Source: Phycisphaerales bacterium
Lineage (GTDB): Bacteria; Planctomycetota; Phycisphaerae; Phycisphaerales; SM1A02
Assembly (NCBI GenBank): GCA_030748575.1
Contig: JASMLR010000003.1
Span: forward strand, 186,001 to 250,000
Length of the DNA stretch: 64,000 bases
Reading direction: 5' to 3'
Part shown: piece after piece, positions 1 to 64,000 of the stretch
How the letters are laid out: each line of letters opens with the position of its first letter
How positions within the stretch are numbered: the first letter of the stretch is position 1
The notes under the pieces: model-generated
Seen by the model: the letters and a program-made list of their open reading frames with translations, nothing else
Database searches by the model: none
What the model was told of the DNA's origin: nothing
Program-made: the position numbers and the translations under genes

Positions 1-471
1 CGCGTCGAAGGCATGTACTTTGCGGGTGACAGTGCCCGGCGAGATGATCGCGGGTACTTCTGGATCATGGGCCGCATGGACGACGTGATCAACGTCTCGG
101 GCCACAGGCTTGGCACGATGGAGGTTGAATCGGCGCTGGTCAGTCATGATGCAGTTGTTGAAGCTGCGGTCGTGGGGATGCCGCACGACGTCAAAGGCAC
201 CGGGATTGCGGCGTTCTGCACGCTTGGTCCCGACTGGAAGCCGGATGATGCGCTTCGAGAAACGCTTCGGTCGCATGTGGCCGAGGAGATCGGAGCGATT
301 GCCAAACCGGACATGATCCGCTTCACCGATGCGCTGCCCAAGACCCGTTCGGGAAAGATCATGCGCCGGCTTCTGCGTGACGTGGCCGCTGGGCGGGAGG
401 CGGCGGGGGACATGACCACGCTTGAAGACTTCAACGTGCTGGCCAGGCTGCGAGGCTCTGACGACGGCTGA
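1..471 (+). CDS. acs: Acetyl-CoA synthetase, C-terminal part (5' truncated by window edge)
   Basis: This is the last ~156 codons of an acyl/acetyl-CoA synthetase of the ANL superfamily, which activates acetate to acetyl-AMP and then acetyl-CoA in the cytoplasm. The frame is open from base 1, so the gene begins upstream of the window. Visible motifs are the hinge [13 protein letters not shown] (about residues 24-36 of the fragment) and the C-terminal [11 protein letters not shown], whose lysine before IMRR is the catalytic lysine that is acetylated in this family. The C-terminal domain looks intact up to the TGA. The motif set fits Acs better than a fatty acyl-CoA ligase, but propionyl-CoA synthetase cannot be fully excluded from the C-terminus alone. 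Confidence 0.92.
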
Positions 472-501
472 CTGCCCGGGCCGGCGTGAAATCAGCCGCG
501 G

Positions 502-531
502 TTGCCTCCCAATACTCCGAGTGGATATGGT
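502..531 (+). promoter_or_regulatory. Possible sigma-70 promoter for the exported protein gene
   Basis: A TTGCCT -35-like hexamer (502-507) and a TATGGT -10-like hexamer (526-531) are separated by 18 bases in the gap between acs and the next gene. This would start transcription about 55 bases before the ATG at 595. Both hexamers are imperfect, so the call is tentative. Confidence 0.3.
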
Positions 532-594
532 GACCGGTTCGCGCCTTGCGCAACGCTGGGCGGTTGGAGTCGGGTCGGGGAGAGGAGTCCTTCC

Positions 595-2322
595 ATGAGC
601 TTGATGCATCGAACGATCATTGCGGCCTTCGCTGTGGCACTGACCGCCGTGGCTGCTGCAGCAGCACCCTTTGGCGGCGCGAAGGTGCCGGACGGCGTGC
701 TGAACATGCTCCCGGACGGGGCGTATGTGCTTGCGTACACCGACTCACTTCAGGACTTTCAGAAGGACCTTGTGACGACGGTTTCAGACGTTGAACCGCA
801 GATGGCCATGATGGTCGCGATGGCGGGCCCAGCTGCGCAGCTGAACATGCTCATCCGCAAGTCATCCGCCGGGCCCGGAAGCGCGGGCGTCGTGCTTGAC
901 GGCCCCGTGGCCTTGTTTCAGGCGGCTCCGGCCACGCCGGACGGCGATCCGATTGCAGGTGCTGTGTTCGAGGTTGCCGACACGACCGATCTTGTCGTGT
1001 CCCGGCCGGGCATGTTCCTGGTGATGAGTCCGGGGTCCAAATGGGTTGCGCTCGCCAACGCGGACTTCACGCCGGCCGGCCGGACCACATCAATCTCCAA
1101 CGGCATGCTCGACGCGTCCCTGGGCGTCAATGTTGATCAGGCCAAACTGGTCGAGGTGTTCGGTCCTCAGATCAATACGCTCCTGGCGACCATGCAGCAG
1201 CCGCTTCCCGAGGGCAGTGTTCCTTCGGAACAAGCCCAGGCCGTAGAGCGGGCCCAAGCGGCCAACGCAGCCAAACTCCGCATGTTCCTCGACATGATCG
1301 CTTCATGGAACATCGGTCTTGATCTCCATGGTGCCGAGATCGACGTGCTGCTCCGCAGCACTCAGACCGCCGGTACACCCATGGTGATGCCGGCGGGCGG
1401 CCTTGATGGCTTGACCAGGTCCATTCCCGCCGACATGCCCATACGCGGCGTGTTCGACGTGTCCGCGGTGGCCATGTTGATGTCCATGTCTCAGAGTGAC
1501 ATCGAGGCCATGCCGCCGGCGACCCGGGCGAGCCTTGAGAAGCTGCAGCCCGTGTGGGATGAGGCCGTGGCCTCGATGAAGAGCGGAGTCTCATTCGGCA
1601 TGTCCTTTGGCGACAAGGGAATCGAGATGGTGTCAGTCATGGACACGTCCGACCCGGACGGCGTCCTGAACATGGTGAAGCGTGCCTGGACTGCTCTGGG
1701 CGAGGCCGACCTTGGGATCAACGTCAAGCCGATCCGGATCCTCGCCGGAACGGGCGTGGGCTATGTGGTGACGATCGATGCCAAGCGGATGATGGACACC
1801 ATGGGCCTGGGCGCCATGATGCCGCCGGCCAGCGCGGGACAGCCTGGGTCGCTTGAGATGATGCAAGGTCTGTGCGACAGCCTCACGGGTCCAGATGGCC
1901 TTCCGGTCAGATACTTCCTTCAAGGCGACTCCGTCCTGAGCGTCATCGGAAACGGCAGGCTGGGTGAAGCTCGGAGGTTGTGGTCGTCCGGAGGGGCGGA
2001 CAACGACCTGACGACGCTCTTGGGCGAATCACTCGCCCCGGCGACGTGGGCCATGACCATGGATGTTCGTCGTATCGCCGATGAGGGACTTGCGATGGCC
2101 AGAACGATGCTCGGGCCGCTGGCCGCCATGCTTCCCACCGCGGTACCGGATGGCAACCCAGTGGTCATGACGATGGTCGGCGGATCCAATGGGAAGACGT
2201 GGGATCAGGTCCGGGTCCGCACCAATCTCAAGGACTGGTATGCGATGGTGCAGCAAATGCAGACGCTGGCAGCCCAGCAAGCGGCTGCTTCGGCGCCGAC
2301 CGCACCTGCTGCCGGACCGTAG
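595..2322 (+). CDS. Exported protein of unknown function
   Basis: The gene encodes a 575-residue protein I cannot assign to a family. It opens with a short basic N-terminus and a hydrophobic stretch (about residues 6-22, ending near AAAAP), consistent with a Sec signal peptide. The remainder is soluble and notably rich in methionine, with the C-terminus ending in an Ala/Pro-rich tail. Repeated phrases such as VPDGVLNMLPDGAYVLAY and later MPADMPIRGVFDV suggest an internally duplicated fold, but this is a visual impression. I chose the ATG at 595 because GAGAGGAG precedes it at good spacing and it begins the signal peptide; an in-frame ATG at 502 would put 31 non-leader residues in front. A strong hairpin follows the stop, so it is probably monocistronic. 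Confidence 0.75.
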   Translation: MSLMHRTIIAAFAVALTAVAAAAAPFGGAKVPDGVLNMLPDGAYVLAYTDSLQDFQKDLVTTVSDVEPQMAMMVAMAGPAAQLNMLIRKSSAGPGSAGVVLDGPVALFQAAPATPDGDPIAGAVFEVADTTDLVVSRPGMFLVMSPGSKWVALANADFTPAGRTTSISNGMLDASLGVNVDQAKLVEVFGPQINTLLATMQQPLPEGSVPSEQAQAVERAQAANAAKLRMFLDMIASWNIGLDLHGAEIDVLLRSTQTAGTPMVMPAGGLDGLTRSIPADMPIRGVFDVSAVAMLMSMSQSDIEAMPPATRASLEKLQPVWDEAVASMKSGVSFGMSFGDKGIEMVSVMDTSDPDGVLNMVKRAWTALGEADLGINVKPIRILAGTGVGYVVTIDAKRMMDTMGLGAMMPPASAGQPGSLEMMQGLCDSLTGPDGLPVRYFLQGDSVLSVIGNGRLGEARRLWSSGGADNDLTTLLGESLAPATWAMTMDVRRIADEGLAMARTMLGPLAAMLPTAVPDGNPVVMTMVGGSNGKTWDQVRVRTNLKDWYAMVQQMQTLAAQQAAASAPTAPAAGP

Positions 2323-2350
2323 AGCCTTCACGGGCATGCTGATGATCTCA

Positions 2351-2378
2351 GACGGCCTTCCCCTCGGGGAGGGCCGTC
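2351..2378 (+). terminator. Hairpin terminator after the exported protein gene
   Basis: GACGGCC and GGCCGTC form the outer stem around an inner CCCC/GGGG stem, giving about 13 consecutive pairs with a tiny loop. It lies 28 bases after the stop at 2322. There is no clear T-run on the plus strand, so termination efficiency is uncertain. Confidence 0.5.
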
Positions 2379-2402
2379 ACGCTGACGGGCCCTCGAGGGC
2401 GC

Positions 2403-2423
2403 AAAAAAACCCCTTCACAGGGG
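2403..2423 (-). terminator. Rho-independent terminator of tRNA-Gln
   Basis: Read on the minus strand, a CCCC-loop-GGGG stem (2423-2410) is followed directly by seven Ts (2409-2403). It begins eight bases downstream of the tRNA 3' end, a classic intrinsic terminator placement. Confidence 0.75.
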
Positions 2424-2430
2424 CCTTCAA

Positions 2431-2501
2431 CTGGGGATCCAAGATTCGAACTTGGACTAACTGATTCAGAGTCAGTCGTGCTACCGTTACACCAATCCCC
2501 A
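2431..2501 (-). tRNA. tRNA-Gln (anticodon CTG)
   Basis: On the minus strand the 71-base sequence folds into a complete cloverleaf. The acceptor stem is TGGGGAT/ATCCCCA with discriminator G. The anticodon stem ACTGA/TCAGT closes a CTCTGAA loop with anticodon CTG, and the T-arm is CCAAG/CTTGG around TTCGAAT. The U1-A72 pair and G73 match known glutaminyl-tRNA identity elements. The D-arm is short. CCA is not encoded, so it would be added by CCA-adding enzyme. Confidence 0.95.
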
Positions 2502-2552
2502 AGGGTGGACCTCGTATGGTAGCCGATCCCCAACAGCGATACCATCCGCGGC

Positions 2553-3074
2553 ATGACTGACTATGTAACGGTAGAAGGCGCTCAAGTTGGTGTGCTGATG
2601 GGCAGTGCCTCTGACTGGCCAACCATTGGAAAGGCCTCTGCGACGCTGACGGAACTCGGTGTGACACACGAGTGCAACGTCATTTCGGCGCATCGGGCAC
2701 CTCGGCGGTTGGAGTCCTATTGCCAGACGGCGGAGTCTCGGGGGATTCAGGTGCTGATTTGCGCTGCCGGCGGTGCCGCCCACCTTGCCGGAGTCGCTGC
2801 GGCCCTGACGCACTTGCCGGTCCTGGGGTGCCCGATGAAGGCGTGGTCGACCGAAGGGCTCGACTCGCTTCTGTCGATGGCGCAGATGCCGCGTGGCATT
2901 CCCGTCGGCACCCTTGCAGTCGGGTCGGCGGGCGCCGTCAATGCAGCGCTGCTTGCTGTGTCCATGCTCTCGCTGTCCGACTCGGACCTGAGAGCGCGGT
3001 ACCTCGCGTACCGCTCGGCGCAGTCGGCAGCGACCTTCCCCCTCCCAGGGGCGCCGGGCCATCCTGACGCATGA
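2553..3074 (+). CDS. purE: N5-carboxyaminoimidazole ribonucleotide mutase
   Basis: PurE class I converts N5-CAIR to CAIR in de novo purine synthesis. At 173 residues it has the usual length. It shows the phosphate-binding MGSASDW loop at residues 16-22, the SAHR motif at 45-48, the ICAAGGAAHLAGV glycine-rich segment near 68-80 and the MPRGIPVGTLAVG segment near 110-122. No purK partner is visible nearby. The stop overlaps the start of pdxH by four bases (ATGA), so the two are translationally coupled even though they act in different pathways. Confidence 0.96.
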   Translation: MTDYVTVEGAQVGVLMGSASDWPTIGKASATLTELGVTHECNVISAHRAPRRLESYCQTAESRGIQVLICAAGGAAHLAGVAAALTHLPVLGCPMKAWSTEGLDSLLSMAQMPRGIPVGTLAVGSAGAVNAALLAVSMLSLSDSDLRARYLAYRSAQSAATFPLPGAPGHPDA

Positions 3075-3697
3075 GCCTGCCGGAAGGCTTCACGCTCGCT
3101 GACATGGACGCGTTGCCGGACAACCCGGTGGACGCGGTCCATGGATGGCTCGAAGAAGCAACCCGGTTCTCCGGGCGGCCAAACCCGCACGCCGTGGTGC
3201 TTGCGACGTGCGGGGCCGATCAGCAGCCCGCTGCCCGCATGATGCTGCTCAAGGGATTCGATGCGCGTGGGGCCGTGATCTACACGAACCTGCAGAGCCG
3301 AAAGGGGCTTCAGATTGGCGAGAATCCCCGCGTGGCGCTGCTGCTGCATTGGGACGTGCTGGGGCGACAGATTCGGGTCGAAGGTGAAGCCACCCGGGTG
3401 AGCAGGGAAGAAGCCGACGCGTACTTTGCCTCCCGGCCATGGGGCAGCCGAATCGGCGCGGTGGCCAGCGATCAATCCCGGCCGCTGGAGAGCCGGGATG
3501 CGTTGGCAGCGCGGGTGGTCGAGGTGGCGCTGCAGTACCCCCTCGGGTCGGACGTGCCCCGGCCCGAGTACTGGACAGGCCTCCGGGTGTCCCTGGCGCG
3601 GGTCGAGTTGTGGCAGGAGGGCGATGACCGGCTCCACGACCGCATCGTGTATCGACCCTCGGGCGAGGGGTGGTCGACCGAGCGGCTCTGGCCGTAG
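3071..3697 (+). CDS. pdxH: Pyridoxamine/pyridoxine 5'-phosphate oxidase
   Basis: PdxH uses FMN and oxygen to make pyridoxal 5'-phosphate from PNP or PMP. The 208-residue length is typical. The FMN/substrate segment RMMLLKGFD and YTNLQSRKG (about residues 56-78) and the C-terminal signature WQEGDDRLHDR (about 180-190) are clear, and the protein ends in the usual RLWP-type tail. The start ATG overlaps the purE stop, so it is likely read from the same transcript. It converges on the NYN-domain gene with a four-base gap. Confidence 0.95.
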   Translation: MSLPEGFTLADMDALPDNPVDAVHGWLEEATRFSGRPNPHAVVLATCGADQQPAARMMLLKGFDARGAVIYTNLQSRKGLQIGENPRVALLLHWDVLGRQIRVEGEATRVSREEADAYFASRPWGSRIGAVASDQSRPLESRDALAARVVEVALQYPLGSDVPRPEYWTGLRVSLARVELWQEGDDRLHDRIVYRPSGEGWSTERLWP

Positions 3698-3701
3698 AGG
3701 A

Positions 3702-4361
3702 TCAGACGTCGCCGGCAATCCGCCGCGCCTGCTCGAGCACCTCGGCTGGGAAGTGAGTCTTGGGCGTGTCCTGCGGCGGGTCCAAGCCCGCGTCCTGACC
3801 CGCATCCTGGCCCCCGGGGGAAGGCGATGATTCGGCTCTGGGGTGCCCGTCATCAGGCAGAAACGCATCCAGATCGGCCGCCTCCGCCTCGGCCGCGATG
3901 GCGTCGAGTTCCCCATCGCTCAGGGCGAACTCCGAGGTCCAGTCGTCAGCGGCGGGCGGTGCGGGCTGGTCCGGGGCGGTACCGCGGGCGATGTCTTCCA
4001 GCATCGTCCGCAGGAATGATTCTGAGTCCAACCACTTGCACCGCCTGCGTTTGGCGGCCTTTCGGAGCCGCCGGTCGGTGGAGACCACCAGCACGCGGCG
4101 TGGATCCGCCGCCTTTCCGATCATGTCCTCAATGAGATCGTCTGCCTCCCGCCCTGGGCCGGACCACATGACGTGAATCGGCTCTGGGAGCCCCTGAGGG
4201 CGGGGTTGGGGCCGCCCGTCGCAGACGAGCACCGCGTGGGCGGCCTGCCATCGGGTGGCCTGCATGAGCCGGCCCAGCCCCGAGAGGCTCAGGCCAGCCA
4301 GCCCAGGCGGCAGAACACCCTGGATGTGCAGCACATTCCATGCGTCCACGATCACCTTCAT
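3702..4361 (-). CDS. NYN-domain (YacP-like) protein, putative RNase
   Basis: The N-terminal ~120 residues form a PIN-like NYN domain of the YacP type, a family linked to RNA processing. The strand MKVIVDAWNVL carries the first acidic residue, GREADDLIED the middle acidic pair, and VVSTDRRLRKAAKRRRC the conserved SxD-type segment. The last ~100 residues are acidic and Pro/Gly-rich, probably disordered. I place the start at the ATG at 4361 because an AGGGTGGGA purine run sits just before it; a GTG three codons upstream (4370) is the alternative. The substrate is unknown. Confidence 0.85.
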   Translation of the reverse strand: MKVIVDAWNVLHIQGVLPPGLAGLSLSGLGRLMQATRWQAAHAVLVCDGRPQPRPQGLPEPIHVMWSGPGREADDLIEDMIGKAADPRRVLVVSTDRRLRKAAKRRRCKWLDSESFLRTMLEDIARGTAPDQPAPPAADDWTSEFALSDGELDAIAAEAEAADLDAFLPDDGHPRAESSPSPGGQDAGQDAGLDPPQDTPKTHFPAEVLEQARRIAGDV

Positions 4362-4457
4362 GAATCCCACCCTATAGCACCGAATGGCTTGCCATGGGCG
4401 CTTCTTTCCGCTCTAATGCGCGGCTCGAAATCCCCCTGAGGAGGGTTCTATCAGGTC

Positions 4458-4736
4458 ATGGCTATTCGGATCAAATCCCGGCACGGCGAGTCTGTCAATC
4501 AGATGCTTCGCCGCTTCAAGAAGCTCTGCGAGAAGGAAGGCCTCACGAAAGACGTGAAGCGGAAGCAGTACTTCGAGAAGCCCTCGGAACGTCGCCGCCG
4601 CGCCATGCGCAAGGCGATTGCTCGAGTGGCTCGATTGAATGACCCACAGCCGCAGCCCGCCCCGAAGGGGAAGCGCGGTGGCCCCGGAGGCAACCGCAGC
4701 GGCGGTGGTGGTGGTGGTGGCGGCGGACGCCGCTGA
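4458..4736 (+). CDS. rpsU: 30S ribosomal protein S21 with poly-Gly tail
   Basis: S21 binds the small subunit near the 16S 3' end and helps initiation. The first ~65 residues are a canonical S21: basic, with FKKLCEKEG, a KRKQYFEKPSERRRR core and an arginine-rich helix. It then departs from the usual 60-70 residues with a ~25-residue tail dominated by glycine and ending in RR. AGGAGG lies 13 bases upstream of the ATG, rather far for a Shine-Dalgarno site. It stands alone upstream of hppA with about 120 bases between them. Confidence 0.95.
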   Translation: MAIRIKSRHGESVNQMLRRFKKLCEKEGLTKDVKRKQYFEKPSERRRRAMRKAIARVARLNDPQPQPAPKGKRGGPGGNRSGGGGGGGGGRR

Positions 4737-4864
4737 GTTCCCATGCATACGACTCGAGGCGGTCACGCAGTGATCGCGTCACGTACACCTTTTTGGAATC
4801 GATCGGTTTTCAACGGGCGATCGGTGTCTGTCGACATCGATGCGACGACTGAGGAGTGAGATTC

Positions 4865-7489
4865 GTGAACACGTTGCTTCTTTCCACAAATGACGTCCAG
4901 GGCGTCAACGCCATCATCGAGCATGCCTGGGTGTGGTTCATCGCCCCGATCGGCGCCGTGCTCGCGCTGCTCGCTGCGTTCGCATTCAGCCGCAATGTCA
5001 TGAGCCGGAGCGAAGGTGAGCCGGAGATGATTCGGATCGCTGAGGCCGTCCGGCAGGGTGCCATGGCGTACCTGAAGCGACAGTACAAGGTCGTCTTCGT
5101 CGTCTTTGTCGTGCTGGTCGGCATTCTCATTGCTCTGGGATTCCTCGGCATTCAGCCGAAGGTGACTGCGATCGGTGTGCCGATCGCCGGCCTCTTCTCG
5201 GGGCTCTGCGGCTGGTTTGGCATGAAGATGGCCACCAATGCCTCGGCGCGAACGACCTTCGCCGCCAAGCAGTCGCTCAACGATGGCCTCACTGTGGCCT
5301 TCCGCAGTGGTGCCGTGATGGGCCTGGTGGTCGTGGGCTTTGCCCTGCTTGACGTCAGCGCCTGGTTCCTGATCTGGAACGCTTTCTTCCCGGAGCAGTC
5401 GCTTGAGCTGACCACTGCCGTCATGTTGACGTACGGCATGGGTGCCTCGACGCAGGCGCTCTTTGCGCGTGTGGGCGGCGGCATCTACACCAAGGCCGCC
5501 GACGTCGGCGCGGACCTCGTCGGCAAGGTCGAGGCTGGCATTCCCGAGGATGATCCCCGCAATCCGGCGGCCATTGCCGACAACGTGGGTGACAATGTCG
5601 GCGACGTCGCAGGCATGGGCGCCGACCTCTACGAGTCCTACTACGGATCCATTCTCGCCTCGATGGCGATTGGTGCCACGGCCGCCTTTGCCGGTGGTCT
5701 CGGGGCCGGCTGGGCGATGAAGCTTGCTGCGGCGCCCATGGCGCTTGCGGGCATCGGCATCATCTGCTCGCTGCTGGGCGTGTTCATCGTGCGGGCCAAG
5801 GAAGGCGCGTCGTTCAGTCAACTCCTCAAGGGGTTGCACATGGGCGTCTGGTTCGCCTCACTGCTCGTCACGGCGGGCGCCGGCGTGCTGTTCTGGCTCC
5901 TGCTTGGTGACGGCGAAGGCGTCTTCGCCTGGTGGCAGCCCTGGCTTGCGATCATCACCGGTCTCGCCGCCGGCCTGATCATTGCGTTTGCAACCGAGTA
6001 CTACACCTCATACGAGCACGCTCCCACGCAACGCATCAGTGAGCAGACGCAGACCGGACATGCCACCGTCATCATTGCCGGCATCGCCGAGGGCATGAAG
6101 TCCACGTGGGCGCCGCTGGTGGTGATCGTTGCCGCCATCCTCCTGGCGTTCGGCTTCAGTGGCGGTTCGGACAACTTCCTGCTCGGTCTCTACGGTGTGG
6201 GTATCGCCGCTGTCGGCATGCTCTCGACCCTTGGCATCACGCTGGCGACGGACGCGTACGGGCCGATCGCTGACAACGCCGGCGGCAACGCTGAGATGAC
6301 CGGACAGCCGTCGTTCGTTCGCGAGCGAACGGACATGCTCGATTCGCTTGGAAACACGACCGCCGCGACCGGCAAGGGCTTTGCCATCGGTTCGGCTGCG
6401 TTGACGGCCATGGCGCTGCTCGCCGCATACGCGATTGTCGTCAAGGGATCTGTGGTCGAGAAGCTGTCCGTGAGCGACCCCTCGGAGATTGCGGCTCACG
6501 TCTCCGAAGCACCCGGTTTCGCAAGTCCGAAGATGGAGTCGACGCTGGCTGCTTCCGGCGACCACACGCTTCACCTGACGTACCACGGCCATGGTGAGTT
6601 CAAGATGGTCGCCGAGGCCGGCGATCATGTCGCCGCAGGCGGCGGACTGTTGCTTGCGTCGAACGCGGTCGCGCTCGGTGTTGGCAACCTCTTCGAAGAC
6701 GGTAAGACGGTGACCGCAACTGGCCACTGGGACAGCCTCGCGGGCGAGTATGACGTCACGGCGGAGGGCGTGAGCTTTGATGTCGTCCCTGCAGACAAGG
6801 CGTCGCTTCAGCACATGGCGGCGTTCTATGACATCTCCATCATGAATCCCCGCGTTCTCGGGGGACTGTTCCTCGGCGTGATGCTCGCCTTCGTGTTCTG
6901 CGCGATGACGATGAACGCCGTGGGCCGAGCCGCCTATCGGATGATGGGCGAGTGTCGTCGTCAGTTCAAGATGATGCGGGACAAGTTCAAGGCCGATGGC
7001 ATGTCCGAAGAGGACGTCTCTGATCCGATGAAGTGGCCGACTCGCGTCGAAATCAACGGCGTTGAGTATCCGGACTATCAGGAGTGCGTCTCCATCTCGA
7101 CTGCCGGCGCGCAGCGGGAAATGGTGATCCCCTCGCTTCTGGCCATCGTGACGCCCATCCTGGTCGGCCTCGTCCTTGGTGTCGGCGGCGTCATGGGACT
7201 GCTCGTCGGTGGCCTGACCAGTGGCTTCGCGGTCGCCATCTACATGGCGAACGCAGGCGGCGCCTGGGACAACGCGAAGAAGTACATCGAGGCTGGCCAT
7301 CACGGCGGCAAGGGATCCGATGCTCACAAAGCTTCGGTGACCGGTGACACCGTTGGCGATCCCTTCAAGGACACCTCGGGTCCGTCCCTCAACATCCTCA
7401 TCAAACTCATCGCGATCGTTTCGGTGGTGTTTGCCGGCCTGGTGGTCCACTTCGGCCCGACTGTGCAGGCAGCATTCGGACTCGGCTGA
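4865..7489 (+). CDS. hppA: Membrane-bound pyrophosphatase, K+-dependent type, with large insert
   Basis: This integral-membrane enzyme hydrolyses pyrophosphate and pumps H+ or Na+. The catalytic signatures DVGADLVGKVE (about residues 213-223), DNVGDNVGD (239-247), DAYGPIADNAGGNAEM (463-478) and GDTVGDPFKDTSGPS near the C-terminus are intact. The AATGKG sequence in the helix starting near residue 500 has the alanine typical of K+-dependent enzymes rather than the lysine of K+-independent ones. At about 874 residues it is far longer than the usual 660-770. The excess is mainly a ~125-residue hydrophilic, beta-rich stretch (about 527-655) between two membrane helices, plus a longer loop near 700-735. 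I chose GTG 4865 because GAGGAG ends eight bases upstream; an in-frame GTG at 4856 is possible. The pumped ion cannot be settled by eye. Confidence 0.95.
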   Translation: MNTLLLSTNDVQGVNAIIEHAWVWFIAPIGAVLALLAAFAFSRNVMSRSEGEPEMIRIAEAVRQGAMAYLKRQYKVVFVVFVVLVGILIALGFLGIQPKVTAIGVPIAGLFSGLCGWFGMKMATNASARTTFAAKQSLNDGLTVAFRSGAVMGLVVVGFALLDVSAWFLIWNAFFPEQSLELTTAVMLTYGMGASTQALFARVGGGIYTKAADVGADLVGKVEAGIPEDDPRNPAAIADNVGDNVGDVAGMGADLYESYYGSILASMAIGATAAFAGGLGAGWAMKLAAAPMALAGIGIICSLLGVFIVRAKEGASFSQLLKGLHMGVWFASLLVTAGAGVLFWLLLGDGEGVFAWWQPWLAIITGLAAGLIIAFATEYYTSYEHAPTQRISEQTQTGHATVIIAGIAEGMKSTWAPLVVIVAAILLAFGFSGGSDNFLLGLYGVGIAAVGMLSTLGITLATDAYGPIADNAGGNAEMTGQPSFVRERTDMLDSLGNTTAATGKGFAIGSAALTAMALLAAYAIVVKGSVVEKLSVSDPSEIAAHVSEAPGFASPKMESTLAASGDHTLHLTYHGHGEFKMVAEAGDHVAAGGGLLLASNAVALGVGNLFEDGKTVTATGHWDSLAGEYDVTAEGVSFDVVPADKASLQHMAAFYDISIMNPRVLGGLFLGVMLAFVFCAMTMNAVGRAAYRMMGECRRQFKMMRDKFKADGMSEEDVSDPMKWPTRVEINGVEYPDYQECVSISTAGAQREMVIPSLLAIVTPILVGLVLGVGGVMGLLVGGLTSGFAVAIYMANAGGAWDNAKKYIEAGHHGGKGSDAHKASVTGDTVGDPFKDTSGPSLNILIKLIAIVSVVFAGLVVHFGPTVQAAFGLG

Positions 7490-7497
7490 GCGACGGC

Positions 7498-7920
7498 ATG
7501 AGCGATCCGAACAGCATTTCGGCGCAGGCCCCGGAACCCGGTTCCGGGGCCGCTGCGCTGACTGGGGAGGGGTTGTCCTTCGCGATTGAAGCCGCCAGAT
7601 TGGCGGTGGATCGGCACTGCACCGACGTGCGGATCTTCGATGTCCGGGGGAGGAGCCAGGTCTGCGACTACGTGGTCGTTGCATCCGGCACGAGTGATCG
7701 ACAGGTCCGGTCCGTGGCCGGCGAACTCGAAGACGTCGGGCAGGCGCGGAAGATGCACCGGCTTCGCACGAATGCGGATCCGGCATCGACGTGGGTCGTC
7801 GTTGACTTTGTCGACGTCGTCGTGCATCTGTTCGAGCCCTCTCGACGGGCCTACTACGACATCGATGAACTCTGGTCGAACGCGCCTGAGGTTGAGTTCG
7901 ACCGCGACGCTGCTTCGTGA
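7498..7920 (+). CDS. rsfS: Ribosomal silencing factor RsfS (Iojap family)
   Basis: RsfS binds L14 on the 50S subunit and blocks subunit joining when nutrients are scarce. After a ~25-residue variable N-terminus the family core is present: a helix AIEAARLAVDRH, then DVRIFDVRGRSQVCDYVVVASGTSDRQV and the C-terminal WVVVDFVDVVVHLFEPSRRAYYDIDELW. The length of 140 fits. It starts eight bases after hppA and its TGA overlaps the ATG of the next gene, so it sits in a tight same-strand run. Confidence 0.94.
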   Translation: MSDPNSISAQAPEPGSGAAALTGEGLSFAIEAARLAVDRHCTDVRIFDVRGRSQVCDYVVVASGTSDRQVRSVAGELEDVGQARKMHRLRTNADPASTWVVVDFVDVVVHLFEPSRRAYYDIDELWSNAPEVEFDRDAAS

Positions 7921-9467
7921 TGGCGTGCCTTCCCGCCCTGTTGGCGGTCGCGGTGGCGCAGAGCTGTCCCGAGGGTCTGTGGGCGGGGTCATGGACGCTG
8001 AGCGATGGCGATGCGCGAAGCCTCGCGGTGAGATTCGAGCGGGAGCCTGATGGCGGCTTGTCCGGGGCCGCTGCAGGACCGGGCATGCCATGGACCCCGT
8101 TGCAGTCGCCGGAAGTCCGCGATGGGGTCGTGCGGTTTGAGTGGGGCCAGGGGGCGGCTGCGGAGTTTCGCGGAGACATTGATGCGTCATGCCTCGGCAT
8201 CGCCGGGACCGTCACCGTCGAAGGCATTGGTGTGTTTCATCTTCAGCGGCGACCGAGCGTGCACGACAATCCCGAGGCGGGGCGGTGGTCCGCGGTCGCG
8301 GAAGGATCACAGGATGATGGCCTGACGGTCTACCTGCTTCGTCAGGGCGAAGCGTGGTGGGCCGAGGTCGATGCGCCCCACCCATCCACGCCGCTCAAGG
8401 CGTACCCGGGTGAAGTGCGGACGGACGCCCTGAGCGATGGGGTGCTGCTGGTGGAGTACCCCACGGTCGATGGACCAGCCACGATCGCCCTCGAGCCCGG
8501 CCCGACCGAACTGTCGGCCCTGTGGACGCGAGGCGGCCGGCAGGATCTGATTGCAATGCGGCGAACTCCGATCACCACGGCCCTGTGCGCCGAACCCGGC
8601 CTTCCCACCTTGAGGGCTCGCTTTGAGCGGCCCGCCACACCGCCGCCCCATCCGGTGGCTGTGCTGATCGGTGAGCCCGGGCAGGGTGTGGTTGATGAAA
8701 CCGCCTTGGCGCTGCGTGGTGCGGGTCTGGCGACGTTGGTGCCTGAGTTCCATGGCGAGGATCATGTGGCCCGCCGCCGCGCCTTGCGTCGCTGGATGAC
8801 ATGGTTGGTTGATCAGGCCGGCGTGGATCACGCCCGAATCGTGCTGGTCGGGCATGGGAGCGGATCGTCAACAGCGACGCGGCAGGCAGCCTCGTTCGGC
8901 GATCCGATTGCCGCGCTCGTGCTGCTCTCGCCGCCGGGTGTGCCCGGCCGAACCCGGATGCGGGTCCGGATTCAAGCTGCGATGGAGGGCGAAGATCCCG
9001 CTGCAGCGTTGGAAGCATGGGACACCTATGTGAGGTACGCGACGCAAGGCGTCCACGACGCGGCCCTTGCGGAGGCTGCCAGGGCGTGGATCGAAGCGGG
9101 GCCCTTGGATGCTGAACGATCCACGGACGTGGCGATCGCCCACGCCATGGAGGTGTCCCGCGATGCAGACTGGTTGGAGGACATGGCGTACGACCCGCGT
9201 GTGGGCTTCTCACGCATTCGTGGCATGCCGGTGCTGGGCGTGAGCGGAGATCGGAACGCGGTGTTTGATGGGCCGGCCAACCTGGCAGCCCTCTCGGATG
9301 TGGCGGCAACGCGGTCCATCGCGTTGGATACCCACGTCCTCCCCGGACTCGATCATGGGTTGAAGCGTGCCAGGGCACGCTCGATTGATCCGCAGGCAGC
9401 CGAGGTGATTGTCTCGTGGCTCGCCGACCAGCTCTCTCTGCGGGATCGTGCGGAGCCTGCGCCATGA
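7920..9467 (+). CDS. Exported alpha/beta-hydrolase-fold protein
   Basis: The protein has 515 residues with a short hydrophobic leader (about residues 1-15, ending near AVAQS). About 220 residues of beta-rich sequence follow, then an alpha/beta hydrolase domain. The nucleophile elbow VGHGSGS places serine near residue 314, GVSGDRNAVFD supplies a likely acid and VLPGLDHGLK the catalytic histidine, so the triad looks complete. The N-terminal half resembles the leading region of serine aminopeptidase/esterase-type hydrolases, but I cannot name a substrate. The start ATG at 7920 overlaps the rsfS stop; a GTG one codon upstream is also possible. The 3' end overlaps trmB by ATGA, which suggests cotranscription. 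Confidence 0.82.
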   Translation: MACLPALLAVAVAQSCPEGLWAGSWTLSDGDARSLAVRFEREPDGGLSGAAAGPGMPWTPLQSPEVRDGVVRFEWGQGAAAEFRGDIDASCLGIAGTVTVEGIGVFHLQRRPSVHDNPEAGRWSAVAEGSQDDGLTVYLLRQGEAWWAEVDAPHPSTPLKAYPGEVRTDALSDGVLLVEYPTVDGPATIALEPGPTELSALWTRGGRQDLIAMRRTPITTALCAEPGLPTLRARFERPATPPPHPVAVLIGEPGQGVVDETALALRGAGLATLVPEFHGEDHVARRRALRRWMTWLVDQAGVDHARIVLVGHGSGSSTATRQAASFGDPIAALVLLSPPGVPGRTRMRVRIQAAMEGEDPAAALEAWDTYVRYATQGVHDAALAEAARAWIEAGPLDAERSTDVAIAHAMEVSRDADWLEDMAYDPRVGFSRIRGMPVLGVSGDRNAVFDGPANLAALSDVAATRSIALDTHVLPGLDHGLKRARARSIDPQAAEVIVSWLADQLSLRDRAEPAP

Positions 9468-10144
9468 GCTTCGGACTCTCACGCGGACGAACGCTGGACA
9501 CGTCTGGATTCGGATTTGATGTGTCCGATCTGAAGCCCTCGGAGGACGAGTCCTTCGACCCCCGATCCATGTTCACGTCTCCCGACCGGCCGTTTGAGCT
9601 GGAGGTCGGCTCGGGGAAGGGCACCTTCCTGGTACAGCAGGCCTCGCTTCAGCCCGCCCGAAACTTTCTGGGCATCGAGTGGTCGGGCGAGTTCTTCCGG
9701 TACGCGGCCGATCGAGCCCGCCGCCATGGTCTTGATGGTGTTCGCCTGCTTCGCGCAGATGCTTCCGAGTTTCTCCGGTTCTCCTGCGCTGCAAACGTGG
9801 CCGAGGTGATTCACCTGTACTTCACCGATCCCTGGCCCAAGAAGAAGCACCACAAACGCAGGTTCATTCAGGACGCGACGATGCGATCGATGCACCGCGT
9901 ACTCCGCCCCGGAGGGCTGGTTCACCTGGTGACCGATCACGATGAACTCTGGGAGTGGTATCAGAATCACGCTGCGCGGCACACGGATCTGTACGACCGC
10001 ACCACGTTCTCGCCTCCGGATTCCGCAGGTGATGGAGAGGTTGTGGGCACCAATTTTGAGCGGAAGTACCAGCGGGAGGGCAGGCCCTTTCACGCGATGA
10101 CGTTGCGGCGACTCGACGCCGTGGAGGACTCCGATGCATCGTGA
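9464..10144 (+). CDS. trmB: tRNA (guanine-N7)-methyltransferase
   Basis: TrmB makes m7G46 in tRNA using SAM. The 226-residue protein has the SAM-binding motif ELEVGSGKGTFL near residues 45-56, NFLGIEWSGEF, the LLRADASEFL segment, and the diagnostic YFTDPWPKKKHHKRR near residues 118-132. The ~40-residue N-terminal extension before the methyltransferase core is within the family range. I chose ATG 9464, which overlaps the stop of the preceding hydrolase gene; an in-frame ATG at 9416 lies inside that gene without reason to be used. Confidence 0.95.
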   Translation: MSFGLSRGRTLDTSGFGFDVSDLKPSEDESFDPRSMFTSPDRPFELEVGSGKGTFLVQQASLQPARNFLGIEWSGEFFRYAADRARRHGLDGVRLLRADASEFLRFSCAANVAEVIHLYFTDPWPKKKHHKRRFIQDATMRSMHRVLRPGGLVHLVTDHDELWEWYQNHAARHTDLYDRTTFSPPDSAGDGEVVGTNFERKYQREGRPFHAMTLRRLDAVEDSDAS

Positions 10145-10472
10145 CGGATGTGATCCCGACAACGTGCGGCCCGAAGATGTGCTGTGCGACTTCTGTGGCG
10201 CCGCGGCCTGGGCTGCTGGCAAGGCCTGCGTCGAAGGGCACCGAGGGAGTCTGATCTGCGGGGACTGTCTGAGCAACGCCTATCGGTCGGTCGTCCTGCG
10301 GCAAGACGAACTGCCGTCAGCCGAGTGCGTCCTCTGCCTGGAAGTGCGAGAGGAGCCTGCGTGGCGAGGACGTCGAGCGGAAGCGGCCGCATGCCGCCGG
10401 TGCATCAAGCAGTCTGCCGGCGTGCTTCATACGTCACGTCACTGGGACTGGGTCAAGCCGGCGAATCCATGA
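10134..10472 (+). CDS. Small double zinc-ribbon protein, ClpX-N-like
   Basis: This 112-residue protein carries four CxxC pairs: C18/C21, C42/C45, C65/C68 and C87/C90. The first two, spaced with ICGDCLSNAY after the second, resemble the C4 zinc domain found at the N-terminus of ClpX, which recruits adaptors and substrates. No ATPase domain follows. Its ATG lies inside the last codons of trmB (11-base overlap), and its 3' end overlaps the convergent sensor kinase by 20 bases. A role as an adaptor or regulator is a guess from the zinc fold alone. Confidence 0.72.
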   Translation: MHRDGCDPDNVRPEDVLCDFCGAAAWAAGKACVEGHRGSLICGDCLSNAYRSVVLRQDELPSAECVLCLEVREEPAWRGRRAEAAACRRCIKQSAGVLHTSRHWDWVKPANP

Positions 10473-12063
10473 GGGCGCGAGGCTTGGGGATGTGCCATGA
10501 GGTGGGGATCACCAGTGTGAACGCCGCGCCCTCTCCAGAGCGAGTGGGCTTGAGCCGAAGATCAGACTGAAGCATCTCCGCGAGTTCGCGGCAGATCGCC
10601 AGGCCCAGCCCGGTACCTGAGTGGGCCCGTGTATGGCTCGCGTCGATCTGCCGGAACTTCTCAAAGATGACGTCCTGCATGTCCTCGGGAATGCCTGGGC
10701 CGGTGTCCGAAACGGTCAACGCAACGGACTCGGTTCGTCCCTCGCTGACGACTTTCGACGCGGTGACCGTCACGGTGCCTGACCGGGGCGTGAACTTGAT
10801 GGCATTGGACAGGAGGTTGTACAGAATCTGCTGCACCTTCCCAGGGTCGGTCTCAACGGCTGGCAAACCGCTGTCGACCATCGATTGAATGTCGATGTCC
10901 TTGGCGCCCGCCTGAGGAGACATGATGCCGCTGATCCCCTCAACCAGATCGGCGATGCTGGTCGGCTCAACCGCGACCTCCATGCGGCCTGCCTCGATCT
11001 TTGCCATGTTGAGCAGTTCATTGATCATCTCCAGCAGCGAGCTTCCGCTTGAGACGATGTTGGCCAGATACCGCAGGTGCTTCTCGGAGGGCTCCTGCTC
11101 GGAGGCCAACTCTTCGCGGAGGAGATCAGCGAATCCGATGATTGAATTCAGTGGTGTCCGGAGCTCATGGCTGACGTTGGCAAGGAACTCACTCTTGAAT
11201 CTGGATGACTCCCAAAGGCCAATGTTGGCCTCCGCAAGCTCAGAGACCTTGAGGTCCAGGTTCTCATTCATCTGCTCGAGCCTGCTTCTTGCCTCGTCGA
11301 GGCTGTCAAGCATCTCGTTGAGCCCTTTCGACAACTCTTCAAACTCATCCCCGGTCCGCACGTCCGATCGGGCGTCGATCTGCCCTTCCCCAACGCGGTC
11401 CACCACTCGGCGAAGGCGGCGTACTGGCGAGAAGATCAAGCGAAACAGAATGAACCAGAAGACGATGACGGCCAGAACGCCTGCCGCCAGGCCGGTCAGC
11501 ACGATGACGGCGCGGCTTCTGTCGAGCTGTGCTTCGCCAAATCGCGTGCTGCGGGACACGACCAGCAGGCCGCGGATGGGGTCGGTCACCGTGGGGGCGG
11601 TCACGCCCGAACTGAAGTCGGACACACGAGGGTCGCTCAGCCTCCGAAGTGTCGACTCGGTAACCGGCTTGGCGTAGAAGATGAGTTCGTGCTCGTCCTG
11701 CATACGGGTCGAGGTGTAGGACGGCATATCGGGCGCGCCAGTGAAGGCCTGAAGCGCGCGGCTCGTAAAGGCCTCCGGATCTGACTTCGTGTCGATGTCG
11801 TCGATGGGAACCCAGGACACATGCATGCCGCCGTCCGGCCCTGCAATCTCAAGCTCAGTTCGATGCCGCGGCTGCAGATTGCCGAGCTCAAGCTTGCCCG
11901 CCAGCCACGCATCTGAGACCTGCCCGGCGATCTCGACCTGATTGTCGTGGATGAGCGTTCGCACGCCGATCCATGGAACCAGCAGCGCGCCTACAAGAAT
12001 GGCGACGATGGCGCACCCAAACAGAATCAGGCACTTGTTGGCAAGACTGATCTCTCTGGCCAT
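10453..12063 (-). CDS. Membrane sensor histidine kinase (HAMP-HisKA-HATPase)
   Basis: The protein has 536 residues with one membrane helix near 9-33 and an extracytoplasmic sensor of about 150 residues with no family I recognise. A second helix follows at about 184-211, then a HAMP domain (about 212-255) and a coiled coil. HisKA carries the phosphorylated histidine at 299 (NVSHELRTPLNS), and the ATPase domain has N (NLLSNAIKF), G1 (DTGPGIPE) and G2 (GTGLGLAI) boxes. All catalytic boxes look intact. No response regulator is adjacent, so it is an orphan whose partner is unknown. The ATG at 12063 gives a sensible N-terminus; an upstream start at 12132 would add 23 non-hydrophobic residues. No strong ribosome-binding site is visible for either. 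Confidence 0.9.
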   Translation of the reverse strand: MAREISLANKCLILFGCAIVAILVGALLVPWIGVRTLIHDNQVEIAGQVSDAWLAGKLELGNLQPRHRTELEIAGPDGGMHVSWVPIDDIDTKSDPEAFTSRALQAFTGAPDMPSYTSTRMQDEHELIFYAKPVTESTLRRLSDPRVSDFSSGVTAPTVTDPIRGLLVVSRSTRFGEAQLDRSRAVIVLTGLAAGVLAVIVFWFILFRLIFSPVRRLRRVVDRVGEGQIDARSDVRTGDEFEELSKGLNEMLDSLDEARSRLEQMNENLDLKVSELAEANIGLWESSRFKSEFLANVSHELRTPLNSIIGFADLLREELASEQEPSEKHLRYLANIVSSGSSLLEMINELLNMAKIEAGRMEVAVEPTSIADLVEGISGIMSPQAGAKDIDIQSMVDSGLPAVETDPGKVQQILYNLLSNAIKFTPRSGTVTVTASKVVSEGRTESVALTVSDTGPGIPEDMQDVIFEKFRQIDASHTRAHSGTGLGLAICRELAEMLQSDLRLKPTRSGEGAAFTLVIPTSWHIPKPRALMDSPA

Positions 12064-12121
12064 GGGCCCAGAGCCTATCAGGGCCTTGCAGGGTTCGAGG
12101 GTTTCGAGGCCCCCAGCCGCC

Positions 12122-12409
12122 TCATGAACCAAGCAGCGCTGTCACCAGTTCGTCTGCATTCCGGACCACGTGCCTGACCCGCGCTGCGTCAAAGCGTTCC
12201 GGGACCGTCACGCCATGCTCCATCATGATTCGAATGACGACTTCGGCGACTCGCTCCGGCGGCGAGCCACCTCCCGGGCACCAATGGTCGTAGTCGGCCC
12301 AGTCCAGGCGGATCGTCGCCTCGCCGCCACCGGCCAGCCCGCAGTGAAAGCACCAGCCCCGCGGCTCTTCCGATTCCTGGATCGTGGAGATGTACGGCGA
12401 TGCTGACAT
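12122..12409 (-). CDS. Small hypothetical protein with Cys/Trp/His-rich core
   Basis: The ~95-residue protein contains CFHC, then WADYDHWCPGGGSPPERVAEVVIRIM, and a C-terminal helix-rich stretch. The Cys and His residues could bind a metal, but I recognise no family. I place the start at ATG 12409; an open frame up to 12469 would run into the divergent permease. It lies between the sensor kinase start and the divergent permease start with short gaps on both sides. Coding support is moderate: the sequence is low in repeats and has a plausible amino-acid mix. Confidence 0.55.
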   Translation of the reverse strand: MSASPYISTIQESEEPRGWCFHCGLAGGGEATIRLDWADYDHWCPGGGSPPERVAEVVIRIMMEHGVTVPERFDAARVRHVVRNADELVTALLGS

Positions 12410-12447
12410 GCTGCGAGCGTACCATGTGTCCTCACGCCGAACCGCCC

Positions 12448-13779
12448 ATGCAATTCCTCCTCGAAACACTTCGTCTCGGTCTCTCGAATCTGCGTCTTCA
12501 CATGCTGCGGTCGATCCTGACGAGCCTCGGCATCATCCTTGGCGTCGCGGCGGTCATTCTGATGGTTGCGATTGGCGAGGGGAACAAGCGTGCGGCCGTC
12601 CGGGACATTCAGGCGCTTGGCGCCCGGAACATCATTGTGCGGTCGCAGCGGCCACCAGAAGCGACGGCGGCGGGTGGGCAGCAGCGGAGTTTCGTGGCGC
12701 GATTCGGGCTCAACGATGTCGACTGGGACCGGCTGGAGCAGGCCCTTCCGGACGCCAAGCGGATGGTTCCGCTCAAGGCATTCGGTTCCGAGGTGTCCGT
12801 CGGGCCACGCCGAACCGTCAGTCAGGTCTTCGGCACCACGCCGGAATTGGAGGAAGTGCTCAATCTCCACGTGGCGGCGGGGGGCCGATACCTCGTGCCT
12901 GAAGACGAGGTTGGACGCTCGCGGGTCGCCGTCATCGGAGATGCGATTGCCGACATGTTCTTTCCACTCTCCTCGCCCCTGGGGGAGTCGCTTCGAATCG
13001 ACGGCCGCGTCTTCACGATTGTCGGGGTTCTTGAACCGATCGGCCTGGCGGGTGGTGCGGGTGGATCGCTCGTGGGCCGTGACCTGAATCTGGATGTACA
13101 TATTCCACTCTCGACGGGTCGGCTTGAGTTCAGCGACGCCGTCTATCGGCGGGTAAGCGGATCATTCTCGGGGGAGGAAACACGGTTCTCCGAGATCTAC
13201 ATTGAGGCGGACGATGCCGGGCGGGTGCAGCCGGTGTCTCGGCGGGTCAAGCGCGTCATAGACGCCCAGCATTCCGCCAGAGGTGATGTGCGAATCATCG
13301 TTCCGTGGGAGTTGCTCGCCAGTGTTGAGCGGACGACCTTTGCCATGAATCTGCTTCTGACGGCCATCGCGGCCATCAGTCTTCTGGTCGGCGGTATCGG
13401 GATCATGAACATCATGCTCGCGTCGGTTGTGGAACGGACCCGTGAGATAGGCATTCGCCGAGCATTGGGCGCGACCCATCGGCACATCATCTCTCAGTTT
13501 CTGGTGGAGACCGGAACGCTTTCAGCCGCAGGCGGCGTGCTGGGCATTTTCTTCGGCGTGGGCCTTGCGTTGGGCGTCGACCGCGTGCTGCCCTGGATTC
13601 TCTCGCTCTCATGGGTGCAGCGGCGGCTCGACGTCGAGGTCACATTTGAGGCGGCCATCACACCATGGTCCGTGATCGTTTCATTCACCGTTGCGGCAGC
13701 GACCGGGATCGTGTTCGGCATCTACCCCGCGATCATGGCAGCCAGGCAGGATCCCATTCAGGCGCTTCGGCACGAGTGA
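12448..13779 (+). CDS. MacB/FtsX-type ABC transporter permease
   Basis: This is a 443-residue membrane protein of the MacB permease type. One membrane helix near residues 19-42 (LTSLGIILGVAAVILMVAIG) is followed by a ~220-residue extracytoplasmic MacB-PCD domain, then three helices in the FtsX domain with the conserved VGGIGIMNIMLASVVERTREIGIRRALGA segment split by the membrane. Such proteins transmit ATPase motion to the periplasm (lipoprotein, antibiotic or peptide export) rather than forming a channel. No cognate ATPase or membrane-fusion protein is adjacent in this window. The stop abuts the stop of the convergent next gene with no gap. Confidence 0.88.
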   Translation: MQFLLETLRLGLSNLRLHMLRSILTSLGIILGVAAVILMVAIGEGNKRAAVRDIQALGARNIIVRSQRPPEATAAGGQQRSFVARFGLNDVDWDRLEQALPDAKRMVPLKAFGSEVSVGPRRTVSQVFGTTPELEEVLNLHVAAGGRYLVPEDEVGRSRVAVIGDAIADMFFPLSSPLGESLRIDGRVFTIVGVLEPIGLAGGAGGSLVGRDLNLDVHIPLSTGRLEFSDAVYRRVSGSFSGEETRFSEIYIEADDAGRVQPVSRRVKRVIDAQHSARGDVRIIVPWELLASVERTTFAMNLLLTAIAAISLLVGGIGIMNIMLASVVERTREIGIRRALGATHRHIISQFLVETGTLSAAGGVLGIFFGVGLALGVDRVLPWILSLSWVQRRLDVEVTFEAAITPWSVIVSFTVAAATGIVFGIYPAIMAARQDPIQALRHE

Positions 13780-14618
<839 letters not shown>

Positions 14619-14622
<4 letters not shown>

Positions 14623-16259
14623 GTTGAGGACTCCTGTCGGTCTGTCTGGTCGGCGACCCGATCTGCCTCTGCGAGTTCACATAGCGCAAGGATGCCCATC
14701 GTCTGCGACCAGAGTGGCATGCGTTCGTCCCAGGCCGCCAGCTTGATGCCGCCAGCCATCCGCTCCGGCGATCTGTAGTACGCAGCCTCGCCCGCGTCCA
14801 CGAGCAGCAGTTGCATGACGCGGAGCGTCGGTGTCGATTGGCCGCCAGCGGCCTGAGTTTCAGATGCGAGAAACGCCGCAACCGGCAGAACGTCCGCAGT
14901 GATCTTCTCGGGAGAGAGGTCAGACAGGGCCACACGCTCAAGCCCACGCCAGAGGTCCTCCATACGCCGGGGTTCGGTGGTGGCGCCGGAGATCAGGGAG
15001 TCGGTCCAACCGATCCACGGCAACCCCTGCAGGGTGGTGGATGGTGGGAGCAGGGCGACCTGATCGAGAAACGCGGCGACCTCTTCGGGCTGCTGTCCCG
15101 CCGACGCGAGGGCCCACGCCGCGATCGCGCGTTCGACCAGTGGGGCGGAGGCGTCCTGCAGCAGGTCGCGGACCAGGCGTGTATCGGCGGATCGCCCCAT
15201 GGCCACTTTGGCCGCCTCGATGACCGGATCATCGCTCGGAAGGGCCGACGCCAGGCCATCGGCACGATCCGCAGCCTGGCGGCGGAGCGGATCGGGAAGG
15301 GCGGGGATGTCACTCAGCCGCTGAAGTGCCACCGCGGCAAAGGCGCGTTCCCTCGGGGGGGCATCCATGGGCCGCCAGCGATCGTCATTTGGGTGGTAGG
15401 TGCCTCCGAGGACCCACGCGCCCTCGTCGGGTGTGGCCCAGAGCCGGTCGACGAGATGGCGTCCGGCCAGCGTCAGGGCGGCGACGGCTGGACGCGGCTC
15501 GTCAGTCCAGCGGCGTTGCCCGACGCCCCGCTGAAAGTGGCGAGGCCCGAGCTCGCCCGGCAGTTGGACCAGGTCGACGGTCTGAAACGTGTAGACCGTG
15601 GCCTGACCACGCTGTCTGGCATCGGTGAGTTCGGCAGGGGTGAGCCCTGCTACGGCGGCCAGTTCACCGATCATGTCGACCGTGGCCGCGGCGCCGCTCA
15701 TGCGTAGCGCAGAAGGAAACCGGATGGTCCAGGCGTCGCCGACCCGCAGGGCCAACCCGCTGGTCGCGGGATCAAGGTCGTGACCAGCGCGATGGAGATC
15801 CCGAACCTGCAGCGGCATGAGCGGCCCGGCGGCGTCGAGTTCGAGCGTGGTCGAGGCGAGTCCGGCGTGAAAGAGGGCAGGCGGAAGATCCTGCACCGCC
15901 GAGTCACGCCGCGCTTGGTCCAGCAAGGAAGCCACCGCGTCCGCCAGAGGATTGGTGCTTCCTTCAGCACGCAGCTGCGAGGACGTGGCGACCGGACGGC
16001 CGTCGTGTCGGAGCACCAGATGAACGCCTTCGAGGCCGGGCACATCCTGAATGTCGCGGGCGTCGGCGTGATCGATCGCTGCTCGAGCGGTCATCCAGGC
16101 GCCGACGGCGTCCGCAGCGTCAAGCGGTGGGGTGTTCTGGGCGGCGGCCGGGCCGCACAGGCCGTACACACTGATCAGGCATGCTCCGAAACGCGGTGTG
16201 ATGGCAATCCTCCGCTCGGCTGGGCGGCTCGTCCTTGCATTCAGCCTGCTGTGGGGCAT
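14619..16259 (-). CDS. Exported protein of unknown function, helical repeat-like
   Basis: The protein has about 546 residues. Its N-terminus contains ITPRFGACLISVYGLCGPAAAQ, which looks like a signal peptide, but the initiator is unclear. ATG 16259 (used here) puts about 15 residues before it, ATG 16331 puts more, and a GGAGG followed by ATT-GCC-ATC near 16,205-16,215 hints at a non-ATG start just ahead of the leader. The C-terminal half is rich in short amphipathic helices and could be a repeat fold. No family is recognised. It is coupled by a four-base overlap to the STN-like gene downstream, which suggests a shared role in the envelope. Confidence 0.65.
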
Positions 16260-16407
16260 GGTAGGGGAGGTTGGGCCGAGAGACCCCGCCCTCACTGGAT
16301 CTCGAAGATTGGAGAAGAGACGCCGTGACACTCGCGACGCTCATGCACTGGACCGCCAATCGCCGCAGGCTGGTCGTATTGACGGTTCTGACCTTCGTCA
16401 CGATGTG

Positions 16408-16445
16408 CTGACGGCCCCCTGCCGGGAGAGACAGGGAGCCGTCAG
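16408..16445 (-). terminator. Terminator-like hairpin downstream of rpsA
   Basis: CTGACGGC and GCCGTCAG arms (16408-16415 and 16438-16445) are extended by an inner CCCTG/CAGGG stem around a ~10-base loop. It lies 43 bases after the rpsA stop on the minus strand. There is no strong T-run, so this could also be a 3'-stabilising structure. Confidence 0.5.
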
Positions 16446-16488
16446 TGTGTCTCGCGTCACGCCGGTTGAGGCGCCGCTGGATTACGGA

Positions 16489-18258
16489 TCAGAGCTCGAT
16501 CTTGTCGGTGCCCAACGCACCGTGGTCGTCCATGCCGCCTCGCGTCGGAGAGGGCTTGGCCGGCTTGGGCGAACCGTCCTCGTCGGAGGGGCCTTCGCTT
16601 CGGGCCGCGTCGCCCCACTGAGCACGCTTGAGGCTCAGTCCGATCTTCCGCTCGTCGGTATCGACACGCAGAATCTTGACATCGACCTCCTGGCCGGCTT
16701 TGACGACGTCCTGTGGATCGTCGACCTTGTCGTCCGAGAGTTCCGAGATGTGCAGCAGGCCTTCGAGCCCGGTCTCGAGTTCCACGAACACACCGAAGTT
16801 GGTGATCTTGGTGACGGTGCCGTGGACGACCATGCCGGGGTGGTAGGCCTCGGGGATCGCTGTGACCCACGGATCTTCCGCAAGCTGCTTGACGCCGAGT
16901 CCGACGCGCTGCTTCTCCTGATCGATCTCGAGCACGACGCACTCGACTGGATCGCCCTTCTTGTACTTCTCGTTGGCGTGGGAGATCTTCTCCGTCCACG
17001 ACATGTCTGAGACGTGCAGGAGACCATCGATGCCGGGTTCGATCTCGATGAAGGCGCCGTAGTTGGTGAGGTTTCGGACCGTGCCCTCCACGACCGTGCC
17101 GGTCGGATAGCGCTCGGCCACGAGTTCCCATGGGTTCAACTCGGTCTGCTTGATTCCCAGTGAAATCTCCTGCTTGTCGCGGTTGATGTCCAGCACGACA
17201 ATCTCGACTTCATCACCGACGGTCACCATCTCATTGGGATGGTTGATGCGACGGGTCCAGGACATTTCGGAGACATGGACGAGGCCTTCGATGCCTTCCA
17301 TGAGTTCGATGAAGGCGCCGTAGCTGACGAGGCTCACGACCTTGCCGCTGATGCGGCTGTCGATCGGGAATCGCTCCTCGATGTCGTCCCACGGGGACGG
17401 TTCCTTCTGCTTGAGTCCCAGAGCGATCTTTTCCTTCTCGCGGTCAACACGAAGCACCTTGACCTCGATCTCATCGCCTGGCTTGCAGATCTCGCTTGGG
17501 TGGTTGACCCGGCCCCAACTCATGTCGGTGATGTGCAGCAGGCCGTCAATGCCGCCGAGGTCGATGAAGGCACCGAAGTCGGCGATGTTGGTGACGACGC
17601 CCTTGATGAACTGGCCCTCGTCGAGGGTCGAGAGGATCTTGTCCTTGGCTTCCGACCGTTCTCGCTCCAGCACGCGGCGGCGGCTGATGACGATGTTGCG
17701 ACGGTCTTCGTCGATCTTGAGGATCTCGGCCCGAATGGTCCGCCCAATGAACTCGCTGACGTCACCAGGCCGGCGAACGTCAATCTGCGATGCCGGAAGG
17801 AAGACCGGCACGCCGATATCGACGAGCAGCCCGCCCTTGATCTTCCGCATGCCGCGTCCTTCGACCAGGTCGCCTTCCTTCTTGGACTCAAGCACACGCT
17901 CCCAGCCGCGGATGCGATCGGCCTTCCGCTTGGAGAGTTTGATGACGCCTGTGCCGTCGTCGAACTCCTCGAGCAGAACCTCGACCTCCTGGCCCGGCTC
18001 AAGCGCATCGAAGTCGTCAAACTCGCTCTTGTTGACCAGACCCTCTGACTTGAGGCCCACATCGATGACGACATCGTCGCCCGCCCGCCCTGCGACGCGG
18101 CCTTTGAGAATGCGGCCGCGGGACACTTGCTGAATGTCGCTGGCAAGGAGTGTTTCGAGGGAGTCTTCGGTGACGGCTTCGCCGCCCGGCGTGCGAAGCA
18201 GCGCATCGACTTCGGCATCGTCGACGCCGAGATCGGCGATCAAATTGAAATCAACCAT
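16489..18258 (-). CDS. rpsA: 30S ribosomal protein S1
   Basis: S1 binds mRNA leaders and brings them to the 30S subunit. The 589-residue protein has six S1 (OB-fold) domains starting near residues 45, 130, 213, 300, 387 and 472. The central and C-terminal ones are clearest (GVVTNIADFGAFIDLGGIDGLLH, GKVVSLVSYGAFIELMEGIEGLVH, GTVRNLTNYGAFIEIEPGIDGLLH). The last ~40 residues are Pro/Gly/Asp-rich. Length and domain number match classical six-domain S1. It has its own ~140-base leader with a TATACT -10-like box, and no cmk neighbour. Confidence 0.96.
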   Translation of the reverse strand: MVDFNLIADLGVDDAEVDALLRTPGGEAVTEDSLETLLASDIQQVSRGRILKGRVAGRAGDDVVIDVGLKSEGLVNKSEFDDFDALEPGQEVEVLLEEFDDGTGVIKLSKRKADRIRGWERVLESKKEGDLVEGRGMRKIKGGLLVDIGVPVFLPASQIDVRRPGDVSEFIGRTIRAEILKIDEDRRNIVISRRRVLERERSEAKDKILSTLDEGQFIKGVVTNIADFGAFIDLGGIDGLLHITDMSWGRVNHPSEICKPGDEIEVKVLRVDREKEKIALGLKQKEPSPWDDIEERFPIDSRISGKVVSLVSYGAFIELMEGIEGLVHVSEMSWTRRINHPNEMVTVGDEVEIVVLDINRDKQEISLGIKQTELNPWELVAERYPTGTVVEGTVRNLTNYGAFIEIEPGIDGLLHVSDMSWTEKISHANEKYKKGDPVECVVLEIDQEKQRVGLGVKQLAEDPWVTAIPEAYHPGMVVHGTVTKITNFGVFVELETGLEGLLHISELSDDKVDDPQDVVKAGQEVDVKILRVDTDERKIGLSLKRAQWGDAARSEGPSDEDGSPKPAKPSPTRGGMDDHGALGTDKIEL

Positions 18259-18396
18259 GGTGGAAACTAAGCGGCGTCAGGGTGGTGGAATGCGGGCCGC
18301 AACCGCATGCTGAGGACGGTGTCGACGGGGGGGCCCGACGCACCATGCGTCCGATACAGCCAGCCACCGCGACTCACCCTGAGAGGGGAATCGAGC

Positions 18397-18402
18397 AGTA
18401 TA
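18397..18402 (-). promoter_or_regulatory. Likely -10 box of the rpsA promoter
   Basis: On the minus strand TATACT sits about 140 bases ahead of the rpsA start. No convincing -35 hexamer is found at 16-18 bases, so it may be an activator-dependent or weak-35 promoter. The transcript would have a long GC-rich leader, as is common for S1 genes that regulate their own translation. Confidence 0.4.
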
Positions 18403-18456
18403 CAGGCACCGCGGGGGGCCTGGGAAATGCGGAAACTGGTGAAAGGGCGGGTGTGC

Positions 18457-18747
18457 TCAGGGATCGCGGCCCGTCGGGACGATCGGGTACGGGCTGAGCG
18501 TGCTGGCCTGATCAAAGAGGAAGATCCGGCCAAGGTCGTCCGAGGCCTGCCGCATCTGAATGTTGCCGACAATCGCCATGTTGTTGTCGATGTCGTAGCG
18601 GGTTTCGGTGGTGCCGACCAGTTCCGGGGTCAGATTGCCGCGAATGTGGCCGATCGACACGTTGTTCGGGTTATTGGATGCGGCACATCCGCCGAGCATG
18701 AGCAGCAGCAGGGTGATGAGGCCGACGAGCAAGGTGGTGCGACGCAT
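18457..18747 (-). CDS. Small lipoprotein of unknown function
   Basis: The 96-residue protein has a lipoprotein signal: MRRTT, a hydrophobic LLVGLITLLLLMLGGC with a lipobox LGGC and acceptor Cys at 21, then Ala-Ser at +2/+3. The mature part (about 75 residues) has SIGHIRGNLTPELVGTTETRYDIDNN, which I cannot place in a family. GGAG lies before the ATG at 18747, and a TTGACA-type promoter lies about 65-90 bases upstream. It is probably a single-gene transcript. Confidence 0.8.
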   Translation of the reverse strand: MRRTTLLVGLITLLLLMLGGCAASNNPNNVSIGHIRGNLTPELVGTTETRYDIDNNMAIVGNIQMRQASDDLGRIFLFDQASTLSPYPIVPTGRDP

Positions 18748-18810
18748 GGGGTTCTCCAGATCCCTCCAATGATGACCGGCGGCCAGAGCCGGCCCGGTCA
18801 GGAAACGACC

Positions 18811-18839
18811 AGTGTCCCTCGGTGGGCGGCCCCTGTCAA
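18811..18839 (-). promoter_or_regulatory. Sigma-70-like promoter for the lipoprotein gene
   Basis: On the minus strand a consensus TTGACA (18839-18834) is followed after 17 bases by GACACT (18816-18811). The -35 is perfect and the -10 matches at three positions. Transcription would start about 55 bases before the lipoprotein ATG. Confidence 0.45.
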
Positions 18840-19229
18840 ACCCACCCCGGGGATAGGCCATTTGGGGGTGGCTGCCGGAAGGGGCTCGCATCGCCGTGGG
18901 GCTGGTGGTACGTTGGCGGTGCGTCGAGGCGAGATTCCTCGGACACGCGCGCTCGCGGGCACACGTGCTCGTTCCTGTCGAATCCCCCGGGATCGACCGT
19001 GCCGCGTCGATGGTCAAGCCCCCTGAGAGGGGACGGCCGGGAACGACGGCCTTCGAACCCACCTGGTGCTTGGGTTCGAGCACGTCCCAAGGCGAGCTGG
19101 CCTCCGCTGGGGGCCAGCGCGGGTCCGAGGGGCTTGCCCGGCGTGATGCGGTCACCGGTTGCGTTCGGCCTCTTTTCAGCCCGGGCACGTTTCAGGCACC
19201 GCCCCGATCACCCTGTGGCCCCTGCCGGT
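18840..19229. ncRNA. Candidate structured non-coding RNA region (no gene found)
   Basis: This 390-base stretch between the HIT gene and the lipoprotein promoter has no credible protein frame but a dense run of perfect short hairpins. CGAGG/CCTCG lies at 18925-18941, ATCGAC/GTCGAT at 18992-19011, CCCCT/AGGGG at 19020-19032, TCGAACCCA/TGGGTTCGA at 19053-19079 and GCTGGCC/GGCCAGC at 19096-19118. ACGTGC at 18963-18968 can pair with GCACGT at 19080-19085 to enclose three of them. The strand is not determined. It does not match RNase P, SRP or tmRNA hallmarks that I know. Confidence 0.35.
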
Positions 19230-19751
19230 TCAGTGAGGCCTGCCTGAGTGAAACCAGGCCCGGTAGACCTCCGCCATGTCCTCGAGGCTGGATGGGATGA
19301 CCCTGGTGCCGGCCACGGTGCTCATGAAATTGACATCACCTTGCCATCGCGGCACCAGATGAACGTGAAGATGCCCGGGAAGTCCCGCGCCGCTTGCGGC
19401 GCCCTCGTTGATGCCCATGTTCACACCTTGAGGGTCGAGGGCGCCCTGCATGGCCTCCCAGCCGAGTTCCACGAGCGCCCAGAGTTCGGCTCGTTGGGCA
19501 GGTGCGTAGTCAAGCAGGCGGGGTCGCGCCTGCCCGAGGGCGACCAGGAGGTGACCGTTGGCGTATGGATGTCGGTTGAGCATGATCAGCCCCGCCCCGT
19601 CTCGGTGGACGACGTGTTGCGGGGCGTCTTCCTCCGGGTGATTCCAGCAGTAGGAGAGGAAGTCCTCCAGCCCGGTCCCGCCGGATCGAGTGTCCTGATC
19701 CAGATGCTGCAGGTATTGAAGCCGCCAGGGGGCCCACATGGCGTCATGCAT
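19230..19751 (-). CDS. HIT-family nucleotide hydrolase/phosphorylase
   Basis: This is a 173-residue histidine triad protein, a family that hydrolyses or phosphorolyses Ap4A-like dinucleotides and nucleoside phosphoramidates. It opens with MWAPWRLQYLQ near residue 5, typical of the Ap4A-phosphorylase-like branch. It has LIMLNRHPYANGHLLVAL in the middle and the catalytic triad GHLHVHLVPRW near residue 133. I chose ATG 19751 because GAGGAG lies about seven bases upstream. Its actual substrate is not determined by sequence. Confidence 0.92.
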   Translation of the reverse strand: MHDAMWAPWRLQYLQHLDQDTRSGGTGLEDFLSYCWNHPEEDAPQHVVHRDGAGLIMLNRHPYANGHLLVALGQARPRLLDYAPAQRAELWALVELGWEAMQGALDPQGVNMGINEGAASGAGLPGHLHVHLVPRWQGDVNFMSTVAGTRVIPSSLEDMAEVYRAWFHSGRPH

Positions 19752-19873
19752 CAAACATCTCCTCGCTGTGGGAATCAATCGAACTCCACCCGGGCACGGT
19801 AGGCTCTGCGGGCTCCGGTCGCTGACATTCGCGACAGCGAGGCGGGCCTTCGCCTCCCCGGGCCATCCTTTTC

Positions 19874-21784
19874 ATGAGTCTCGCAACGCTCAACAATGTC
19901 GCCGTCCAGTACGGCAACCGGATCATCCTCGACGAGGTGTGCCTGACCATTCAGCCCGGTGACCGGCTGGGGATGCTGGGCCGCAATGGAACCGGCAAGA
20001 CAACGCTCCTCAATCTGCTCGCAGGTCGGCAACAGGCCGACGCGGGGACCATGGATCTGGCGAAGGGGCTTCGGGTTGGCGTGCTCGATCAGCACCCCAC
20101 CTTCGACGAGGGGCCGACGGTCCGTGAGGCTGCGAGCACGGCGTTTGCCGACCGCGACGACGCGCATCAGGAGTTGGAGCGAATCTGGGAGGCCATGAGC
20201 ACGGCGGAAGGCGAGGCGCTGGACCGCCTCATGCATCGCCAATCCGTGCTGCAGGATCGCCTTGAGTCGGAAGGCGGCTGGTCGGTCGAACATCGGATTG
20301 ATGCGACGCTCCATGGTGTCGGCATGCCGGAGCATCTCTTTGATCGGCCCGCTTCACAACTCTCCGGCGGGGAGCGATCTCGCCTGGCGCTGGCCACCCT
20401 GCTCTTGAGCGCGCCGGATCTCCTGCTGCTTGATGAGCCGACGAACCACCTGGACATTGAAGGGTGCGCCTGGCTGGAGCGGTTTCTTCGGGACACCTAC
20501 GCGGGCGCTGTCGTGGTCGTGAGCCATGATCGCTGGTTGCTTGATGCGGTGTGCACCCGCATCATCGAACTCCGGCGTGGAACGCTCGAGTCATTCCCCG
20601 GGAACTATTCACGCTATGTCACGATGCGGGCCGAACGCCGCTTGACCGAGGCTCGCGCCTGGGAGAAGCAGCAAGACCACATTCGGCGGGAGCAGTCGTA
20701 CATACGCCGCTACAAGGCTGGGCAGCGTGCCAAGCAGGCGCGGGGACGGGAGTCTCGGCTGCAGCGGTTCATCGAGTCCGCTGAGGTCGAACGGCCCGAG
20801 GCCGAGGTGGTTGCGGCCATGCGGTTGCCGCCTCCACAGCGATGCGGCGACCGGGTCATGAGCGTCGAGTCACTTGGGATCACGCTGGGCCAGCGGTGCC
20901 TGGTCGAGGGGTTGGACCTGGAAGTGCAGCGTGGTGACCGGATCGGCGTCATCGGCCCGAACGGGGCTGGCAAGACGACGCTGCTTCGGTGCCTGCTCGA
21001 CGCCCTGCCTCCGACGGGAGGGCAGATCGAGCATGGCACCGGGCTGAGCGTGGGCTGGTTTCGGCAGATGCAGGATCATGTTGATCCCGAGTTGGCCGTG
21101 TGGGAGTGGGTCAGGCGGGCGATTGCCGATGCCCATGGCGGTGAGGCCACCGAACAACTCGCCCGGGATCTTGCGGGCGCGTTTCTGTTCTCCGGGGAAG
21201 ATCAGGATCGGCTGTTGGGGACCCTCTCGGGTGGCGAGCGGGCGCGAGCGGTGCTTGCAGGTCTGTTCGGAAGCGGGCACAACGTGCTGGTTCTGGACGA
21301 ACCGACCAACCACATCGATATGGCGACCACGGAGCGGCTTGAGCGGGTTCTGGACCGCGGCGGCCCATGGGGCGGGACGCTGCTCATGGTCAGCCACGAC
21401 CGCGCCTTGCTGGAGTCGACGTGCGATCGGTTGATCGTGCTTGACGGCGAGGGCGGCGCTCAGGTCTTTCAGGGGCGCATCTCAGCCTGGCTGGAGCGGC
21501 AGGAGAAGCCGCCCGAACCAGCCTCGCCCGAGCAGCCCCGTCGCATGGCGCCTCAGAAGCGTCAGGCATCTCCGCTGGATCGCCTCTCACTGGAGGCTCT
21601 GGAATCCGGCATAGAGCGTATGGAAGTTCGGCTGGGGGAGATTCAGCAGCGGATGGGTGACGAGGAGGTCTGGTCGGACGCGGAGGCCATGCAGTCGCTC
21701 AGTGACGAGCAGGCCGAACTCGCCGAGACGTTGGCCTCGTACGAGGCGGCCTGGTTGCAGCGGAGCGAGGCCGGCGAGGGGTAA
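19874..21784 (+). CDS. ABC-F family ATPase (Uup-like)
   Basis: The 636-residue soluble protein has two ABC ATPase domains and no membrane segments. ABC-F proteins act on the ribosome. Walker A is at GRNGTGKT (residues 36-43) and again at GPNGAGKTT (about 363). Signatures LSGGERSR and LSGGERAR, and Walker B LLLLDEPTNHLDI and LVLDEPTNHIDM, are intact. The linker between the domains is basic and helical (EKQQDHIRREQSYIRRYKAGQRAKQARGRE), as in translation-factor ABC-F proteins. The C-terminal ~90 residues form a coiled coil like the Uup tail that binds DNA or rRNA. The precise subfamily is not certain. Confidence 0.92.
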   Translation: MSLATLNNVAVQYGNRIILDEVCLTIQPGDRLGMLGRNGTGKTTLLNLLAGRQQADAGTMDLAKGLRVGVLDQHPTFDEGPTVREAASTAFADRDDAHQELERIWEAMSTAEGEALDRLMHRQSVLQDRLESEGGWSVEHRIDATLHGVGMPEHLFDRPASQLSGGERSRLALATLLLSAPDLLLLDEPTNHLDIEGCAWLERFLRDTYAGAVVVVSHDRWLLDAVCTRIIELRRGTLESFPGNYSRYVTMRAERRLTEARAWEKQQDHIRREQSYIRRYKAGQRAKQARGRESRLQRFIESAEVERPEAEVVAAMRLPPPQRCGDRVMSVESLGITLGQRCLVEGLDLEVQRGDRIGVIGPNGAGKTTLLRCLLDALPPTGGQIEHGTGLSVGWFRQMQDHVDPELAVWEWVRRAIADAHGGEATEQLARDLAGAFLFSGEDQDRLLGTLSGGERARAVLAGLFGSGHNVLVLDEPTNHIDMATTERLERVLDRGGPWGGTLLMVSHDRALLESTCDRLIVLDGEGGAQVFQGRISAWLERQEKPPEPASPEQPRRMAPQKRQASPLDRLSLEALESGIERMEVRLGEIQQRMGDEEVWSDAEAMQSLSDEQAELAETLASYEAAWLQRSEAGEG

Positions 21785-21885
21785 GCGCCGCCGCCGGCAC
21801 CGTGCTGGGAGGGGGCGTCGGGGCAATGCGTGCCAGCGCAGGGCGTACCCGAGCAATGAGCATGATGGTCAGCGGTGGTGTTGGA

Positions 21886-22713
21886 TCAGGCCAGACGGGT
21901 CGTCGCGATGGTTCGCCCGAGTCCGTCGGTCAGGTGGAGCGTGGCGCCTGCAATGAGTGCCGCGTCGAGGTCCATCGTGGTAGCGTCGAGGTATCGATCG
22001 GTTCGCAATTCGGCGGAGGCCAGAGGAGTGCCGTCCGCTGCAGTGATCTCCAGTCGACACGGGCCGTCGTGGCCGACCAGATCCATGGCCAGAACGAAGG
22101 CACGTCCCGTTGACTCATCGATGGAGACTCGGACGAGCCCTTCGCCGCCCGCGGCCGCCAGATAGGCGTGCCTGGCTTCGGGGGTCCGCATCAGTTCCAT
22201 GAACGGGCGGTACTGATCGGCCAGTGCCACCTCGACTTCATGGCCGGTGATGAGACGCATCGCCTCCAGATTGAGCTGATCCACATGCCGCTGGCTGGAG
22301 GTGTTGGTTGCCACCAGGGTGATGGTGACGCCGAGAAGCAGCAGGGCGGCCATGCGCCAGGTCCAGACGGACCCGAGGAAGGTCCCGCGTTCGGAATCGC
22401 GGTGCATGGTCGGGTGGGGGAAGGCATCGGGCTCCGACACCAGCATGCCTGCGGTACTCAGGGCCATGGCAGACCGGATTCGGTCGAGCACCTTGGCCTT
22501 GAGTTCGGCCGGCGGCTCACAGGTGGGAAGCAGCCGCTCGTCGGTGGCGATTTCGGCCTGAATGCGGCGAATCTCAGCCTGGACGTCTGGGGGGCTGCCC
22601 ATAAAGGCCTGCTCAAAACGGAGCAACTCCGCATCGTGCAGCAGCCCATAGGTGTCGAGAATGGCCAATTCAGCCAGTTCGTTGGAAGTCAGCGGTGTCG
22701 TTTCAGAGGTCAT
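21886..22713 (-). CDS. Anti-sigma factor (RskA-like), membrane protein
   Basis: The ~275-residue protein has an N-terminal helical region (about residues 8-85, ELAELAILDTYGLLHDAELLRFE) that resembles the sigma-binding zinc-less anti-sigma domain. One membrane helix lies near 119-138 (WRMAALLLLGVTITLVATNT), and a ~130-residue extracytoplasmic C-terminus ends in a beta-rich part like the RskA family. It starts 39 bases after the ECF sigma gene on the same strand, the usual sigma/anti-sigma order. ATG 22713 is used; an in-frame start at 22743 is possible. Confidence 0.82.
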   Translation of the reverse strand: MTSETTPLTSNELAELAILDTYGLLHDAELLRFEQAFMGSPPDVQAEIRRIQAEIATDERLLPTCEPPAELKAKVLDRIRSAMALSTAGMLVSEPDAFPHPTMHRDSERGTFLGSVWTWRMAALLLLGVTITLVATNTSSQRHVDQLNLEAMRLITGHEVEVALADQYRPFMELMRTPEARHAYLAAAGGEGLVRVSIDESTGRAFVLAMDLVGHDGPCRLEITAADGTPLASAELRTDRYLDATTMDLDAALIAGATLHLTDGLGRTIATTRLA

Positions 22714-22752
22714 AGGGTTGGATCTCGCCTCAATGTTCGCCACGTCAGGCCA

Positions 22753-23358
22753 TTAGGATGCAGCCCAATCTGGAAGATCTTCGTTTGCGTTGGTTCTGAG
22801 CCGCGCCAGACCACGGCTCAGGGCAGATTTCACGGTTCCGAGCGGCACATCCAGTTGGATCGAGACCTCTCGGAGCGTAAATCCTTGGAGATACGATCGT
22901 TCGATCACGGCTCGCTGGAGCTCCGGCAGCGTTGAAAGGCACTTCTGGAGGAGGAGATTTCGCTCCGACTCGGAGCTTTGGGATTCCTCTCCATGCCGGA
23001 ACCCCTCATTGGAGGCCGTCATCTCGGTGGTCCTAGGCCGCACGGCAGACCGTCGGATGCGGTCAATCACGTGCCGGCGGGTCAGCAGCATGACCCAGGT
23101 GACCAGTTTGGCCCGATTGGGGTCAAATCGGTCGGCGGTCTTCCACAGCCTCAAAAAGACCTCCTGGAGGGCGTCCTCTGCTTCTGCGTCGGTGGGCAGG
23201 AGCTGCCGGGCGCCCCGATACACCAGGCCGCTGAAGCGGTCATACAGCTCGGAAACGGCTGTTTCGTCGCCTTGGGCCACCCGCTGCATCAGTGCAAGAT
23301 CTTCGTTGATCGTTTTGAGCTCCGCTGTGCTGCCCCCAGTATGGGGTCCAGCGGCCAC
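22753..23358 (-). CDS. ECF (RpoE-type) sigma factor
   Basis: This ~201-residue sigma factor has region 2 (ALMQRVAQGDETAVSELYDRF through EDALQEVFLRLWKTADRFDP, about residues 22-80) and region 4 (LPELQRAVIERSYLQGFTLREVSIQL with the DVPLGTVKSALSRGLARLR helix-turn-helix, about 143-190). There is no region 1.1 or 3. The start used is a GTG with no clear Shine-Dalgarno site, so a leaderless or alternative start is possible. It pairs with the downstream membrane anti-sigma, so release probably follows an envelope or redox signal. Confidence 0.93.
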   Translation of the reverse strand: MAAGPHTGGSTAELKTINEDLALMQRVAQGDETAVSELYDRFSGLVYRGARQLLPTDAEAEDALQEVFLRLWKTADRFDPNRAKLVTWVMLLTRRHVIDRIRRSAVRPRTTEMTASNEGFRHGEESQSSESERNLLLQKCLSTLPELQRAVIERSYLQGFTLREVSIQLDVPLGTVKSALSRGLARLRTNANEDLPDWAAS

Positions 23359-23542
23359 GATACCAAGGGTCGGCCGGGGATCAAAATATCCCCCTTATTG
23401 GCCCCTCAGGGGGGTCCTGTGCGGCCTGGACGTTTTATCAGATTCCCACCAAACGGGCCTCTTGCAAGGGTCTATCAGCAGTTATGGTGAATAGGCGAAG
23501 GCCCTTCGGGAAGGAAGAGCCGTTTTTGCGCTGAGGCAGTCC

Positions 23543-24430
23543 ATGCATCGATGGCGTGCAACATCTCAGCGGGGGCACCGACAGACCGCGCGTCGGCGAG
23601 CGTTCAGCCTCGTCGAGTTGATGGTTGTCATTGCCGTGATTTCAATCCTTCTTGGATTGTTGCTGCCAGGCCTCAACGGCGTGCGCCGGACGACCTACCG
23701 GGTCTTGAGCGCGAGCAACCAACGCACCCTTGGCCAGGGGCTCACCATGTGGGCCGGTGCCCACCGCGGCCGGCTCCCGCAGAGCCGCGTGCAGATGAGT
23801 CCCCATCCCGACCTTGGCGAGTTGATGCGGACATACTCACCCCTGTCGGAAGACGAATTGGCCGCGGGCTACGGCCCCACGCCCCAGGCGGGCGGTTCGG
23901 CCCAACTTGGCGAATCGCGTCGGCAGGCGCGAACTCGCAGCGATTGGCTTGAAGCGCAGCGGCATGGCTGGGACGGCCTTGGCCGCCTGTTTGCCTCGGG
24001 CCTCGTTCCGGAGTCACGCACGTTCTACTGCCCGGCCCATTGGGGCGAGCACACCTACGAGCGGTATGAGCATGACTGGGTGAAGCCCCGCGACGACGAA
24101 GAGAGTCAGCCCGACCACGCGGTCTACGGCAACTACCACTACCGCGGCCACCTGCTTCCCAATGGTCGGTACGTCATCATGGAACGCGACCCCGACCGGA
24201 TTCTCGTGACCGATGGGTTGCGGCGACAATCGGACTTGAACCACCGCATCGGTCTGAATGTCCTTCGGGCGGACAACTCGGTGGAGTGGATGGACGATCC
24301 GACGCTGCGGAACCGCCTGCCGCTGACCACCCAGTCCGGTCAGGACGTCATGGACCTCAACGAGGTCATTGCCGCCGTCTTTACAGACCCTTGGAAGGGT
24401 CTTGCCTGGTGGCAGGACGGCGGACCCTGA
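23543..24430 (+). CDS. Prepilin-type leader protein (type II secretion/pilin-like)
   Basis: The 295-residue protein has a class III prepilin leader: a basic stretch, then RAFSLVELMVVIAVISILLGLLLPG near residues 20-44, with Glu at +5 of the cleaved protein. The mature part is large (about 275 residues), with HWGEHTYERYEHDW and a C-terminus dominated by DPWKGLAWWQDG. Many Planctomycetota carry such single prepilin-leader proteins outside pilus operons; their role is unclear. It is divergent from the ECF sigma gene with about 184 bases between them, in which I see no clear promoter. Confidence 0.8.
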   Translation: MHRWRATSQRGHRQTARRRAFSLVELMVVIAVISILLGLLLPGLNGVRRTTYRVLSASNQRTLGQGLTMWAGAHRGRLPQSRVQMSPHPDLGELMRTYSPLSEDELAAGYGPTPQAGGSAQLGESRRQARTRSDWLEAQRHGWDGLGRLFASGLVPESRTFYCPAHWGEHTYERYEHDWVKPRDDEESQPDHAVYGNYHYRGHLLPNGRYVIMERDPDRILVTDGLRRQSDLNHRIGLNVLRADNSVEWMDDPTLRNRLPLTTQSGQDVMDLNEVIAAVFTDPWKGLAWWQDGGP

Positions 24431-24466
24431 TCCGCCGGCCGACTGCGGCCACACCATTTCATCCGA

Positions 24467-25393
24467 CTATGGACATCCGCTGACGGTGATCCGCTGCGCG
24501 CGGTGCCGGCCGACCGGCGGCGTCGATGTGCTGATGGACTCGATGAGCGTGGGATCCGCCGCCAGCACGTGGTCCAGCCGCGTCACGGGGAAAGCCCGGG
24601 GGTAGGTTCCGCCCCAGCCAGAACCGTGGGCACCCCACATGGGCGCAAAGCCGGGCTTGAAGCGGCGGAGTTGACTGCTGCAGCGGGTCAGATTGAAGTC
24701 GCCGATGATCAGATCCACCGGCTCGTCCAACTGGCCGAGCAGTTCGTGGGCAGTGTCAATGACCCCGCGGCGGCTCCGCCCGGGGTCCGAGGGCAGATCC
24801 ACAACCAGCATGCGGAGCGGGGATCCGTCGGGTCGCTCCACCACCAGCAGGAACAGCAGGATGTCCTCGGCCCAGGCGATCGTTCGGAGCGTGCGAATCG
24901 GCAGCCGCGAGGCGATCAGGAAGGGACCGCGAACCGCCACGTGATGATCGGCGCTCCAGGTGCGAAACATGGGATCTGTTCCGGCGCGGCGAGCGCCTTC
25001 GACGATGGCCACATCCGCGTCCTGCGACATGATGAAGGCCGCGTACGGTTCCGGTGTTCCTCTGATGGGCCCGGCGGTCCAATGAAGTACCGAGGTCCCG
25101 CTAGGCGGCGGGCCGCCAGCGGGCTTCCACAGGGCCGAGACGTAGATCACCGGTCCGGCGGCTGCGATGACGATGCCGAGCCACCTGACGCGGCGGCGGA
25201 GCAGTCGCCAGCCGAGCCACAGCAGCAGGCCTCCGGGCAGCAGCAGGACCGCCGGGATCCAGGCGGCCCATTGGGTCCACAGCCACCTGTCCGAAACCAC
25301 CGCGCCCGTCACCCACGCTGCGCACAGCAGTCCGCCGGCGGCCAGCGCTGCGCGGCCCGCCCACCGAGCGCTGGGGGAGGGGGCTGTGCTCAC
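24467..25393 (-). CDS. Membrane-anchored EEP-family (exonuclease/endonuclease/phosphatase-like) protein
   Basis: The 308-residue protein begins with about three hydrophobic helices (residues ~15-85), then an extracytoplasmic EEP-fold domain. Conserved elements are GDFNLTRCSS (catalytic Asp/Asn), TRLDHVLA (Asp-His pair) and VGRHRAQRI near the C-terminus. The early Glu motif appears as ADVAIVEGARRAG. The organisation matches a small membrane EEP group common in bacteria, whose substrates (nucleic acid, phospholipid or phosphodiester) are not established. It overlaps the SLC13 gene stop by four bases. Confidence 0.8.
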   Translation of the reverse strand: MSTAPSPSARWAGRAALAAGGLLCAAWVTGAVVSDRWLWTQWAAWIPAVLLLPGGLLLWLGWRLLRRRVRWLGIVIAAAGPVIYVSALWKPAGGPPPSGTSVLHWTAGPIRGTPEPYAAFIMSQDADVAIVEGARRAGTDPMFRTWSADHHVAVRGPFLIASRLPIRTLRTIAWAEDILLFLLVVERPDGSPLRMLVVDLPSDPGRSRRGVIDTAHELLGQLDEPVDLIIGDFNLTRCSSQLRRFKPGFAPMWGAHGSGWGGTYPRAFPVTRLDHVLAADPTLIESISTSTPPVGRHRAQRITVSGCP

Positions 25394-27114
25394 GGTCCGT
25401 AGACCATCGGCGCGAGGACCGCGGACACGATGGCGAGCAGGATGGTGAGCGGAATCCCGAGTCGCGCATAGTCGAGGAAGCGGTAGCCGCCCGGGCCGTA
25501 CACCATGAGGTTGGTCTGGTATCCGATCGGGCTGATGAAACTACAGCCGACGCCCATCATCAGAACAAAGATGACCGGAGTCGAGTCAATGCCCATCGCC
25601 GAAGCGCTGGTCATGCAGATCGGAAACAGCAGGGCTGCTGCGGCGTAGTTCGTGATGAACTGTGACAGGGCCGCGCCGATCAGGAAGATGAGGAACAGCA
25701 TGGGGACCAGGCCCCAGTCGGCGCCAAGCGTGGCGACATACCCACCCGCCTCGGCTGCGAGCCCGGTGTTCACCAGCGCATTGCCGATGCCGATCGCGCC
25801 TGCAATGACGAGCAGGACGCGCCACTCCAGGCCTTCTCTCGCCTCGGTGCCGGTGGCGCACCGTGTCAGAACCATGGCGAGCGCGCAACTCCAGACTGCT
25901 GTGACGCGGTCCACCGGAGCCCAGATGAGCAGCGCAATCAGCACCACCATGATGGTAAGGGCGATCGGGGCGCGATTGTGCCGTACGGGCATCGCGTCCG
26001 GGACATCGGACACTAGGAAGAAGTGGTCGCTGCTTCGCCAATCCGATCGGAAGTTGAGGTGGGTCTCGAGCAGGAGCGTGTCGCCTGTCTTGAGCACGAT
26101 GTCGCCAATCTTGGCGTTGATCTGCTGCCCCTGCCGGTGGACCGCGAGGATGACGGCGTTGTATCTCTTGCGGAAGTTCGACTGCCGCACGCTCTTGCCA
26201 ACGAGCGGTGAGTTCGCGGACACGACCGCCTCCGCGAGTGCTCTGGTCGAGGACGTGACCTCGAGTTTGTCGGCCTGGTCGTCGTCGGGCTCAAGCCCGC
26301 GGATGCTGCGCAGGTCCAGCACGGACTCCAGAAGGCCGACGAATGCCAGGCGGTCGTCCTCCATCAGCGTCAGATCCGGGTCCACAGCCGGGAGGGGCAC
26401 GCCGCCTCGCTCGATGGCACTCAGGAACAGCCCGGGCAGCCGTCGAAGACCGGCGCTTTCGATACTTTTGCCGATGACCGGGGAGCCCTTCTTGATGATG
26501 AACTCAACCTGATACTGCCGCGCGTCGACATGTTCCTCCACCGCCTCCTTCCGGGCTGGAATGAGGGTTGGTGCCGCGATGACGATGAACAGAATGCCGG
26601 CGATCAGGCACGGCAGCCCGATTGCGGCGAGGCCGAGAAACTGCATCAGCGGTGAAGGCGTGTTCAATCCGTGGTCGATGGTCCAGTCGACCCACTCCTC
26701 CATGACGATGATGTTGGCCGCAGTCCCGATCAGTGTGAGCTTGCCACCTAGAATGGCTGCAAAGCTCAAGGGCATGAACAAGTAGGACGGGCTGATTTTG
26801 AGACGCCTCGCCCAGTCGCGGACGATCGGAATGCAGATCGCCACGATGGGCGTGTTATTCATGATGCCCGAGAGGACGGACACCGGGACCATCATTCGAA
26901 AGAGCGCCCCGCCCACTGATTCGGGGTGTCCCAGTGCACCTCTGGCGAATCGTCGAATGGCACCTGTGCGTTCGACGCCCTTGGCGACGACGAAGAGCCC
27001 CGCCAGCATGAGGACGGCGGGGGAGGCGAAGCCCGCCGTCGCGTCCGCAACGCTGACCACGCCGCCAAGCATCAGCATCACCAGCCCACCGAGGATGGCG
27101 ACGTCCATCCCCAT
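25390..27114 (-). CDS. SLC13/DASS-family permease with two TrkA-C domains
   Basis: The protein has about 574 residues from the first ATG and belongs to the divalent-anion/sodium symporter type (sulfate, dicarboxylate or phosphate). The two repeat halves carry NNTPIVAICIPI with IGTAANIIV, and ITNYAAAALLFPI with IGYQTNLMVYGPGGY. Between them lie two soluble TrkA-C (RCK-C) regulatory domains, at about residues 200-270 and 290-365. A 23-codon open extension upstream encodes DFQAWYTAAVLAAVVGSLIS-like sequence that would complete the first membrane helix. It is preceded by GGAGAG seven bases before a CTG at 27183, so real translation may start at that CTG. The gene follows cysQ closely. Confidence 0.88.
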   Translation of the reverse strand: MGMDVAILGGLVMLMLGGVVSVADATAGFASPAVLMLAGLFVVAKGVERTGAIRRFARGALGHPESVGGALFRMMVPVSVLSGIMNNTPIVAICIPIVRDWARRLKISPSYLFMPLSFAAILGGKLTLIGTAANIIVMEEWVDWTIDHGLNTPSPLMQFLGLAAIGLPCLIAGILFIVIAAPTLIPARKEAVEEHVDARQYQVEFIIKKGSPVIGKSIESAGLRRLPGLFLSAIERGGVPLPAVDPDLTLMEDDRLAFVGLLESVLDLRSIRGLEPDDDQADKLEVTSSTRALAEAVVSANSPLVGKSVRQSNFRKRYNAVILAVHRQGQQINAKIGDIVLKTGDTLLLETHLNFRSDWRSSDHFFLVSDVPDAMPVRHNRAPIALTIMVVLIALLIWAPVDRVTAVWSCALAMVLTRCATGTEAREGLEWRVLLVIAGAIGIGNALVNTGLAAEAGGYVATLGADWGLVPMLFLIFLIGAALSQFITNYAAAALLFPICMTSASAMGIDSTPVIFVLMMGVGCSFISPIGYQTNLMVYGPGGYRFLDYARLGIPLTILLAIVSAVLAPMVYGP

Positions 27115-27197
27115 TCTGTTGGAGATGAGCGAGCCGACGACGGCTGCGAGGACTGCGGCGGTGTACCAGGCTTGGAAGTCCAGGGCTCAGCTCTCCA

Positions 27198-28220
27198 TCA
27201 CGCGGGCGCCAGGCCCATAGATACACTCGCCTCAACGAGCCGCTCGTGCAGGCCCGGGGCTGCGGCGATAACGCCGGCGTTACCTTCAAGCCGGGGGCCT
27301 CGCCCGAAGTCGAGCGGGGCGCCGCGCACGTCGGTGACGATGGCGCCGGCTTCGGTGGCGACGAGGCTGCCCGCGGCGTGGTCCCAGATCTTCTCGACGT
27401 AGTCCTTTCGCGTGGGAAGCCGGAGATAGGCGTCAGCCTGACCGCGGGCCAGCACGGCGTACTTGGCCTGACTGTCCAGTCGAACGGGGTCCGCGTCGGC
27501 GCCGATGCGTTCCAGAAGTTCGTCCGTATCAGAACGGTTGGAGTGCCCCTTCTCAACGCTCGCGCAGGTGCGAACCGGTTGGCCGGGCGTCCATGCCGGC
27601 CGCGAGATGCGGAGCGGCGTCTCGGCGGGATCCGCTTCGGGGAACTCCCAGGCCCCCGCGCCGAGCATGGCTGCGTACAGCGAGCCACAGCCCTTGGGGT
27701 CCGGTTCGGCGGGCGTCTGGGCCGGGTCGATCGGCAGATTGGGGCATCCAAGAACGCCGAGCTGAACCACGCCGCCCTTGATGTGCCCGAGCGCGATGGC
27801 GTACTGCTGCCCTCGCAGGAAACCTTTGGTGCCGTCTACCGGGTCGAGCGTCCAGTATGCCTCTGCGGTGCCGTCGTGATCGCAGGCATCAATGGCAGCC
27901 ATCACGTCGTCTTCGGTGGCGGTGGGCCGCCAGGTCCGGACCGCCTCGACGACCGCCTGCCTCACCGGTGTGTGCTCCGCGCCGCGAAGGTCTGCGGCCT
28001 GCTCCTCTCCGACGATCAGGTGATCCTTCGCGTCGCCGCACCGGTCCTGGATGATCATGGCGACGACGGCCTGCGCCGCGTAGTCGGCCACGGTCACCGG
28101 GCTTCGGTCGTCCTTGGTGTGGTTGGCCACTTCATCCCGTTGGGACTGGACGGCTCGGGTGAGGGCCGAAGCGGTGGCGACGGCCTCAAGGGCGGCGGCA
28201 AGGAGGGGATTTGTGGTCAT
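27198..28220 (-). CDS. cysQ: 3'(2'),5'-bisphosphate nucleotidase (inositol monophosphatase superfamily)
   Basis: The enzyme removes the 3'-phosphate from PAP/PAPS-type nucleotides, linked to sulfate assimilation. The 340-residue protein shows the metal-binding motifs of the superfamily: VGEEQA (about residue 70), WTLDPVDGTKGFLRG (about 121-135) and the C-terminal VEKIWDHAAGSLVATEAG (about 276-293). All metal ligands look present. Length and the HTKDDRSPVTVADYAAQ segment fit the HAL2/CysQ branch better than inositol monophosphatase. It sits between the atp operon terminator and the SLC13 permease; the neighbour could be a sulfate transporter, but that is speculation. Confidence 0.88.
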   Translation of the reverse strand: MTTNPLLAAALEAVATASALTRAVQSQRDEVANHTKDDRSPVTVADYAAQAVVAMIIQDRCGDAKDHLIVGEEQAADLRGAEHTPVRQAVVEAVRTWRPTATEDDVMAAIDACDHDGTAEAYWTLDPVDGTKGFLRGQQYAIALGHIKGGVVQLGVLGCPNLPIDPAQTPAEPDPKGCGSLYAAMLGAGAWEFPEADPAETPLRISRPAWTPGQPVRTCASVEKGHSNRSDTDELLERIGADADPVRLDSQAKYAVLARGQADAYLRLPTRKDYVEKIWDHAAGSLVATEAGAIVTDVRGAPLDFGRGPRLEGNAGVIAAAPGLHERLVEASVSMGLAPA

Positions 28221-28293
28221 GGGTATTCCTTCATCGGTTCGGATGGGATGTCGGCTGCGGCATTGTCGCCCGGTTCGTGCGAGGAAGAAAGAA

Positions 28294-28325
28294 GGCGGCG
28301 GCGCCCCGAGAGAGGCGCCGCCGCC
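28294..28325 (-). terminator. Strong hairpin terminator at the end of the ATP synthase operon
   Basis: Twelve perfect pairs (GGCGGCGGCGCC against GGCGCCGCCGCC) surround an eight-base loop. On the minus strand a T-rich CTTTCTTCC-like run follows. It lies 25 bases beyond the atpA stop and separates the operon from cysQ. Confidence 0.75.
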
Positions 28326-28349
28326 GCGTGGTGTCGAAAGGGAGGGGAC

Positions 28350-29900
28350 TCAGCCTGCCTGGAAGCCGGCCTTGAATTCCTTGATCGCCGTCTCGCAGCG
28401 GTCTCCGATCTCCTTGAAGGACCGCTTCGCTTCGAGGTCGCTCCTGACGTCCTTTGCGGGGCCCTGGAAGTACTCGAGGAGTCCACGCTCAAACTCATGG
28501 ACCCGGGCCGGGTCAACGTCGTCGAGGTAGCCTCGGGTTCCCGCAAAGATGGAGATGCACTGGTCGATCACGTCATAGGGCTGGTACTGGCCCTGCTTGA
28601 GGAGTTCCACCATGCGTGCCCCGCGGTCGAGCTGCAACTGGCTGGCCGCGTCCAGTTCGGTACCGAGCTGGGCGAAGGCCTCCAGTTCGCGGTACGCAGC
28701 GAGGTCCAGACGCAGCGAACCGGCCACTTCCTTCATCGCCTTGATCTGGGCGTTACCGCCGACGCGGCTGACGGAGATGCCGACGTTCACGGCAGGGCGG
28801 ACGCCCGAGGCAAAGAGCTCGGGCTGCAGGTAGATCTGGCCGTCCGTAATGGAAATCACGTTCGTCGGGATGTAGGCCGACACGTCGCCTTCCTGCGTCT
28901 CGATGACCGGCAGTGCGGTGAGCGACCCTCCGCCGTTCTCATCAGACAACTTCGTGGCCCGTTCGAGCAGGCGGCTGTGCAGATAGAAGACATCGCCGGG
29001 GTAGGCCTCACGCCCGGGCGGTCGACGCAGCAGCAGTGAGAGCTGCCGATACGCGGTCGCCTGCTTGGAGAGGTCGTCGTACACACACAGGGCGTGCTTG
29101 GGAAGTTTGCCTTCCTTGCCCTGATGCATGAAGTACTCGGCCATGGCGCAGCCGGCGTAGGGGGCGATGTACTGCAGCGGCGCTGGCGTCGACGCTCCGG
29201 CGTTGACGACAATGGTGTACTCCATCGCGCCGTTCCGCTGCAGGGTGTCAACCACGGCCGCGACCGTGGAGTCCTTCTGCCCGACGGCAACGTAGACGCA
29301 CACCACGGCGTCGTCGGTGCCCCAGAACTGCTTCTGGTTGATGATGGTGTCGAGTGCAACGGCGGTCTTACCCGTCTTGCGGTCGCCGATGATGAGTTCG
29401 CGTTGGCCCCGACCGATGGGGATCATCGAGTCAATGGCCTTGACGCCGGTCTGGAGCGGCTCGGTAACCGGCTGCCGGGCGGCAATGCCCGGGGCGACGA
29501 TATCGAGCTTCTGAGTCGAGGTGGTCTCGATCGGACCGCGGCCGTCGACGGGGTTCCCCAGCGGGTCAACCACGCGGCCGAGCAGCGCCTCGCCCGCCGG
29601 CACCTCCAGGAGGCGGCCGGTCGTCTTGACGGTGTCGCCTTCGCGAACGGCCAGGTAGTCGCCGTAGATCACGGCACCAACCGTGTCGGACTCGAGGTTC
29701 ATGGCCTGGCCCATGACGGCGCCCCGGTTGGTATCGAACTCAAGGAGTTCGCCGGCCATGCACGAGGAGAGGCCGTAGACGCGGGCGATGCCATCGCCGA
29801 CCTCCACGACGCGGCCGACTTCGGAAACCTCCAGTTCGCTGGCGAACTGCTCGATTTCCTGCTTGATGACGGCTGTGATTTCGTCGGTCTTGATCTTCAC
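28350..29900 (-). CDS. atpA: ATP synthase F1 subunit alpha
   Basis: Alpha is the non-catalytic F1 subunit. The 516-residue protein has the Walker A GDRKTGKT (about residues 170-177), the [14 protein letters not shown] segment, the [14 protein letters not shown] stretch near 360 and the expected C-terminal helical region. I place the start at GTG 29900 ([18 protein letters not shown] follows), which matches other alpha N-termini; longer frames run into the SIMPL gene. It is the last ATP synthase gene before a strong terminator, and gamma, beta and epsilon genes do not follow, unlike the standard order. Confidence 0.97.
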
Positions 29901-29914
29901 TGGTCTGTGTCCTG

Positions 29915-30682
29915 TCAGCCGGCCGTGCCGGTCTGCTCGGGTTGGGCCCCGACGGTCGGGGCAATCTCCCACTCAGCGGTCACGCTGGCCGTGACCGTCA
30001 CCATGCCTCCACTCAGGGTGGGGGCTGAATTGTCGCTCATGGCTCGCGCCATCGCAGTGCCCGCATACATGGCTTCCACGGGCCGCGGGGGGGTCGTCTG
30101 GGCGCCGTCCAACGAGAGTTGCAGCACGCGGACGAGTGTGACCTGTGAGGCGGCTGCAAGGGTGGCGGCGTCGTCGATGGCGTGCCGGGCGGCTTGCTGG
30201 ATGGCCTCCCGCCGGCTCGTTCGTGGGTCCTTCAGTGAGAAGGACAGCGACCCGATGTCGTTGGCACCGGCCTTGGCGGCCTCGGCAACGAGGGTGCCTG
30301 CAACGGACATCTTGTCGGATGTAATCGAGATGTTTGATCGAACGGTGTAGCCGAGGATTTCGGGGGTCCAGGTCGCCGCGTCGGTGTTTCGCGGCCGCGG
30401 CTTCCACTGCGGGCGGACGTCGTAGCGGCCGGTATGCCACTCCGTGTGTTCGGTGAGGCCGGCGGTGGCGACAACGCCTTCGAGTTGACGCATGATGCCA
30501 TCGACTTCGGAGCGGGCCGCCTCAACCGTGGGGGCCGATGCTGACGCGCCGAGGGACAGCGAGAACTGATCTGCCGGAACCTCAAGCCGCGCGTGCCCAT
30601 TGACGGTCAAGGTGGGGGCGGCACTGGCCGCAACCGTCCACGCTGAGAGCAGCGCTGCAGCAATGGCGGAGGCGCGGATCAC
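29915..30682 (-). CDS. SIMPL-domain (DUF541) exported protein within the ATP synthase operon
   Basis: The 255-residue protein has a signal peptide ([20 protein letters not shown]) followed by a SIMPL domain: [35 protein letters not shown] near the N-terminus, then [12 protein letters not shown] and the C-terminal [16 protein letters not shown] proteins are periplasmic or outer-membrane-associated; E. coli YggE, a member, is linked to oxidative stress. The GTG start overlaps the atpH stop (GTGA) with GAGGAG upstream, and atpA begins 14 bases after its stop, so it is translated within the ATP synthase message. I know of no direct functional link to F1Fo. Confidence 0.88.
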
Positions 30683-31302
30683 TCGAATCGCTCCTCGCTC
30701 TGCGGCACGGACATGAACCTCTGCGGTTCGCCGGAAATGATCTGATTGCCGCTGGAGTGCAGGCTTCGCTCGAACTGCTTGAGGCGTGCCGCGACCGACC
30801 CGTCGATCAGGGTGTCGCCGATGCGGATGCGAATGCCGCCGATGACGGACGCATCGGTCCATGCGTGCAGCACCGGCTCCTTCTCGAGAATCTCGTGCAG
30901 CCGGCTGCAAAGCAGGTCCTTGCTGTTGGAGTCCAGAGGCGCCGCGGTCCAGACATCGACCTCCACACGGCCCCATGCCTCCTGGACGAGATCATCGAAG
31001 GCGGCGTGGATCGACTCAATACGCCCCAGCCGTCCGTTTGTGTTCAGCACGAGCAGGAATCGGAGCACCAGGTCGGTGACGCGATTGGCGAAGATCGACT
31101 TGACGCCAAGTGACCGGCGAGCGGTGTCGATGACTGGTGAGTCCAGATACGACCTGAACCCCGCGTCGGCCCGGACGAGCTCGCAGATCTGCTCAAGCTC
31201 GTCGGCGACTTCCAGAATCTTGTCACGGCCGCCGGCATCGTTACAGAGATCGAACAGGCTTCGTGCGTAGATTCGGGCGAGGGTGTCGGTCTGGGCTGGC
31301 AT
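30679..31302 (-). CDS. atpH: ATP synthase F1 subunit delta (OSCP)
   Basis: Delta connects the b stalk to F1. The 207-residue protein is slightly longer than usual (about 180) but shows family features: IYARSLFDLCNDAG at the N-terminus, NRVTDLVLRFLLVLNTNGRL near the middle and the C-terminal IGGIRIRIGDTLIDGSVAARLKQFERSL. An extra ~22 residues follow the canonical end. It lies 17 bases after atpF and overlaps the SIMPL start. Confidence 0.93.
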   Translation of the reverse strand: MPAQTDTLARIYARSLFDLCNDAGGRDKILEVADELEQICELVRADAGFRSYLDSPVIDTARRSLGVKSIFANRVTDLVLRFLLVLNTNGRLGRIESIHAAFDDLVQEAWGRVEVDVWTAAPLDSNSKDLLCSRLHEILEKEPVLHAWTDASVIGGIRIRIGDTLIDGSVAARLKQFERSLHSSGNQIISGEPQRFMSVPQSEERFE

Positions 31303-31319
31303 GGGTGCGTCTCGGGGGT

Positions 31320-31847
31320 TCAGCCGGCGTTGGTTTGCGCGAGTTCCTGAAGAGTTCGGTCGACCAGATCTCGCTGATCATCCGCTGAGATCTCCCGCTC
31401 AAGGATGCGGCCGGCGATGGCCGTGGAGATCTCGGCGGCGTGCGTGCTGATGTCCTTCAGGGCAGATTCACGGGCCGTGTCAATCTCACGGTGGGCCTGC
31501 TCCCGGAGCGAGAGGAGTTCCTCCTCGGCTCGCTGGCGGAGATCGCGAGCAGTCTGCTCGGCGTCGGCGCGGGCCTTGGCGATCAGTTCGTTGGACTCCA
31601 CCCGTGCGGCCCGGAGCGCGTCCTCCTGCCTTGCGAGGGCCTCGGCGGCCTCGGCGCGAGCGGCTTCGGCCCGCTCGATCTCCGAGCGAATCTTCTGGTC
31701 ACGCTCATCGAGCCCGGCGAGGATCTTCGGCCAGACCAGCACGGCGGCCACGCCGAAGAAGATGAGAAAGACAACGACCGTCGTGACGAGTGTCAGCCAC
31801 TCGACTTGAACGGGGTTTCCGCCCTCGGATGCAAGAAAGTGCAGCAT
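31320..31847 (-). CDS. atpF: ATP synthase Fo subunit b
   Basis: Subunit b forms the peripheral stalk. The 175-residue protein has one N-terminal membrane helix (LTLVTTVVVFLIFFGVAAVLVW, about residues 18-39) and a long polar, Ala/Glu/Arg-rich coiled coil that makes up most of the rest. Only one b gene is present. ATG 31847 is chosen because GGAG stands seven bases upstream; an in-frame start at 31874 lies in the stem of the neighbouring hairpin. The expected order atpE-atpF-atpH holds. Confidence 0.95.
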   Translation of the reverse strand: MLHFLASEGGNPVQVEWLTLVTTVVVFLIFFGVAAVLVWPKILAGLDERDQKIRSEIERAEAARAEAAEALARQEDALRAARVESNELIAKARADAEQTARDLRQRAEEELLSLREQAHREIDTARESALKDISTHAAEISTAIAGRILEREISADDQRDLVDRTLQELAQTNAG

Positions 31848-31868
31848 CGCGTCGCTCCAGCAGTGCAC

Positions 31869-31905
31869 ACGCATTCCTTCGGGGCGAAGCCCCGAAGGAA
31901 TGCGT
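31869..31905 (-). promoter_or_regulatory. Long intercistronic hairpin between atpE and atpF
   Basis: A 17-bp perfect stem (31869-31885 against 31889-31905) with only a three-base GAA/TTC loop lies between the atpE stop and the atpF start. It carries no U-run, so it is not a textbook terminator. It could act as a 3' stabiliser or processing site that raises atpE expression relative to downstream genes. Confidence 0.6.
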
Positions 31906-31918
31906 CATGCGAACTTGG

Positions 31919-32401
<483 letters not shown>

Positions 32402-33304
32402 TCAGTGAGCCAACGCCTGATCGGCGTGCGGCTCGTCGTGTTCTTCATGCTCTTCGTGATGGTGCGTCATCTGACCGATGAACACCGTCGTGAGGAACAT
32501 GAAGATGAACGCCTGGAGGAAGGCGACGAACAACTCAAGGAAGCTGATCGGAATCGCCGCGATGATGGACACGGCCGAAATCGTTCCGGACGTGAGCCAG
32601 TTCATGGTGCTTGTGTAGGCCATCGTGCCGAACGAGGCGAGGACCGCCATCAGGGTGTGTCCGGCGACCATGTTGGCGAACAGACGAATGGCCAGTGCGA
32701 CCGGCTTGATGACGAGGCCGAGCAACTCGACCGGAAGCATGATCGGAAGCAGATAGAGCGGCGCGCCGCCGGTGAGGTGGCTCGCCCACCCCTTGATGCC
32801 CAGCGACCGGAAGCCCTGATACTGAATCGCGATGAAGGACATGAGCGCCAGGCCGAGCGTGACGGCGAGGTTCGCCGTTGCGGTGCCGCCGAAGAGCATC
32901 CATCGGCTCTCGGATTCGTTCAGCCCGGTGAAGGCGTGCTGCAGGTCCAGGGTCGGCACGAGGCCGAGCAGGTTGCAGGTGAGGATGAAGAAGAAGAGCG
33001 AGAGCAGGAAGGGCAGAAATCGCTTCGTGTCCTCGCCCAGGATCGGCCGGATCGCGTTCTCGATCAGGTACATCGAGATGACCTCGATGAGTTGGGAGAG
33101 CCGGCCCTTCGTCAGGTGACGGTCCGCGCCCTGGTCTTCGTGTCCGGTCTTGATCGCGGAGGCAGCTCGAAGGAGCACCAGCATGCCGACAATGCCGGCG
33201 ACCACGAGCGTCACCATGTGCATGGTGAGGTCGTCGTGGAGCCAGTCGAGCTTCTGGTCGATGACGTGGTGGATCGGGTTGTCGGATGCCAGGAATCGAG
33301 TCAT
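32402..33304 (-). CDS. atpB: ATP synthase Fo subunit a
   Basis: Subunit a provides the proton half-channels. The 300-residue protein has five or six membrane helices and the essential arginine in LAIRLFANMVAGH (about residues 206-218), plus the conserved final LELFVAFLQAFIFMFLTTVFIG. The extreme C-terminus is His/Glu/Asp-rich (HHHEEHEEHDEPHADQ), an unusual tail that might bind metal. The N-terminal ~30 residues before the first helix are longer than in E. coli. It precedes atpE with a 123-base gap. Confidence 0.96.
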   Translation of the reverse strand: MTRFLASDNPIHHVIDQKLDWLHDDLTMHMVTLVVAGIVGMLVLLRAASAIKTGHEDQGADRHLTKGRLSQLIEVISMYLIENAIRPILGEDTKRFLPFLLSLFFFILTCNLLGLVPTLDLQHAFTGLNESESRWMLFGGTATANLAVTLGLALMSFIAIQYQGFRSLGIKGWASHLTGGAPLYLLPIMLPVELLGLVIKPVALAIRLFANMVAGHTLMAVLASFGTMAYTSTMNWLTSGTISAVSIIAAIPISFLELFVAFLQAFIFMFLTTVFIGQMTHHHEEHEEHDEPHADQALAH

Positions 33305-33348
33305 CGTGTTCGTGAATCCGGATGGAAACCAGTTCGGTCAGCGAGGCC

Positions 33349-33765
33349 TCAGGTGCCGTCCCGGCGGAAGCGACGGGTGGCGAGCGTGGTCTCGCCTACG
33401 AGCACGGGAACGAGCCCTGCCATCGCGCCGATGAGCAACGGACCCGCCGGAAGGCGAGCCGCGGAGTATAGCAGCAGGCACGCCCCGATGGAGGCCACGA
33501 TGCGCGCTGTGGATGCTGCAATCAGGACGCCTCCCCAGACCAGAATGGGCCTCGGCTTGCCGGGCCGAATGGCGATCACGGTCAGCGTGGAAACGACCGC
33601 GGTGGCGGCAATGGCGTACAGCCCGGGGAGCCTTCCGGACTCCCCCCAGGTGCCGACAAAGGAGGCAGCGATCCAGCAGAGGGCGGCCAGGGCGGGACCC
33701 CCGATGGCGACCCCGATCAGCGACCCGGTCGGCAGCGTGATTCTGGATTGGGGCGGAGGGCTCAT
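33349..33765 (-). CDS. Small four-helix membrane protein in the ATP operon (AtpI-like position)
   Basis: The 138-residue protein has four hydrophobic segments, near residues 17-38, 49-66, 74-97 and 105-122. It occupies the place of atpI, between atpZ and atpB, and overlaps the atpZ stop by four bases, so it is probably part of the same message. I cannot confirm AtpI homology by eye because that family is poorly conserved. A role in Fo assembly is a reasonable guess from position only. Confidence 0.65.
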   Translation of the reverse strand: MSPPPQSRITLPTGSLIGVAIGGPALAALCWIAASFVGTWGESGRLPGLYAIAATAVVSTLTVIAIRPGKPRPILVWGGVLIAASTARIVASIGACLLLYSAARLPAGPLLIGAMAGLVPVLVGETTLATRRFRRDGT

Positions 33766-34022
33766 CGAGATCGCCGCTCCCGCGCTGCGCGGCGATTTTC
33801 GGCCATCGCAGACCGTATGAACCCGGTCATACCCACCAGGACGCCCAGAATGGCGCCGACCACAATGAAGGTCTTCTCGAATCCGAAGGCCCAGTCGGCG
33901 AGCCACCCGAGCAGAACACCCGCGACGACCTCCGTCGTCAGCGTGAAGCCCATGGCCGAGAGTCTCCAGAGCCGATTCTTCTCGTTCGGAGACTGCTGTG
34001 ACTTGCCTGACGGAAGGGGCAC
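33762..34022 (-). CDS. AtpZ-type F1Fo ATP synthase accessory protein
   Basis: The 86-residue protein has two membrane helices (FTLTTEVVAGVLLGWLADWAFG and KTFIVVGAILGVLVGMTGFI) separated by a short charged loop, the pattern of the AtpZ/AtpR family that aids Fo assembly or Mg2+/Ca2+ supply. A basic tail follows. It lies nine bases after the nuoI stop and overlaps the next gene by ATGA. Position and helix pattern support the call more than any single motif. Confidence 0.75.
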   Translation of the reverse strand: MPLPSGKSQQSPNEKNRLWRLSAMGFTLTTEVVAGVLLGWLADWAFGFEKTFIVVGAILGVLVGMTGFIRSAMAENRRAARERRSR

Positions 34023-34031
34023 TGCCGGGGC

Positions 34032-34589
34032 CTACATCGGCTTCTCCTCGCAGGTCTGATCGTAGACCTCGAGGAGTTTCGCCTTGTCGAAGATCATTTC
34101 GTTGCGGGTGAGCCCGACGACTTCGTACCGAGGTGTCAGCTCAATGGCGTCCACCGGGCAGGCTTCTTCGCACATGCCGCAGAAAATGCACCGGAGCTCG
34201 TCAATGTCGAACTGCTTGGGGTACTTCTCTCTGTCGTCCCAGGGCGATTCCTCACCGACGATGTGAATGCAGTTGGCCGGGCACGCCGTGGCGCACATGA
34301 AGCACGCCACGCACCGGACGCGGCCGGCATCGTCTCGGTTGAGGCGGTGGACGCCGCGGAACGTCGGGGCGTATTGGCCGCCCTCAAGTACGTCGCGTTG
34401 CTCCCGCCGCTCCTCCGGGTACTGCACCACATGGATGTTCCGGGTGTTCTTGCCATCACGTCCGAGGTTGCCCAGGCAGTGCCGAAGCGTCGTTCCGAGG
34501 CCCTTGAACACGGCGGGAAGGAACAGCCGGTCCGCCCTGCTCATCGGTGGGGGGGTGACGTCGACGATCTGGTTCGGATCGATGCTCAT
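34032..34589 (-). CDS. nuoI: NADH-quinone oxidoreductase subunit I (2 x 4Fe-4S ferredoxin)
   Basis: NuoI holds clusters N6a and N6b in complex I. The 185-residue protein has the two 4Fe-4S motifs CVACFMCATACPANC and CIFCGMCEEACP, in the usual order with the ERREQRDVLEGG-type N-terminal stretch typical of NuoI. It stands alone here, away from other nuo genes, between trkH and the ATP synthase genes. It could therefore be a second copy or a complex I gene moved into this operon; sequence alone cannot tell. Confidence 0.92.
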   Translation of the reverse strand: MSIDPNQIVDVTPPPMSRADRLFLPAVFKGLGTTLRHCLGNLGRDGKNTRNIHVVQYPEERREQRDVLEGGQYAPTFRGVHRLNRDDAGRVRCVACFMCATACPANCIHIVGEESPWDDREKYPKQFDIDELRCIFCGMCEEACPVDAIELTPRYEVVGLTRNEMIFDKAKLLEVYDQTCEEKPM

Positions 34590-34634
34590 GAAGGGGGGAT
34601 TGTAGAGGAGCCGACCGGTGGCCGCCTCGCCGGG

Positions 34635-36236
34635 TCAGGACGCTCCTCGCCAGAATCTGGGGTGCAGCAGCACCAGAATCACGAAGACCTCGAGCCGGCC
34701 AATGAGCATCAGGCAGCAGAGAAACACCTTCGTCGCGTCTGAGAACCAACCGTAGTTCTGGATGGCGCCGACTGCGTCGAGCCCCGGTCCGACCGTGCAG
34801 ATCGTCGCCAGGCTGGCTGTGGCCGCCGTCGTGAAACTGCAGTTCGAGCACTCGGCTTCCAGTGCCTGAATGACGATCGCGCCCACGGCCAGGAGCAGAA
34901 TCATCCCCAGCAGATAGGTCACAACATTGAGTTTCTGCTCGCGATCGACGACTTGCCCGCTCACCTTGAGGGGCCGCACCACATCCGGGCGGAAGAACCG
35001 CTCCAACTCGCCCCAGAGCACCCGCAAGGCGATCCACACCCGCACGACTTTGACGCCCCCGGCCGTGGAGCCAGCCGATCCGCCGACGAACATGAGCAGG
35101 ATGATCATGGCCTTTGCTGCGAACGGCCAGAGGTCGAAGTCGAAGGTCGCGTACCCGGTCGTCGTCTGTTGGGACACCACCGTGAAGGCCGCGGCGCGGA
35201 TGGACTCGCCGCCTGAAGCGGCGACCTCGTCGCCGTTACTCAGGACCAGCGGGTCGCCCGAGCCAACGAGGGCTGCGGTCACCAGGAGCGTGCCACCGAC
35301 GAGGCATAACAGGTAGATCCGGAACTCCGTGTCCTTCAACGCGGACTTCCACCGCCCCTTGAGAAACGCGAGCAGCACGGTGAAATTGGATCCTGCCAGC
35401 ACCATGAAAACGATCAGGACGATCTCGGCCGCGAGGGACTCCGGTCTGGCGATGCTCGCATTCCTGGTGCTGAATCCACCGGTTGCGAGCGTGGTGAACG
35501 TGTGGTTCGCCGCGTCGAACAGGCTCATGCCAGTGGCGAACAGCAGGATGATCTGCGCCACACTCAGCCCGAGGTAGAGCATCCAAAGCCGCCTGGCGGT
35601 CTGGCGGATGGTTGGCCGAACGCCCTCAGGATCGGGGCCCGGGGACTCGATGCGAAAGAGCTTCTTGGCAGCCGTCCCGAGCCCCGGAAGGATGGCGACA
35701 AAGAGGACGAGAATGCCCAGACCCCCAAGCCACTGGGTCAGCGATCGCCAGAGCAGGAGGGAGCGGGGGAGTGACTCGATGTCGGTGAGCACCGTGGCGC
35801 CGGTCGTCGTGAGGCCGCTCATCGCTTCGAAGTAGCAGTCGATGACTGATGAGAACGGGTGCCCGGATGGAGCCCCCTCCGCCATGTGCCCCCAGACCAG
35901 AAATGGAGTCGCGGCGATGGCCGCGCCGATCACCCAGGCGCCGGTGGTGACCAGCGCCGCGTCACGTCGGCTCATGCGGTAGGGCCTGGTCAGCGACTCG
36001 GACTCGCGGCCAGTGGTGCTGACCGAGATGACGGTTGCGGGCCGCCCGTACAGAAACGCTGCAAGACCCAGGACCGCTGCGCCGCCGCCGCTTCCGAGGA
36101 GGCTGAGTTCCGCTGCATCGAGCAGGATGCCGTTCTCGCCGGGGATGAGCAGGAAGATGATGCCGACTGCCGCAAGCAGCAGCCCGAGGAGCAGGCCCAG
36201 CTTTCCCCACTGCGCGAGGACGAAGCGAAAGTTCAC
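34635..36236 (-). CDS. trkH: TrkH-family potassium transporter, membrane subunit
   Basis: TrkH is the K+-translocating subunit, working with TrkA. The 533-residue protein has about ten membrane helices and four pore-loop motifs: TTTGATVL (about residue 145), TTLATGGFSTRN, QQTTTGYATFD and ATICTVGPGL. Each contains the Gly expected at the selectivity filter. It starts right where trkA stops (four-base overlap) and leads, after a 45-base gap, into nuoI. Length and helix order match TrkH/KtrB proteins. Confidence 0.95.
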   Translation of the reverse strand: MNFRFVLAQWGKLGLLLGLLLAAVGIIFLLIPGENGILLDAAELSLLGSGGGAAVLGLAAFLYGRPATVISVSTTGRESESLTRPYRMSRRDAALVTTGAWVIGAAIAATPFLVWGHMAEGAPSGHPFSSVIDCYFEAMSGLTTTGATVLTDIESLPRSLLLWRSLTQWLGGLGILVLFVAILPGLGTAAKKLFRIESPGPDPEGVRPTIRQTARRLWMLYLGLSVAQIILLFATGMSLFDAANHTFTTLATGGFSTRNASIARPESLAAEIVLIVFMVLAGSNFTVLLAFLKGRWKSALKDTEFRIYLLCLVGGTLLVTAALVGSGDPLVLSNGDEVAASGGESIRAAAFTVVSQQTTTGYATFDFDLWPFAAKAMIILLMFVGGSAGSTAGGVKVVRVWIALRVLWGELERFFRPDVVRPLKVSGQVVDREQKLNVVTYLLGMILLLAVGAIVIQALEAECSNCSFTTAATASLATICTVGPGLDAVGAIQNYGWFSDATKVFLCCLMLIGRLEVFVILVLLHPRFWRGAS

Positions 36237-37582
36237 CGACCGTTCCCCGTCGCGAGCAGCCGGCAGACCGCATCGGCTTCAGCAGTCGTTGTCAGGACAA
36301 TCATGTGCCTGCCGGCCGTGACCCGCATCGTCCCGTCGGGGACGCAGGGCCGCCCCTCGTCGTCCTCACTGGCCAGCACGAGCAGGGGAGGCTCCCGATC
36401 GAGTTCCATCAGCGTCTTGCCCTCGAGCGGAGCGCCAGCACCGACCCGCACCCGCATGAGGTCCAGCGTGCCCTTGAAAAAGCCTTCGATTCGCTCAAAC
36501 TCGTGGCAATGCAGCACGCGATTGATGGCCTGGACGGCAGATCGCCTGGGGTTCCACGTCTGCTCGAGCCCTAACTCACGCATCAGCGGAAGAAACTCAG
36601 GATGACGGACGACCGGCATGACAGTCTTTACACCGCATCTGCGGGCGTAGGCGCAGGCGAGCATGTTCTTCTCGTCCGATCGCATGGACACGAAGGCGTC
36701 GGCTCGCTCAAGGTGTTCGTCATCAAAGACCTCCGGCTGGGCGGGGTCCGCGTGCAGCACCGTGATGTGGTCCAGTTTCTCACCGATGACTTCGGCACGG
36801 TTCAGATCCTGCTCGAAGAGCCGGATGTCGAAGTCGCGGCTTCCGAGAAACCGGCAGAGCCACACGGCCGCGGCAGGGGCGCCATTGATGGCAATGCTCC
36901 GCCTGCCGAACGGGTCCTTGGTGAAGAAGCGGCGAGCGGCCGGGAAGGATGCCTGTTCGGCGACGAGCGTGACGATGTCCTCCGGCTCGACCGCCGTGTC
37001 GGCCACCGGCAGAAAGGCCTGCCCGTTTCGCGTGATGGCTGCGAGCCTGGCCCCCTTGGGCAGCCCAAGTTTCCGCAGCGGCGTGCCGATGGCCTGCGCC
37101 CGTGGAGCCACTTCGATCTGCTGCAGTTCGATGTCGCTGCCCGCAAAGTGTTCGACGGCGATTGCGGCAGGGTTACGCAGTCGGGCGGCCATGGCGGAGG
37201 CCATGGCGCGGTCGGGAGAGAACAACTGATCCACCGAGAAGATCGACGCGTAGTCCAGTTCTTCGTCCTGAAGGAACATGCTGTGATCGACACGGGCCAG
37301 AGTTCGGTGCGCGCCGAGGCTGGCCGCGATGTCACAGATCACCAGATTGACCTCATCCACGTCCGTCGTGGCGATGACGGCGTCCGCCGTGGCGGCCCCT
37401 GCCCTCCGGAGTGTGGCGCCCGAACTCGCCGACCCTTCAAGAACGGCAATGTCGAGATGTTCTTCAAGATAGGTAAGCCGGGTATCGTCGATGTCAATGA
37501 CGGTGACGCTGTGCCCCCTGGAGGTGAGCATTTCGGCCGCTGCGGTCCCAATATCGCCCCCTCCGGCCAGAATGATGTCCAT
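36233..37582 (-). CDS. trkA: TrkA potassium uptake regulatory subunit
   Basis: TrkA is the cytoplasmic RCK gating subunit of TrkH. The 449-residue protein has two RCK repeats. The first (MDIILAGGGDIGTAAAEML, then DIDDTRLTYLEE) has a complete GxGxxG-like nucleotide site. The second (SIAINGAPAAAVWLCRFLG) has a degenerate glycine motif. C-terminal RCK-C domains follow each. ATG 37582 is preceded by GAGAGGA. It is the first gene of the trk-nuoI-atp run, divergent from the HU-type gene. Confidence 0.93.
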   Translation of the reverse strand: MDIILAGGGDIGTAAAEMLTSRGHSVTVIDIDDTRLTYLEEHLDIAVLEGSASSGATLRRAGAATADAVIATTDVDEVNLVICDIAASLGAHRTLARVDHSMFLQDEELDYASIFSVDQLFSPDRAMASAMAARLRNPAAIAVEHFAGSDIELQQIEVAPRAQAIGTPLRKLGLPKGARLAAITRNGQAFLPVADTAVEPEDIVTLVAEQASFPAARRFFTKDPFGRRSIAINGAPAAAVWLCRFLGSRDFDIRLFEQDLNRAEVIGEKLDHITVLHADPAQPEVFDDEHLERADAFVSMRSDEKNMLACAYARRCGVKTVMPVVRHPEFLPLMRELGLEQTWNPRRSAVQAINRVLHCHEFERIEGFFKGTLDLMRVRVGAGAPLEGKTLMELDREPPLLVLASEDDEGRPCVPDGTMRVTAGRHMIVLTTTAEADAVCRLLATGNGR

Positions 37583-37661
37583 GCGTGTCCTCTCGGCCCG
37601 TCGGCGAAGCGGCAGTGTATCCCCCAACCGTACCCAATCTTATCGTCCGAGAACTCAGCCC

Positions 37662-37690
37662 TTGACGGCATCTGCTGCCGCCTCGATACT
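37662..37690 (+). promoter_or_regulatory. Sigma-70-like promoter for the HU-type gene
   Basis: TTGACG (37662-37667) and GATACT (37685-37690) are spaced 17 bases apart. This gives a transcript with a ~125-base leader that contains a GGGCC/GGCCC hairpin and a CACAC/GTGTG hairpin before the start at 37823. Confidence 0.5.
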
Positions 37691-37822
37691 GGCATCTGGC
37701 CCGATCGAGCGACCGCCGTGTCGATGGGGCGTTGGATTGGAGTGCTGAGGGCCGTTGGGCCCGCGGACTGCTAGGAAGGTTTGAACACACGCGGACTGGT
37801 GTGTGGGGAAGGACATGGTCAG

Positions 37823-38158
37823 ATGGGTACAGTGACCAAGAAGGACTTGATCGACCGGATCGCATTTGAAACCGGTCACCGTCGAGCAGACGTCAAGGAT
37901 GTGGTTCAGGTCTTTCTGAATAGCGTGATCAACGAACTCGCCGAGGGCAATCGGCTGGAGTTCCGCGACTTCGGCGTGTTCGAGACGCGAGAGCGTGCCG
38001 CCCGTGTGGCCCAGAACCCGCGAACGCTCGAGCGTGTTCCCGTTCCCGCCCGCAACACGGTCAAGTTCAAAGTTGGCCGGCTGATGAAGATGGCGGTCGA
38101 GAACGCTGAAGGTTTGTCCGGCAGTCAGCAGACCGCCGAAGAGACGGTCGACGCCTGA
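37823..38158 (+). CDS. HU/IHF-family DNA-binding protein
   Basis: The 111-residue nucleoid protein folds as a dimeric beta-arm DNA binder. TKKDLIDRIAFETGHRRADVKDVVQVFLN gives the helical base, LAEGNRLEFRDFGVFETRERAARVAQNPRT the start of the beta arm, and VPARNTVKFKVGRLMK the closing strand. The arm tip carries NPRT rather than the usual NPxTGE, with V-P-V-P following. A ~20-residue acidic/Gln tail extends the C-terminus. ATG 37823 is used; a TTG start 14 codons upstream is weaker. A GCCGAT/ATCGGC hairpin (38205-38223) after the stop may be the terminator. Confidence 0.93.
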   Translation: MGTVTKKDLIDRIAFETGHRRADVKDVVQVFLNSVINELAEGNRLEFRDFGVFETRERAARVAQNPRTLERVPVPARNTVKFKVGRLMKMAVENAEGLSGSQQTAEETVDA

Positions 38159-38293
38159 GCGGCTCACATGCCAGAACCCGGCTGGTGACCGGCCGGACAG
38201 GCGTGCCGATTTTCAGGATCGGCGCGGCGGACCGCTTGCGGTTTTCCGTGGTTTCGAGACGATATGCCCGCATGGGCGTAGTGAGTGGGTGAG

Positions 38294-39778
38294 ATGAGCG
38301 GATCGATGACACGGCAGGCCTCCAGGCGGGACGATCGCCGCGACGACAGGTCGCTGGCCGATCTCTTCAATGCGCTACCGCCCAGTGCCGTCGAGGCGGA
38401 GATGAGTCTGATCGGCTCGGTCATTCTTGAGCCTGAGGTGTGTGGCGACGTGGTGCAGGTCATTCGTTCCGCCGATGACTTCTTCAGACCACCCCACGCG
38501 GAACTCTGGTCCGCCATTCTGCATCTGTACGACACACACCAGTCGGTCGATGTCGTGCAGTTGCAGCAGTTGCTGGAGGATCGCGGGTCGCTGGATCGGG
38601 TCGGGGGGCTCGACTACATCGTTGAACTCGCCGACTCGGTCCCGAGTGCCGCCAATGCCGTGCACTACGCCCGCATTGTTCGCGACAAGTCGATGGTGCG
38701 GCAACTCATTGCCGCCGCCGGCGACATGCTTCGAGAGGCGTACGGCGGCAGCGAGTCATCTGCTGATCTGCTGGATGAAGCCGAACAACGCATCTTCAAG
38801 ATCGCTCAGGAGTCGGAGTCGCGTCAGGCGATTGGGCTCTCGGAGCTCATTCGCGAGGCCATGGAGCGGCTTGAGCAATCCGACGGGCAGCCGTTGACCG
38901 GGGTGGGCTCGGGGTACGCGGAACTCGACGTCCTGACTGGCGGCTTTCAACCTGGCGAGTTGATCATCCTTGCGGCCAGACCGTCGATGGGAAAGACTGC
39001 GTTGGCGCTCAACGTGGCGGAGCACATCGCAAGCCGGGGCGAGGCCGTCGGGGTCTTCAGCCTCGAAATGTCGAGCGGCCAGTTGGTGCAGCGTGTGCTC
39101 GCAAGCCGATCCGGCATCGACGGCGATCGGATGCGGCGGAATGCACTTCGAAGCAACGAGTTCAGAGCACTCTTTTCGGCGTGCGACGAACTTCGTTCGG
39201 CGCCCATGTACATCGACGACACACCGGGATTGACGCTGCTGCAACTGCGGGCCAAAGCCAGGCGGATGAAGCAGAAGCACGGGCTGGTTGCCGTTGTGAT
39301 CGACTACCTGCAACTCATGACCTCCGGGCACCGCACCGAGTCTCGCCAGCAGGAGGTGAGTGAGATCAGCCGGGGCGTGAAGGCGCTGGCTCGTGAACTG
39401 GATGTTCCCGTGTTGTGCCTGAGCCAGCTCAACCGGGCGGCGGAGCAGCGGGAAGGGCACCGCCCGCGTATGAGCGACCTGCGTGAATCCGGATCGATCG
39501 AGCAGGACGCCGACGTCGTCATGATGCTGCACCGCGAGGCCTACTATCACCGCGACGAGGAGTGGCGTGACGACAATCCCGACAAGGTCAACCTCTCCGA
39601 ACTCATCATTGCCAAGCAGCGGAACGGTCCGACCGGCACGGTCAAACTGACGTGGGACTCCAAGTCCACGCGATTCTGTGACTACGTGGATGTCACGCCG
39701 CCCCCTGGCGTCATGACGCCGTCAAGCCCCTACGAGCCGCCTGCAGCCTCGGCTGGCGGTGACGATCTTCCCATCTGA
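38294..39778 (+). CDS. dnaB: Replicative DNA helicase
   Basis: DnaB is the hexameric helicase of the replication fork. The ~494-residue protein has an N-terminal helical domain (PPSAVEAEMSLIGSVIL from about residue 30) and a RecA-like ATPase. Walker A is ARPSMGKTALAL (about 225-236), followed by FSLEMSSGQLVQRVL, Walker B-type VIDYLQLM, SQLNRAAEQREGHRPRMSDLRESGSIEQDADVVMMLHRE and the C-terminal IIAKQRNGPTGTVKLTW. A GTG at 38285 and an ATG at 38306 are other starts. Its 3' end overlaps the convergent exchanger gene by 49 bases. Confidence 0.97.
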   Translation: MSGSMTRQASRRDDRRDDRSLADLFNALPPSAVEAEMSLIGSVILEPEVCGDVVQVIRSADDFFRPPHAELWSAILHLYDTHQSVDVVQLQQLLEDRGSLDRVGGLDYIVELADSVPSAANAVHYARIVRDKSMVRQLIAAAGDMLREAYGGSESSADLLDEAEQRIFKIAQESESRQAIGLSELIREAMERLEQSDGQPLTGVGSGYAELDVLTGGFQPGELIILAARPSMGKTALALNVAEHIASRGEAVGVFSLEMSSGQLVQRVLASRSGIDGDRMRRNALRSNEFRALFSACDELRSAPMYIDDTPGLTLLQLRAKARRMKQKHGLVAVVIDYLQLMTSGHRTESRQQEVSEISRGVKALARELDVPVLCLSQLNRAAEQREGHRPRMSDLRESGSIEQDADVVMMLHREAYYHRDEEWRDDNPDKVNLSELIIAKQRNGPTGTVKLTWDSKSTRFCDYVDVTPPPGVMTPSSPYEPPAASAGGDDLPI

Positions 39779-40842
39779 GCATCGTCGGTGGCGGGCGTGT
39801 CGTCCTGGCCGATGAAGAGGAAGAACACCATGCAGCCGATCCAGGCTGCAAAGGTGACGCCGCCCCACACCTTCCCGAGGCGCCCGTGCCCGCTCGAGCC
39901 GCCGGTCGCCCGTTTGTCGCGCCATCTCGACAGGTAGATTGGCAAGACCGCGAGCGTGAAGAGGAGCATGGGCCACAGCGATGCCCATCCCACCTCGTGC
40001 GGGAGTGGAACGGGGCGAACCAGCGACGTCACGGCCAGCACGCTCAGAATGTTGAAGATGTTCGAGCCCAGAATCGTCCCCATCACGAGATCGGACTGCC
40101 CGCGACGCGCCGCCATAATCGCGGTGAAGCTCTCGGGGAGACTCGTCGCGATGGCGACCACGGTCAGGCCGATGACGGCTTCGGACAGGCCGGCCGTCCG
40201 GGCAATCTGGACGGCGCCCGTTTCGGCCAGTTTCGCGCCGGCGATCAGCATGAAGATCGACAACAGGAGGAGTCCGGCCATCGAGGCGGTCCCCCGCGTT
40301 GTAGAGCCTGCTTCCGCCGGTTCCTGATCACTTGACCCGCCGCCCGACCATCGGCGGAGGATGGCGACAGCGATGGGGAGGCCCAGCAGCAGGATGAGGC
40401 CGTCCACTCGGGTGAACTCGCCCGTGACCTTGGCGATGACCAGCAGCAGCACTTCGGTCACCACCAAAAGTGGGTAATAGACTCGGAGCACCTGCCGATT
40501 GGCGTGCACGCCATAGCACAGACAGGCGAACCCGAGCACGAGCCCGATATTGGCGATGTTGGAGCCGACCACATTGCCAAACGCCAGTTCGGCGCCAGCA
40601 TCGCTGGAAATGGCGGCGACGACATTCAACGCCAGCTCAGGCGCGCTGGTGCCAAAGGCGATGATGGTCAGGCCGATCGTGAGTTGGGAGACGCCCAGGC
40701 GGTGCGCGATCCACGTCGCGAGATCGACGAGGTAGTGAGCGCTCACGAGCAGCAGGACGAGTCCGCCGAAGAGCATCGCCACCGACACCCAGGGGCTGAG
40801 CGTCCCGGAGGTCCCGGCGGAAGCAATCACAAGTGCGAGCAT
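39730..40842 (-). CDS. Na+/Ca2+ exchanger family (YrbG-like) antiporter
   Basis: The 370-residue protein has two inverted halves of about five helices each. The alpha repeats are IGLTIIAFGTSAPELALNVVAA and IGLTVVAIATSLPESFTAIMAA, each with the Glu that coordinates the ion, and both halves also carry FGNVVGSNIANI / MGTILGSNIFNI. A ~30-residue polar loop joins the halves. The precise cation is not set by sequence. ATG 40842 is used; its codon overlaps an upstream ATG on the other strand. It converges on dnaB. Confidence 0.9.
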   Translation of the reverse strand: MLALVIASAGTSGTLSPWVSVAMLFGGLVLLLVSAHYLVDLATWIAHRLGVSQLTIGLTIIAFGTSAPELALNVVAAISSDAGAELAFGNVVGSNIANIGLVLGFACLCYGVHANRQVLRVYYPLLVVTEVLLLVIAKVTGEFTRVDGLILLLGLPIAVAILRRWSGGGSSDQEPAEAGSTTRGTASMAGLLLLSIFMLIAGAKLAETGAVQIARTAGLSEAVIGLTVVAIATSLPESFTAIMAARRGQSDLVMGTILGSNIFNILSVLAVTSLVRPVPLPHEVGWASLWPMLLFTLAVLPIYLSRWRDKRATGGSSGHGRLGKVWGGVTFAAWIGCMVFFLFIGQDDTPATDDAQMGRSSPPAEAAGGS

Positions 40843-40906
40843 GGAGGCGACCGATTGTAGAGTGGTTGGTGCCGGCAGGCCCCGCCGGCACACCCGAATC
40901 TGCCGC

Positions 40907-41503
40907 TTGAAGGGACTTCCTCTGGACGCGCATGACAGCCAGGATCTGATGGCCCGAGCCGCTGCCGGCGATGACCAGGCGTGGGCATCGCTCGTGGAGC
41001 ACTATGCGCCCCGCGTGCACGCACTGCTTGTGGCCAACTGCCGGGATCACGATCTGGCCGAGGAGATCACACAATCGACCTTCTGCACCATTGCGGCCAA
41101 GGTGCAGACCTACGTGGAACAGGGGAAGTTCGAGCCGTGGCTCTTCAGAATCGCGATGAACCGCCTCAGGGACGAGATGCGTCGCCGCGGCCGGCAGGCC
41201 ACCCCGGTTCCTGCCGAGACGCTCCGGCCCGTAGCAGCCACGGGACGGGAAGATCGGGCCCCCCATGCGCAGGTCGACGCGGAAACCGCTGCAGCCCTCT
41301 GGGACGCTGTCAGAGGCCTCGGAGAGGCCGACCAGCGGGTCCTGCACCTTCGGCACGTGGCCGGGCTGAGCTTCAAGCAGATCGCGGCGCAGGTGGAGCA
41401 GCCCGTTGGGACCGTGCTTGCACGCCACTTTCGGGCCCTGAAACGCCTTCGTGAGGTTCTGGGGGACGAGATTGCCGAGGATTTCGCTCGAAGAGGGCAG
41501 TAG
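40907..41503 (+). CDS. Sigma-70 family (ECF-like) sigma factor
   Basis: The ~198-residue sigma factor has region 2 (DLMARAAAGDDQAWASLVEHYAPRVHALL, then EEITQSTFCTIAAKVQTYVEQGKFEPWLFRIAMNRLRDEMRRR) and region 4 (LGEADQRVLHLRHVAGLSFKQIAAQVEQPVGTVLARHFRALKRLRE). The start is uncertain: ATG 40841 would overlap the start of the divergent exchanger, so TTG 40907 is used. A CTG at 40922 preceded by AAGGGA six bases upstream is another possibility. It is followed by a membrane protein and a second small gene that look like its cognate regulators. Confidence 0.85.
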   Translation: MKGLPLDAHDSQDLMARAAAGDDQAWASLVEHYAPRVHALLVANCRDHDLAEEITQSTFCTIAAKVQTYVEQGKFEPWLFRIAMNRLRDEMRRRGRQATPVPAETLRPVAATGREDRAPHAQVDAETAAALWDAVRGLGEADQRVLHLRHVAGLSFKQIAAQVEQPVGTVLARHFRALKRLREVLGDEIAEDFARRGQ

Positions 41504-41547
41504 AAACCGCAACAATCGCGGCCACGCCGCGTTGGAGAGTCATACCC

Positions 41548-42108
41548 ATGCACACCCCCGACCCATCATCCTGGAATGCCCCTGACGAGCCTCTGGACGC
41601 CCGATGCGATGCCACGGACGCCGGGCTCGATGCCATGCTCGACCAGACCGCCCCCAGAGACGTTCCCGAGGGGCTTGTTCAGCGGGTTCTGGAGGCCAGC
41701 AGGGCAGATCTCGACGCCGGCCGAGCGACACCGCCGCCCAGGCTGGTCTTCCCAAGCATGGCCAGGTTGGCGGCGGCAGCGTGCGTTGCTGCCGCGGTCC
41801 TGGCGGCCTTCTGGCTTGCTGGCCTGCAGCCGAACCCGCCGGTCGAGGACCGATTGGCGGCGCGTGATCTGCTGCCTGTTCCAGATCCCACGCTTGAGGC
41901 ACCCGCCGGCCCCATGGACCGGTTCAGGGCACTGCAGGCGGTCAACGAACTTGATTGGCAGGGGGCCGTCGATGATCTGGCGCAAGTCGTCTGGGCTGTT
42001 CAGAACGGTGCTGCAAGCCACATGGTGCTGGCACCAGGCAGGACGCCGATGGAAGCGGTGGAGAATGAACTGGACTCCGTGCGCGTAGTCGCGAAGCTTG
42101 AAGGTTGA
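41548..42108 (+). CDS. Membrane protein, probable anti-sigma factor
   Basis: The 186-residue protein has a ~65-residue N-terminal polar region (LVQRVLEASRADLDAGR), then one membrane helix (ARLAAAACVAAAVLAAFWLAGL, about residues 71-92) and a ~95-residue outer domain. The layout is that of one-helix anti-sigma factors, and it starts 44 bases after the sigma gene. No zinc HxxxCxxC motif is seen. Function is inferred mainly from position and topology. Confidence 0.68.
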   Translation: MHTPDPSSWNAPDEPLDARCDATDAGLDAMLDQTAPRDVPEGLVQRVLEASRADLDAGRATPPPRLVFPSMARLAAAACVAAAVLAAFWLAGLQPNPPVEDRLAARDLLPVPDPTLEAPAGPMDRFRALQAVNELDWQGAVDDLAQVVWAVQNGAASHMVLAPGRTPMEAVENELDSVRVVAKLEG

Positions 42109-42695
42109 TGACGATGAAAACGATGCGATGTTCTGCTGGAGTCTGGTGGGCGATGCTGGCGATCTGCACCGCGCTGGTCTTGCATGGGGGCAATACGCTG
42201 CTGGCCAGGTCCTCCAATGCGGCGCGGCCCACCGTTGACTCGGGCTCGTTTGTAGACCGCTACCTGGAAGTGGCCGAGGAAATCGACCCGATGCTCGCTG
42301 ACCAGTTGCGGTCGATGTGCCAACTCGACCCGGGACACTTCGGTCGCGTGCTTCGAAGGCTCGGCCCTCGGCTGGGCGAACTGGTGGACATGCGGCAGAC
42401 CGATCCGGCACTCTTCCAGCGGAAGATCCACGAACTTCATCTTGAAGCGGCGATCGAGTCGCTTGCGGCCTCCATTCGGATGGCCCGGGCGCTTGGAGAC
42501 CCGCCGGATCCCGGAACCGACGCCCAACTCCGAGGGTTGGTCGAGGCGCAGTTGGCCGCCACGCTCCGGACTCGGCGTCACCTCCTGGAGCGGATGCGGG
42601 CGGAACTGGCTGATGCCGAGAGCGAGTTGGACCGGGAAGCGGCTGAATTCTCAGCCGAGGTCGGGCAACGCGTGGAGGCGCTTCTGAGTCGCTGA
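42108..42695 (+). CDS. Exported helical protein in the sigma module
   Basis: The ~195-residue protein has a hydrophobic leader (AGVWWAMLAICTALVLHGG, about residues 10-28) and a mature part that is almost all amphipathic helix. Sequences such as YLEVAEEIDPMLADQLRSM, RRLGPRLGELVDMRQTDPALFQRKIHELHLEAAIESLA and RTRRHLLERMRAELADAESELDREAA predominate. It resembles, loosely, periplasmic metal/stress-sensing proteins that accompany ECF sigma factors, but I cannot assign it. Its ATG overlaps the preceding stop (TGATG), so the three genes are probably one operon. Confidence 0.68.
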   Translation: MTMKTMRCSAGVWWAMLAICTALVLHGGNTLLARSSNAARPTVDSGSFVDRYLEVAEEIDPMLADQLRSMCQLDPGHFGRVLRRLGPRLGELVDMRQTDPALFQRKIHELHLEAAIESLAASIRMARALGDPPDPGTDAQLRGLVEAQLAATLRTRRHLLERMRAELADAESELDREAAEFSAEVGQRVEALLSR

Positions 42696-42742
42696 ACCCG
42701 CTTGGCCGTCTCGGGCGTGGTCCCGGCATACCATCGCTTCGC

Positions 42743-43675
42743 ATGTCCGCCCCCAGTCCACACCCTCGCCGCCGCGTGTCCACCTGGATTGCGGGCGGCT
42801 TTCTTGCCATGGTGGCGGCGGCTTCGATCCTGAGCCTGCCGTGGACGCTCGGGGCAGCTGAGGCCCAGGCGCCCGCTCGCTTTGAGGCGACGGCGCCGGC
42901 CGCGGCCCTGGCGCCGCCGAGCTTTGAGCACGCCGGCGCGTGGCTGGGCACCGATCGCCTGGGGCGAAGCGTGATGGCGAGGATGCTTCTGGGAGGCGGG
43001 ATCTCGCTGGTCGTGGGTCTGGCTGCGGCGCTCACGGCCCTGCTGGTGGGGACCTCGTGGGGTCTGGCCGCGGCGCTTGGTGGCGGGCGGATCGACGCGG
43101 TGATGATGCGGATTGTGGATGTGTTGTACGGACTGCCCTCCATCCTGCTGGTCGTGCTGTTTGCCGTCGCCATCGAAGGCCTGCAGACGCGACTCGGGCC
43201 GGCGACCCAGGGTGGATCCAGATTGCTGCTTGATCTTGCAACGCTGTGGATTGCCATCGGCGGTGTGAGTTGGTTGACGCTCTCACGGGTGGTTCGTGGT
43301 CAGGTGTTGAGTTTGCGCAAGCGGGGCTTCATCGAGTCGGCCCGTGTCGTCGGCGTGCCGACGGGCAGGCAGATCAGGCGGTACTACCTGCCGTGGCTTG
43401 CCGGGCCGGTCCTGGCGTGTACGGCGTTGATTGTCCCGATGGCCATGCTCTCCGAGGCGTTTCTGAGCTTCCTGGGAATCGGCGTGCAGGAGCCGCTTCC
43501 CAGTTGGGGCAACATGGCGTCTTCGGCGCTCTCTGAGATCAACCCGGTTCGATCACGATGGTGGCTCCTGCTCTGGCCGTGCGTGCTCATTGCCGGAACT
43601 CTGATGGCGCTCACGGTGCTTGGTGAGTCGCTCCGCCGAAGCCTGGATCCTCGGCAGCGGGTTGGCGCGTCATGA
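42743..43675 (+). CDS. Peptide/oligopeptide ABC transporter permease (OppC/DppC-type)
   Basis: The 310-residue protein has one N-terminal helix, an outer segment with the OppC mark WLGTDRLGRSVMARMLLGGGISLVVG (near residues 71-96), and five more helices. The EAA loop FIESARVVGVPTGRQIRRYYLP (about 194-215) is intact, followed by FLSFLGIGVQEPLPSWGNM. It is the OppC-like half of a nickel/peptide importer. The stop overlaps the ATPase gene (ATGA). No binding protein or OppB partner is seen beside it in the window, so the transporter set is incomplete here. Confidence 0.92.
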   Translation: MSAPSPHPRRRVSTWIAGGFLAMVAAASILSLPWTLGAAEAQAPARFEATAPAAALAPPSFEHAGAWLGTDRLGRSVMARMLLGGGISLVVGLAAALTALLVGTSWGLAAALGGGRIDAVMMRIVDVLYGLPSILLVVLFAVAIEGLQTRLGPATQGGSRLLLDLATLWIAIGGVSWLTLSRVVRGQVLSLRKRGFIESARVVGVPTGRQIRRYYLPWLAGPVLACTALIVPMAMLSEAFLSFLGIGVQEPLPSWGNMASSALSEINPVRSRWWLLLWPCVLIAGTLMALTVLGESLRRSLDPRQRVGAS

Positions 43676-44490
43676 CGCTCGCGCTTGAAGTTCGCGGACT
43701 GGTCATTGAAGACACCGCTGGTGCGAAACTGGTGTCGGATGTCTCGCTGGAAGTGGCGAGCGGTTCTGTGACGGCCGTGGTCGGAGAGTCGGGCAGCGGC
43801 AAGACGTTGACGGCCCTGGCCGTGATCGGGCTGCTCCCGCATGAGGTGCGCCGGACGGCCGGTTCAATCCGTGTCGGTGGTGTTGACGTGACTGCATTGC
43901 CCCCCAACGCGCTGCGGGCGATGCGAGGGCGAGATGTGGCGATGATCTTTCAGGAACCGATGACGGCCCTCAATCCCGTCTTAAGGATTGATCGCCAGCT
44001 TCTCGAAGCCCGCCGTCGCAGAGTCAACATTCGCGGTCGGCAGGCCGTGGCCTGGTGTCATGAGGCCCTTGCGCGTGTTGGCATTGCCGAGCCGGACCGC
44101 GTGGCCAGGTGCTGGCCGCACGAACTCAGTGGCGGGATGCGGCAACGGGTGCTGATCGCCATGGGATTGGCGGCCGAGCCACGTCTGGTGCTTGCCGATG
44201 AACCGACCACCGCACTGGACGCGGTCAACCGACGAGAGGTGCTCGACGGGCTTGCCGCCGTCGCGCAGGGCGGCGCGGGCGTGGTGCTCATCACCCATGA
44301 CCTGCCCTCCGCGGGCCGCTGGGCCGATCAGATCATCGTGATGCGGGGCGGCGTGTGCTGTGAGGCGGGGCCGGCGAGGGAGGTGCTCAAGGCGCCCAAG
44401 CACCCGTATACGCGGGGCTTGCTGGACTGTGTGCCCCGGCCGGATCGGCCCGGTCCGCTGCCAGAGATCGCCGCTTCCGAGGCGGTTTGA
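43672..44490 (+). CDS. Peptide ABC transporter ATPase (OppD/DppD-type)
   Basis: The 272-residue ABC ATPase energises the permease just upstream. Walker A GESGSGKTL (about 39-47), Q-loop IFQEPMTALNP, the signature HELSGGMRQRV and Walker B LVLADEPTTALD are intact, followed by the D-loop and the ITHD switch. The C-terminal KHPYTRGLLDCVPRP is the OppD/DppD tail motif. Only one ATPase is present instead of the usual OppD/OppF pair. Other partners would have to lie elsewhere. Confidence 0.93.
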   Translation: MTLALEVRGLVIEDTAGAKLVSDVSLEVASGSVTAVVGESGSGKTLTALAVIGLLPHEVRRTAGSIRVGGVDVTALPPNALRAMRGRDVAMIFQEPMTALNPVLRIDRQLLEARRRRVNIRGRQAVAWCHEALARVGIAEPDRVARCWPHELSGGMRQRVLIAMGLAAEPRLVLADEPTTALDAVNRREVLDGLAAVAQGGAGVVLITHDLPSAGRWADQIIVMRGGVCCEAGPAREVLKAPKHPYTRGLLDCVPRPDRPGPLPEIAASEAV

Positions 44491-44573
44491 GCGGCCCATC
44501 TTCAGAATTCGTCGAACCAGAGAATAGTTTTCGGACGTAGGCCATTGTCGGAGTACCCGCCAGGAGGCCACGC

Positions 44574-45350
44574 ATGTCCGAACGAGCCGCTCAGCCGACC
44601 GCCCACCACACCCCCGAGTCCAGCGTGAAGCACCCGTCGCAGGCCGCAGGGCCCATCGAGGCGATCTGGCTCGCTGCCGCGTTCAAGCGGTGGCACGTGC
44701 CGGTGCTGGCCGGCACCGACTCGGCGCTTCCCTACATCACGCTCGAGGGCGACGACCCTGTGGCCCTCTTCTTCACGACCCGCCGCCGCGCACGGCGGGC
44801 CATTGATGGGTGGATCGGCGAGGTGGCCGACCTCCCGGTGCAGTCCCGACAGATCAGCAGGGAAGCCGCATGCAATGTGCTGAGCCGATTGCACGGCCGG
44901 GGCATGCAGTGGATTCGCATTGACCACGGTCCCCGCAGCATTCGATTGCCCCTTGAGTCCCTTGTCGGCGCGATGCAGCGGGTGTGGGAGCAGGACCTGC
45001 GGTGCGGCCGAGAGGCCGGCGTCTGGACCTGGCTGGCCCTTCAGGAGCGGGTACTCATGCTGCGAGATCCGGCTGCGGACGGCCTGCCCCTGGTTGAGAT
45101 CGTTGACGAAGCGCCGTCCATCCGGTTGTTTGTTGACATGCCCCGAGCAATGGCACGTGCCGCACGACTGTCGCTGTGCCTTGATGGCGATCGCCAGCAG
45201 CGGGTGATCAGCATGGACGGCTCGTCATCTGTCGAGTGCCTGCGACGGCTCGCGCATCTTGGTGTAGAGCAGATTGTGCTTGAGCAGCCGGGTGGCCAAC
45301 GGAGTGTGCCGCTGGCGGCGCTGCTTCAGGAAGCCCGCCGCGCCGCCTGA
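44574..45350 (+). CDS. Hypothetical protein, no recognised domain
   Basis: The 258-residue cytoplasmic protein has no signal peptide or membrane helix. It starts with a polar ~25-residue tail, then a mixed alpha/beta body, with VALFFTTRRRARRAIDGWIGE near residue 62, a middle with IRIDHGPRSIRLPLESLVGAMQRVWEQDLR and a C-terminus ending in an amphipathic helix. I recognise no family. GCCAGGAGG lies close upstream of the ATG. It ends ten bases before the stop of the convergent small gene. Confidence 0.68.
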   Translation: MSERAAQPTAHHTPESSVKHPSQAAGPIEAIWLAAAFKRWHVPVLAGTDSALPYITLEGDDPVALFFTTRRRARRAIDGWIGEVADLPVQSRQISREAACNVLSRLHGRGMQWIRIDHGPRSIRLPLESLVGAMQRVWEQDLRCGREAGVWTWLALQERVLMLRDPAADGLPLVEIVDEAPSIRLFVDMPRAMARAARLSLCLDGDRQQRVISMDGSSSVECLRRLAHLGVEQIVLEQPGGQRSVPLAALLQEARRAA

Positions 45351-45360
45351 GGTGTACTGA

Positions 45361-45711
45361 TCAGACGACTTCCGACTCGATGCTCGCCGTCTCGCCGGCG
45401 AGTTTCTTGTCGATGAACTTCTTGATCCACCGCTGAAATGACTTGCCTGCTGCCATGTCCCGGCCCGAGAAGTGCACGGTTGTGATGTTGGCGATGTCGA
45501 TTTGAGCGCGGGGACCCCCGTCCGCCGGGTCGAGCCTGATGAACGAGTCCCCTTGATCAAAGAGGTAGCCGACATGCTCGTCGCCGCTGGAAGTCGAGAT
45601 CGTGACGTCGCCGCGGTAGGAGCGAGCCCACTCCAATACACGGTCACGACACGCATCGTCGATGGTGACCGTGAGACCTTCGGAGGGGCTGTCGGGCGTG
45701 GAGGCGGTCAC
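45361..45711 (-). CDS. Small hypothetical protein, SH3/Sm-like beta fold possible
   Basis: The ~116-residue protein has a GTG start that overlaps the stop of the upstream small gene (GTGA). The body has a pattern of short strands: DVTISTSSGDEHVGYLFDQGDSFIRLDP and QIDIANITTVHFSGRDMAAGKSFQRWIKKFIDKKL, which may be a small beta barrel followed by a helix. This resembles small RNA- or ligand-binding barrels, but I cannot identify it. A GTG further up (45762) adds only a polar tail. Confidence 0.6.
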   Translation of the reverse strand: MTASTPDSPSEGLTVTIDDACRDRVLEWARSYRGDVTISTSSGDEHVGYLFDQGDSFIRLDPADGGPRAQIDIANITTVHFSGRDMAAGKSFQRWIKKFIDKKLAGETASIESEVV

Positions 45712-46010
45712 TCTGGTTCGATCTCCTGTCCCGTCTCGAGGTCGATGATCCGCCACTGACACTGTCGGGCCAGCCGCATGATGGCGAGCCAGGCGATTTC
45801 ATCCTCGGTGATGGTCAGCAGCATCTGCTGCACCGGATCCTGGTTCGGCGTCAACTCAAGTTGGAATCCCGGTCCCCACAGCAGATCTTCGCCCGGTCGC
45901 TCGGGGCCGGTATTGAGGCTCGCCAGGGCCGCAATGAGGTCCTTTCGCCCGCCGAGGCCTGCGGCGGCGTTGCTCTTGGACGGGGGCAGGATTGCAAACT
46001 GCTGAGCCAC
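45708..46010 (-). CDS. Small hypothetical protein
   Basis: The 100-residue protein has no leader. Its N-terminal part is rich in Gly/Ala/Ser, followed by FQLELTPNQDPVQQMLLTITEDEIAWLAIMRLARQCQWRIIDLETGQEIEPE, which looks like a folded alpha/beta unit. It overlaps the next small gene by four bases, so both are probably one message. No family is recognised. Confidence 0.6.
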   Translation of the reverse strand: MAQQFAILPPSKSNAAAGLGGRKDLIAALASLNTGPERPGEDLLWGPGFQLELTPNQDPVQQMLLTITEDEIAWLAIMRLARQCQWRIIDLETGQEIEPE

Positions 46011-46061
46011 GGCTTCTCCATGGGTGCGGGGGTTGTCATCGTACCAAGAGGTGGTTCGTCG

Positions 46062-46439
46062 TCAGCCCTGTGGTCGGGTCAGATCAACGATGGACTGGAT
46101 CAGCCGCTCCAGAGGAACAGGCTTGGTCAGGTAGGCGTGTACCCCGATGGATCTGGCATAGGTCTCGTGACGCCTGCCCTCATTGGCCGTCACCATGATG
46201 ACGATCGGCGGCTTGGCCGCCTCTTTGAGCTCCTCAAGCACGAGGAAGCCCGACCGCTTTGGAAGCATCATGTCCAGCACGACGACCGGCGGCTCATGGC
46301 TCCGCCACAGCGAGACGGCCTCATTGCCATCGGCGGCCTGGATGACGTCGGCGCCTTCGGACCGCAGGGCCAGAGCCATTCCGCTTCGGATGTCAGGGTC
46401 GTCGTCTACGACGAGGACGGAAAGTGATTGAAGTCGCAT
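46062..46439 (-). CDS. Single-domain response regulator
   Basis: The 125-residue receiver domain is of the CheY type. The acidic pocket is VVDDDPD, the phosphorylated Asp is in VVVLDMMLPKRSG (about residue 55), T appears in IVIMVTANEG, and K in AYLTKPVPLE. There is no output domain, so it must work through a partner. No kinase is adjacent; the orphan HAMP kinase at 10453-12063 is a possible but unsupported partner. Confidence 0.9.
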   Translation of the reverse strand: MRLQSLSVLVVDDDPDIRSGMALALRSEGADVIQAADGNEAVSLWRSHEPPVVVLDMMLPKRSGFLVLEELKEAAKPPIVIMVTANEGRRHETYARSIGVHAYLTKPVPLERLIQSIVDLTRPQG

Positions 46440-46476
46440 GGGTTGGACTCGAGTATGAGGACGTGGCCGCCCGACG

Positions 46477-47508
46477 TCAAAGCCCATCCGCAGCGGCCTC
46501 CCGATTGGAGGTCTCAATAAGCTGGTCCGCCTCCGCGGAGGCCAACCAGGGCAGGCTCCGAATGCGGCGGGCCAGCGACGCCGGCATTTCAACACCTCGG
46601 CGAACGTGCTTCGGCCTGCTCTTCCATCGGCGGTGGATCCACAGGTACTGCTCCGGGCAAGCTGCAACGAGCGACTCCAGACCCCGCGTGTACCGGGCCG
46701 TGATGTAGTACAGCGGGTCGTCCTGCGCTGCCCAGTCCTGGGGCGTGATGATGTCTCCGATCACAATCTCGTAGTCGATGGCCTGCGATCGCCTTCGAGC
46801 CATGGCCACCACGATCGGCGTCTCAAACCGCATGGCCAGAAGTGCGATGGACTTGTACGCCGACGCGAGTCTCCCGAAGAAGGGGACGAAGACCCCCTGA
46901 TCGCCCGCATTCTGGTCTGCAATGAACCCGAGGCGTCCTCCGGCTTCCAGGATCTCCTGCATGCGAGGCGTTGCGCCCCACTTGGTGAGCACTTCCAGAC
47001 CCCAGGCCTGCCGAATGCCAAGCGCCCAGTCGTTCAGAAGGGGATTGTCCAGTGGCCGGGCGAGCGCGGCCATCGGGTACCCCATGACCGATAGGCCGTA
47101 CCCGAGCAGTTCCCAGTTCCCGCAGTGACCGGTGAGCAGGAGCGATGGCTGATCGGATGCCAGGATGTCGATGGCGGGTGCCGCCGGCGTGACGTCGATG
47201 TGTCGGTGCCATGTGTCTGGCCGAATCCGCCGGCCCATCATGATGGCGTCGACTGCCGCGAGTTGAAAGAGATGCTCGATACTCGCTACTGCAATGCGGC
47301 GGACCTCGGCGGGCGATCGTTCAGGAAAGCTCTGGCGGAGGTTGTCGATCGCGCGATTCCGGTGCCGCGCGTTCAGGCCGGCGTAGACCCGAGCGGCCGC
47401 TCTGAATGTCGCCAGATTCGCGCGTTCCGGAAAGCACTGAATGGCCGCGGCAAGTGCCCGCGCGGGCACGTACTCGGCGACGTTCCGCAGTTGGGTCCGT
47501 CGAGCCAT
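46477..47508 (-). CDS. Lysophospholipid/lipid A acyltransferase (LpxL/HtrB-like)
   Basis: The 343-residue protein has the LpxL-family acyltransferase motif LTGHCGNWELLGY (H-x4-E active site, near residue 127), a block GFIADQNAGDQGVFVPFFG and a terminal YLWIHRRWKSRP. These enzymes acylate lipid A or related phospholipids at the inner membrane. A predicted membrane anchor at the very N-terminus is weak. It starts close to the membrane coiled-coil gene (17 bases) on the same strand. Which lipid it acts on is not clear in Planctomycetota. Confidence 0.85.
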   Translation of the reverse strand: MARRTQLRNVAEYVPARALAAAIQCFPERANLATFRAAARVYAGLNARHRNRAIDNLRQSFPERSPAEVRRIAVASIEHLFQLAAVDAIMMGRRIRPDTWHRHIDVTPAAPAIDILASDQPSLLLTGHCGNWELLGYGLSVMGYPMAALARPLDNPLLNDWALGIRQAWGLEVLTKWGATPRMQEILEAGGRLGFIADQNAGDQGVFVPFFGRLASAYKSIALLAMRFETPIVVAMARRRSQAIDYEIVIGDIITPQDWAAQDDPLYYITARYTRGLESLVAACPEQYLWIHRRWKSRPKHVRRGVEMPASLARRIRSLPWLASAEADQLIETSNREAAADGL

Positions 47509-47525
47509 CGTCGAGGGTGCCGTGC

Positions 47526-48890
47526 TCAGAGGTCCGTTCGGCCGGTCAGAATCTCAAGGCGATTCTGATTCAGGACCGGGATCTTGGCCTGCCGTGCCTG
47601 CTCAAGCAGGGTCTGGTACTGGTCCACCATCGTGCGAAGACGGCGGTACTCGTTCATGACCTGCGTGGACGCTTGCGTTGAGGGTTTGATGGGAGCCAGA
47701 GGTTCTGCGCCCAGTACGAGAAAGTCCAGATCGCCCGGCAGTTCCTCGCCCTTGACGATATCACCGCCCCAATTGCGAATTCGCTCGCGGAGGTACTCCG
47801 CTTCTTCTTCGCTCGGGAGGCCGTCGTGGTCCACGTCAAACTTGCCGTGGACGAGAAACTTGAATGTGTAGTCGGGGTCGTAGACGGCGTTGGCCAGAAC
47901 GTTGCCGGGGAGAATCGGTCGGGAGACCGTGCCTCGTGTGACCTTGGCGGTCGAACTCGCTTCACCGATCTTGACGACCTGAATGCTGGCCTTCCCTCTC
48001 GAGTCATCCTCTTCGGCTGCCGATTGAATCTGGGCGGCGTTGTCGAAGACCTCGAAGGTCATGCCGAGAACAATCTGGTCCCTTCGCCCCCGGTCGATGT
48101 AGACCAGGTCGCCTCCACCTACGACATCCAACACACTTCCGTCGACCAGTGCCGCTGGATTTGCGCCGCTGACGCGGGCTCGATCTCGCTCGGCATCGGT
48201 CTTTGCCTGCGCGGCGCTGAGTCGCTTGTTGGTGGCGGTGAGCCGATCGATCTCGTCCCGCTGACTCTCGATCGTCGCGTCCTTCTGATCACGAAGCGAT
48301 GCCTGCCGGTCTTCGAAGTCACTGGTGACTTGGTCAATGGCGTCGCGATGACGCTGGTCGGCGTCCGCGTAGGGCTTGAGTTGATTGGCCTCGGCGGCGA
48401 GGAGGTCTGCATGGCCCTGGTTCGCGGCGGCCAAATCCGCGGCGAGTTGTTCCTGCATGCGGGTCGCTTCCTGAGCGCCGGCCTGCAGCGCCGCATTGGC
48501 GGCCTCCAGATCGGAGATCCTGCGGCGCATCTCATTGATGGATCCGGCGAGCGAAGCGTTCTCGGTCAGCCCCAACTCCTCACGAGCTGCATCGACGTCA
48601 CCGGTGCTTCTGCCCACGGCGAATTGCCATGTGGCCTCATGACGATTCTGAAGGGCCTGCAGAATTGAATCCCGGCCTTTGGAGTCCTTCAACTGCTGAT
48701 ACCAGTCCGAGGCGCGTTCCGCCTTGGTCGCGATCCGGTCCAGGTCTGCTCTCGCTGTCGCTGCGGCCTCTCGCTCGCCGTCCCACTTGCCATAGAGCAG
48801 GATCGAGGTGGCGATGAGAAGGATCGTCAGGAGTACGAACACGATCAGCGAAATGATGACGCCGTTTCCGGCGGAGCTGCGGATGGCCAT
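47526..48890 (-). CDS. Membrane-anchored coiled-coil protein with C-terminal BRCT-like stretch
   Basis: The 454-residue protein has one N-terminal membrane helix (IISLIVFVLLTILLIATSILLYG, about residues 12-34). A ~200-residue Ala/Glu/Arg-rich coiled coil follows, with a beta-rich region (about 245-345, with YIDRGRRDQIVLGMTFEVF and TVSRPILPGNVLANAVYDP). A ~55-residue stretch (YTFKFLVHGKFD, then EAEYLRERIRNWGGDIVKGE and LDFLVLGAEP) has the spacing and GG turn of a BRCT domain. The last ~45 residues are again helical. Topology puts most of it outside the cytoplasm. I know no characterised homologue. Confidence 0.68.
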   Translation of the reverse strand: MAIRSSAGNGVIISLIVFVLLTILLIATSILLYGKWDGEREAAATARADLDRIATKAERASDWYQQLKDSKGRDSILQALQNRHEATWQFAVGRSTGDVDAAREELGLTENASLAGSINEMRRRISDLEAANAALQAGAQEATRMQEQLAADLAAANQGHADLLAAEANQLKPYADADQRHRDAIDQVTSDFEDRQASLRDQKDATIESQRDEIDRLTATNKRLSAAQAKTDAERDRARVSGANPAALVDGSVLDVVGGGDLVYIDRGRRDQIVLGMTFEVFDNAAQIQSAAEEDDSRGKASIQVVKIGEASSTAKVTRGTVSRPILPGNVLANAVYDPDYTFKFLVHGKFDVDHDGLPSEEEAEYLRERIRNWGGDIVKGEELPGDLDFLVLGAEPLAPIKPSTQASTQVMNEYRRLRTMVDQYQTLLEQARQAKIPVLNQNRLEILTGRTDL

Positions 48891-49111
48891 GTGAATACGG
48901 TCTCCAGAGGGCCCGGGTCGGGTGATTCAGAACAGTCGAGCGTGGAAGTCTCCCCACCCGGCCCGCCAACGTCAAGATGGGACGCCCAAGTTGGTCGGGA
49001 AAGTGCCCGTTTCTGGGTTCCAGAGGGCCTCCGGGTTCACTGGGCGGCCAGGGACCGCTGCCAGAAATGACCATGCGGCTGTACCATGATCGATTCTCAC
49101 CCCGGTCCCGC

Positions 49112-49135
49112 CCGAGGCCGCCGTTGGCCTCGGGA
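49112..49135 (+). promoter_or_regulatory. Leader hairpin upstream of the lysine aminotransferase gene
   Basis: CCCGAGGCC (49112-49120) pairs perfectly with GGCCTCGGG (49127-49135) around a six-base loop, 34 bases before the start at 49170. It lies in the 5' leader and may affect translation. No T-run follows. Confidence 0.45.
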
Positions 49136-49169
49136 GGCGAGCGGGGAGTGCGTTCAGGAGTCCACCGCG

Positions 49170-50498
49170 ATGCAGGCGACCGATGTGCTTCAGAGTCTCT
49201 CTCGACACCAGTTGGTGGACGGGTATCCCCTAGTGGTCGACCTGGACAAGTCACAGGGCTGCTGGATTCATGATGCGGCGACCGGTGAGCAGTATCTCGA
49301 CGCCTTTACATGCTTTGCATCCTGGCCGATCGGCTTCAACCACCCGGGCATGAGAGAGCCCGCCTTCGAGGCGGCCCTGATGCGAGCCGCGCAGTCGAAC
49401 ATCGCCAACGCAGACTTGTACACATCCGAAATGGCCGACTTTGTCCGGACGTTTGCGACCCACGTCACGCCTGACGGCTTCCCGCATCACTTCTGGGTAG
49501 CGGGTGGCGGACTTGCGGTTGAGAATGCGATGAAGACGGCATTCGACTGGAAGGCGCGACGCCTTGGCCGCAATGACTACCTCGCTGACTGCAACGACCT
49601 CTCGATCGTGCATTTCCAGCAGGCGTTTCATGGCCGCACCGGGTACACCATGAGTTGCACGAACACGCTTCCCGACAAGATCGGGCTGTTCCCCCGATTC
49701 CCGTGGCCTCGCATTCACAACCCGGTGTGTCAGTTCGACATGGACGGAAACGTCTGCAACGACATCGAGGCGGAGGAAGCCAAGGCGTGCGAGCAGCTCG
49801 ATACCGCATTCGCCGAGAGCGCCGATCGGATCGCCGGCATCCTCATTGAGCCCATGCAGGGGGAGGGTGGCGACAACCACTTCAGGCCTGAGTTCATGGC
49901 GACGCTCCGCAAGTATGCGGACGAGCACGACTGCCTACTCATGTTCGACGAAGTGCAGTCCGGATTCTTCGGATCCGGCAAGCCCTGGTACTGGCAGCAT
50001 CTCGGGACGGCGCCTGACGTGGTGTCGTTCGGCAAGAAGTCGCAGGTATGCGGCATCTACGCTGGCGGGAAGGTTGACGAGGTTGAGCAGAACGTCTTCA
50101 AGGTCTCCAGTCGCATCAACTCGACATGGGGCGGCAATCTGGTCGACATGGTCCGGTCCCGTCGATTCATCGAGATCATTGTTGAGGACGGGCTTGCCGA
50201 GCACGCACAGATGCTCGGGGAGCGTTTGATGGCCGGCCTTCGATCCATCGCGAAGGACACGGGCGCCTTCTCGAACATCCGTGGCAAAGGAACGCTTGTT
50301 GCGGTGACCTTCCCGAGCGGAGAGCATCGCGCCGCGGCCATCACCGCCATGTTCGATCGAAAGGCGATGGTGCTTCCGTGTGGAACCGATTCGATGCGGT
50401 ATCGACTCCCACTCACGATGACGTTCGATGAACTGGATGAACTGCTCAACCGGACGGCCGAGTCGGTCCGGTCGGCGCACGCCGCGACGCTTCCCTGA
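49170..50498 (+). CDS. lat: L-lysine 6-transaminase (PLP, class III)
   Basis: Lat removes the epsilon amino group of lysine to give 2-aminoadipate semialdehyde. The 442-residue protein matches class III aminotransferases: the LIEPMQGEGGDNHF stretch (about 230-245), MFDEVQSG and the PLP lysine in SFGKKSQVCG (about 288-297), and the family-specific segments DAFTCFASWPIGFNHPGM and SSRINSTWGGNLVDMVRSRR. The start at 49170 has AGGAG eight to nine bases upstream; a start at 49086 would lie before the hairpin. No lysine-catabolic partner is visible here, so the pathway context is unknown. Confidence 0.92.
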   Translation: MQATDVLQSLSRHQLVDGYPLVVDLDKSQGCWIHDAATGEQYLDAFTCFASWPIGFNHPGMREPAFEAALMRAAQSNIANADLYTSEMADFVRTFATHVTPDGFPHHFWVAGGGLAVENAMKTAFDWKARRLGRNDYLADCNDLSIVHFQQAFHGRTGYTMSCTNTLPDKIGLFPRFPWPRIHNPVCQFDMDGNVCNDIEAEEAKACEQLDTAFAESADRIAGILIEPMQGEGGDNHFRPEFMATLRKYADEHDCLLMFDEVQSGFFGSGKPWYWQHLGTAPDVVSFGKKSQVCGIYAGGKVDEVEQNVFKVSSRINSTWGGNLVDMVRSRRFIEIIVEDGLAEHAQMLGERLMAGLRSIAKDTGAFSNIRGKGTLVAVTFPSGEHRAAAITAMFDRKAMVLPCGTDSMRYRLPLTMTFDELDELLNRTAESVRSAHAATLP

Positions 50499-50500
50499 CG

Positions 50501-51472
50501 TCAGTTGGGCAGGTCGTCTTCGGTGCGGAACTCCAGCACGCCCGGAAGCAACTTCTGCTGCAATTGGCGGAGTTCCGTGCAATCAAAGATGACGCGGTGA
50601 CTGTCGAGCGTTTCCACAAGATCCGGGGTCGTGATGGGCATCGACTGGGTTGATCCGTCCATGTGGGACAGGTTGATGCGGGTTGGATCCCACAGCCCCG
50701 GCCGGTCGTACCACATCTGAAAGTTTTCGTACGCGCCCACCTGCTGATTCGGGTGGAGCAGGAAGCCATTGAAATTGCGACCTGGCGGGTGCCCGGACTC
50801 TCCGGGGTCATCTTCGGCAATGGAGCACATCGTTCGACTGGGCTGCTTGACGCCCATCATCGTGGGGCAGCCAACGGCGTAGATGATGAAGTCGCCGCCG
50901 AACGGATCCAACGGGCTTCCCTGCGCAAAGTAGGCGTCATCAGCGCAGACGTTGACGCCTACAAAGGCGTTGAGCGAGTAGGAGCGAAGCCGATTCGTTG
51001 GGTCCAGTGGAGACCGATACACGTCAAGGTTGCCGTCGAGATACTCCCAGGCGGCGCCATCAGAGAGCGCCGCGGGTCGTTCAGCCGAAATGGACGCGCC
51101 GTCCAGTGACTCAAGCCGCTGCGCCGATGGGTCGTTGTAGGCGCGTACCCACATCCGCTCCCGCGCGTCCTCGGCCAATTGCCCCGGGGTCTTGCCGGCC
51201 AGGTCGTAGTTCGGGTCGGAGTCCATGAAATCGAATTGTGCGTCGTCAGGCTCCGTGCGGGGGTGGAGGAGGCGAGAGTCGTTCGCTGCGGCGTACTGAG
51301 CGTCCGCCAGCGCGATCTGCCGCTGGTGCGCAAGGTCCGCAGACGACATGGCTGCCGCGTCAAGACTCCGGGCCCCGACGAGCACAATGGCCGCCAGGAT
51401 GGCGAGAATCGCGACAACCGCCATCAATTCCACGATGGTGAACCCGGAACGATTGAATGTGAGTGGCTTCAT
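50501..51472 (-). CDS. Prepilin-type leader protein
   Basis: The 323-residue protein has a short prepilin leader, NRSGFTIVELMAVVAILAILAAIVLVGARSL, with Gly before Phe (cleavage) and Glu at +5. The mature portion is large and without recognised domains; it has DGAAWEYLDGNLDVYRSPLDP and a C-terminus with HMDGSTQSMPITTPDLVE, the kind of sequence seen in Planctomycetota pseudopilins. It is convergent with lat (2-base gap) and its start overlaps the stop of the GH13 gene (ATGA), which suggests a link to secretion of glycan enzymes. Confidence 0.78.
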   Translation of the reverse strand: MKPLTFNRSGFTIVELMAVVAILAILAAIVLVGARSLDAAAMSSADLAHQRQIALADAQYAAANDSRLLHPRTEPDDAQFDFMDSDPNYDLAGKTPGQLAEDARERMWVRAYNDPSAQRLESLDGASISAERPAALSDGAAWEYLDGNLDVYRSPLDPTNRLRSYSLNAFVGVNVCADDAYFAQGSPLDPFGGDFIIYAVGCPTMMGVKQPSRTMCSIAEDDPGESGHPPGRNFNGFLLHPNQQVGAYENFQMWYDRPGLWDPTRINLSHMDGSTQSMPITTPDLVETLDSHRVIFDCTELRQLQQKLLPGVLEFRTEDDLPN

Positions 51473-53481
51473 GGGCAGCTGCCGAAGGCTCCGATTATCG
51501 CCAGCAGATCGTTGACATCCGTCTGGCCGTCGCCAGTTACATCCGCATCTGGAGTGCCCCAGGATGCGATGCAAGTGAGAAGATCGTCGACATCGACGGC
51601 ACCACTGCCGTCCAGGTCGCTTGGGCAGGACGGCGACTGGGAAAAGATGACCATCGAGTATGCGCCGAATCTGATGGACGCGCTGTAGGGAAGTCCGTCC
51701 CAGGGGATATTCTCAACCACCACATCATCCGTCAGGTGGTCGCCGAATTCGGCGTCATAGCCAGTCCAATCGCTGTTGAAGCGGGCCTTCCACGTGCCTC
51801 CCTGCGGGAAGCCGATTCGATAGTCGTCCCACGTCTGGTTCTTGAAGTTGGCCAGCACGATGACGTCGTCCCCCGCACCGCCGCTCATCCAGCGGTGCCA
51901 TGCGACGACCTTGTCCCAGTCGTTGACGTGATGGACGTTTACGTGCTCGCCTGTGAGGCCACGTGTGTTGCCCTGCCGGTTGAGGCGGAGGTCGATGAGG
52001 TCGCTGTAGAGCCAGGTCAGCCCTTCATAGGTTGCTGCTCGATCCCAGTCGAGTGGGACCGCGTCCGTGAACCACTCGTCTTCAAGGAACTCCTGCCCCT
52101 GGAAGATCATCGGGATTCCCGGGGCCGTGAATACGACGCCGGCGGCGAGGGTGGACCGCTTTTTGGAATAGTAGGAGTCGGCGTTGCCGGGCCAGATCGC
52201 CTCGGGAACGCGGCTGCGGCCATTGGCGACTTCGTCGTGCGACTCGGTGTAGATCACCCGCTGCAAGGGCGAACCGTTGTAGGCGAAGGTGATTGCATCC
52301 TTGATGGTCCACATGCTCCGCGCGCCGTCGTCTGCCTGCTCGACAACCTCTCGAACCGGGTGGACGAACGATGGATCCCATTGGGCATCAAAGCCGGCGC
52401 CGCCGACGCTTGTCGGCTTGGTGATCCAGTGGTTGCTGCTCATGTCCTCGGCTGTGATCAACTTCTCTGGGTACAACGTGTCGAGCTCGTCGTTGATCCA
52501 CTGCATCCAGGACCACCCGTCCGGGTTGTTCCCGGCGTCGGTCCACTCGATCCACCGAGTGCCGTCCATGCGGATGCCGTCGATGCGGTACTCCTCGAAC
52601 CACTGGAGGACTGCGTCCCGTAGCCACTGCCGAACGGCGTTCTCCCCGAAGTTCGGGCGTGTGTCGCCCCACGGCGTGTACGCCCGGTCATCGTTGTAGA
52701 AGTAGATTCCCCCGAGGTCATTCTCATGCCAGCCGTCGAACTGCCAGCTGCCGAGGTCTGAAGGTCCAAGGTGATTGAAGACGACATCGACGAGCACCGC
52801 GATCCCCCGTTCATGGCAGTCATCCACCAACTGCTTGAACCCCTCGGGGCCGCCGTAGTAACTCTCGACCGAGAAGATATGCCCGGGGTTGTACCCCCAG
52901 GACTGGTCGCCGGCGAACTCGTTGATGGGCATGAACTCGATCGCATTGACACCGAGATTGGCGAGGTGGTCGAGATGGTCTCGCACACCTTCAAAGTTGC
53001 CCGGGAAGGCGCCGCCGTCCGTCACGCCGAACGTTCCGGGATGCAGCTCATAGATGACCATTTCGTTCCAGTTGTGCATCTGGAAGTCGTTCTGCCAAGG
53101 AAACTGGTCTGGATTGATGATGACCGAGGTGCCATTGGAACTGGTCAACTTGCGGGCGCGAGGGTCGTTGCGCCAGTGTGTGTTTCCATCGTTAAGAATG
53201 ACGAATTGGTACTCGTGGCCAGCCCAGACCCCGGGGACGTCGAGACTCCAGAGGTTGTCGCCCTCGTTGACAAGCGGGTGGCTGTTGGTCGACCAGCCGT
53301 TGAAGGACCCGGTGACATAGACCGCCTCTGCGTGCGGTGTCCACGTGCGAAATGTCGTGCCCCAGCCACCATCATCCTGATACACCGAAGCGCCCATGCC
53401 AGGTCTGGACGAAGCTTCGCCTGCCATCGCTGGAGCAGCGAGGAGAGATGCGGCGAACACAAACTGAACAAAGCAGCGCAT
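51469..53481 (-). CDS. Exported GH13 alpha-glucan enzyme with CBM48 and dockerin-like tail
   Basis: The 670-residue protein has a signal peptide (first ~20 residues, AMAGEA), then a CBM48-like N-terminal module (FRTWTPHAEAVYVTGSFNGW, about residues 44-63) and a GH13 barrel. Catalytic residues are visible: nucleophile Asp in DGIRMDGTRW, acid Glu in LITAEDMSSNHW, transition-state Asp in YTESHDEV. The layout resembles branching or debranching enzymes, but the specificity is not settled. The last ~45 residues carry two EF-hand-like dockerin repeats, DLDGSGAVDVDDLL and DVTGDGQTDVNDLL, ending CP. It overlaps the prepilin gene by four bases. Confidence 0.88.
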   Translation of the reverse strand: MRCFVQFVFAASLLAAPAMAGEASSRPGMGASVYQDDGGWGTTFRTWTPHAEAVYVTGSFNGWSTNSHPLVNEGDNLWSLDVPGVWAGHEYQFVILNDGNTHWRNDPRARKLTSSNGTSVIINPDQFPWQNDFQMHNWNEMVIYELHPGTFGVTDGGAFPGNFEGVRDHLDHLANLGVNAIEFMPINEFAGDQSWGYNPGHIFSVESYYGGPEGFKQLVDDCHERGIAVLVDVVFNHLGPSDLGSWQFDGWHENDLGGIYFYNDDRAYTPWGDTRPNFGENAVRQWLRDAVLQWFEEYRIDGIRMDGTRWIEWTDAGNNPDGWSWMQWINDELDTLYPEKLITAEDMSSNHWITKPTSVGGAGFDAQWDPSFVHPVREVVEQADDGARSMWTIKDAITFAYNGSPLQRVIYTESHDEVANGRSRVPEAIWPGNADSYYSKKRSTLAAGVVFTAPGIPMIFQGQEFLEDEWFTDAVPLDWDRAATYEGLTWLYSDLIDLRLNRQGNTRGLTGEHVNVHHVNDWDKVVAWHRWMSGGAGDDVIVLANFKNQTWDDYRIGFPQGGTWKARFNSDWTGYDAEFGDHLTDDVVVENIPWDGLPYSASIRFGAYSMVIFSQSPSCPSDLDGSGAVDVDDLLTCIASWGTPDADVTGDGQTDVNDLLAIIGAFGSCP

Positions 53482-53533
53482 GGTCTGGCTCCAAGTATAC
53501 CCCCGCCTCAGGGGGTTTCAGTCCGCGCAAACC

Positions 53534-53565
53534 GCACCCCCCGAGGCGATGCCGTCGGGGGGTGC
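53534..53565 (-). terminator. Hairpin terminator after the dockerin-tailed gene
   Basis: An 11-bp perfect stem (GCACCCCCCGA against TCGGGGGGTGC) with a ten-base loop lies 23 bases after the stop of the 53588 gene on the minus strand. It probably separates that gene from the GH13 gene below it. A T-rich tract is lacking. Confidence 0.55.
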
Positions 53566-53587
53566 AGGGTGGGTCACGCGATGGGGA

Positions 53588-54715
53588 TCAAGGGCAGATC
53601 TCGCCGAAGTGCCCGATGAGTTCGAGCAGATCGTCGACATCGGTCATGCCGGAGCCGTCAACATCGGTCGGGCAGTCATTGCCGCCGCCGAGGTCGCAGC
53701 CATCCTCACACAACAGTCCTTCACCCCAAAGACCGCGGTTTGAATCGCAGTGTTCGTAGGTCACGCCGTCCCAGCATTCGCCATTGGCGAAGCAGCAGCG
53801 TCCGGTTGCGGGCGGAACGCAGGGGTCTGCGTCGGCACCGAGAACGACGAACTGGTCGCCGTCGACGGCATTGAAGTCCACGCCGCGGGGATCGGCCAGG
53901 TTGGCCGAGCCACCAAGACCGCCAAGCACCTGGTTGGAGACCCAGTCGTGGCCGGCGCCGTTGATGAATGCGCATACACGGACATTGTCAAAGGGCAGGC
54001 CCTCGAAGTCCCAGTCGATCAGATAGAGCGGGATTTCAATCTCGATGCCCGAGGCGACCGGTACGTCGTCGAGGGCGCCGCAGTCTTCGCCGTCGCCGCC
54101 GATGACGCCGCCGGTGTTGCTGTTGTTGATTCCGACCGCAATGCCATAGTCGCCCGCGGAAGGCGTGACCGTCACCACTCCCTTGGCGTCCACGTGGGTT
54201 GTGCCGCTGCCTGCGTATCCGCCAACACCGTCACCGTTGGTCCGAAGTTCCGCATAATCGACGTAGTAGATAATGCCGTTTCCGTTGTCGTCACCGCAGC
54301 CCAGGGAGACGTACAGGTCGGCGTCGAAGCCTGCGTCAAACGTCAGGCCGTTGCCGGATCCGTCATCGCCCATGCGTTGCAGTGCCCCGAAGCCCACATC
54401 GGGATTGATGCCGAGGATGCGGTTCTGGCCGCCATCTCGGGCATCGATGAAGAGCTCCAACTTGTTGAAGTTGCTCTGCAGGTTGCCCCCGAGGTGGATG
54501 AACAGGCTGCCGCCTGAGATCATCATGGCCGCGCCGTCAAGCTCAGAGCCATCGGCGTAGGCGGCGTGCCCGCTCTGGTCGTCCCCGAAGCCGGTGCTGT
54601 TGTTCTGAATGGACGCCAGTGCCCCGTACTCGGCGTCCAGCATGCCGTCGATGGTTGCGGCGCCGGCCAGACCGCCGGTCGCTGCAGCGACTCCGATTGC
54701 AATCAAGGTCCTCAT
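53588..54715 (-). CDS. Exported protein with C-terminal dockerin-like tail
   Basis: The 375-residue protein has a clear signal peptide (MRTLIAIGVAAATGGLAGAAT) and a mature part rich in Gly/Asp with no catalytic motif I recognise. The body has a beta-sandwich look (SGGSLFIHLGGNLQSNFNKLELFIDARDG). A Cys-rich segment (GRCCFANGECWDGVTYEHC) follows, and the end is a single EF-hand dockerin-like motif CPTDVDGSGMTDVDDLL. GAGGAG lies upstream of the ATG at 54715. It may bind glucan or act as a structural partner of the neighbouring enzymes; no function is proven. Confidence 0.75.
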   Translation of the reverse strand: MRTLIAIGVAAATGGLAGAATIDGMLDAEYGALASIQNNSTGFGDDQSGHAAYADGSELDGAAMMISGGSLFIHLGGNLQSNFNKLELFIDARDGGQNRILGINPDVGFGALQRMGDDGSGNGLTFDAGFDADLYVSLGCGDDNGNGIIYYVDYAELRTNGDGVGGYAGSGTTHVDAKGVVTVTPSAGDYGIAVGINNSNTGGVIGGDGEDCGALDDVPVASGIEIEIPLYLIDWDFEGLPFDNVRVCAFINGAGHDWVSNQVLGGLGGSANLADPRGVDFNAVDGDQFVVLGADADPCVPPATGRCCFANGECWDGVTYEHCDSNRGLWGEGLLCEDGCDLGGGNDCPTDVDGSGMTDVDDLLELIGHFGEICP

Positions 54716-54833
54716 TGCGTGTGCTCCTCGCTCTCTTCTCACGTCCACTGTGGCGGCAGGCATGCAAAATCCTGCGCGGCCAGCGGTTCAAGGTATTTCA
54801 ACAAGTGTTTGGGTGCGAAGGAAAAACCGAGAT

Positions 54834-56930
54834 TCAGGCCGAGTGAGCCGCTCGATATCCCCATTCAAGGTACTCAGCAAGCATGCGGTGGCTGGAGAAC
54901 TGCGGATTGACGGTGGTGGCCGACCGAAGGGCCATTCGAATCCACTTGGATGGGAGGTCCTTGGCGGTTCGGGCATAAAACGTAGGCACCACCAGCCGCT
55001 CGAGCGCGTCATAGAGGGCGGAGGCGTCCGCGGCGTCTCGGGCGGCGGCCTTCAGCCCCTCCGCCTGGCCGTCGATCGTCCAGCCGTTCCGCCCATCGGC
55101 GGCCTCGGGCCACCACCCGTCGGCGATGGAGAGATTGAGCCCGCCGCTGAGCGGGCCCTTCATGCCACTGGTGCCGCTGGCTTCGTGCGGTCGGATGGGC
55201 GTGTTGAGCCAGACATCGCACCCCGCTGTCAGGACCCGGCCCAGTCCCATGTCGTATTCCTCCAGAAGAACCACCCTGCCCTGGAGCCCGGGCCGCTGGC
55301 ACATGGCATGGATGGTCCTGGCATAGGCCTGCCCCGGCTGATCCAGCGGATGCGCCTTGCCGGCGAACAGCACCTGCACCGGGCGGTCGGCATCCTCCAG
55401 AATGGCCTGCAGCCGCGAGAGGTCGTGAAAGAGCAGTGGGGCTCGCTTGTAGGTCGCGAACCGTCGGGCAAACCCGATGGTGAGGGCGTCCTGCCGCAGC
55501 GCTGTCCGCGCTCGTTCAATGCCGGCTGCGTCTTCTCCGCGGCGGCGGGCCTGCGCGACCAGCCGCTCGCGAGCGACCTGAACCAGGCGTGCGCGCAGCG
55601 CTCCACGCAGCGCCCAGAAGCGGGTGGGGTCCACGCCCGCGGCCTTCTTCCATGCCGCGCCTCGAGGCCCGGGCCTGCCGGGCCGGAGCCCGATTTCTCG
55701 TCGCCAGAAGTCTGCCGCCAGCGGCGGCATCCATGTCCCCGGGTGTACGCCGTTGGTGATGTGGTGAATCGGAACATCCGCGGCTTCGCAGGCATAGACG
55801 TCCTTCCACATCTCGCGGCTCACCTCCCCGTGCAGGGAGGCGACGCCATTGACGCGGCGAGCCAGCCGAAGGGCGAGTACCGTCATGCAGAGAGGCCCGT
55901 CGCTGCCACCTTCCTGCCCGAGCTCGGCCAGATCACGCTTCCGCATGCCGGCGCGGCGCAGGGTCGGCCGGACGACTTCGGCGGCGCGTGCCAGGTCGTA
56001 TCGGTCGTGGCCGGCCGGAACTGGCGTGTGGGTGGTGAACACTGTTTCGGCGGCCGTCTGGCGAATGGCCACATCGAGCGCGGTGCCACCTTCGACGCGA
56101 GCGGCAATCCGCTCCAGACCGCAAAAGGCGGCATGCCCTTCATTGAGGTGCCACACGGTCGGGCGGAGTTTCAGGGCGCCAGCAGCGCGTACGGCGCCAA
56201 TGCCGAGCAGGGCCTGCTGCCGCAGGCGGAGATCCGGATCACCGCGATACAGCCCCTGGGTCAGTTGGCGATCCCGCATGCGGTTGGACGGCAGGTCGGT
56301 GTCCAGCAGGTACAGGGTGCAGCCGCCGATCGTCATACGCATGACACGCGCATCGACCACGCTGCGGCCGACGGGGCACTCGATACGCGTGCCGGTGTCG
56401 TCGATGGGCAGATCGCCAAAGTCCCACTGAGGTTCGACGACTCGGGTCGATCCATCGCTGCGGAATTCCTGCTGGTAGTAGCCCTGGCGGTAGAGCAGTC
56501 CGAACCCGGTCAGGGGAATGCCCAGGTCGGCGCAAGACTTCAGGTGATCGCCGGCCAGGACGCCCAGGCCGCCCGAGTACTGCTGCATGCATTCGTGTAC
56601 GGCGAACTCCGAGCACACGTACGCGATGCACATGGACCGCTCGGTGGTGTGCCGAGCCCGGTCAAACCACTTTTGCCGGGCATCATCCTTGTCTCTCGCC
56701 TCCTGGGCGGCGCGGAGCACCCGCACAAACGATCGTTCATTGAGCCGAGTCTGCAGGTAGGCATCGTCTGTGGCGCGGAGGACGGCGAGGGGGTTCTCAT
56801 TGGATGCGATCCACACGTCGGGTTGCAACATGGCGAACGGCCGCCGCATGGGCTCGATCCACGTCCAACGCAGATCCATCGCCAACGCCCTTAGAACAGC
56901 CCGCGCTACAGCAACCGTCATCGCTTTCAT
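54834..56930 (-). CDS. glgP: Alpha-glucan (maltodextrin/glycogen) phosphorylase
   Basis: The enzyme releases glucose-1-phosphate from alpha-1,4-glucans with PLP. The ~698-residue protein has the compact form (TIGR02094-like) rather than the ~800-residue classical one. Visible family segments are YSGGLGVLAGDHLKS (about 125-140), VWHLNEGHAAF, ITNGVHPGTWMPP, ARRFATYKRAPLL and VWLNTPIRPHEASGTSGMKG, which holds the PLP lysine. The ATG at 56930 leaves ~20 residues before the first family motif; a start at 56957 is also open. It follows the palindrome array. Confidence 0.94.
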   Translation of the reverse strand: MKAMTVAVARAVLRALAMDLRWTWIEPMRRPFAMLQPDVWIASNENPLAVLRATDDAYLQTRLNERSFVRVLRAAQEARDKDDARQKWFDRARHTTERSMCIAYVCSEFAVHECMQQYSGGLGVLAGDHLKSCADLGIPLTGFGLLYRQGYYQQEFRSDGSTRVVEPQWDFGDLPIDDTGTRIECPVGRSVVDARVMRMTIGGCTLYLLDTDLPSNRMRDRQLTQGLYRGDPDLRLRQQALLGIGAVRAAGALKLRPTVWHLNEGHAAFCGLERIAARVEGGTALDVAIRQTAAETVFTTHTPVPAGHDRYDLARAAEVVRPTLRRAGMRKRDLAELGQEGGSDGPLCMTVLALRLARRVNGVASLHGEVSREMWKDVYACEAADVPIHHITNGVHPGTWMPPLAADFWRREIGLRPGRPGPRGAAWKKAAGVDPTRFWALRGALRARLVQVARERLVAQARRRGEDAAGIERARTALRQDALTIGFARRFATYKRAPLLFHDLSRLQAILEDADRPVQVLFAGKAHPLDQPGQAYARTIHAMCQRPGLQGRVVLLEEYDMGLGRVLTAGCDVWLNTPIRPHEASGTSGMKGPLSGGLNLSIADGWWPEAADGRNGWTIDGQAEGLKAAARDAADASALYDALERLVVPTFYARTAKDLPSKWIRMALRSATTVNPQFSSHRMLAEYLEWGYRAAHSA

Positions 56931-56959
56931 GGGCCGCGAAGCATACCGCCCACCCACAA

Positions 56960-57201
56960 CCGACCGCCGGCCACTTTATCTCCATATGCCACAGGCACTT
57001 ACGAAGAAGTGACCGCCGGTCACTTTATCTCTTTGTGCCACAAGCACTTCCAAAGGCAGTTTTCCTGTGGCCTTTGGGAGAGGAAGCGAAGAAGTGACCG
57101 GCGGTCATCTGGCCTCTCTATCTTCTTGTGTAGCAACCGCTTATGGAAACGCGGTTTTGGCGGCTTCTGTGGGCCGCCACGCGGAAGTGACCGGCGGTCA
57201 C
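56960..57201. repeat. Array of four near-identical 15-bp palindromes between malQ and glgP
   Basis: Four copies of the palindrome GTGACCG(C/G)CGGTCAC lie at 56960-56974 (degenerate), 57009-57023, 57094-57108 (last base changed) and 57187-57201. The second and fourth copies extend to a 19-bp AAGTGACCGSCGGTCACTT form. Copies one and two are each followed by a similar ~30-base stretch (TTTATCTC, then TGCCACA-GCACTT), and the third more loosely. The fourth spans the malQ stop. Candidates are a set of operators or a dispersed repeat. Confidence 0.75.
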
Positions 57202-58571
57202 TTGGGCTGCGGGGGGAAGGTGGGGGCTGCGTCTTTGGGGAGCCGCCATCGCCAGTTGCCGCGGGGGATTCCCGGGCGATTCATGCGGGCAGCGGCGCCC
57301 AGGCCCAGGAGGTCCTGCATGGGGATGATGCGGAGCCTGGCCGGGGATTGCAGGCATGCCGCAACCATCGCCGCCGGCGCGCCGGCCGCGTGGCGGCAGC
57401 CCGTGGCCGCTGCGAATCGCCTGCGGGCGTCCTTGGGAAGTGATCGATACCAGCCTGCAACCGTGTCATTGTCGTGTGTGCCCGGGTAGCACACGCTGTT
57501 GACCGGATGGTTGGCCGGCGCGTCCGGGCTGTCGTCGCGATACCAGCCCCACTGCGCGATCCGCATGCCCGGAAGATGGAAGTCATCTCTCAGACGGCGA
57601 ACCGCGGGCGTGACCGCGCCCAGGTCCTCGGCAATGAACGGCAGGCGGCCCAGCGCATCCTGAAGCGTGTTCAGAATGGCCCGGCCCGGCGTGCGCCGCC
57701 ACACACCCCGCCGCGCCGTCTTGGCGCGAGCTGAGACTTCGTAGAGGCGGACGAAGCCGATGAAGTGGTCGATGCGAATCGCGTCGAACAGCGTCGTTGC
57801 CCGCTGAAACCGATCAACCCACCACCGAAAGTTCTCCTTTCGGTGGGCGGCCCAGTCATAGTGCGGATGCCCCCACAACTGCCCGTGCGGGCAATAGTCG
57901 TCCGGAGGCACACCCGTGACGACCGTTGGGCCGCCCCGCCGATTCAACCTGAAGAGATCCGGTCGCATGCGAACGTCGGTCGAATCGGCGTGCACAAAGA
58001 TGGGCACGTCACCAATGAATCCAACGCCCCGCCTTGCCGCATGGGACCGAAGTCGCATCCACTGCCAGTGCAGGATGTACTGAACGAACGCATGCTCGGT
58101 CGGATCGCCTGACTGGTCCTCGCACCAGTCATCAAGCCAGTGTGACTGCTCGGCACAGAAGCGGCGAAACGCGGCTCGGCGCAGGCCGCCCTTCGAGGCA
58201 AACCGTTCATAGGCGGCTCGAAGGAGAGGCATCTTGAAACGCGACACTTCGCGGAAGCGCACAGGCCCGTCGCGAAGTGCCGCAGGGGCGCGAAGGGCAG
58301 ACTTCGGGAGCAGACCGTCGGAACACAGGTCTTCAAGACTCGCCAGCAGCGGCTCAAGGGCAAAGGCGCTTCGGCCTGAGTAGGGCGAGTTGCCCAGACC
58401 GATGGGATTGATGGGGAGCACTTGCCAGGCTGACACGTGCTGAGCCCGGCACCAGTCAGCGAAGGCCCGTGCCGCCGGGCCGAAATCGCCTATGCCATGG
58501 GGGGCGGGCAAACTCGTGATGTGCATCAGCACGCCTCGCCGGCGGCCAGTCAGCACATCCACGCTGGTCAC
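57198..58571 (-). CDS. malQ: 4-alpha-glucanotransferase (amylomaltase)
   Basis: MalQ (GH77) rearranges maltodextrins, producing glucose and longer chains for glgP. The 457-residue protein has GVLMHITSLPAPHGIGDFGP at the N-terminus, DAIRIDHFIGF with the nucleophile Asp, FIAEDLG with the acid Glu, and GTHDNDT with the third Asp. The start is taken as GTG 58571 because it overlaps the stop of the GH13 gene (GTGA), and the N-terminus then matches the family. The next gene on the strand is glgP, after the palindrome array. Confidence 0.92.
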   Translation of the reverse strand: MTSVDVLTGRRRGVLMHITSLPAPHGIGDFGPAARAFADWCRAQHVSAWQVLPINPIGLGNSPYSGRSAFALEPLLASLEDLCSDGLLPKSALRAPAALRDGPVRFREVSRFKMPLLRAAYERFASKGGLRRAAFRRFCAEQSHWLDDWCEDQSGDPTEHAFVQYILHWQWMRLRSHAARRGVGFIGDVPIFVHADSTDVRMRPDLFRLNRRGGPTVVTGVPPDDYCPHGQLWGHPHYDWAAHRKENFRWWVDRFQRATTLFDAIRIDHFIGFVRLYEVSARAKTARRGVWRRTPGRAILNTLQDALGRLPFIAEDLGAVTPAVRRLRDDFHLPGMRIAQWGWYRDDSPDAPANHPVNSVCYPGTHDNDTVAGWYRSLPKDARRRFAAATGCRHAAGAPAAMVAACLQSPARLRIIPMQDLLGLGAAARMNRPGIPRGNWRWRLPKDAAPTFPPQPK

Positions 58572-60928
58572 GGCGCCGTCCAGACGATCCCACCCGTCGG
58601 GGGAATGGTGACGCTGGGCCACGAGGCCGCGGTGGGTGGGCTCGATGCAAAGACTTCGGTCCACTCGGCTCCCAGCGAGGACGGAAGCACAACTTCGGCT
58701 GCCTCGTCGCCCGCATTGAGGGCTACGAGTACGCGGTCATCCTCAAACTCCCGAAGGAAGACCCACACATCCTGCGCATCATCAAGCACGATGGTCTCAA
58801 TCGTTCCACGTCGCAGCGCAGCGTGAGACTGCCGAAGGGCGATCGCCTTGCGATAGAAGTCCAGGTGGTCGGGCATGATCCGCATGTCCGGGTCGTCGTA
58901 GGGCTGCAGGTCTTCCCAGAGCATCGGCTTGCGGTTGTTCGGGTCGTCGCTTCCCCACATGCCCGCTTCGTCTCCGTAGTACACCATGGGCGCCCCGACG
59001 TAGGTCATCTGAAGGAGCGCCGCGAGCCTCGCCTTGTCGTACGCCCATGCGGGCGGCTTGCCGGCCTTGTAGTCCTCGACCTCCTGCTCCCGATTCTGGG
59101 CGTCATAGGGGCGGTCCGGGTTGTAGACCTTGGACACGAGCCGGTCGGTGTCGTGGCTGTCCAGGAGGTTTTGCAGCACATAGGTCGCGGCGTCCGGGTA
59201 GGCCAACCGCAGCCGGGCGAACTGTCGTTCGGCCTCGGACGCCGAGATCTTGCGTTCGTTCCCGGTAATCCAGTCCAGCGTGACTTCAGCAAACGGGTAG
59301 TTCATGACGGCGTCGAAGGATCGGCCATCAAGCCAGTGCTCGGCCCTGTCCCAGATCTCGCCAACGATGAGCGCGTCCGGGTTGATCGACTTGACGTGCT
59401 TTCGCCACTCGATCCAGAAGGGGAGCGGAACTTCATTCGGCACGTCCAGTCGCCACCCGTCAATGCCGTCGGAGGGATCGCCATCGCCGTCCGGATCCAT
59501 CCATCGCCTGGTGATCTCCATGATGTGTTGCCGCACCGACGCGCTGGCAAGGCCGTGTTCGTCGTTCTTGGCGAACACCGGAAGCTCACCGAAGCCCGCC
59601 CAGCCCTCATAGTCGAACGGCTCCCAGGACTTCACAGCGAACCAGTCGGCGTACTCGGATGCCTTGCCGCGTGATTGCACGTCACGGAAGGCTGGATGCC
59701 GCGTGCCGACGTGGTTGAACACGCCGTCGATGATGACTCGGAACCCCATCGCCTTGGCTTCACGCAAGAAGTCGAGAAACGCGAGGTCACTCTCGGTCCA
59801 TGACCACGTGGATGCATCGGCCGGTTGCTCGGCCGCTTCTGCTGCGGTGTAGTCCAGACCGCCACCGTAGTGCTCATCGATATGCACAAAGCTCGTGGCG
59901 TTGTACTTGTGGTGACTCTCGGACTGAAAGACTGGATTCAGATAGAGGGCGTTGATGCCCAACTCCCTGAGGTATCCAAGCTTCTCCCGAAGACCAGCCA
60001 GGTCGCCGCCGTACAGACGAGAGAACACGTACCAGTCATAGAAGCCTTGTCCATCCTCGCCTTCATTCAGGGCGGGCGCATACCAGTCTGAGGTCCACGC
60101 CCGTCCGGGCTGTGGATCCGTCTGCGGATCGCCATTTCGGAACCGGTCGACCATGATCTGATACCAGACGGCGTCGCGGGCCCAATCAGGTGTCTCAAGG
60201 TGCATCGAAGTCTCGCTGAATCTGTAGATATGGGGGCTACGCTGCGTCGCCGCCCCGTCGTGAATCAAAAACGTGTATCGGTCATCGCCCTGCGGGATCG
60301 GAACGGTGACCTCCCACCACTGAAATCGTCCGTCGTCCAGGACGGGGCGCGTCGGGGTCGATCCAATCCACGGCTGGGCCAGAGACACGGCGTCCACATC
60401 TCCGGCGAGCGTGCGCATTCGGAGCGTGCGATTGTCCGGGCCTCCGGCAGAATCACTCCATTGCTCGGGGAAGTGATTGACCGCAGCCCCCTCGATGCGT
60501 TCATCGCCTCGACGAGCGGTCGAGGGATCGACGTTTGCTGCAGGTCCGAGGCGGAGCACGGAGTTGTTACCACCGTGGCCATCGTGCTGGCGGTCCTGGT
60601 TCTGCGGGTCCGCCATCCAGTTTCCGTCAACGACGTACTTGTACCACCGGACGCCAGGCTCCAATGGGACGGTGACCCGCCACGTGCCGCCATGGAGTGT
60701 CATTGGAGTGGCTGTTGGATTCCAGCCGTTGAAGTCGCCGGCGAGCATCACCTCGTCCGCATCGGCATGCCCATTCAGGGCAAACCGGCAGATCCACCGT
60801 TCGCCCCGGTCATTGGCGGAGACCGAGGGTGGCAGCGAGGTCCGGGTGGAAAGGCCCGGCTCAACGATGGGAAGCGCGGGGGGCCAGCCGCCGAGCGTGA
60901 TCGAGAGCAGGAGCGGTACAAGCGTCAT
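58568..60928 (-). CDS. Exported GH13 glucosidase/neopullulanase-like enzyme with CBM48-type N-terminus
   Basis: The ~786-residue protein has a hydrophobic leader (VPLLLSITLGGWPPALPIV), an N-terminal module (VMLAGDFNGWNPTATPM near residue 60) like CBM48/CBM34, a second similar module, and a GH13 barrel beginning near VWYQIMVDRFRNGDP. Catalytic residues are in DGWRLDVPNEV (Asp), ALIVGEIWDRAE (Glu) and LLDSHDTDRL (Asp). It fits the cyclomaltodextrinase/neopullulanase/maltogenic amylase group. It is coupled to malQ by a four-base overlap, and its start is divergent from the importer gene. Confidence 0.88.
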   Translation of the reverse strand: MTLVPLLLSITLGGWPPALPIVEPGLSTRTSLPPSVSANDRGERWICRFALNGHADADEVMLAGDFNGWNPTATPMTLHGGTWRVTVPLEPGVRWYKYVVDGNWMADPQNQDRQHDGHGGNNSVLRLGPAANVDPSTARRGDERIEGAAVNHFPEQWSDSAGGPDNRTLRMRTLAGDVDAVSLAQPWIGSTPTRPVLDDGRFQWWEVTVPIPQGDDRYTFLIHDGAATQRSPHIYRFSETSMHLETPDWARDAVWYQIMVDRFRNGDPQTDPQPGRAWTSDWYAPALNEGEDGQGFYDWYVFSRLYGGDLAGLREKLGYLRELGINALYLNPVFQSESHHKYNATSFVHIDEHYGGGLDYTAAEAAEQPADASTWSWTESDLAFLDFLREAKAMGFRVIIDGVFNHVGTRHPAFRDVQSRGKASEYADWFAVKSWEPFDYEGWAGFGELPVFAKNDEHGLASASVRQHIMEITRRWMDPDGDGDPSDGIDGWRLDVPNEVPLPFWIEWRKHVKSINPDALIVGEIWDRAEHWLDGRSFDAVMNYPFAEVTLDWITGNERKISASEAERQFARLRLAYPDAATYVLQNLLDSHDTDRLVSKVYNPDRPYDAQNREQEVEDYKAGKPPAWAYDKARLAALLQMTYVGAPMVYYGDEAGMWGSDDPNNRKPMLWEDLQPYDDPDMRIMPDHLDFYRKAIALRQSHAALRRGTIETIVLDDAQDVWVFLREFEDDRVLVALNAGDEAAEVVLPSSLGAEWTEVFASSPPTAASWPSVTIPPTGGIVWTAP

Positions 60929-60979
60929 GTGGGTCGGTAGGGTATCCGCGATGACGTCGCACGAAAGAGGCACGCCGGC

Positions 60980-63340
60980 GTGACTGCCGGTCGACACATG
61001 GCGACCGCGCTCCGCGGTCTCTTGGCGGGTGTTGCGGTGCTCCTGGTGGTGTGGGCGTTCACGTGGGTGGCAGCTCGGGCCTTTCGCGGCGGCGGCGGGG
61101 ACCGCATTGTGCTTCGGGTGATGCACTGGAGCGGGGGGGGTGGGCAGCAGGAAGACGAGATCGTTGAGGCGTCCCTCGACGCCTTTGAGGCATCCCATCC
61201 GGGGATCGACGTGCAGCGAATCAACCCGGGTGACTCCGGTCAGTTCTTCACCAAGCTTCAGACCATGATGGCTGCTGGTGAACCGCCAGACGTGTTCTAC
61301 ATGGACTACGCGCGGCTCCCTGTCTATGTTCGCGAAGGCCAACTCGCCAACATCGAAGCCGTCGCCTCTTCGGGCGGACAGTTTGACCTTGCGGACTTCT
61401 ACGCCCCGGCCGTGGATGCTTTTCGATGGGACGGCGAGCGGACCGGCGCAGGTCCCCTGTGGGGCGTCCCGAAGGACTTCACAACCGTTGGGTTCTACGT
61501 CAACCTCGATGTCCTTGAGCGTGCCGGCGTAGCGAGGCCGTCGCCTGACTGGACCTGGGACGACTTCATCGAGACGGCAACGGCGATCGGCAGGCTCGAC
61601 GGCGTTTCGGGTGCTGAGGTCGTGACGTGGCCATTCGTGCTGCGATCGATGCTCTGGACGGAGGGGGTCGACGTTGTCGGCGAGGACTGGTCGGACCTGC
61701 GGGTGACCGACCCGGATGTCCAGTCCGTCCTGCGTCGACTGCAGTCCTGGCGATTTGACCAGCAGGACGCGTTGGTATCAGCAGAAGCGGAGGGTGTTGA
61801 CCCGTCGTCGCTCTTCCTGACAGGTCGCATTGGCATGGTGGGTCCGTTCGGGAGATGGGTCGTGCCGTCCTTTCGGAGCATCCCCGCACGCGAGGCAGGT
61901 GGGTTCGACTGGGATTTCTTCCCGCTGCCGCGGGGGCAAGAGCGGGCCAATGTCATCGCGACGGTCGCGTGGTCGATGGCCGCAGACACGAAACATCCCG
62001 ATGAAGCATTCGAGTTGCTGCAGTGGCTCGTGTCCGAAGACGTTCAGGCCCAGCAGTCACGGTTGGGGTTGGCGATTCCCACTCGGCGAAGCGTCGCCGA
62101 GTCAGATGCCTTCATCGACCCAGACATTCCTCCAGCAAGCGATCGCGTGTTTCTGGACGCAGTCGAGGTTGCCCGCGTTCCACACTGGCCGGCCGATCCT
62201 GCCTTCGCGGACCAGTTTGACCGTCGTCTCAACAGGGCGCTTCGCGGAAACCACGACCTGAACGCGGCTACGGAAGGCCTCCACACGTGGTGGCAAAACC
62301 GGCTGGAATCTCCGCTCACCGTCGGGGTGTTCCCGAGAATGCCCTGGTGGGGGATCTGGAGCGTGACTCTGGGGCTCGTATGTGTGGCGGCAGTCGTGAT
62401 GGCATTCCGTCTGCGCCGCGGCGGGCGTGACCGGGCTGCGAGGCGGGAAGAACGCGCCGGGTGGGTACTTGCGTCTCCCTGGATGATCGGGTTTGCGGCG
62501 TTCCTCGCCGTGCCAATCGTGCTCTCACTGCTGCTGTCGTTTACGCGGTGGGGTGGGATCGGTCCGGTGGAGACCGCGGAGTTCGTCGGCGCAGCCAACT
62601 ACGCCCGCATGCTCACGGAGGACGACACGTTTCGACGCAGCCTCTGGGTCACCGTGTGGTACGCGGTGCTTGCGGTGCCGACCGGGCAGGCATTTGCATT
62701 GCTCGCCGCGCTTCTGCTGAACATGAAGGTGAAGGGTGTTGGGTTGTATCGGGCGGCCTGGTACCTCCCGAGCGTGCTCGCGGGAGTTGGCATCGCAGTG
62801 CTTTGGCAATGGGTCTTCAAGAGTGAGGGCGGCCTGATGAATGCCGTGCTTGAGCCCTTGCTCCGGCCGCTCGGTCTGGAGCCGCCCGAGTGGTTTACAA
62901 GCGACGCGGCCACCTGGGGTGTTCCGGCGTTCGCCATCATGAACTTCTGGATCGTGGGCGGCAGCATGCTCGTCTATCTTGCGGGACTGCGAAACATTCC
63001 CGCCGAGCAGTACGAGGCTGCGGCCATTGACGGCGCCCGCGGTTGGAGACGCTTCCGGAGCGTCACGCTTCCCATGCTCTCTCCGGTCATTCTCTTCAAT
63101 GTCATTATGGCGATCATCGGGTCGTTTCAGGTCTTCACGCAGGCCTTCGTTATGACCTCCGGAGGCCCCGGCGACGACACCCGCTTCTACGTTCTCTACC
63201 TCTACAACCTTGCCTTTGACGTCTACGAGATGGGATACGCCTCTGCGCTTGCCTGGGTCCTTCTGCTGGTCGTGCTCGCGCTCACCGCAGCCACACTGCG
63301 ATTCGGGGGCCGCAAGGTCTATTACGAGGGCATGGCATGA
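60980..63340 (+). CDS. Fused sugar-binding protein and ABC permease (MalE-MalF/UgpB-UgpA-type fusion)
   Basis: The 786-residue protein joins two normally separate ABC importer parts. Residues ~40-445 are a type 1 sugar solute-binding protein (VLRVMHWSGGGG, DVFYMDYARLPVYV, WGVPKDFTTVGFYVNLDVLERAG, AFLSVL-type closing helices), tethered by an N-terminal membrane helix at about 12-34. A second membrane helix near 457-477 leads into a MalF/UgpA-type permease of six helices (about 495-780) with the EAA loop EQYEAAAIDGARGWRRFRSVTLPML at about 676-700. GTG 60980 is used (AGAGG upstream); ATG 60998 is possible. The TGA overlaps the next permease (ATGA). Confidence 0.9.
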   Translation: MTAGRHMATALRGLLAGVAVLLVVWAFTWVAARAFRGGGGDRIVLRVMHWSGGGGQQEDEIVEASLDAFEASHPGIDVQRINPGDSGQFFTKLQTMMAAGEPPDVFYMDYARLPVYVREGQLANIEAVASSGGQFDLADFYAPAVDAFRWDGERTGAGPLWGVPKDFTTVGFYVNLDVLERAGVARPSPDWTWDDFIETATAIGRLDGVSGAEVVTWPFVLRSMLWTEGVDVVGEDWSDLRVTDPDVQSVLRRLQSWRFDQQDALVSAEAEGVDPSSLFLTGRIGMVGPFGRWVVPSFRSIPAREAGGFDWDFFPLPRGQERANVIATVAWSMAADTKHPDEAFELLQWLVSEDVQAQQSRLGLAIPTRRSVAESDAFIDPDIPPASDRVFLDAVEVARVPHWPADPAFADQFDRRLNRALRGNHDLNAATEGLHTWWQNRLESPLTVGVFPRMPWWGIWSVTLGLVCVAAVVMAFRLRRGGRDRAARREERAGWVLASPWMIGFAAFLAVPIVLSLLLSFTRWGGIGPVETAEFVGAANYARMLTEDDTFRRSLWVTVWYAVLAVPTGQAFALLAALLLNMKVKGVGLYRAAWYLPSVLAGVGIAVLWQWVFKSEGGLMNAVLEPLLRPLGLEPPEWFTSDAATWGVPAFAIMNFWIVGGSMLVYLAGLRNIPAEQYEAAAIDGARGWRRFRSVTLPMLSPVILFNVIMAIIGSFQVFTQAFVMTSGGPGDDTRFYVLYLYNLAFDVYEMGYASALAWVLLLVVLALTAATLRFGGRKVYYEGMA

Positions 63341-64000
63341 CGCCGCATGTCACATGGCGATGGCTGCGGCACGTTCCGCTCCTGCTCGGCGCGGCGCTCA
63401 TGCTCTTCCCCCTCTGGTGGATGCTTGTTGTGAGCCTGGAGACAGAGCAACGCGCCGGAATGGCGATGGTGGCCGGCGACGTCCTGAACGTGTGGCCCGA
63501 AGATCCACAGTGGCACAACTACACCGACGCCATGCGGGACGTTGGTTCGACACCGTGGATCGCGTTTCTCGATGCCCTTGCCAACTCGATCGTGGTCACA
63601 GTTTCGGTGATCGTGGGAACGGTGCTTTCGTGCAGCCTGGTGGGCTTCGCCTTCGCGCGAATCCGCTTTCGTGGTCGGGGCGGCATGTTCCTCCTCATGC
63701 TCGCCACCATGATGCTTCCTGCCCAGGTCACGATGATTCCGCTCTTCCTCTTGTTTCGATCACTTGGGTGGGTCGATACGCTGCTGCCGCTTATCGTGCC
63801 TGCGTTCTTCGGTAGCGCGTTCAATATCTTCCTGTACCGACAGTTCATTGCAGGCATTCCGGAGGCGCTGCTGGAGGCTGGTCGCATGGACGGTCTGGGA
63901 TGGCTCGGCCTCTGGTGGCGGATCGTGCTTCCACTCTGCAGACCGGTGACGGCGATTGTGGCCGTGTTTTCATTCATCTATACGTGGAATGACTTCATGA
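63337..64000 (+). CDS. Sugar ABC transporter permease, MalG/UgpE-type (3' truncated by window edge)
   Basis: The gene encodes the second permease of the importer. Its ATG overlaps the stop of the fusion gene and it is open to the end of the window (221 codons seen). It has a first membrane helix LLGAALMLFPLWWMLVVSL (about residues 15-33), an outer loop, then a region with GTVLSCSLVGFAFARIRFRG and MLPAQVTMIPLFLLF. The EAA-type loop EALLEAGRMDGLGWLGLWWRIVLPL (about 176-200) follows and then the next helix. Length, motif and place fit MalG/UgpE. An ATPase gene is expected further downstream but is not in the window. Confidence 0.93.
   Translation, partial: MTPHVTWRWLRHVPLLLGAALMLFPLWWMLVVSLETEQRAGMAMVAGDVLNVWPEDPQWHNYTDAMRDVGSTPWIAFLDALANSIVVTVSVIVGTVLSCSLVGFAFARIRFRGRGGMFLLMLATMMLPAQVTMIPLFLLFRSLGWVDTLLPLIVPAFFGSAFNIFLYRQFIAGIPEALLEAGRMDGLGWLGLWWRIVLPLCRPVTAIVAVFSFIYTWNDFM

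Follow-up and report, generated by a model that had tools for sequence, protein, structure and literature searches.

The analysed window, a 64,000-nucleotide stretch of the genome of a Phycisphaerales bacterium, encodes near its end what we consider, with a probability of about 0.8, to be part of a complete CUT1/MalFGK-type maltodextrin importer whose binding protein precedes the MalF-type permease in the same chain, fused to its N terminus, and is present as a single captive domain. The fusion itself is genuine. The frame at 60980-63340 (+) has no internal stop across its 786 codons, and its product carries both an SBP_bac_1 domain (residues 59-357, 130 bits against a Pfam cut-off of 26) and a BPD_transp_1 domain (residues 589-769, 50 bits, cut-off 26.4). 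According to the NCBIfam comparison, the permease half is nearest to UgpA, GlcT and MalF, with scores below the equivalog cut-offs. An earlier note on this DNA had described a sugar-binding domain and a MalF-type permease in one continuous frame, a membrane anchor on the binding domain and a second permease overlapping the stop of the fused gene. All of this was borne out, as a hydrophobic segment is present at residues 14-32 and the next permease gene starts at 63337 with a 4-base overlap. The coordinates of the fused gene, its parts and its neighbours are given in Table 1.

Table 1. Features of the importer locus and of the adjoining alpha-glucan genes. Positions are those of the window, except where preceded by L002, a stretch of the same genome that continues beyond the window.
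Feature	Position	Strand	Remarks
Alpha-glucan phosphorylase	54834..56957	-	
4-alpha-glucanotransferase (GH77, MalQ type)	57198..58664	-	
GH13 alpha-amylase-type enzyme, divergent	58568..60928	-	AMPK1_CBM/CBM_48 matches; likely start ATG 60928
Gap between divergent start codons	60929..60979	.	51 bases; presumed two-way promoter
Fused MalE-MalF type gene	60980..63340	+	786 aa, GTG start; alternative ATG at 60998 (residue 7)
N-terminal hydrophobic helix TM1	61013..61081	+	Residues about 12-34, motif R-x2-L-x3-A-x2-LV-x-WAF-x-RV-x2-R
Solute-binding domain	61109..62299	+	Residues about 44-440
Short conserved linker	62300..62347	+	Residues 441-456, ...SPL.....P.MPW
Connecting hydrophobic helix TM2	62348..62413	+	Residues about 457-478, sequence poorly conserved
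UgpA/MalF-type permease core	62456..63337	+	Residues about 493-786
MalG/UgpE-type permease	63337..64000	+	First 221 of 288 codons; ends beyond the window (L002:2838-3704)
MalK-type ATPase	L002:3707-4813		After the MalG type; ABC_tran, OB_MalK and TOBE_2 above cut-offs

Occurrence of the fusion in other genomes

The same domain order, which the earlier note had proposed to look for in other genomes, was found at full length and free of stops in 21 of 61 genomes (the window's own and 60 relatives), the proteins of the 20 other genomes being 43-80% identical to that of the window. In one further genome of the 61 the fused locus (L019) is cut by a contig end. Within the genus, five of the eight other genomes have the fused protein, the one with the contig-cut L019 being counted among the five, and in the remaining three, which are 91-97% complete, there was no match at E up to 0.001. 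Such a distribution bears directly on the idea that assembly or sequencing errors had joined two separate genes. The genome is available as an assembly in 85 contigs, given as 97% complete, and the start codon of the fused gene is GTG, but the same stop-free fusion in 20 of 60 other genomes and in named records from several projects, together with the conserved linker and the presence of the connecting hydrophobic segment, leaves an artefact with a practically negligible probability. It was rejected as contradicted by the fused relatives, and because the fusion was kept free of stops in related genomes, a sequencing or chance accident is excluded.

In a sample of 392 genomes from across the phylum, the fused form is present in at least 33, 27 by a match that spans both domains in one frame and six by a domain scan of the fetched loci; the count is a lower bound, two candidates having been scored per genome. 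A fusion was counted only if the match covered both domains or if both domains lay in one frame. A long open frame alone was discarded as proof of fusion, as illustrated by L143, in which an 822-residue frame runs round the permease and the binding protein is in another frame. One genome that has the main form also carries a second, very divergent fused binding protein and permease (L152, G049:C24:115500-121500).

Outside the survey of the phylum, 26 of the 80 named loci listed, which were ranked by likeness to the query, are fused according to the domain scan; all 26 records are MAGs, and their individual taxon labels may be wrong. Eleven of them are near the window's protein and have planctomycete labels, one being Candidatus Kuenenia, and five have Armatimonadota-type labels. 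The other ten are labelled, one each, Fermentibacteria, Hinthialibacteria, Nitrospiraceae, Calditrichaceae, Verrucomicrobia, Gemmatimonadetes, Kiritimatiellae, Bacteroidetes, Sumerlaeota and 'bacterium'. The record labelled Candidatus Kuenenia stuttgartiensis (L056) lies among the close relatives of the window, and its label or binning may be wrong.

It was suggested in the earlier note that the fusion suits a cell with an unusual periplasm. The distribution does not support this link, since fused loci are also labelled Armatimonadetes, Verrucomicrobia, Gemmatimonadetes and Calditrichaceae, among others, whereas 22 fetched loci from the window's own phylum have a permease without a binding domain in frame and three of the eight congeners have no match at the threshold given above. 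In the 40 listed loci labelled Bacillota, Actinomycetota or Chloroflexota no fusion was seen (L083 is cut at a contig end), which gives only a hint as regards the periplasm. GlnPQ is described in the literature as a fused importer from Gram-positive bacteria.

Descent of the fusion

The clade of the window, as read off a permease tree, comprises 48 rows. These rows form one side of a branch with an SH-aLRT of 99 in the permease tree (151 rows, 72 fused and 79 separate), and the same 48 rows form one side of a branch, also with an SH-aLRT of 99, in the binding-domain tree (144 rows, 72 fused and 72 separate), which provides an independent check. The duplicates L060 and L063 were removed before the trees were built, and the contig-cut L019 was dropped before the permease tree was repeated. 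No separate-gene row falls inside the clade, and its one non-planctomycete fused row is L064, which is Fermentibacteria by label. Because the 48 rows form one clade in both trees, the binding domain and the permease have most likely stayed together since one joining event.

Other fused rows lie outside this clade, in groups of 15, four (Armatimonadota) and two rows and as three singles, and for this reason several independent origins of the fusion are likely. The fused or separate label changes seven times on the permease tree, with three changes forced by starred branches, and eight times on the binding-domain tree, with five forced; these figures come from quick trees without bootstrap that have several long branches, the fused L149 and L152 among them, and they do not give the direction of change.

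Partner subunits and completeness of the importer

The permease that follows the fused gene has UgpE/MalG type as its best NCBIfam match, below the curated equivalog cut-off, and its BPD_transp_1 domain scores above the cut-off. The domain scan found no binding domain on it. Together with the MalK-type ATPase, the locus has the features of the CUT1/MalFGK class: a family-1 sugar-binding domain, two unlike permeases and a MalK-type ATPase with an OB/TOBE domain. All the subunits that are usual for an importer of this class are thus encoded, and ATP-driven uptake of a sugar is predicted. Since the MalG-type partner has no binding domain of its own, the expected stoichiometry would be one binding domain per importer, in line with what the earlier note had proposed. 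An opposed FIST gene lies beyond the ATPase gene, and past it, downstream of the importer genes, is a squalene-hopene cyclase gene (L002:6362-8497); in L153 and L170, which are congeners, both genes likewise lie close to the importer.

A search of the genome with PF01547 returned three matches, the fused gene included. The other two scored 36 bits (above the cut-off) and 20 bits (below it), both are better matched as SBP_bac_6, and both weakly resemble binders of the 2-aminoethylphosphonate type, below the NCBIfam cut-offs. This search of the genome, whose stated completeness is 97%, yielded no other sugar-binding protein of the SBP_bac_1 type. The result is relevant to the proposal that free binding proteins feed the same permease, the fused domain acting as a docking or sensing module. 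At the stated completeness a free protein could be missing from the assembly, but the better SBP_bac_6 scores of the two further PF01547 proteins and their weak likeness to phosphonate-type binders speak against it, and we regard such a module as very improbable. A 569-residue SBP_bac_6 protein, which is long for a binding protein, is encoded elsewhere in the same genome between pyrF-like and cinA-like genes (L174:900-2606).

Gene neighbourhood and substrate

The fused gene is divergent from a group of genes for alpha-glucan enzymes, the nearest of which, the GH13 enzyme, has a signal-like N terminus as judged by eye. Another GH13 protein, which has CBM_48 as well as an amylase C-terminal domain, is encoded beside this cluster (51469-53481, minus strand); relatives of it occur near the fusion in L153, L157, L158, L161, L169 and L170. 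The neighbourhood was surveyed in 31 related loci, which represent 29 distinct ones (two pairs share a contig), the window's own locus being excluded. In all 29, the MalG type adjoins the fusion. One or more of the enzymes GH13, GH77 and phosphorylase lies near it in every case, with GH13 in 27, GH77 in 23 and phosphorylase in 21. Twenty of the 29 also have a MalK type on the same strand; the other nine have no adjacent match, in L055 because the contig ends, and in L055, L061 and L159 some neighbours are absent because the contig or the fetched stretch ends there. The four loci of the deepest sub-clade (L063/L164, L163, L165 and L166) gave no match for GH77, phosphorylase or an adjacent MalK, and all have a GH13 gene immediately upstream of the fusion and on its strand. 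The phosphorylase of L167 (G051, 3057-5161) matches as two adjoining pieces and is possibly a split or frameshifted gene.

Comparison of the binding domain with known structures gave sugar-binding proteins as the top structural matches. The VIA Z scores were 36.7-43.6 among the 50 matches listed, which include binders of maltose, cycloalternan and acarbose as well as UgpB and binders of beta-glucosides and dinucleotides. By sequence, the best PDB match is AbnE (6rjy), a binder of arabino-oligosaccharides (2.5e-37), and the second is Lmo0181, described as a cycloalternan-bound protein. With UgpB and the beta-glucoside, dinucleotide and arabino-oligosaccharide binders among the matches, the fold alone does not fix the sugar. 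These two best sequence matches would fit an importer of another oligosaccharide, such as an arabino-oligosaccharide, a cyclic alpha-glucan or similar. Cycloalternan, however, is itself an alpha-glucan, and the constant presence of at least one alpha-glucan enzyme at the 29 loci, with GH13 at all four loci of the deepest sub-clade, makes a different sugar unlikely. Maltodextrin is most likely the substrate, a view that is drawn from the neighbouring genes and favoured because GH13, GH77 and phosphorylase recur there.

Helices and predicted topology

The hydrophobic segments of the fused protein are at residues 14-32 and 458-476, followed by those of the permease part. The structure was modelled with AlphaFold, as the earlier note had advised, and a fairly confident model was obtained (mean pLDDT 83.8, pTM 0.76; low-confidence stretches at residues 37-39, 268-272 and 596-600). 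In the model, a long N-terminal helix (2-36) precedes the binding domain, a helix at 456-480 follows it and the permease helices come last. It is established that the C terminus of a binding protein is outside and the N terminus of a permease is inside; a direct fusion of the two therefore needs an odd number of extra crossings of the membrane. The single connecting segment that was observed fits this requirement, and TM2 presumably returns the chain to the inside. When a hydrophobic segment was defined as a 19-residue stretch with a Kyte-Doolittle mean of 1.6 or more, 73 of 74 fused proteins had exactly one between their halves (the 74 include L060 and L063, exact duplicates of L014 and L021); the exception, L089, has none. 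By the same scan, none of 72 separate binding proteins has such a segment in its C-terminal tail. Of 80 separate permeases, three have one upstream, and one of these three is the contig-cut fused locus L019.

TM1 and the connecting helix differ in their conservation, which was scored over 31 of the 35 close members. TM1 has a mean of 0.57 over residues 12-36, with R33 in all members, V30 in 97% and F27 in 87%, and the connecting helix a mean of 0.29. The conservation of TM1 tracks one face of the helix (as strong in 15 of 5000 shuffles, or 24 of 5000 by entropy), whereas the connecting helix has no conserved face (1124 and, by entropy, 1183 of 5000). Of two control helices in the permease core, the first has a conserved face (8 of 5000, and 5 by entropy) and the second a weak one (273 and 219). 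All of these shuffle figures are indicative, the rows being related by descent. Because its conservation follows one helical face, TM1 appears to be retained and packed against something, which suggests that it is not a cleaved signal peptide.

These results also concern the possibility that one chain is made and then cut, so that the binding protein is set free and the permease is left in its normal form. The poor conservation of the connecting helix would allow for this, and some distant fused relatives (L042 and several others) have N termini that look, by eye, like signal peptides or lipoboxes. A released product, however, would not require the connecting segment that nearly all fused proteins have and that the tails of separate binding proteins lack, and TM1 has a conserved face; cleavage is accordingly given a low probability.

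For the intact, uncut protein, the following course of events is envisaged. The chain would start inside with TM1 as an anchor helix, the binding domain would be placed in the periplasm, and one added helix would bring the chain back before the permease core, with the membrane sides taken from the known topology of the two halves. The MalG and MalK types would complete the importer. The captive domain would then close on its sugar and dock on its own permease pair, with no arrival by diffusion, and the neighbouring GH13, GH77 and phosphorylase enzymes may make and use maltodextrin. A bolder proposal, which we put forward tentatively and think doubtful in its full form, is that both ends of the binding domain are clamped: TM1 would be a retained helix whose conserved face lies on a membrane partner (the permease core or MalG) and would position the domain over its own translocator, the importer would work only with its captive domain, and such fusions would have arisen several times, each gaining one topology-inverting helix.

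Comparison with known systems

A maltose/maltodextrin importer with a single MalE fused to MalF is reported to have been characterised by Licht et al. (2019, Res Microbiol 170:1-12; cited in PMC9045158 and PMC7756565). A review that refers to this paper and to one other states that a MalE-MalF fusion is competent for transport (PMC7756565). The protein of the window thus extends a known MalE-MalF fusion design and is not unprecedented. The earlier note was right that fused forms exist, but the glycine betaine and glutamine families that it named as examples are an incomplete list, the sugar case having already been characterised. As in that importer, a single binding domain is on the MalF subunit, and none is on the MalG type here. 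The characterised importer is reportedly that of Bdellovibrio bacteriovorus to which PDB 6ffl belongs. The 6ffl entry, the MalE domain of this bacterium with maltotriose, is among the Foldseek matches of the fused-protein model (6ffl_A, rank 27, E 2.2e-16, 17% identity); it shares the fold of the binding domain but is absent from the 60 listed of the domain's 75 sequence matches. In the open-licence literature, searched by title and the start of the abstract, no description of a planctomycete case of this fusion was found among the matches listed.

In the E. coli maltose system, the binding protein is separate and diffuses, and MalF has a large P2 loop. Residues 535-774 of the fused protein align with residues 258-507 of MalF, and MalG and MalK types follow as in MalE-MalFGK2, but here the binding domain is covalently joined to the MalF-type permease. 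Nothing like the P2 loop appears in the model, in which about 30 residues lie between the helices at 485-519 and 549-581. Separate-gene relatives in the phylum (for example L026, L027 and L050) encode homologues of the permease and of the binding protein in frames next to each other; they differ in having two genes and no connecting hydrophobic segment on the binding protein. In GlnPQ and OpuA, the binding domains are also linked covalently to the permease, as described in the literature (PMC8025302, PMC11065425). GlnPQ is presented there as a homodimer with two tandem binding domains per chain (PMC8025302), and OpuA as using two binding domains (PMC11065425). By contrast, the importer of the window has two unlike permeases, of which only one has a binding domain, and rather than identical fused chains with two or four domains, a distinct domainless second permease is encoded next door.

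Implications

With the fusion design already known, the remaining interest lies in how broad the lineage is, in the recurrence of a single connecting helix and in the conservation of one face of the anchor helix. Binding proteins are as a rule more numerous than their importers; in E. coli, the maltose binding protein is stated to outnumber the importer 30- to 50-fold (PMC9045158). A widespread lineage with one captive domain per importer would offer a natural experiment on the purpose of the free pool. Moreover, the relatives with and without the fusion, which is marked by one added hydrophobic helix, may provide material on how often and when tethering pays.
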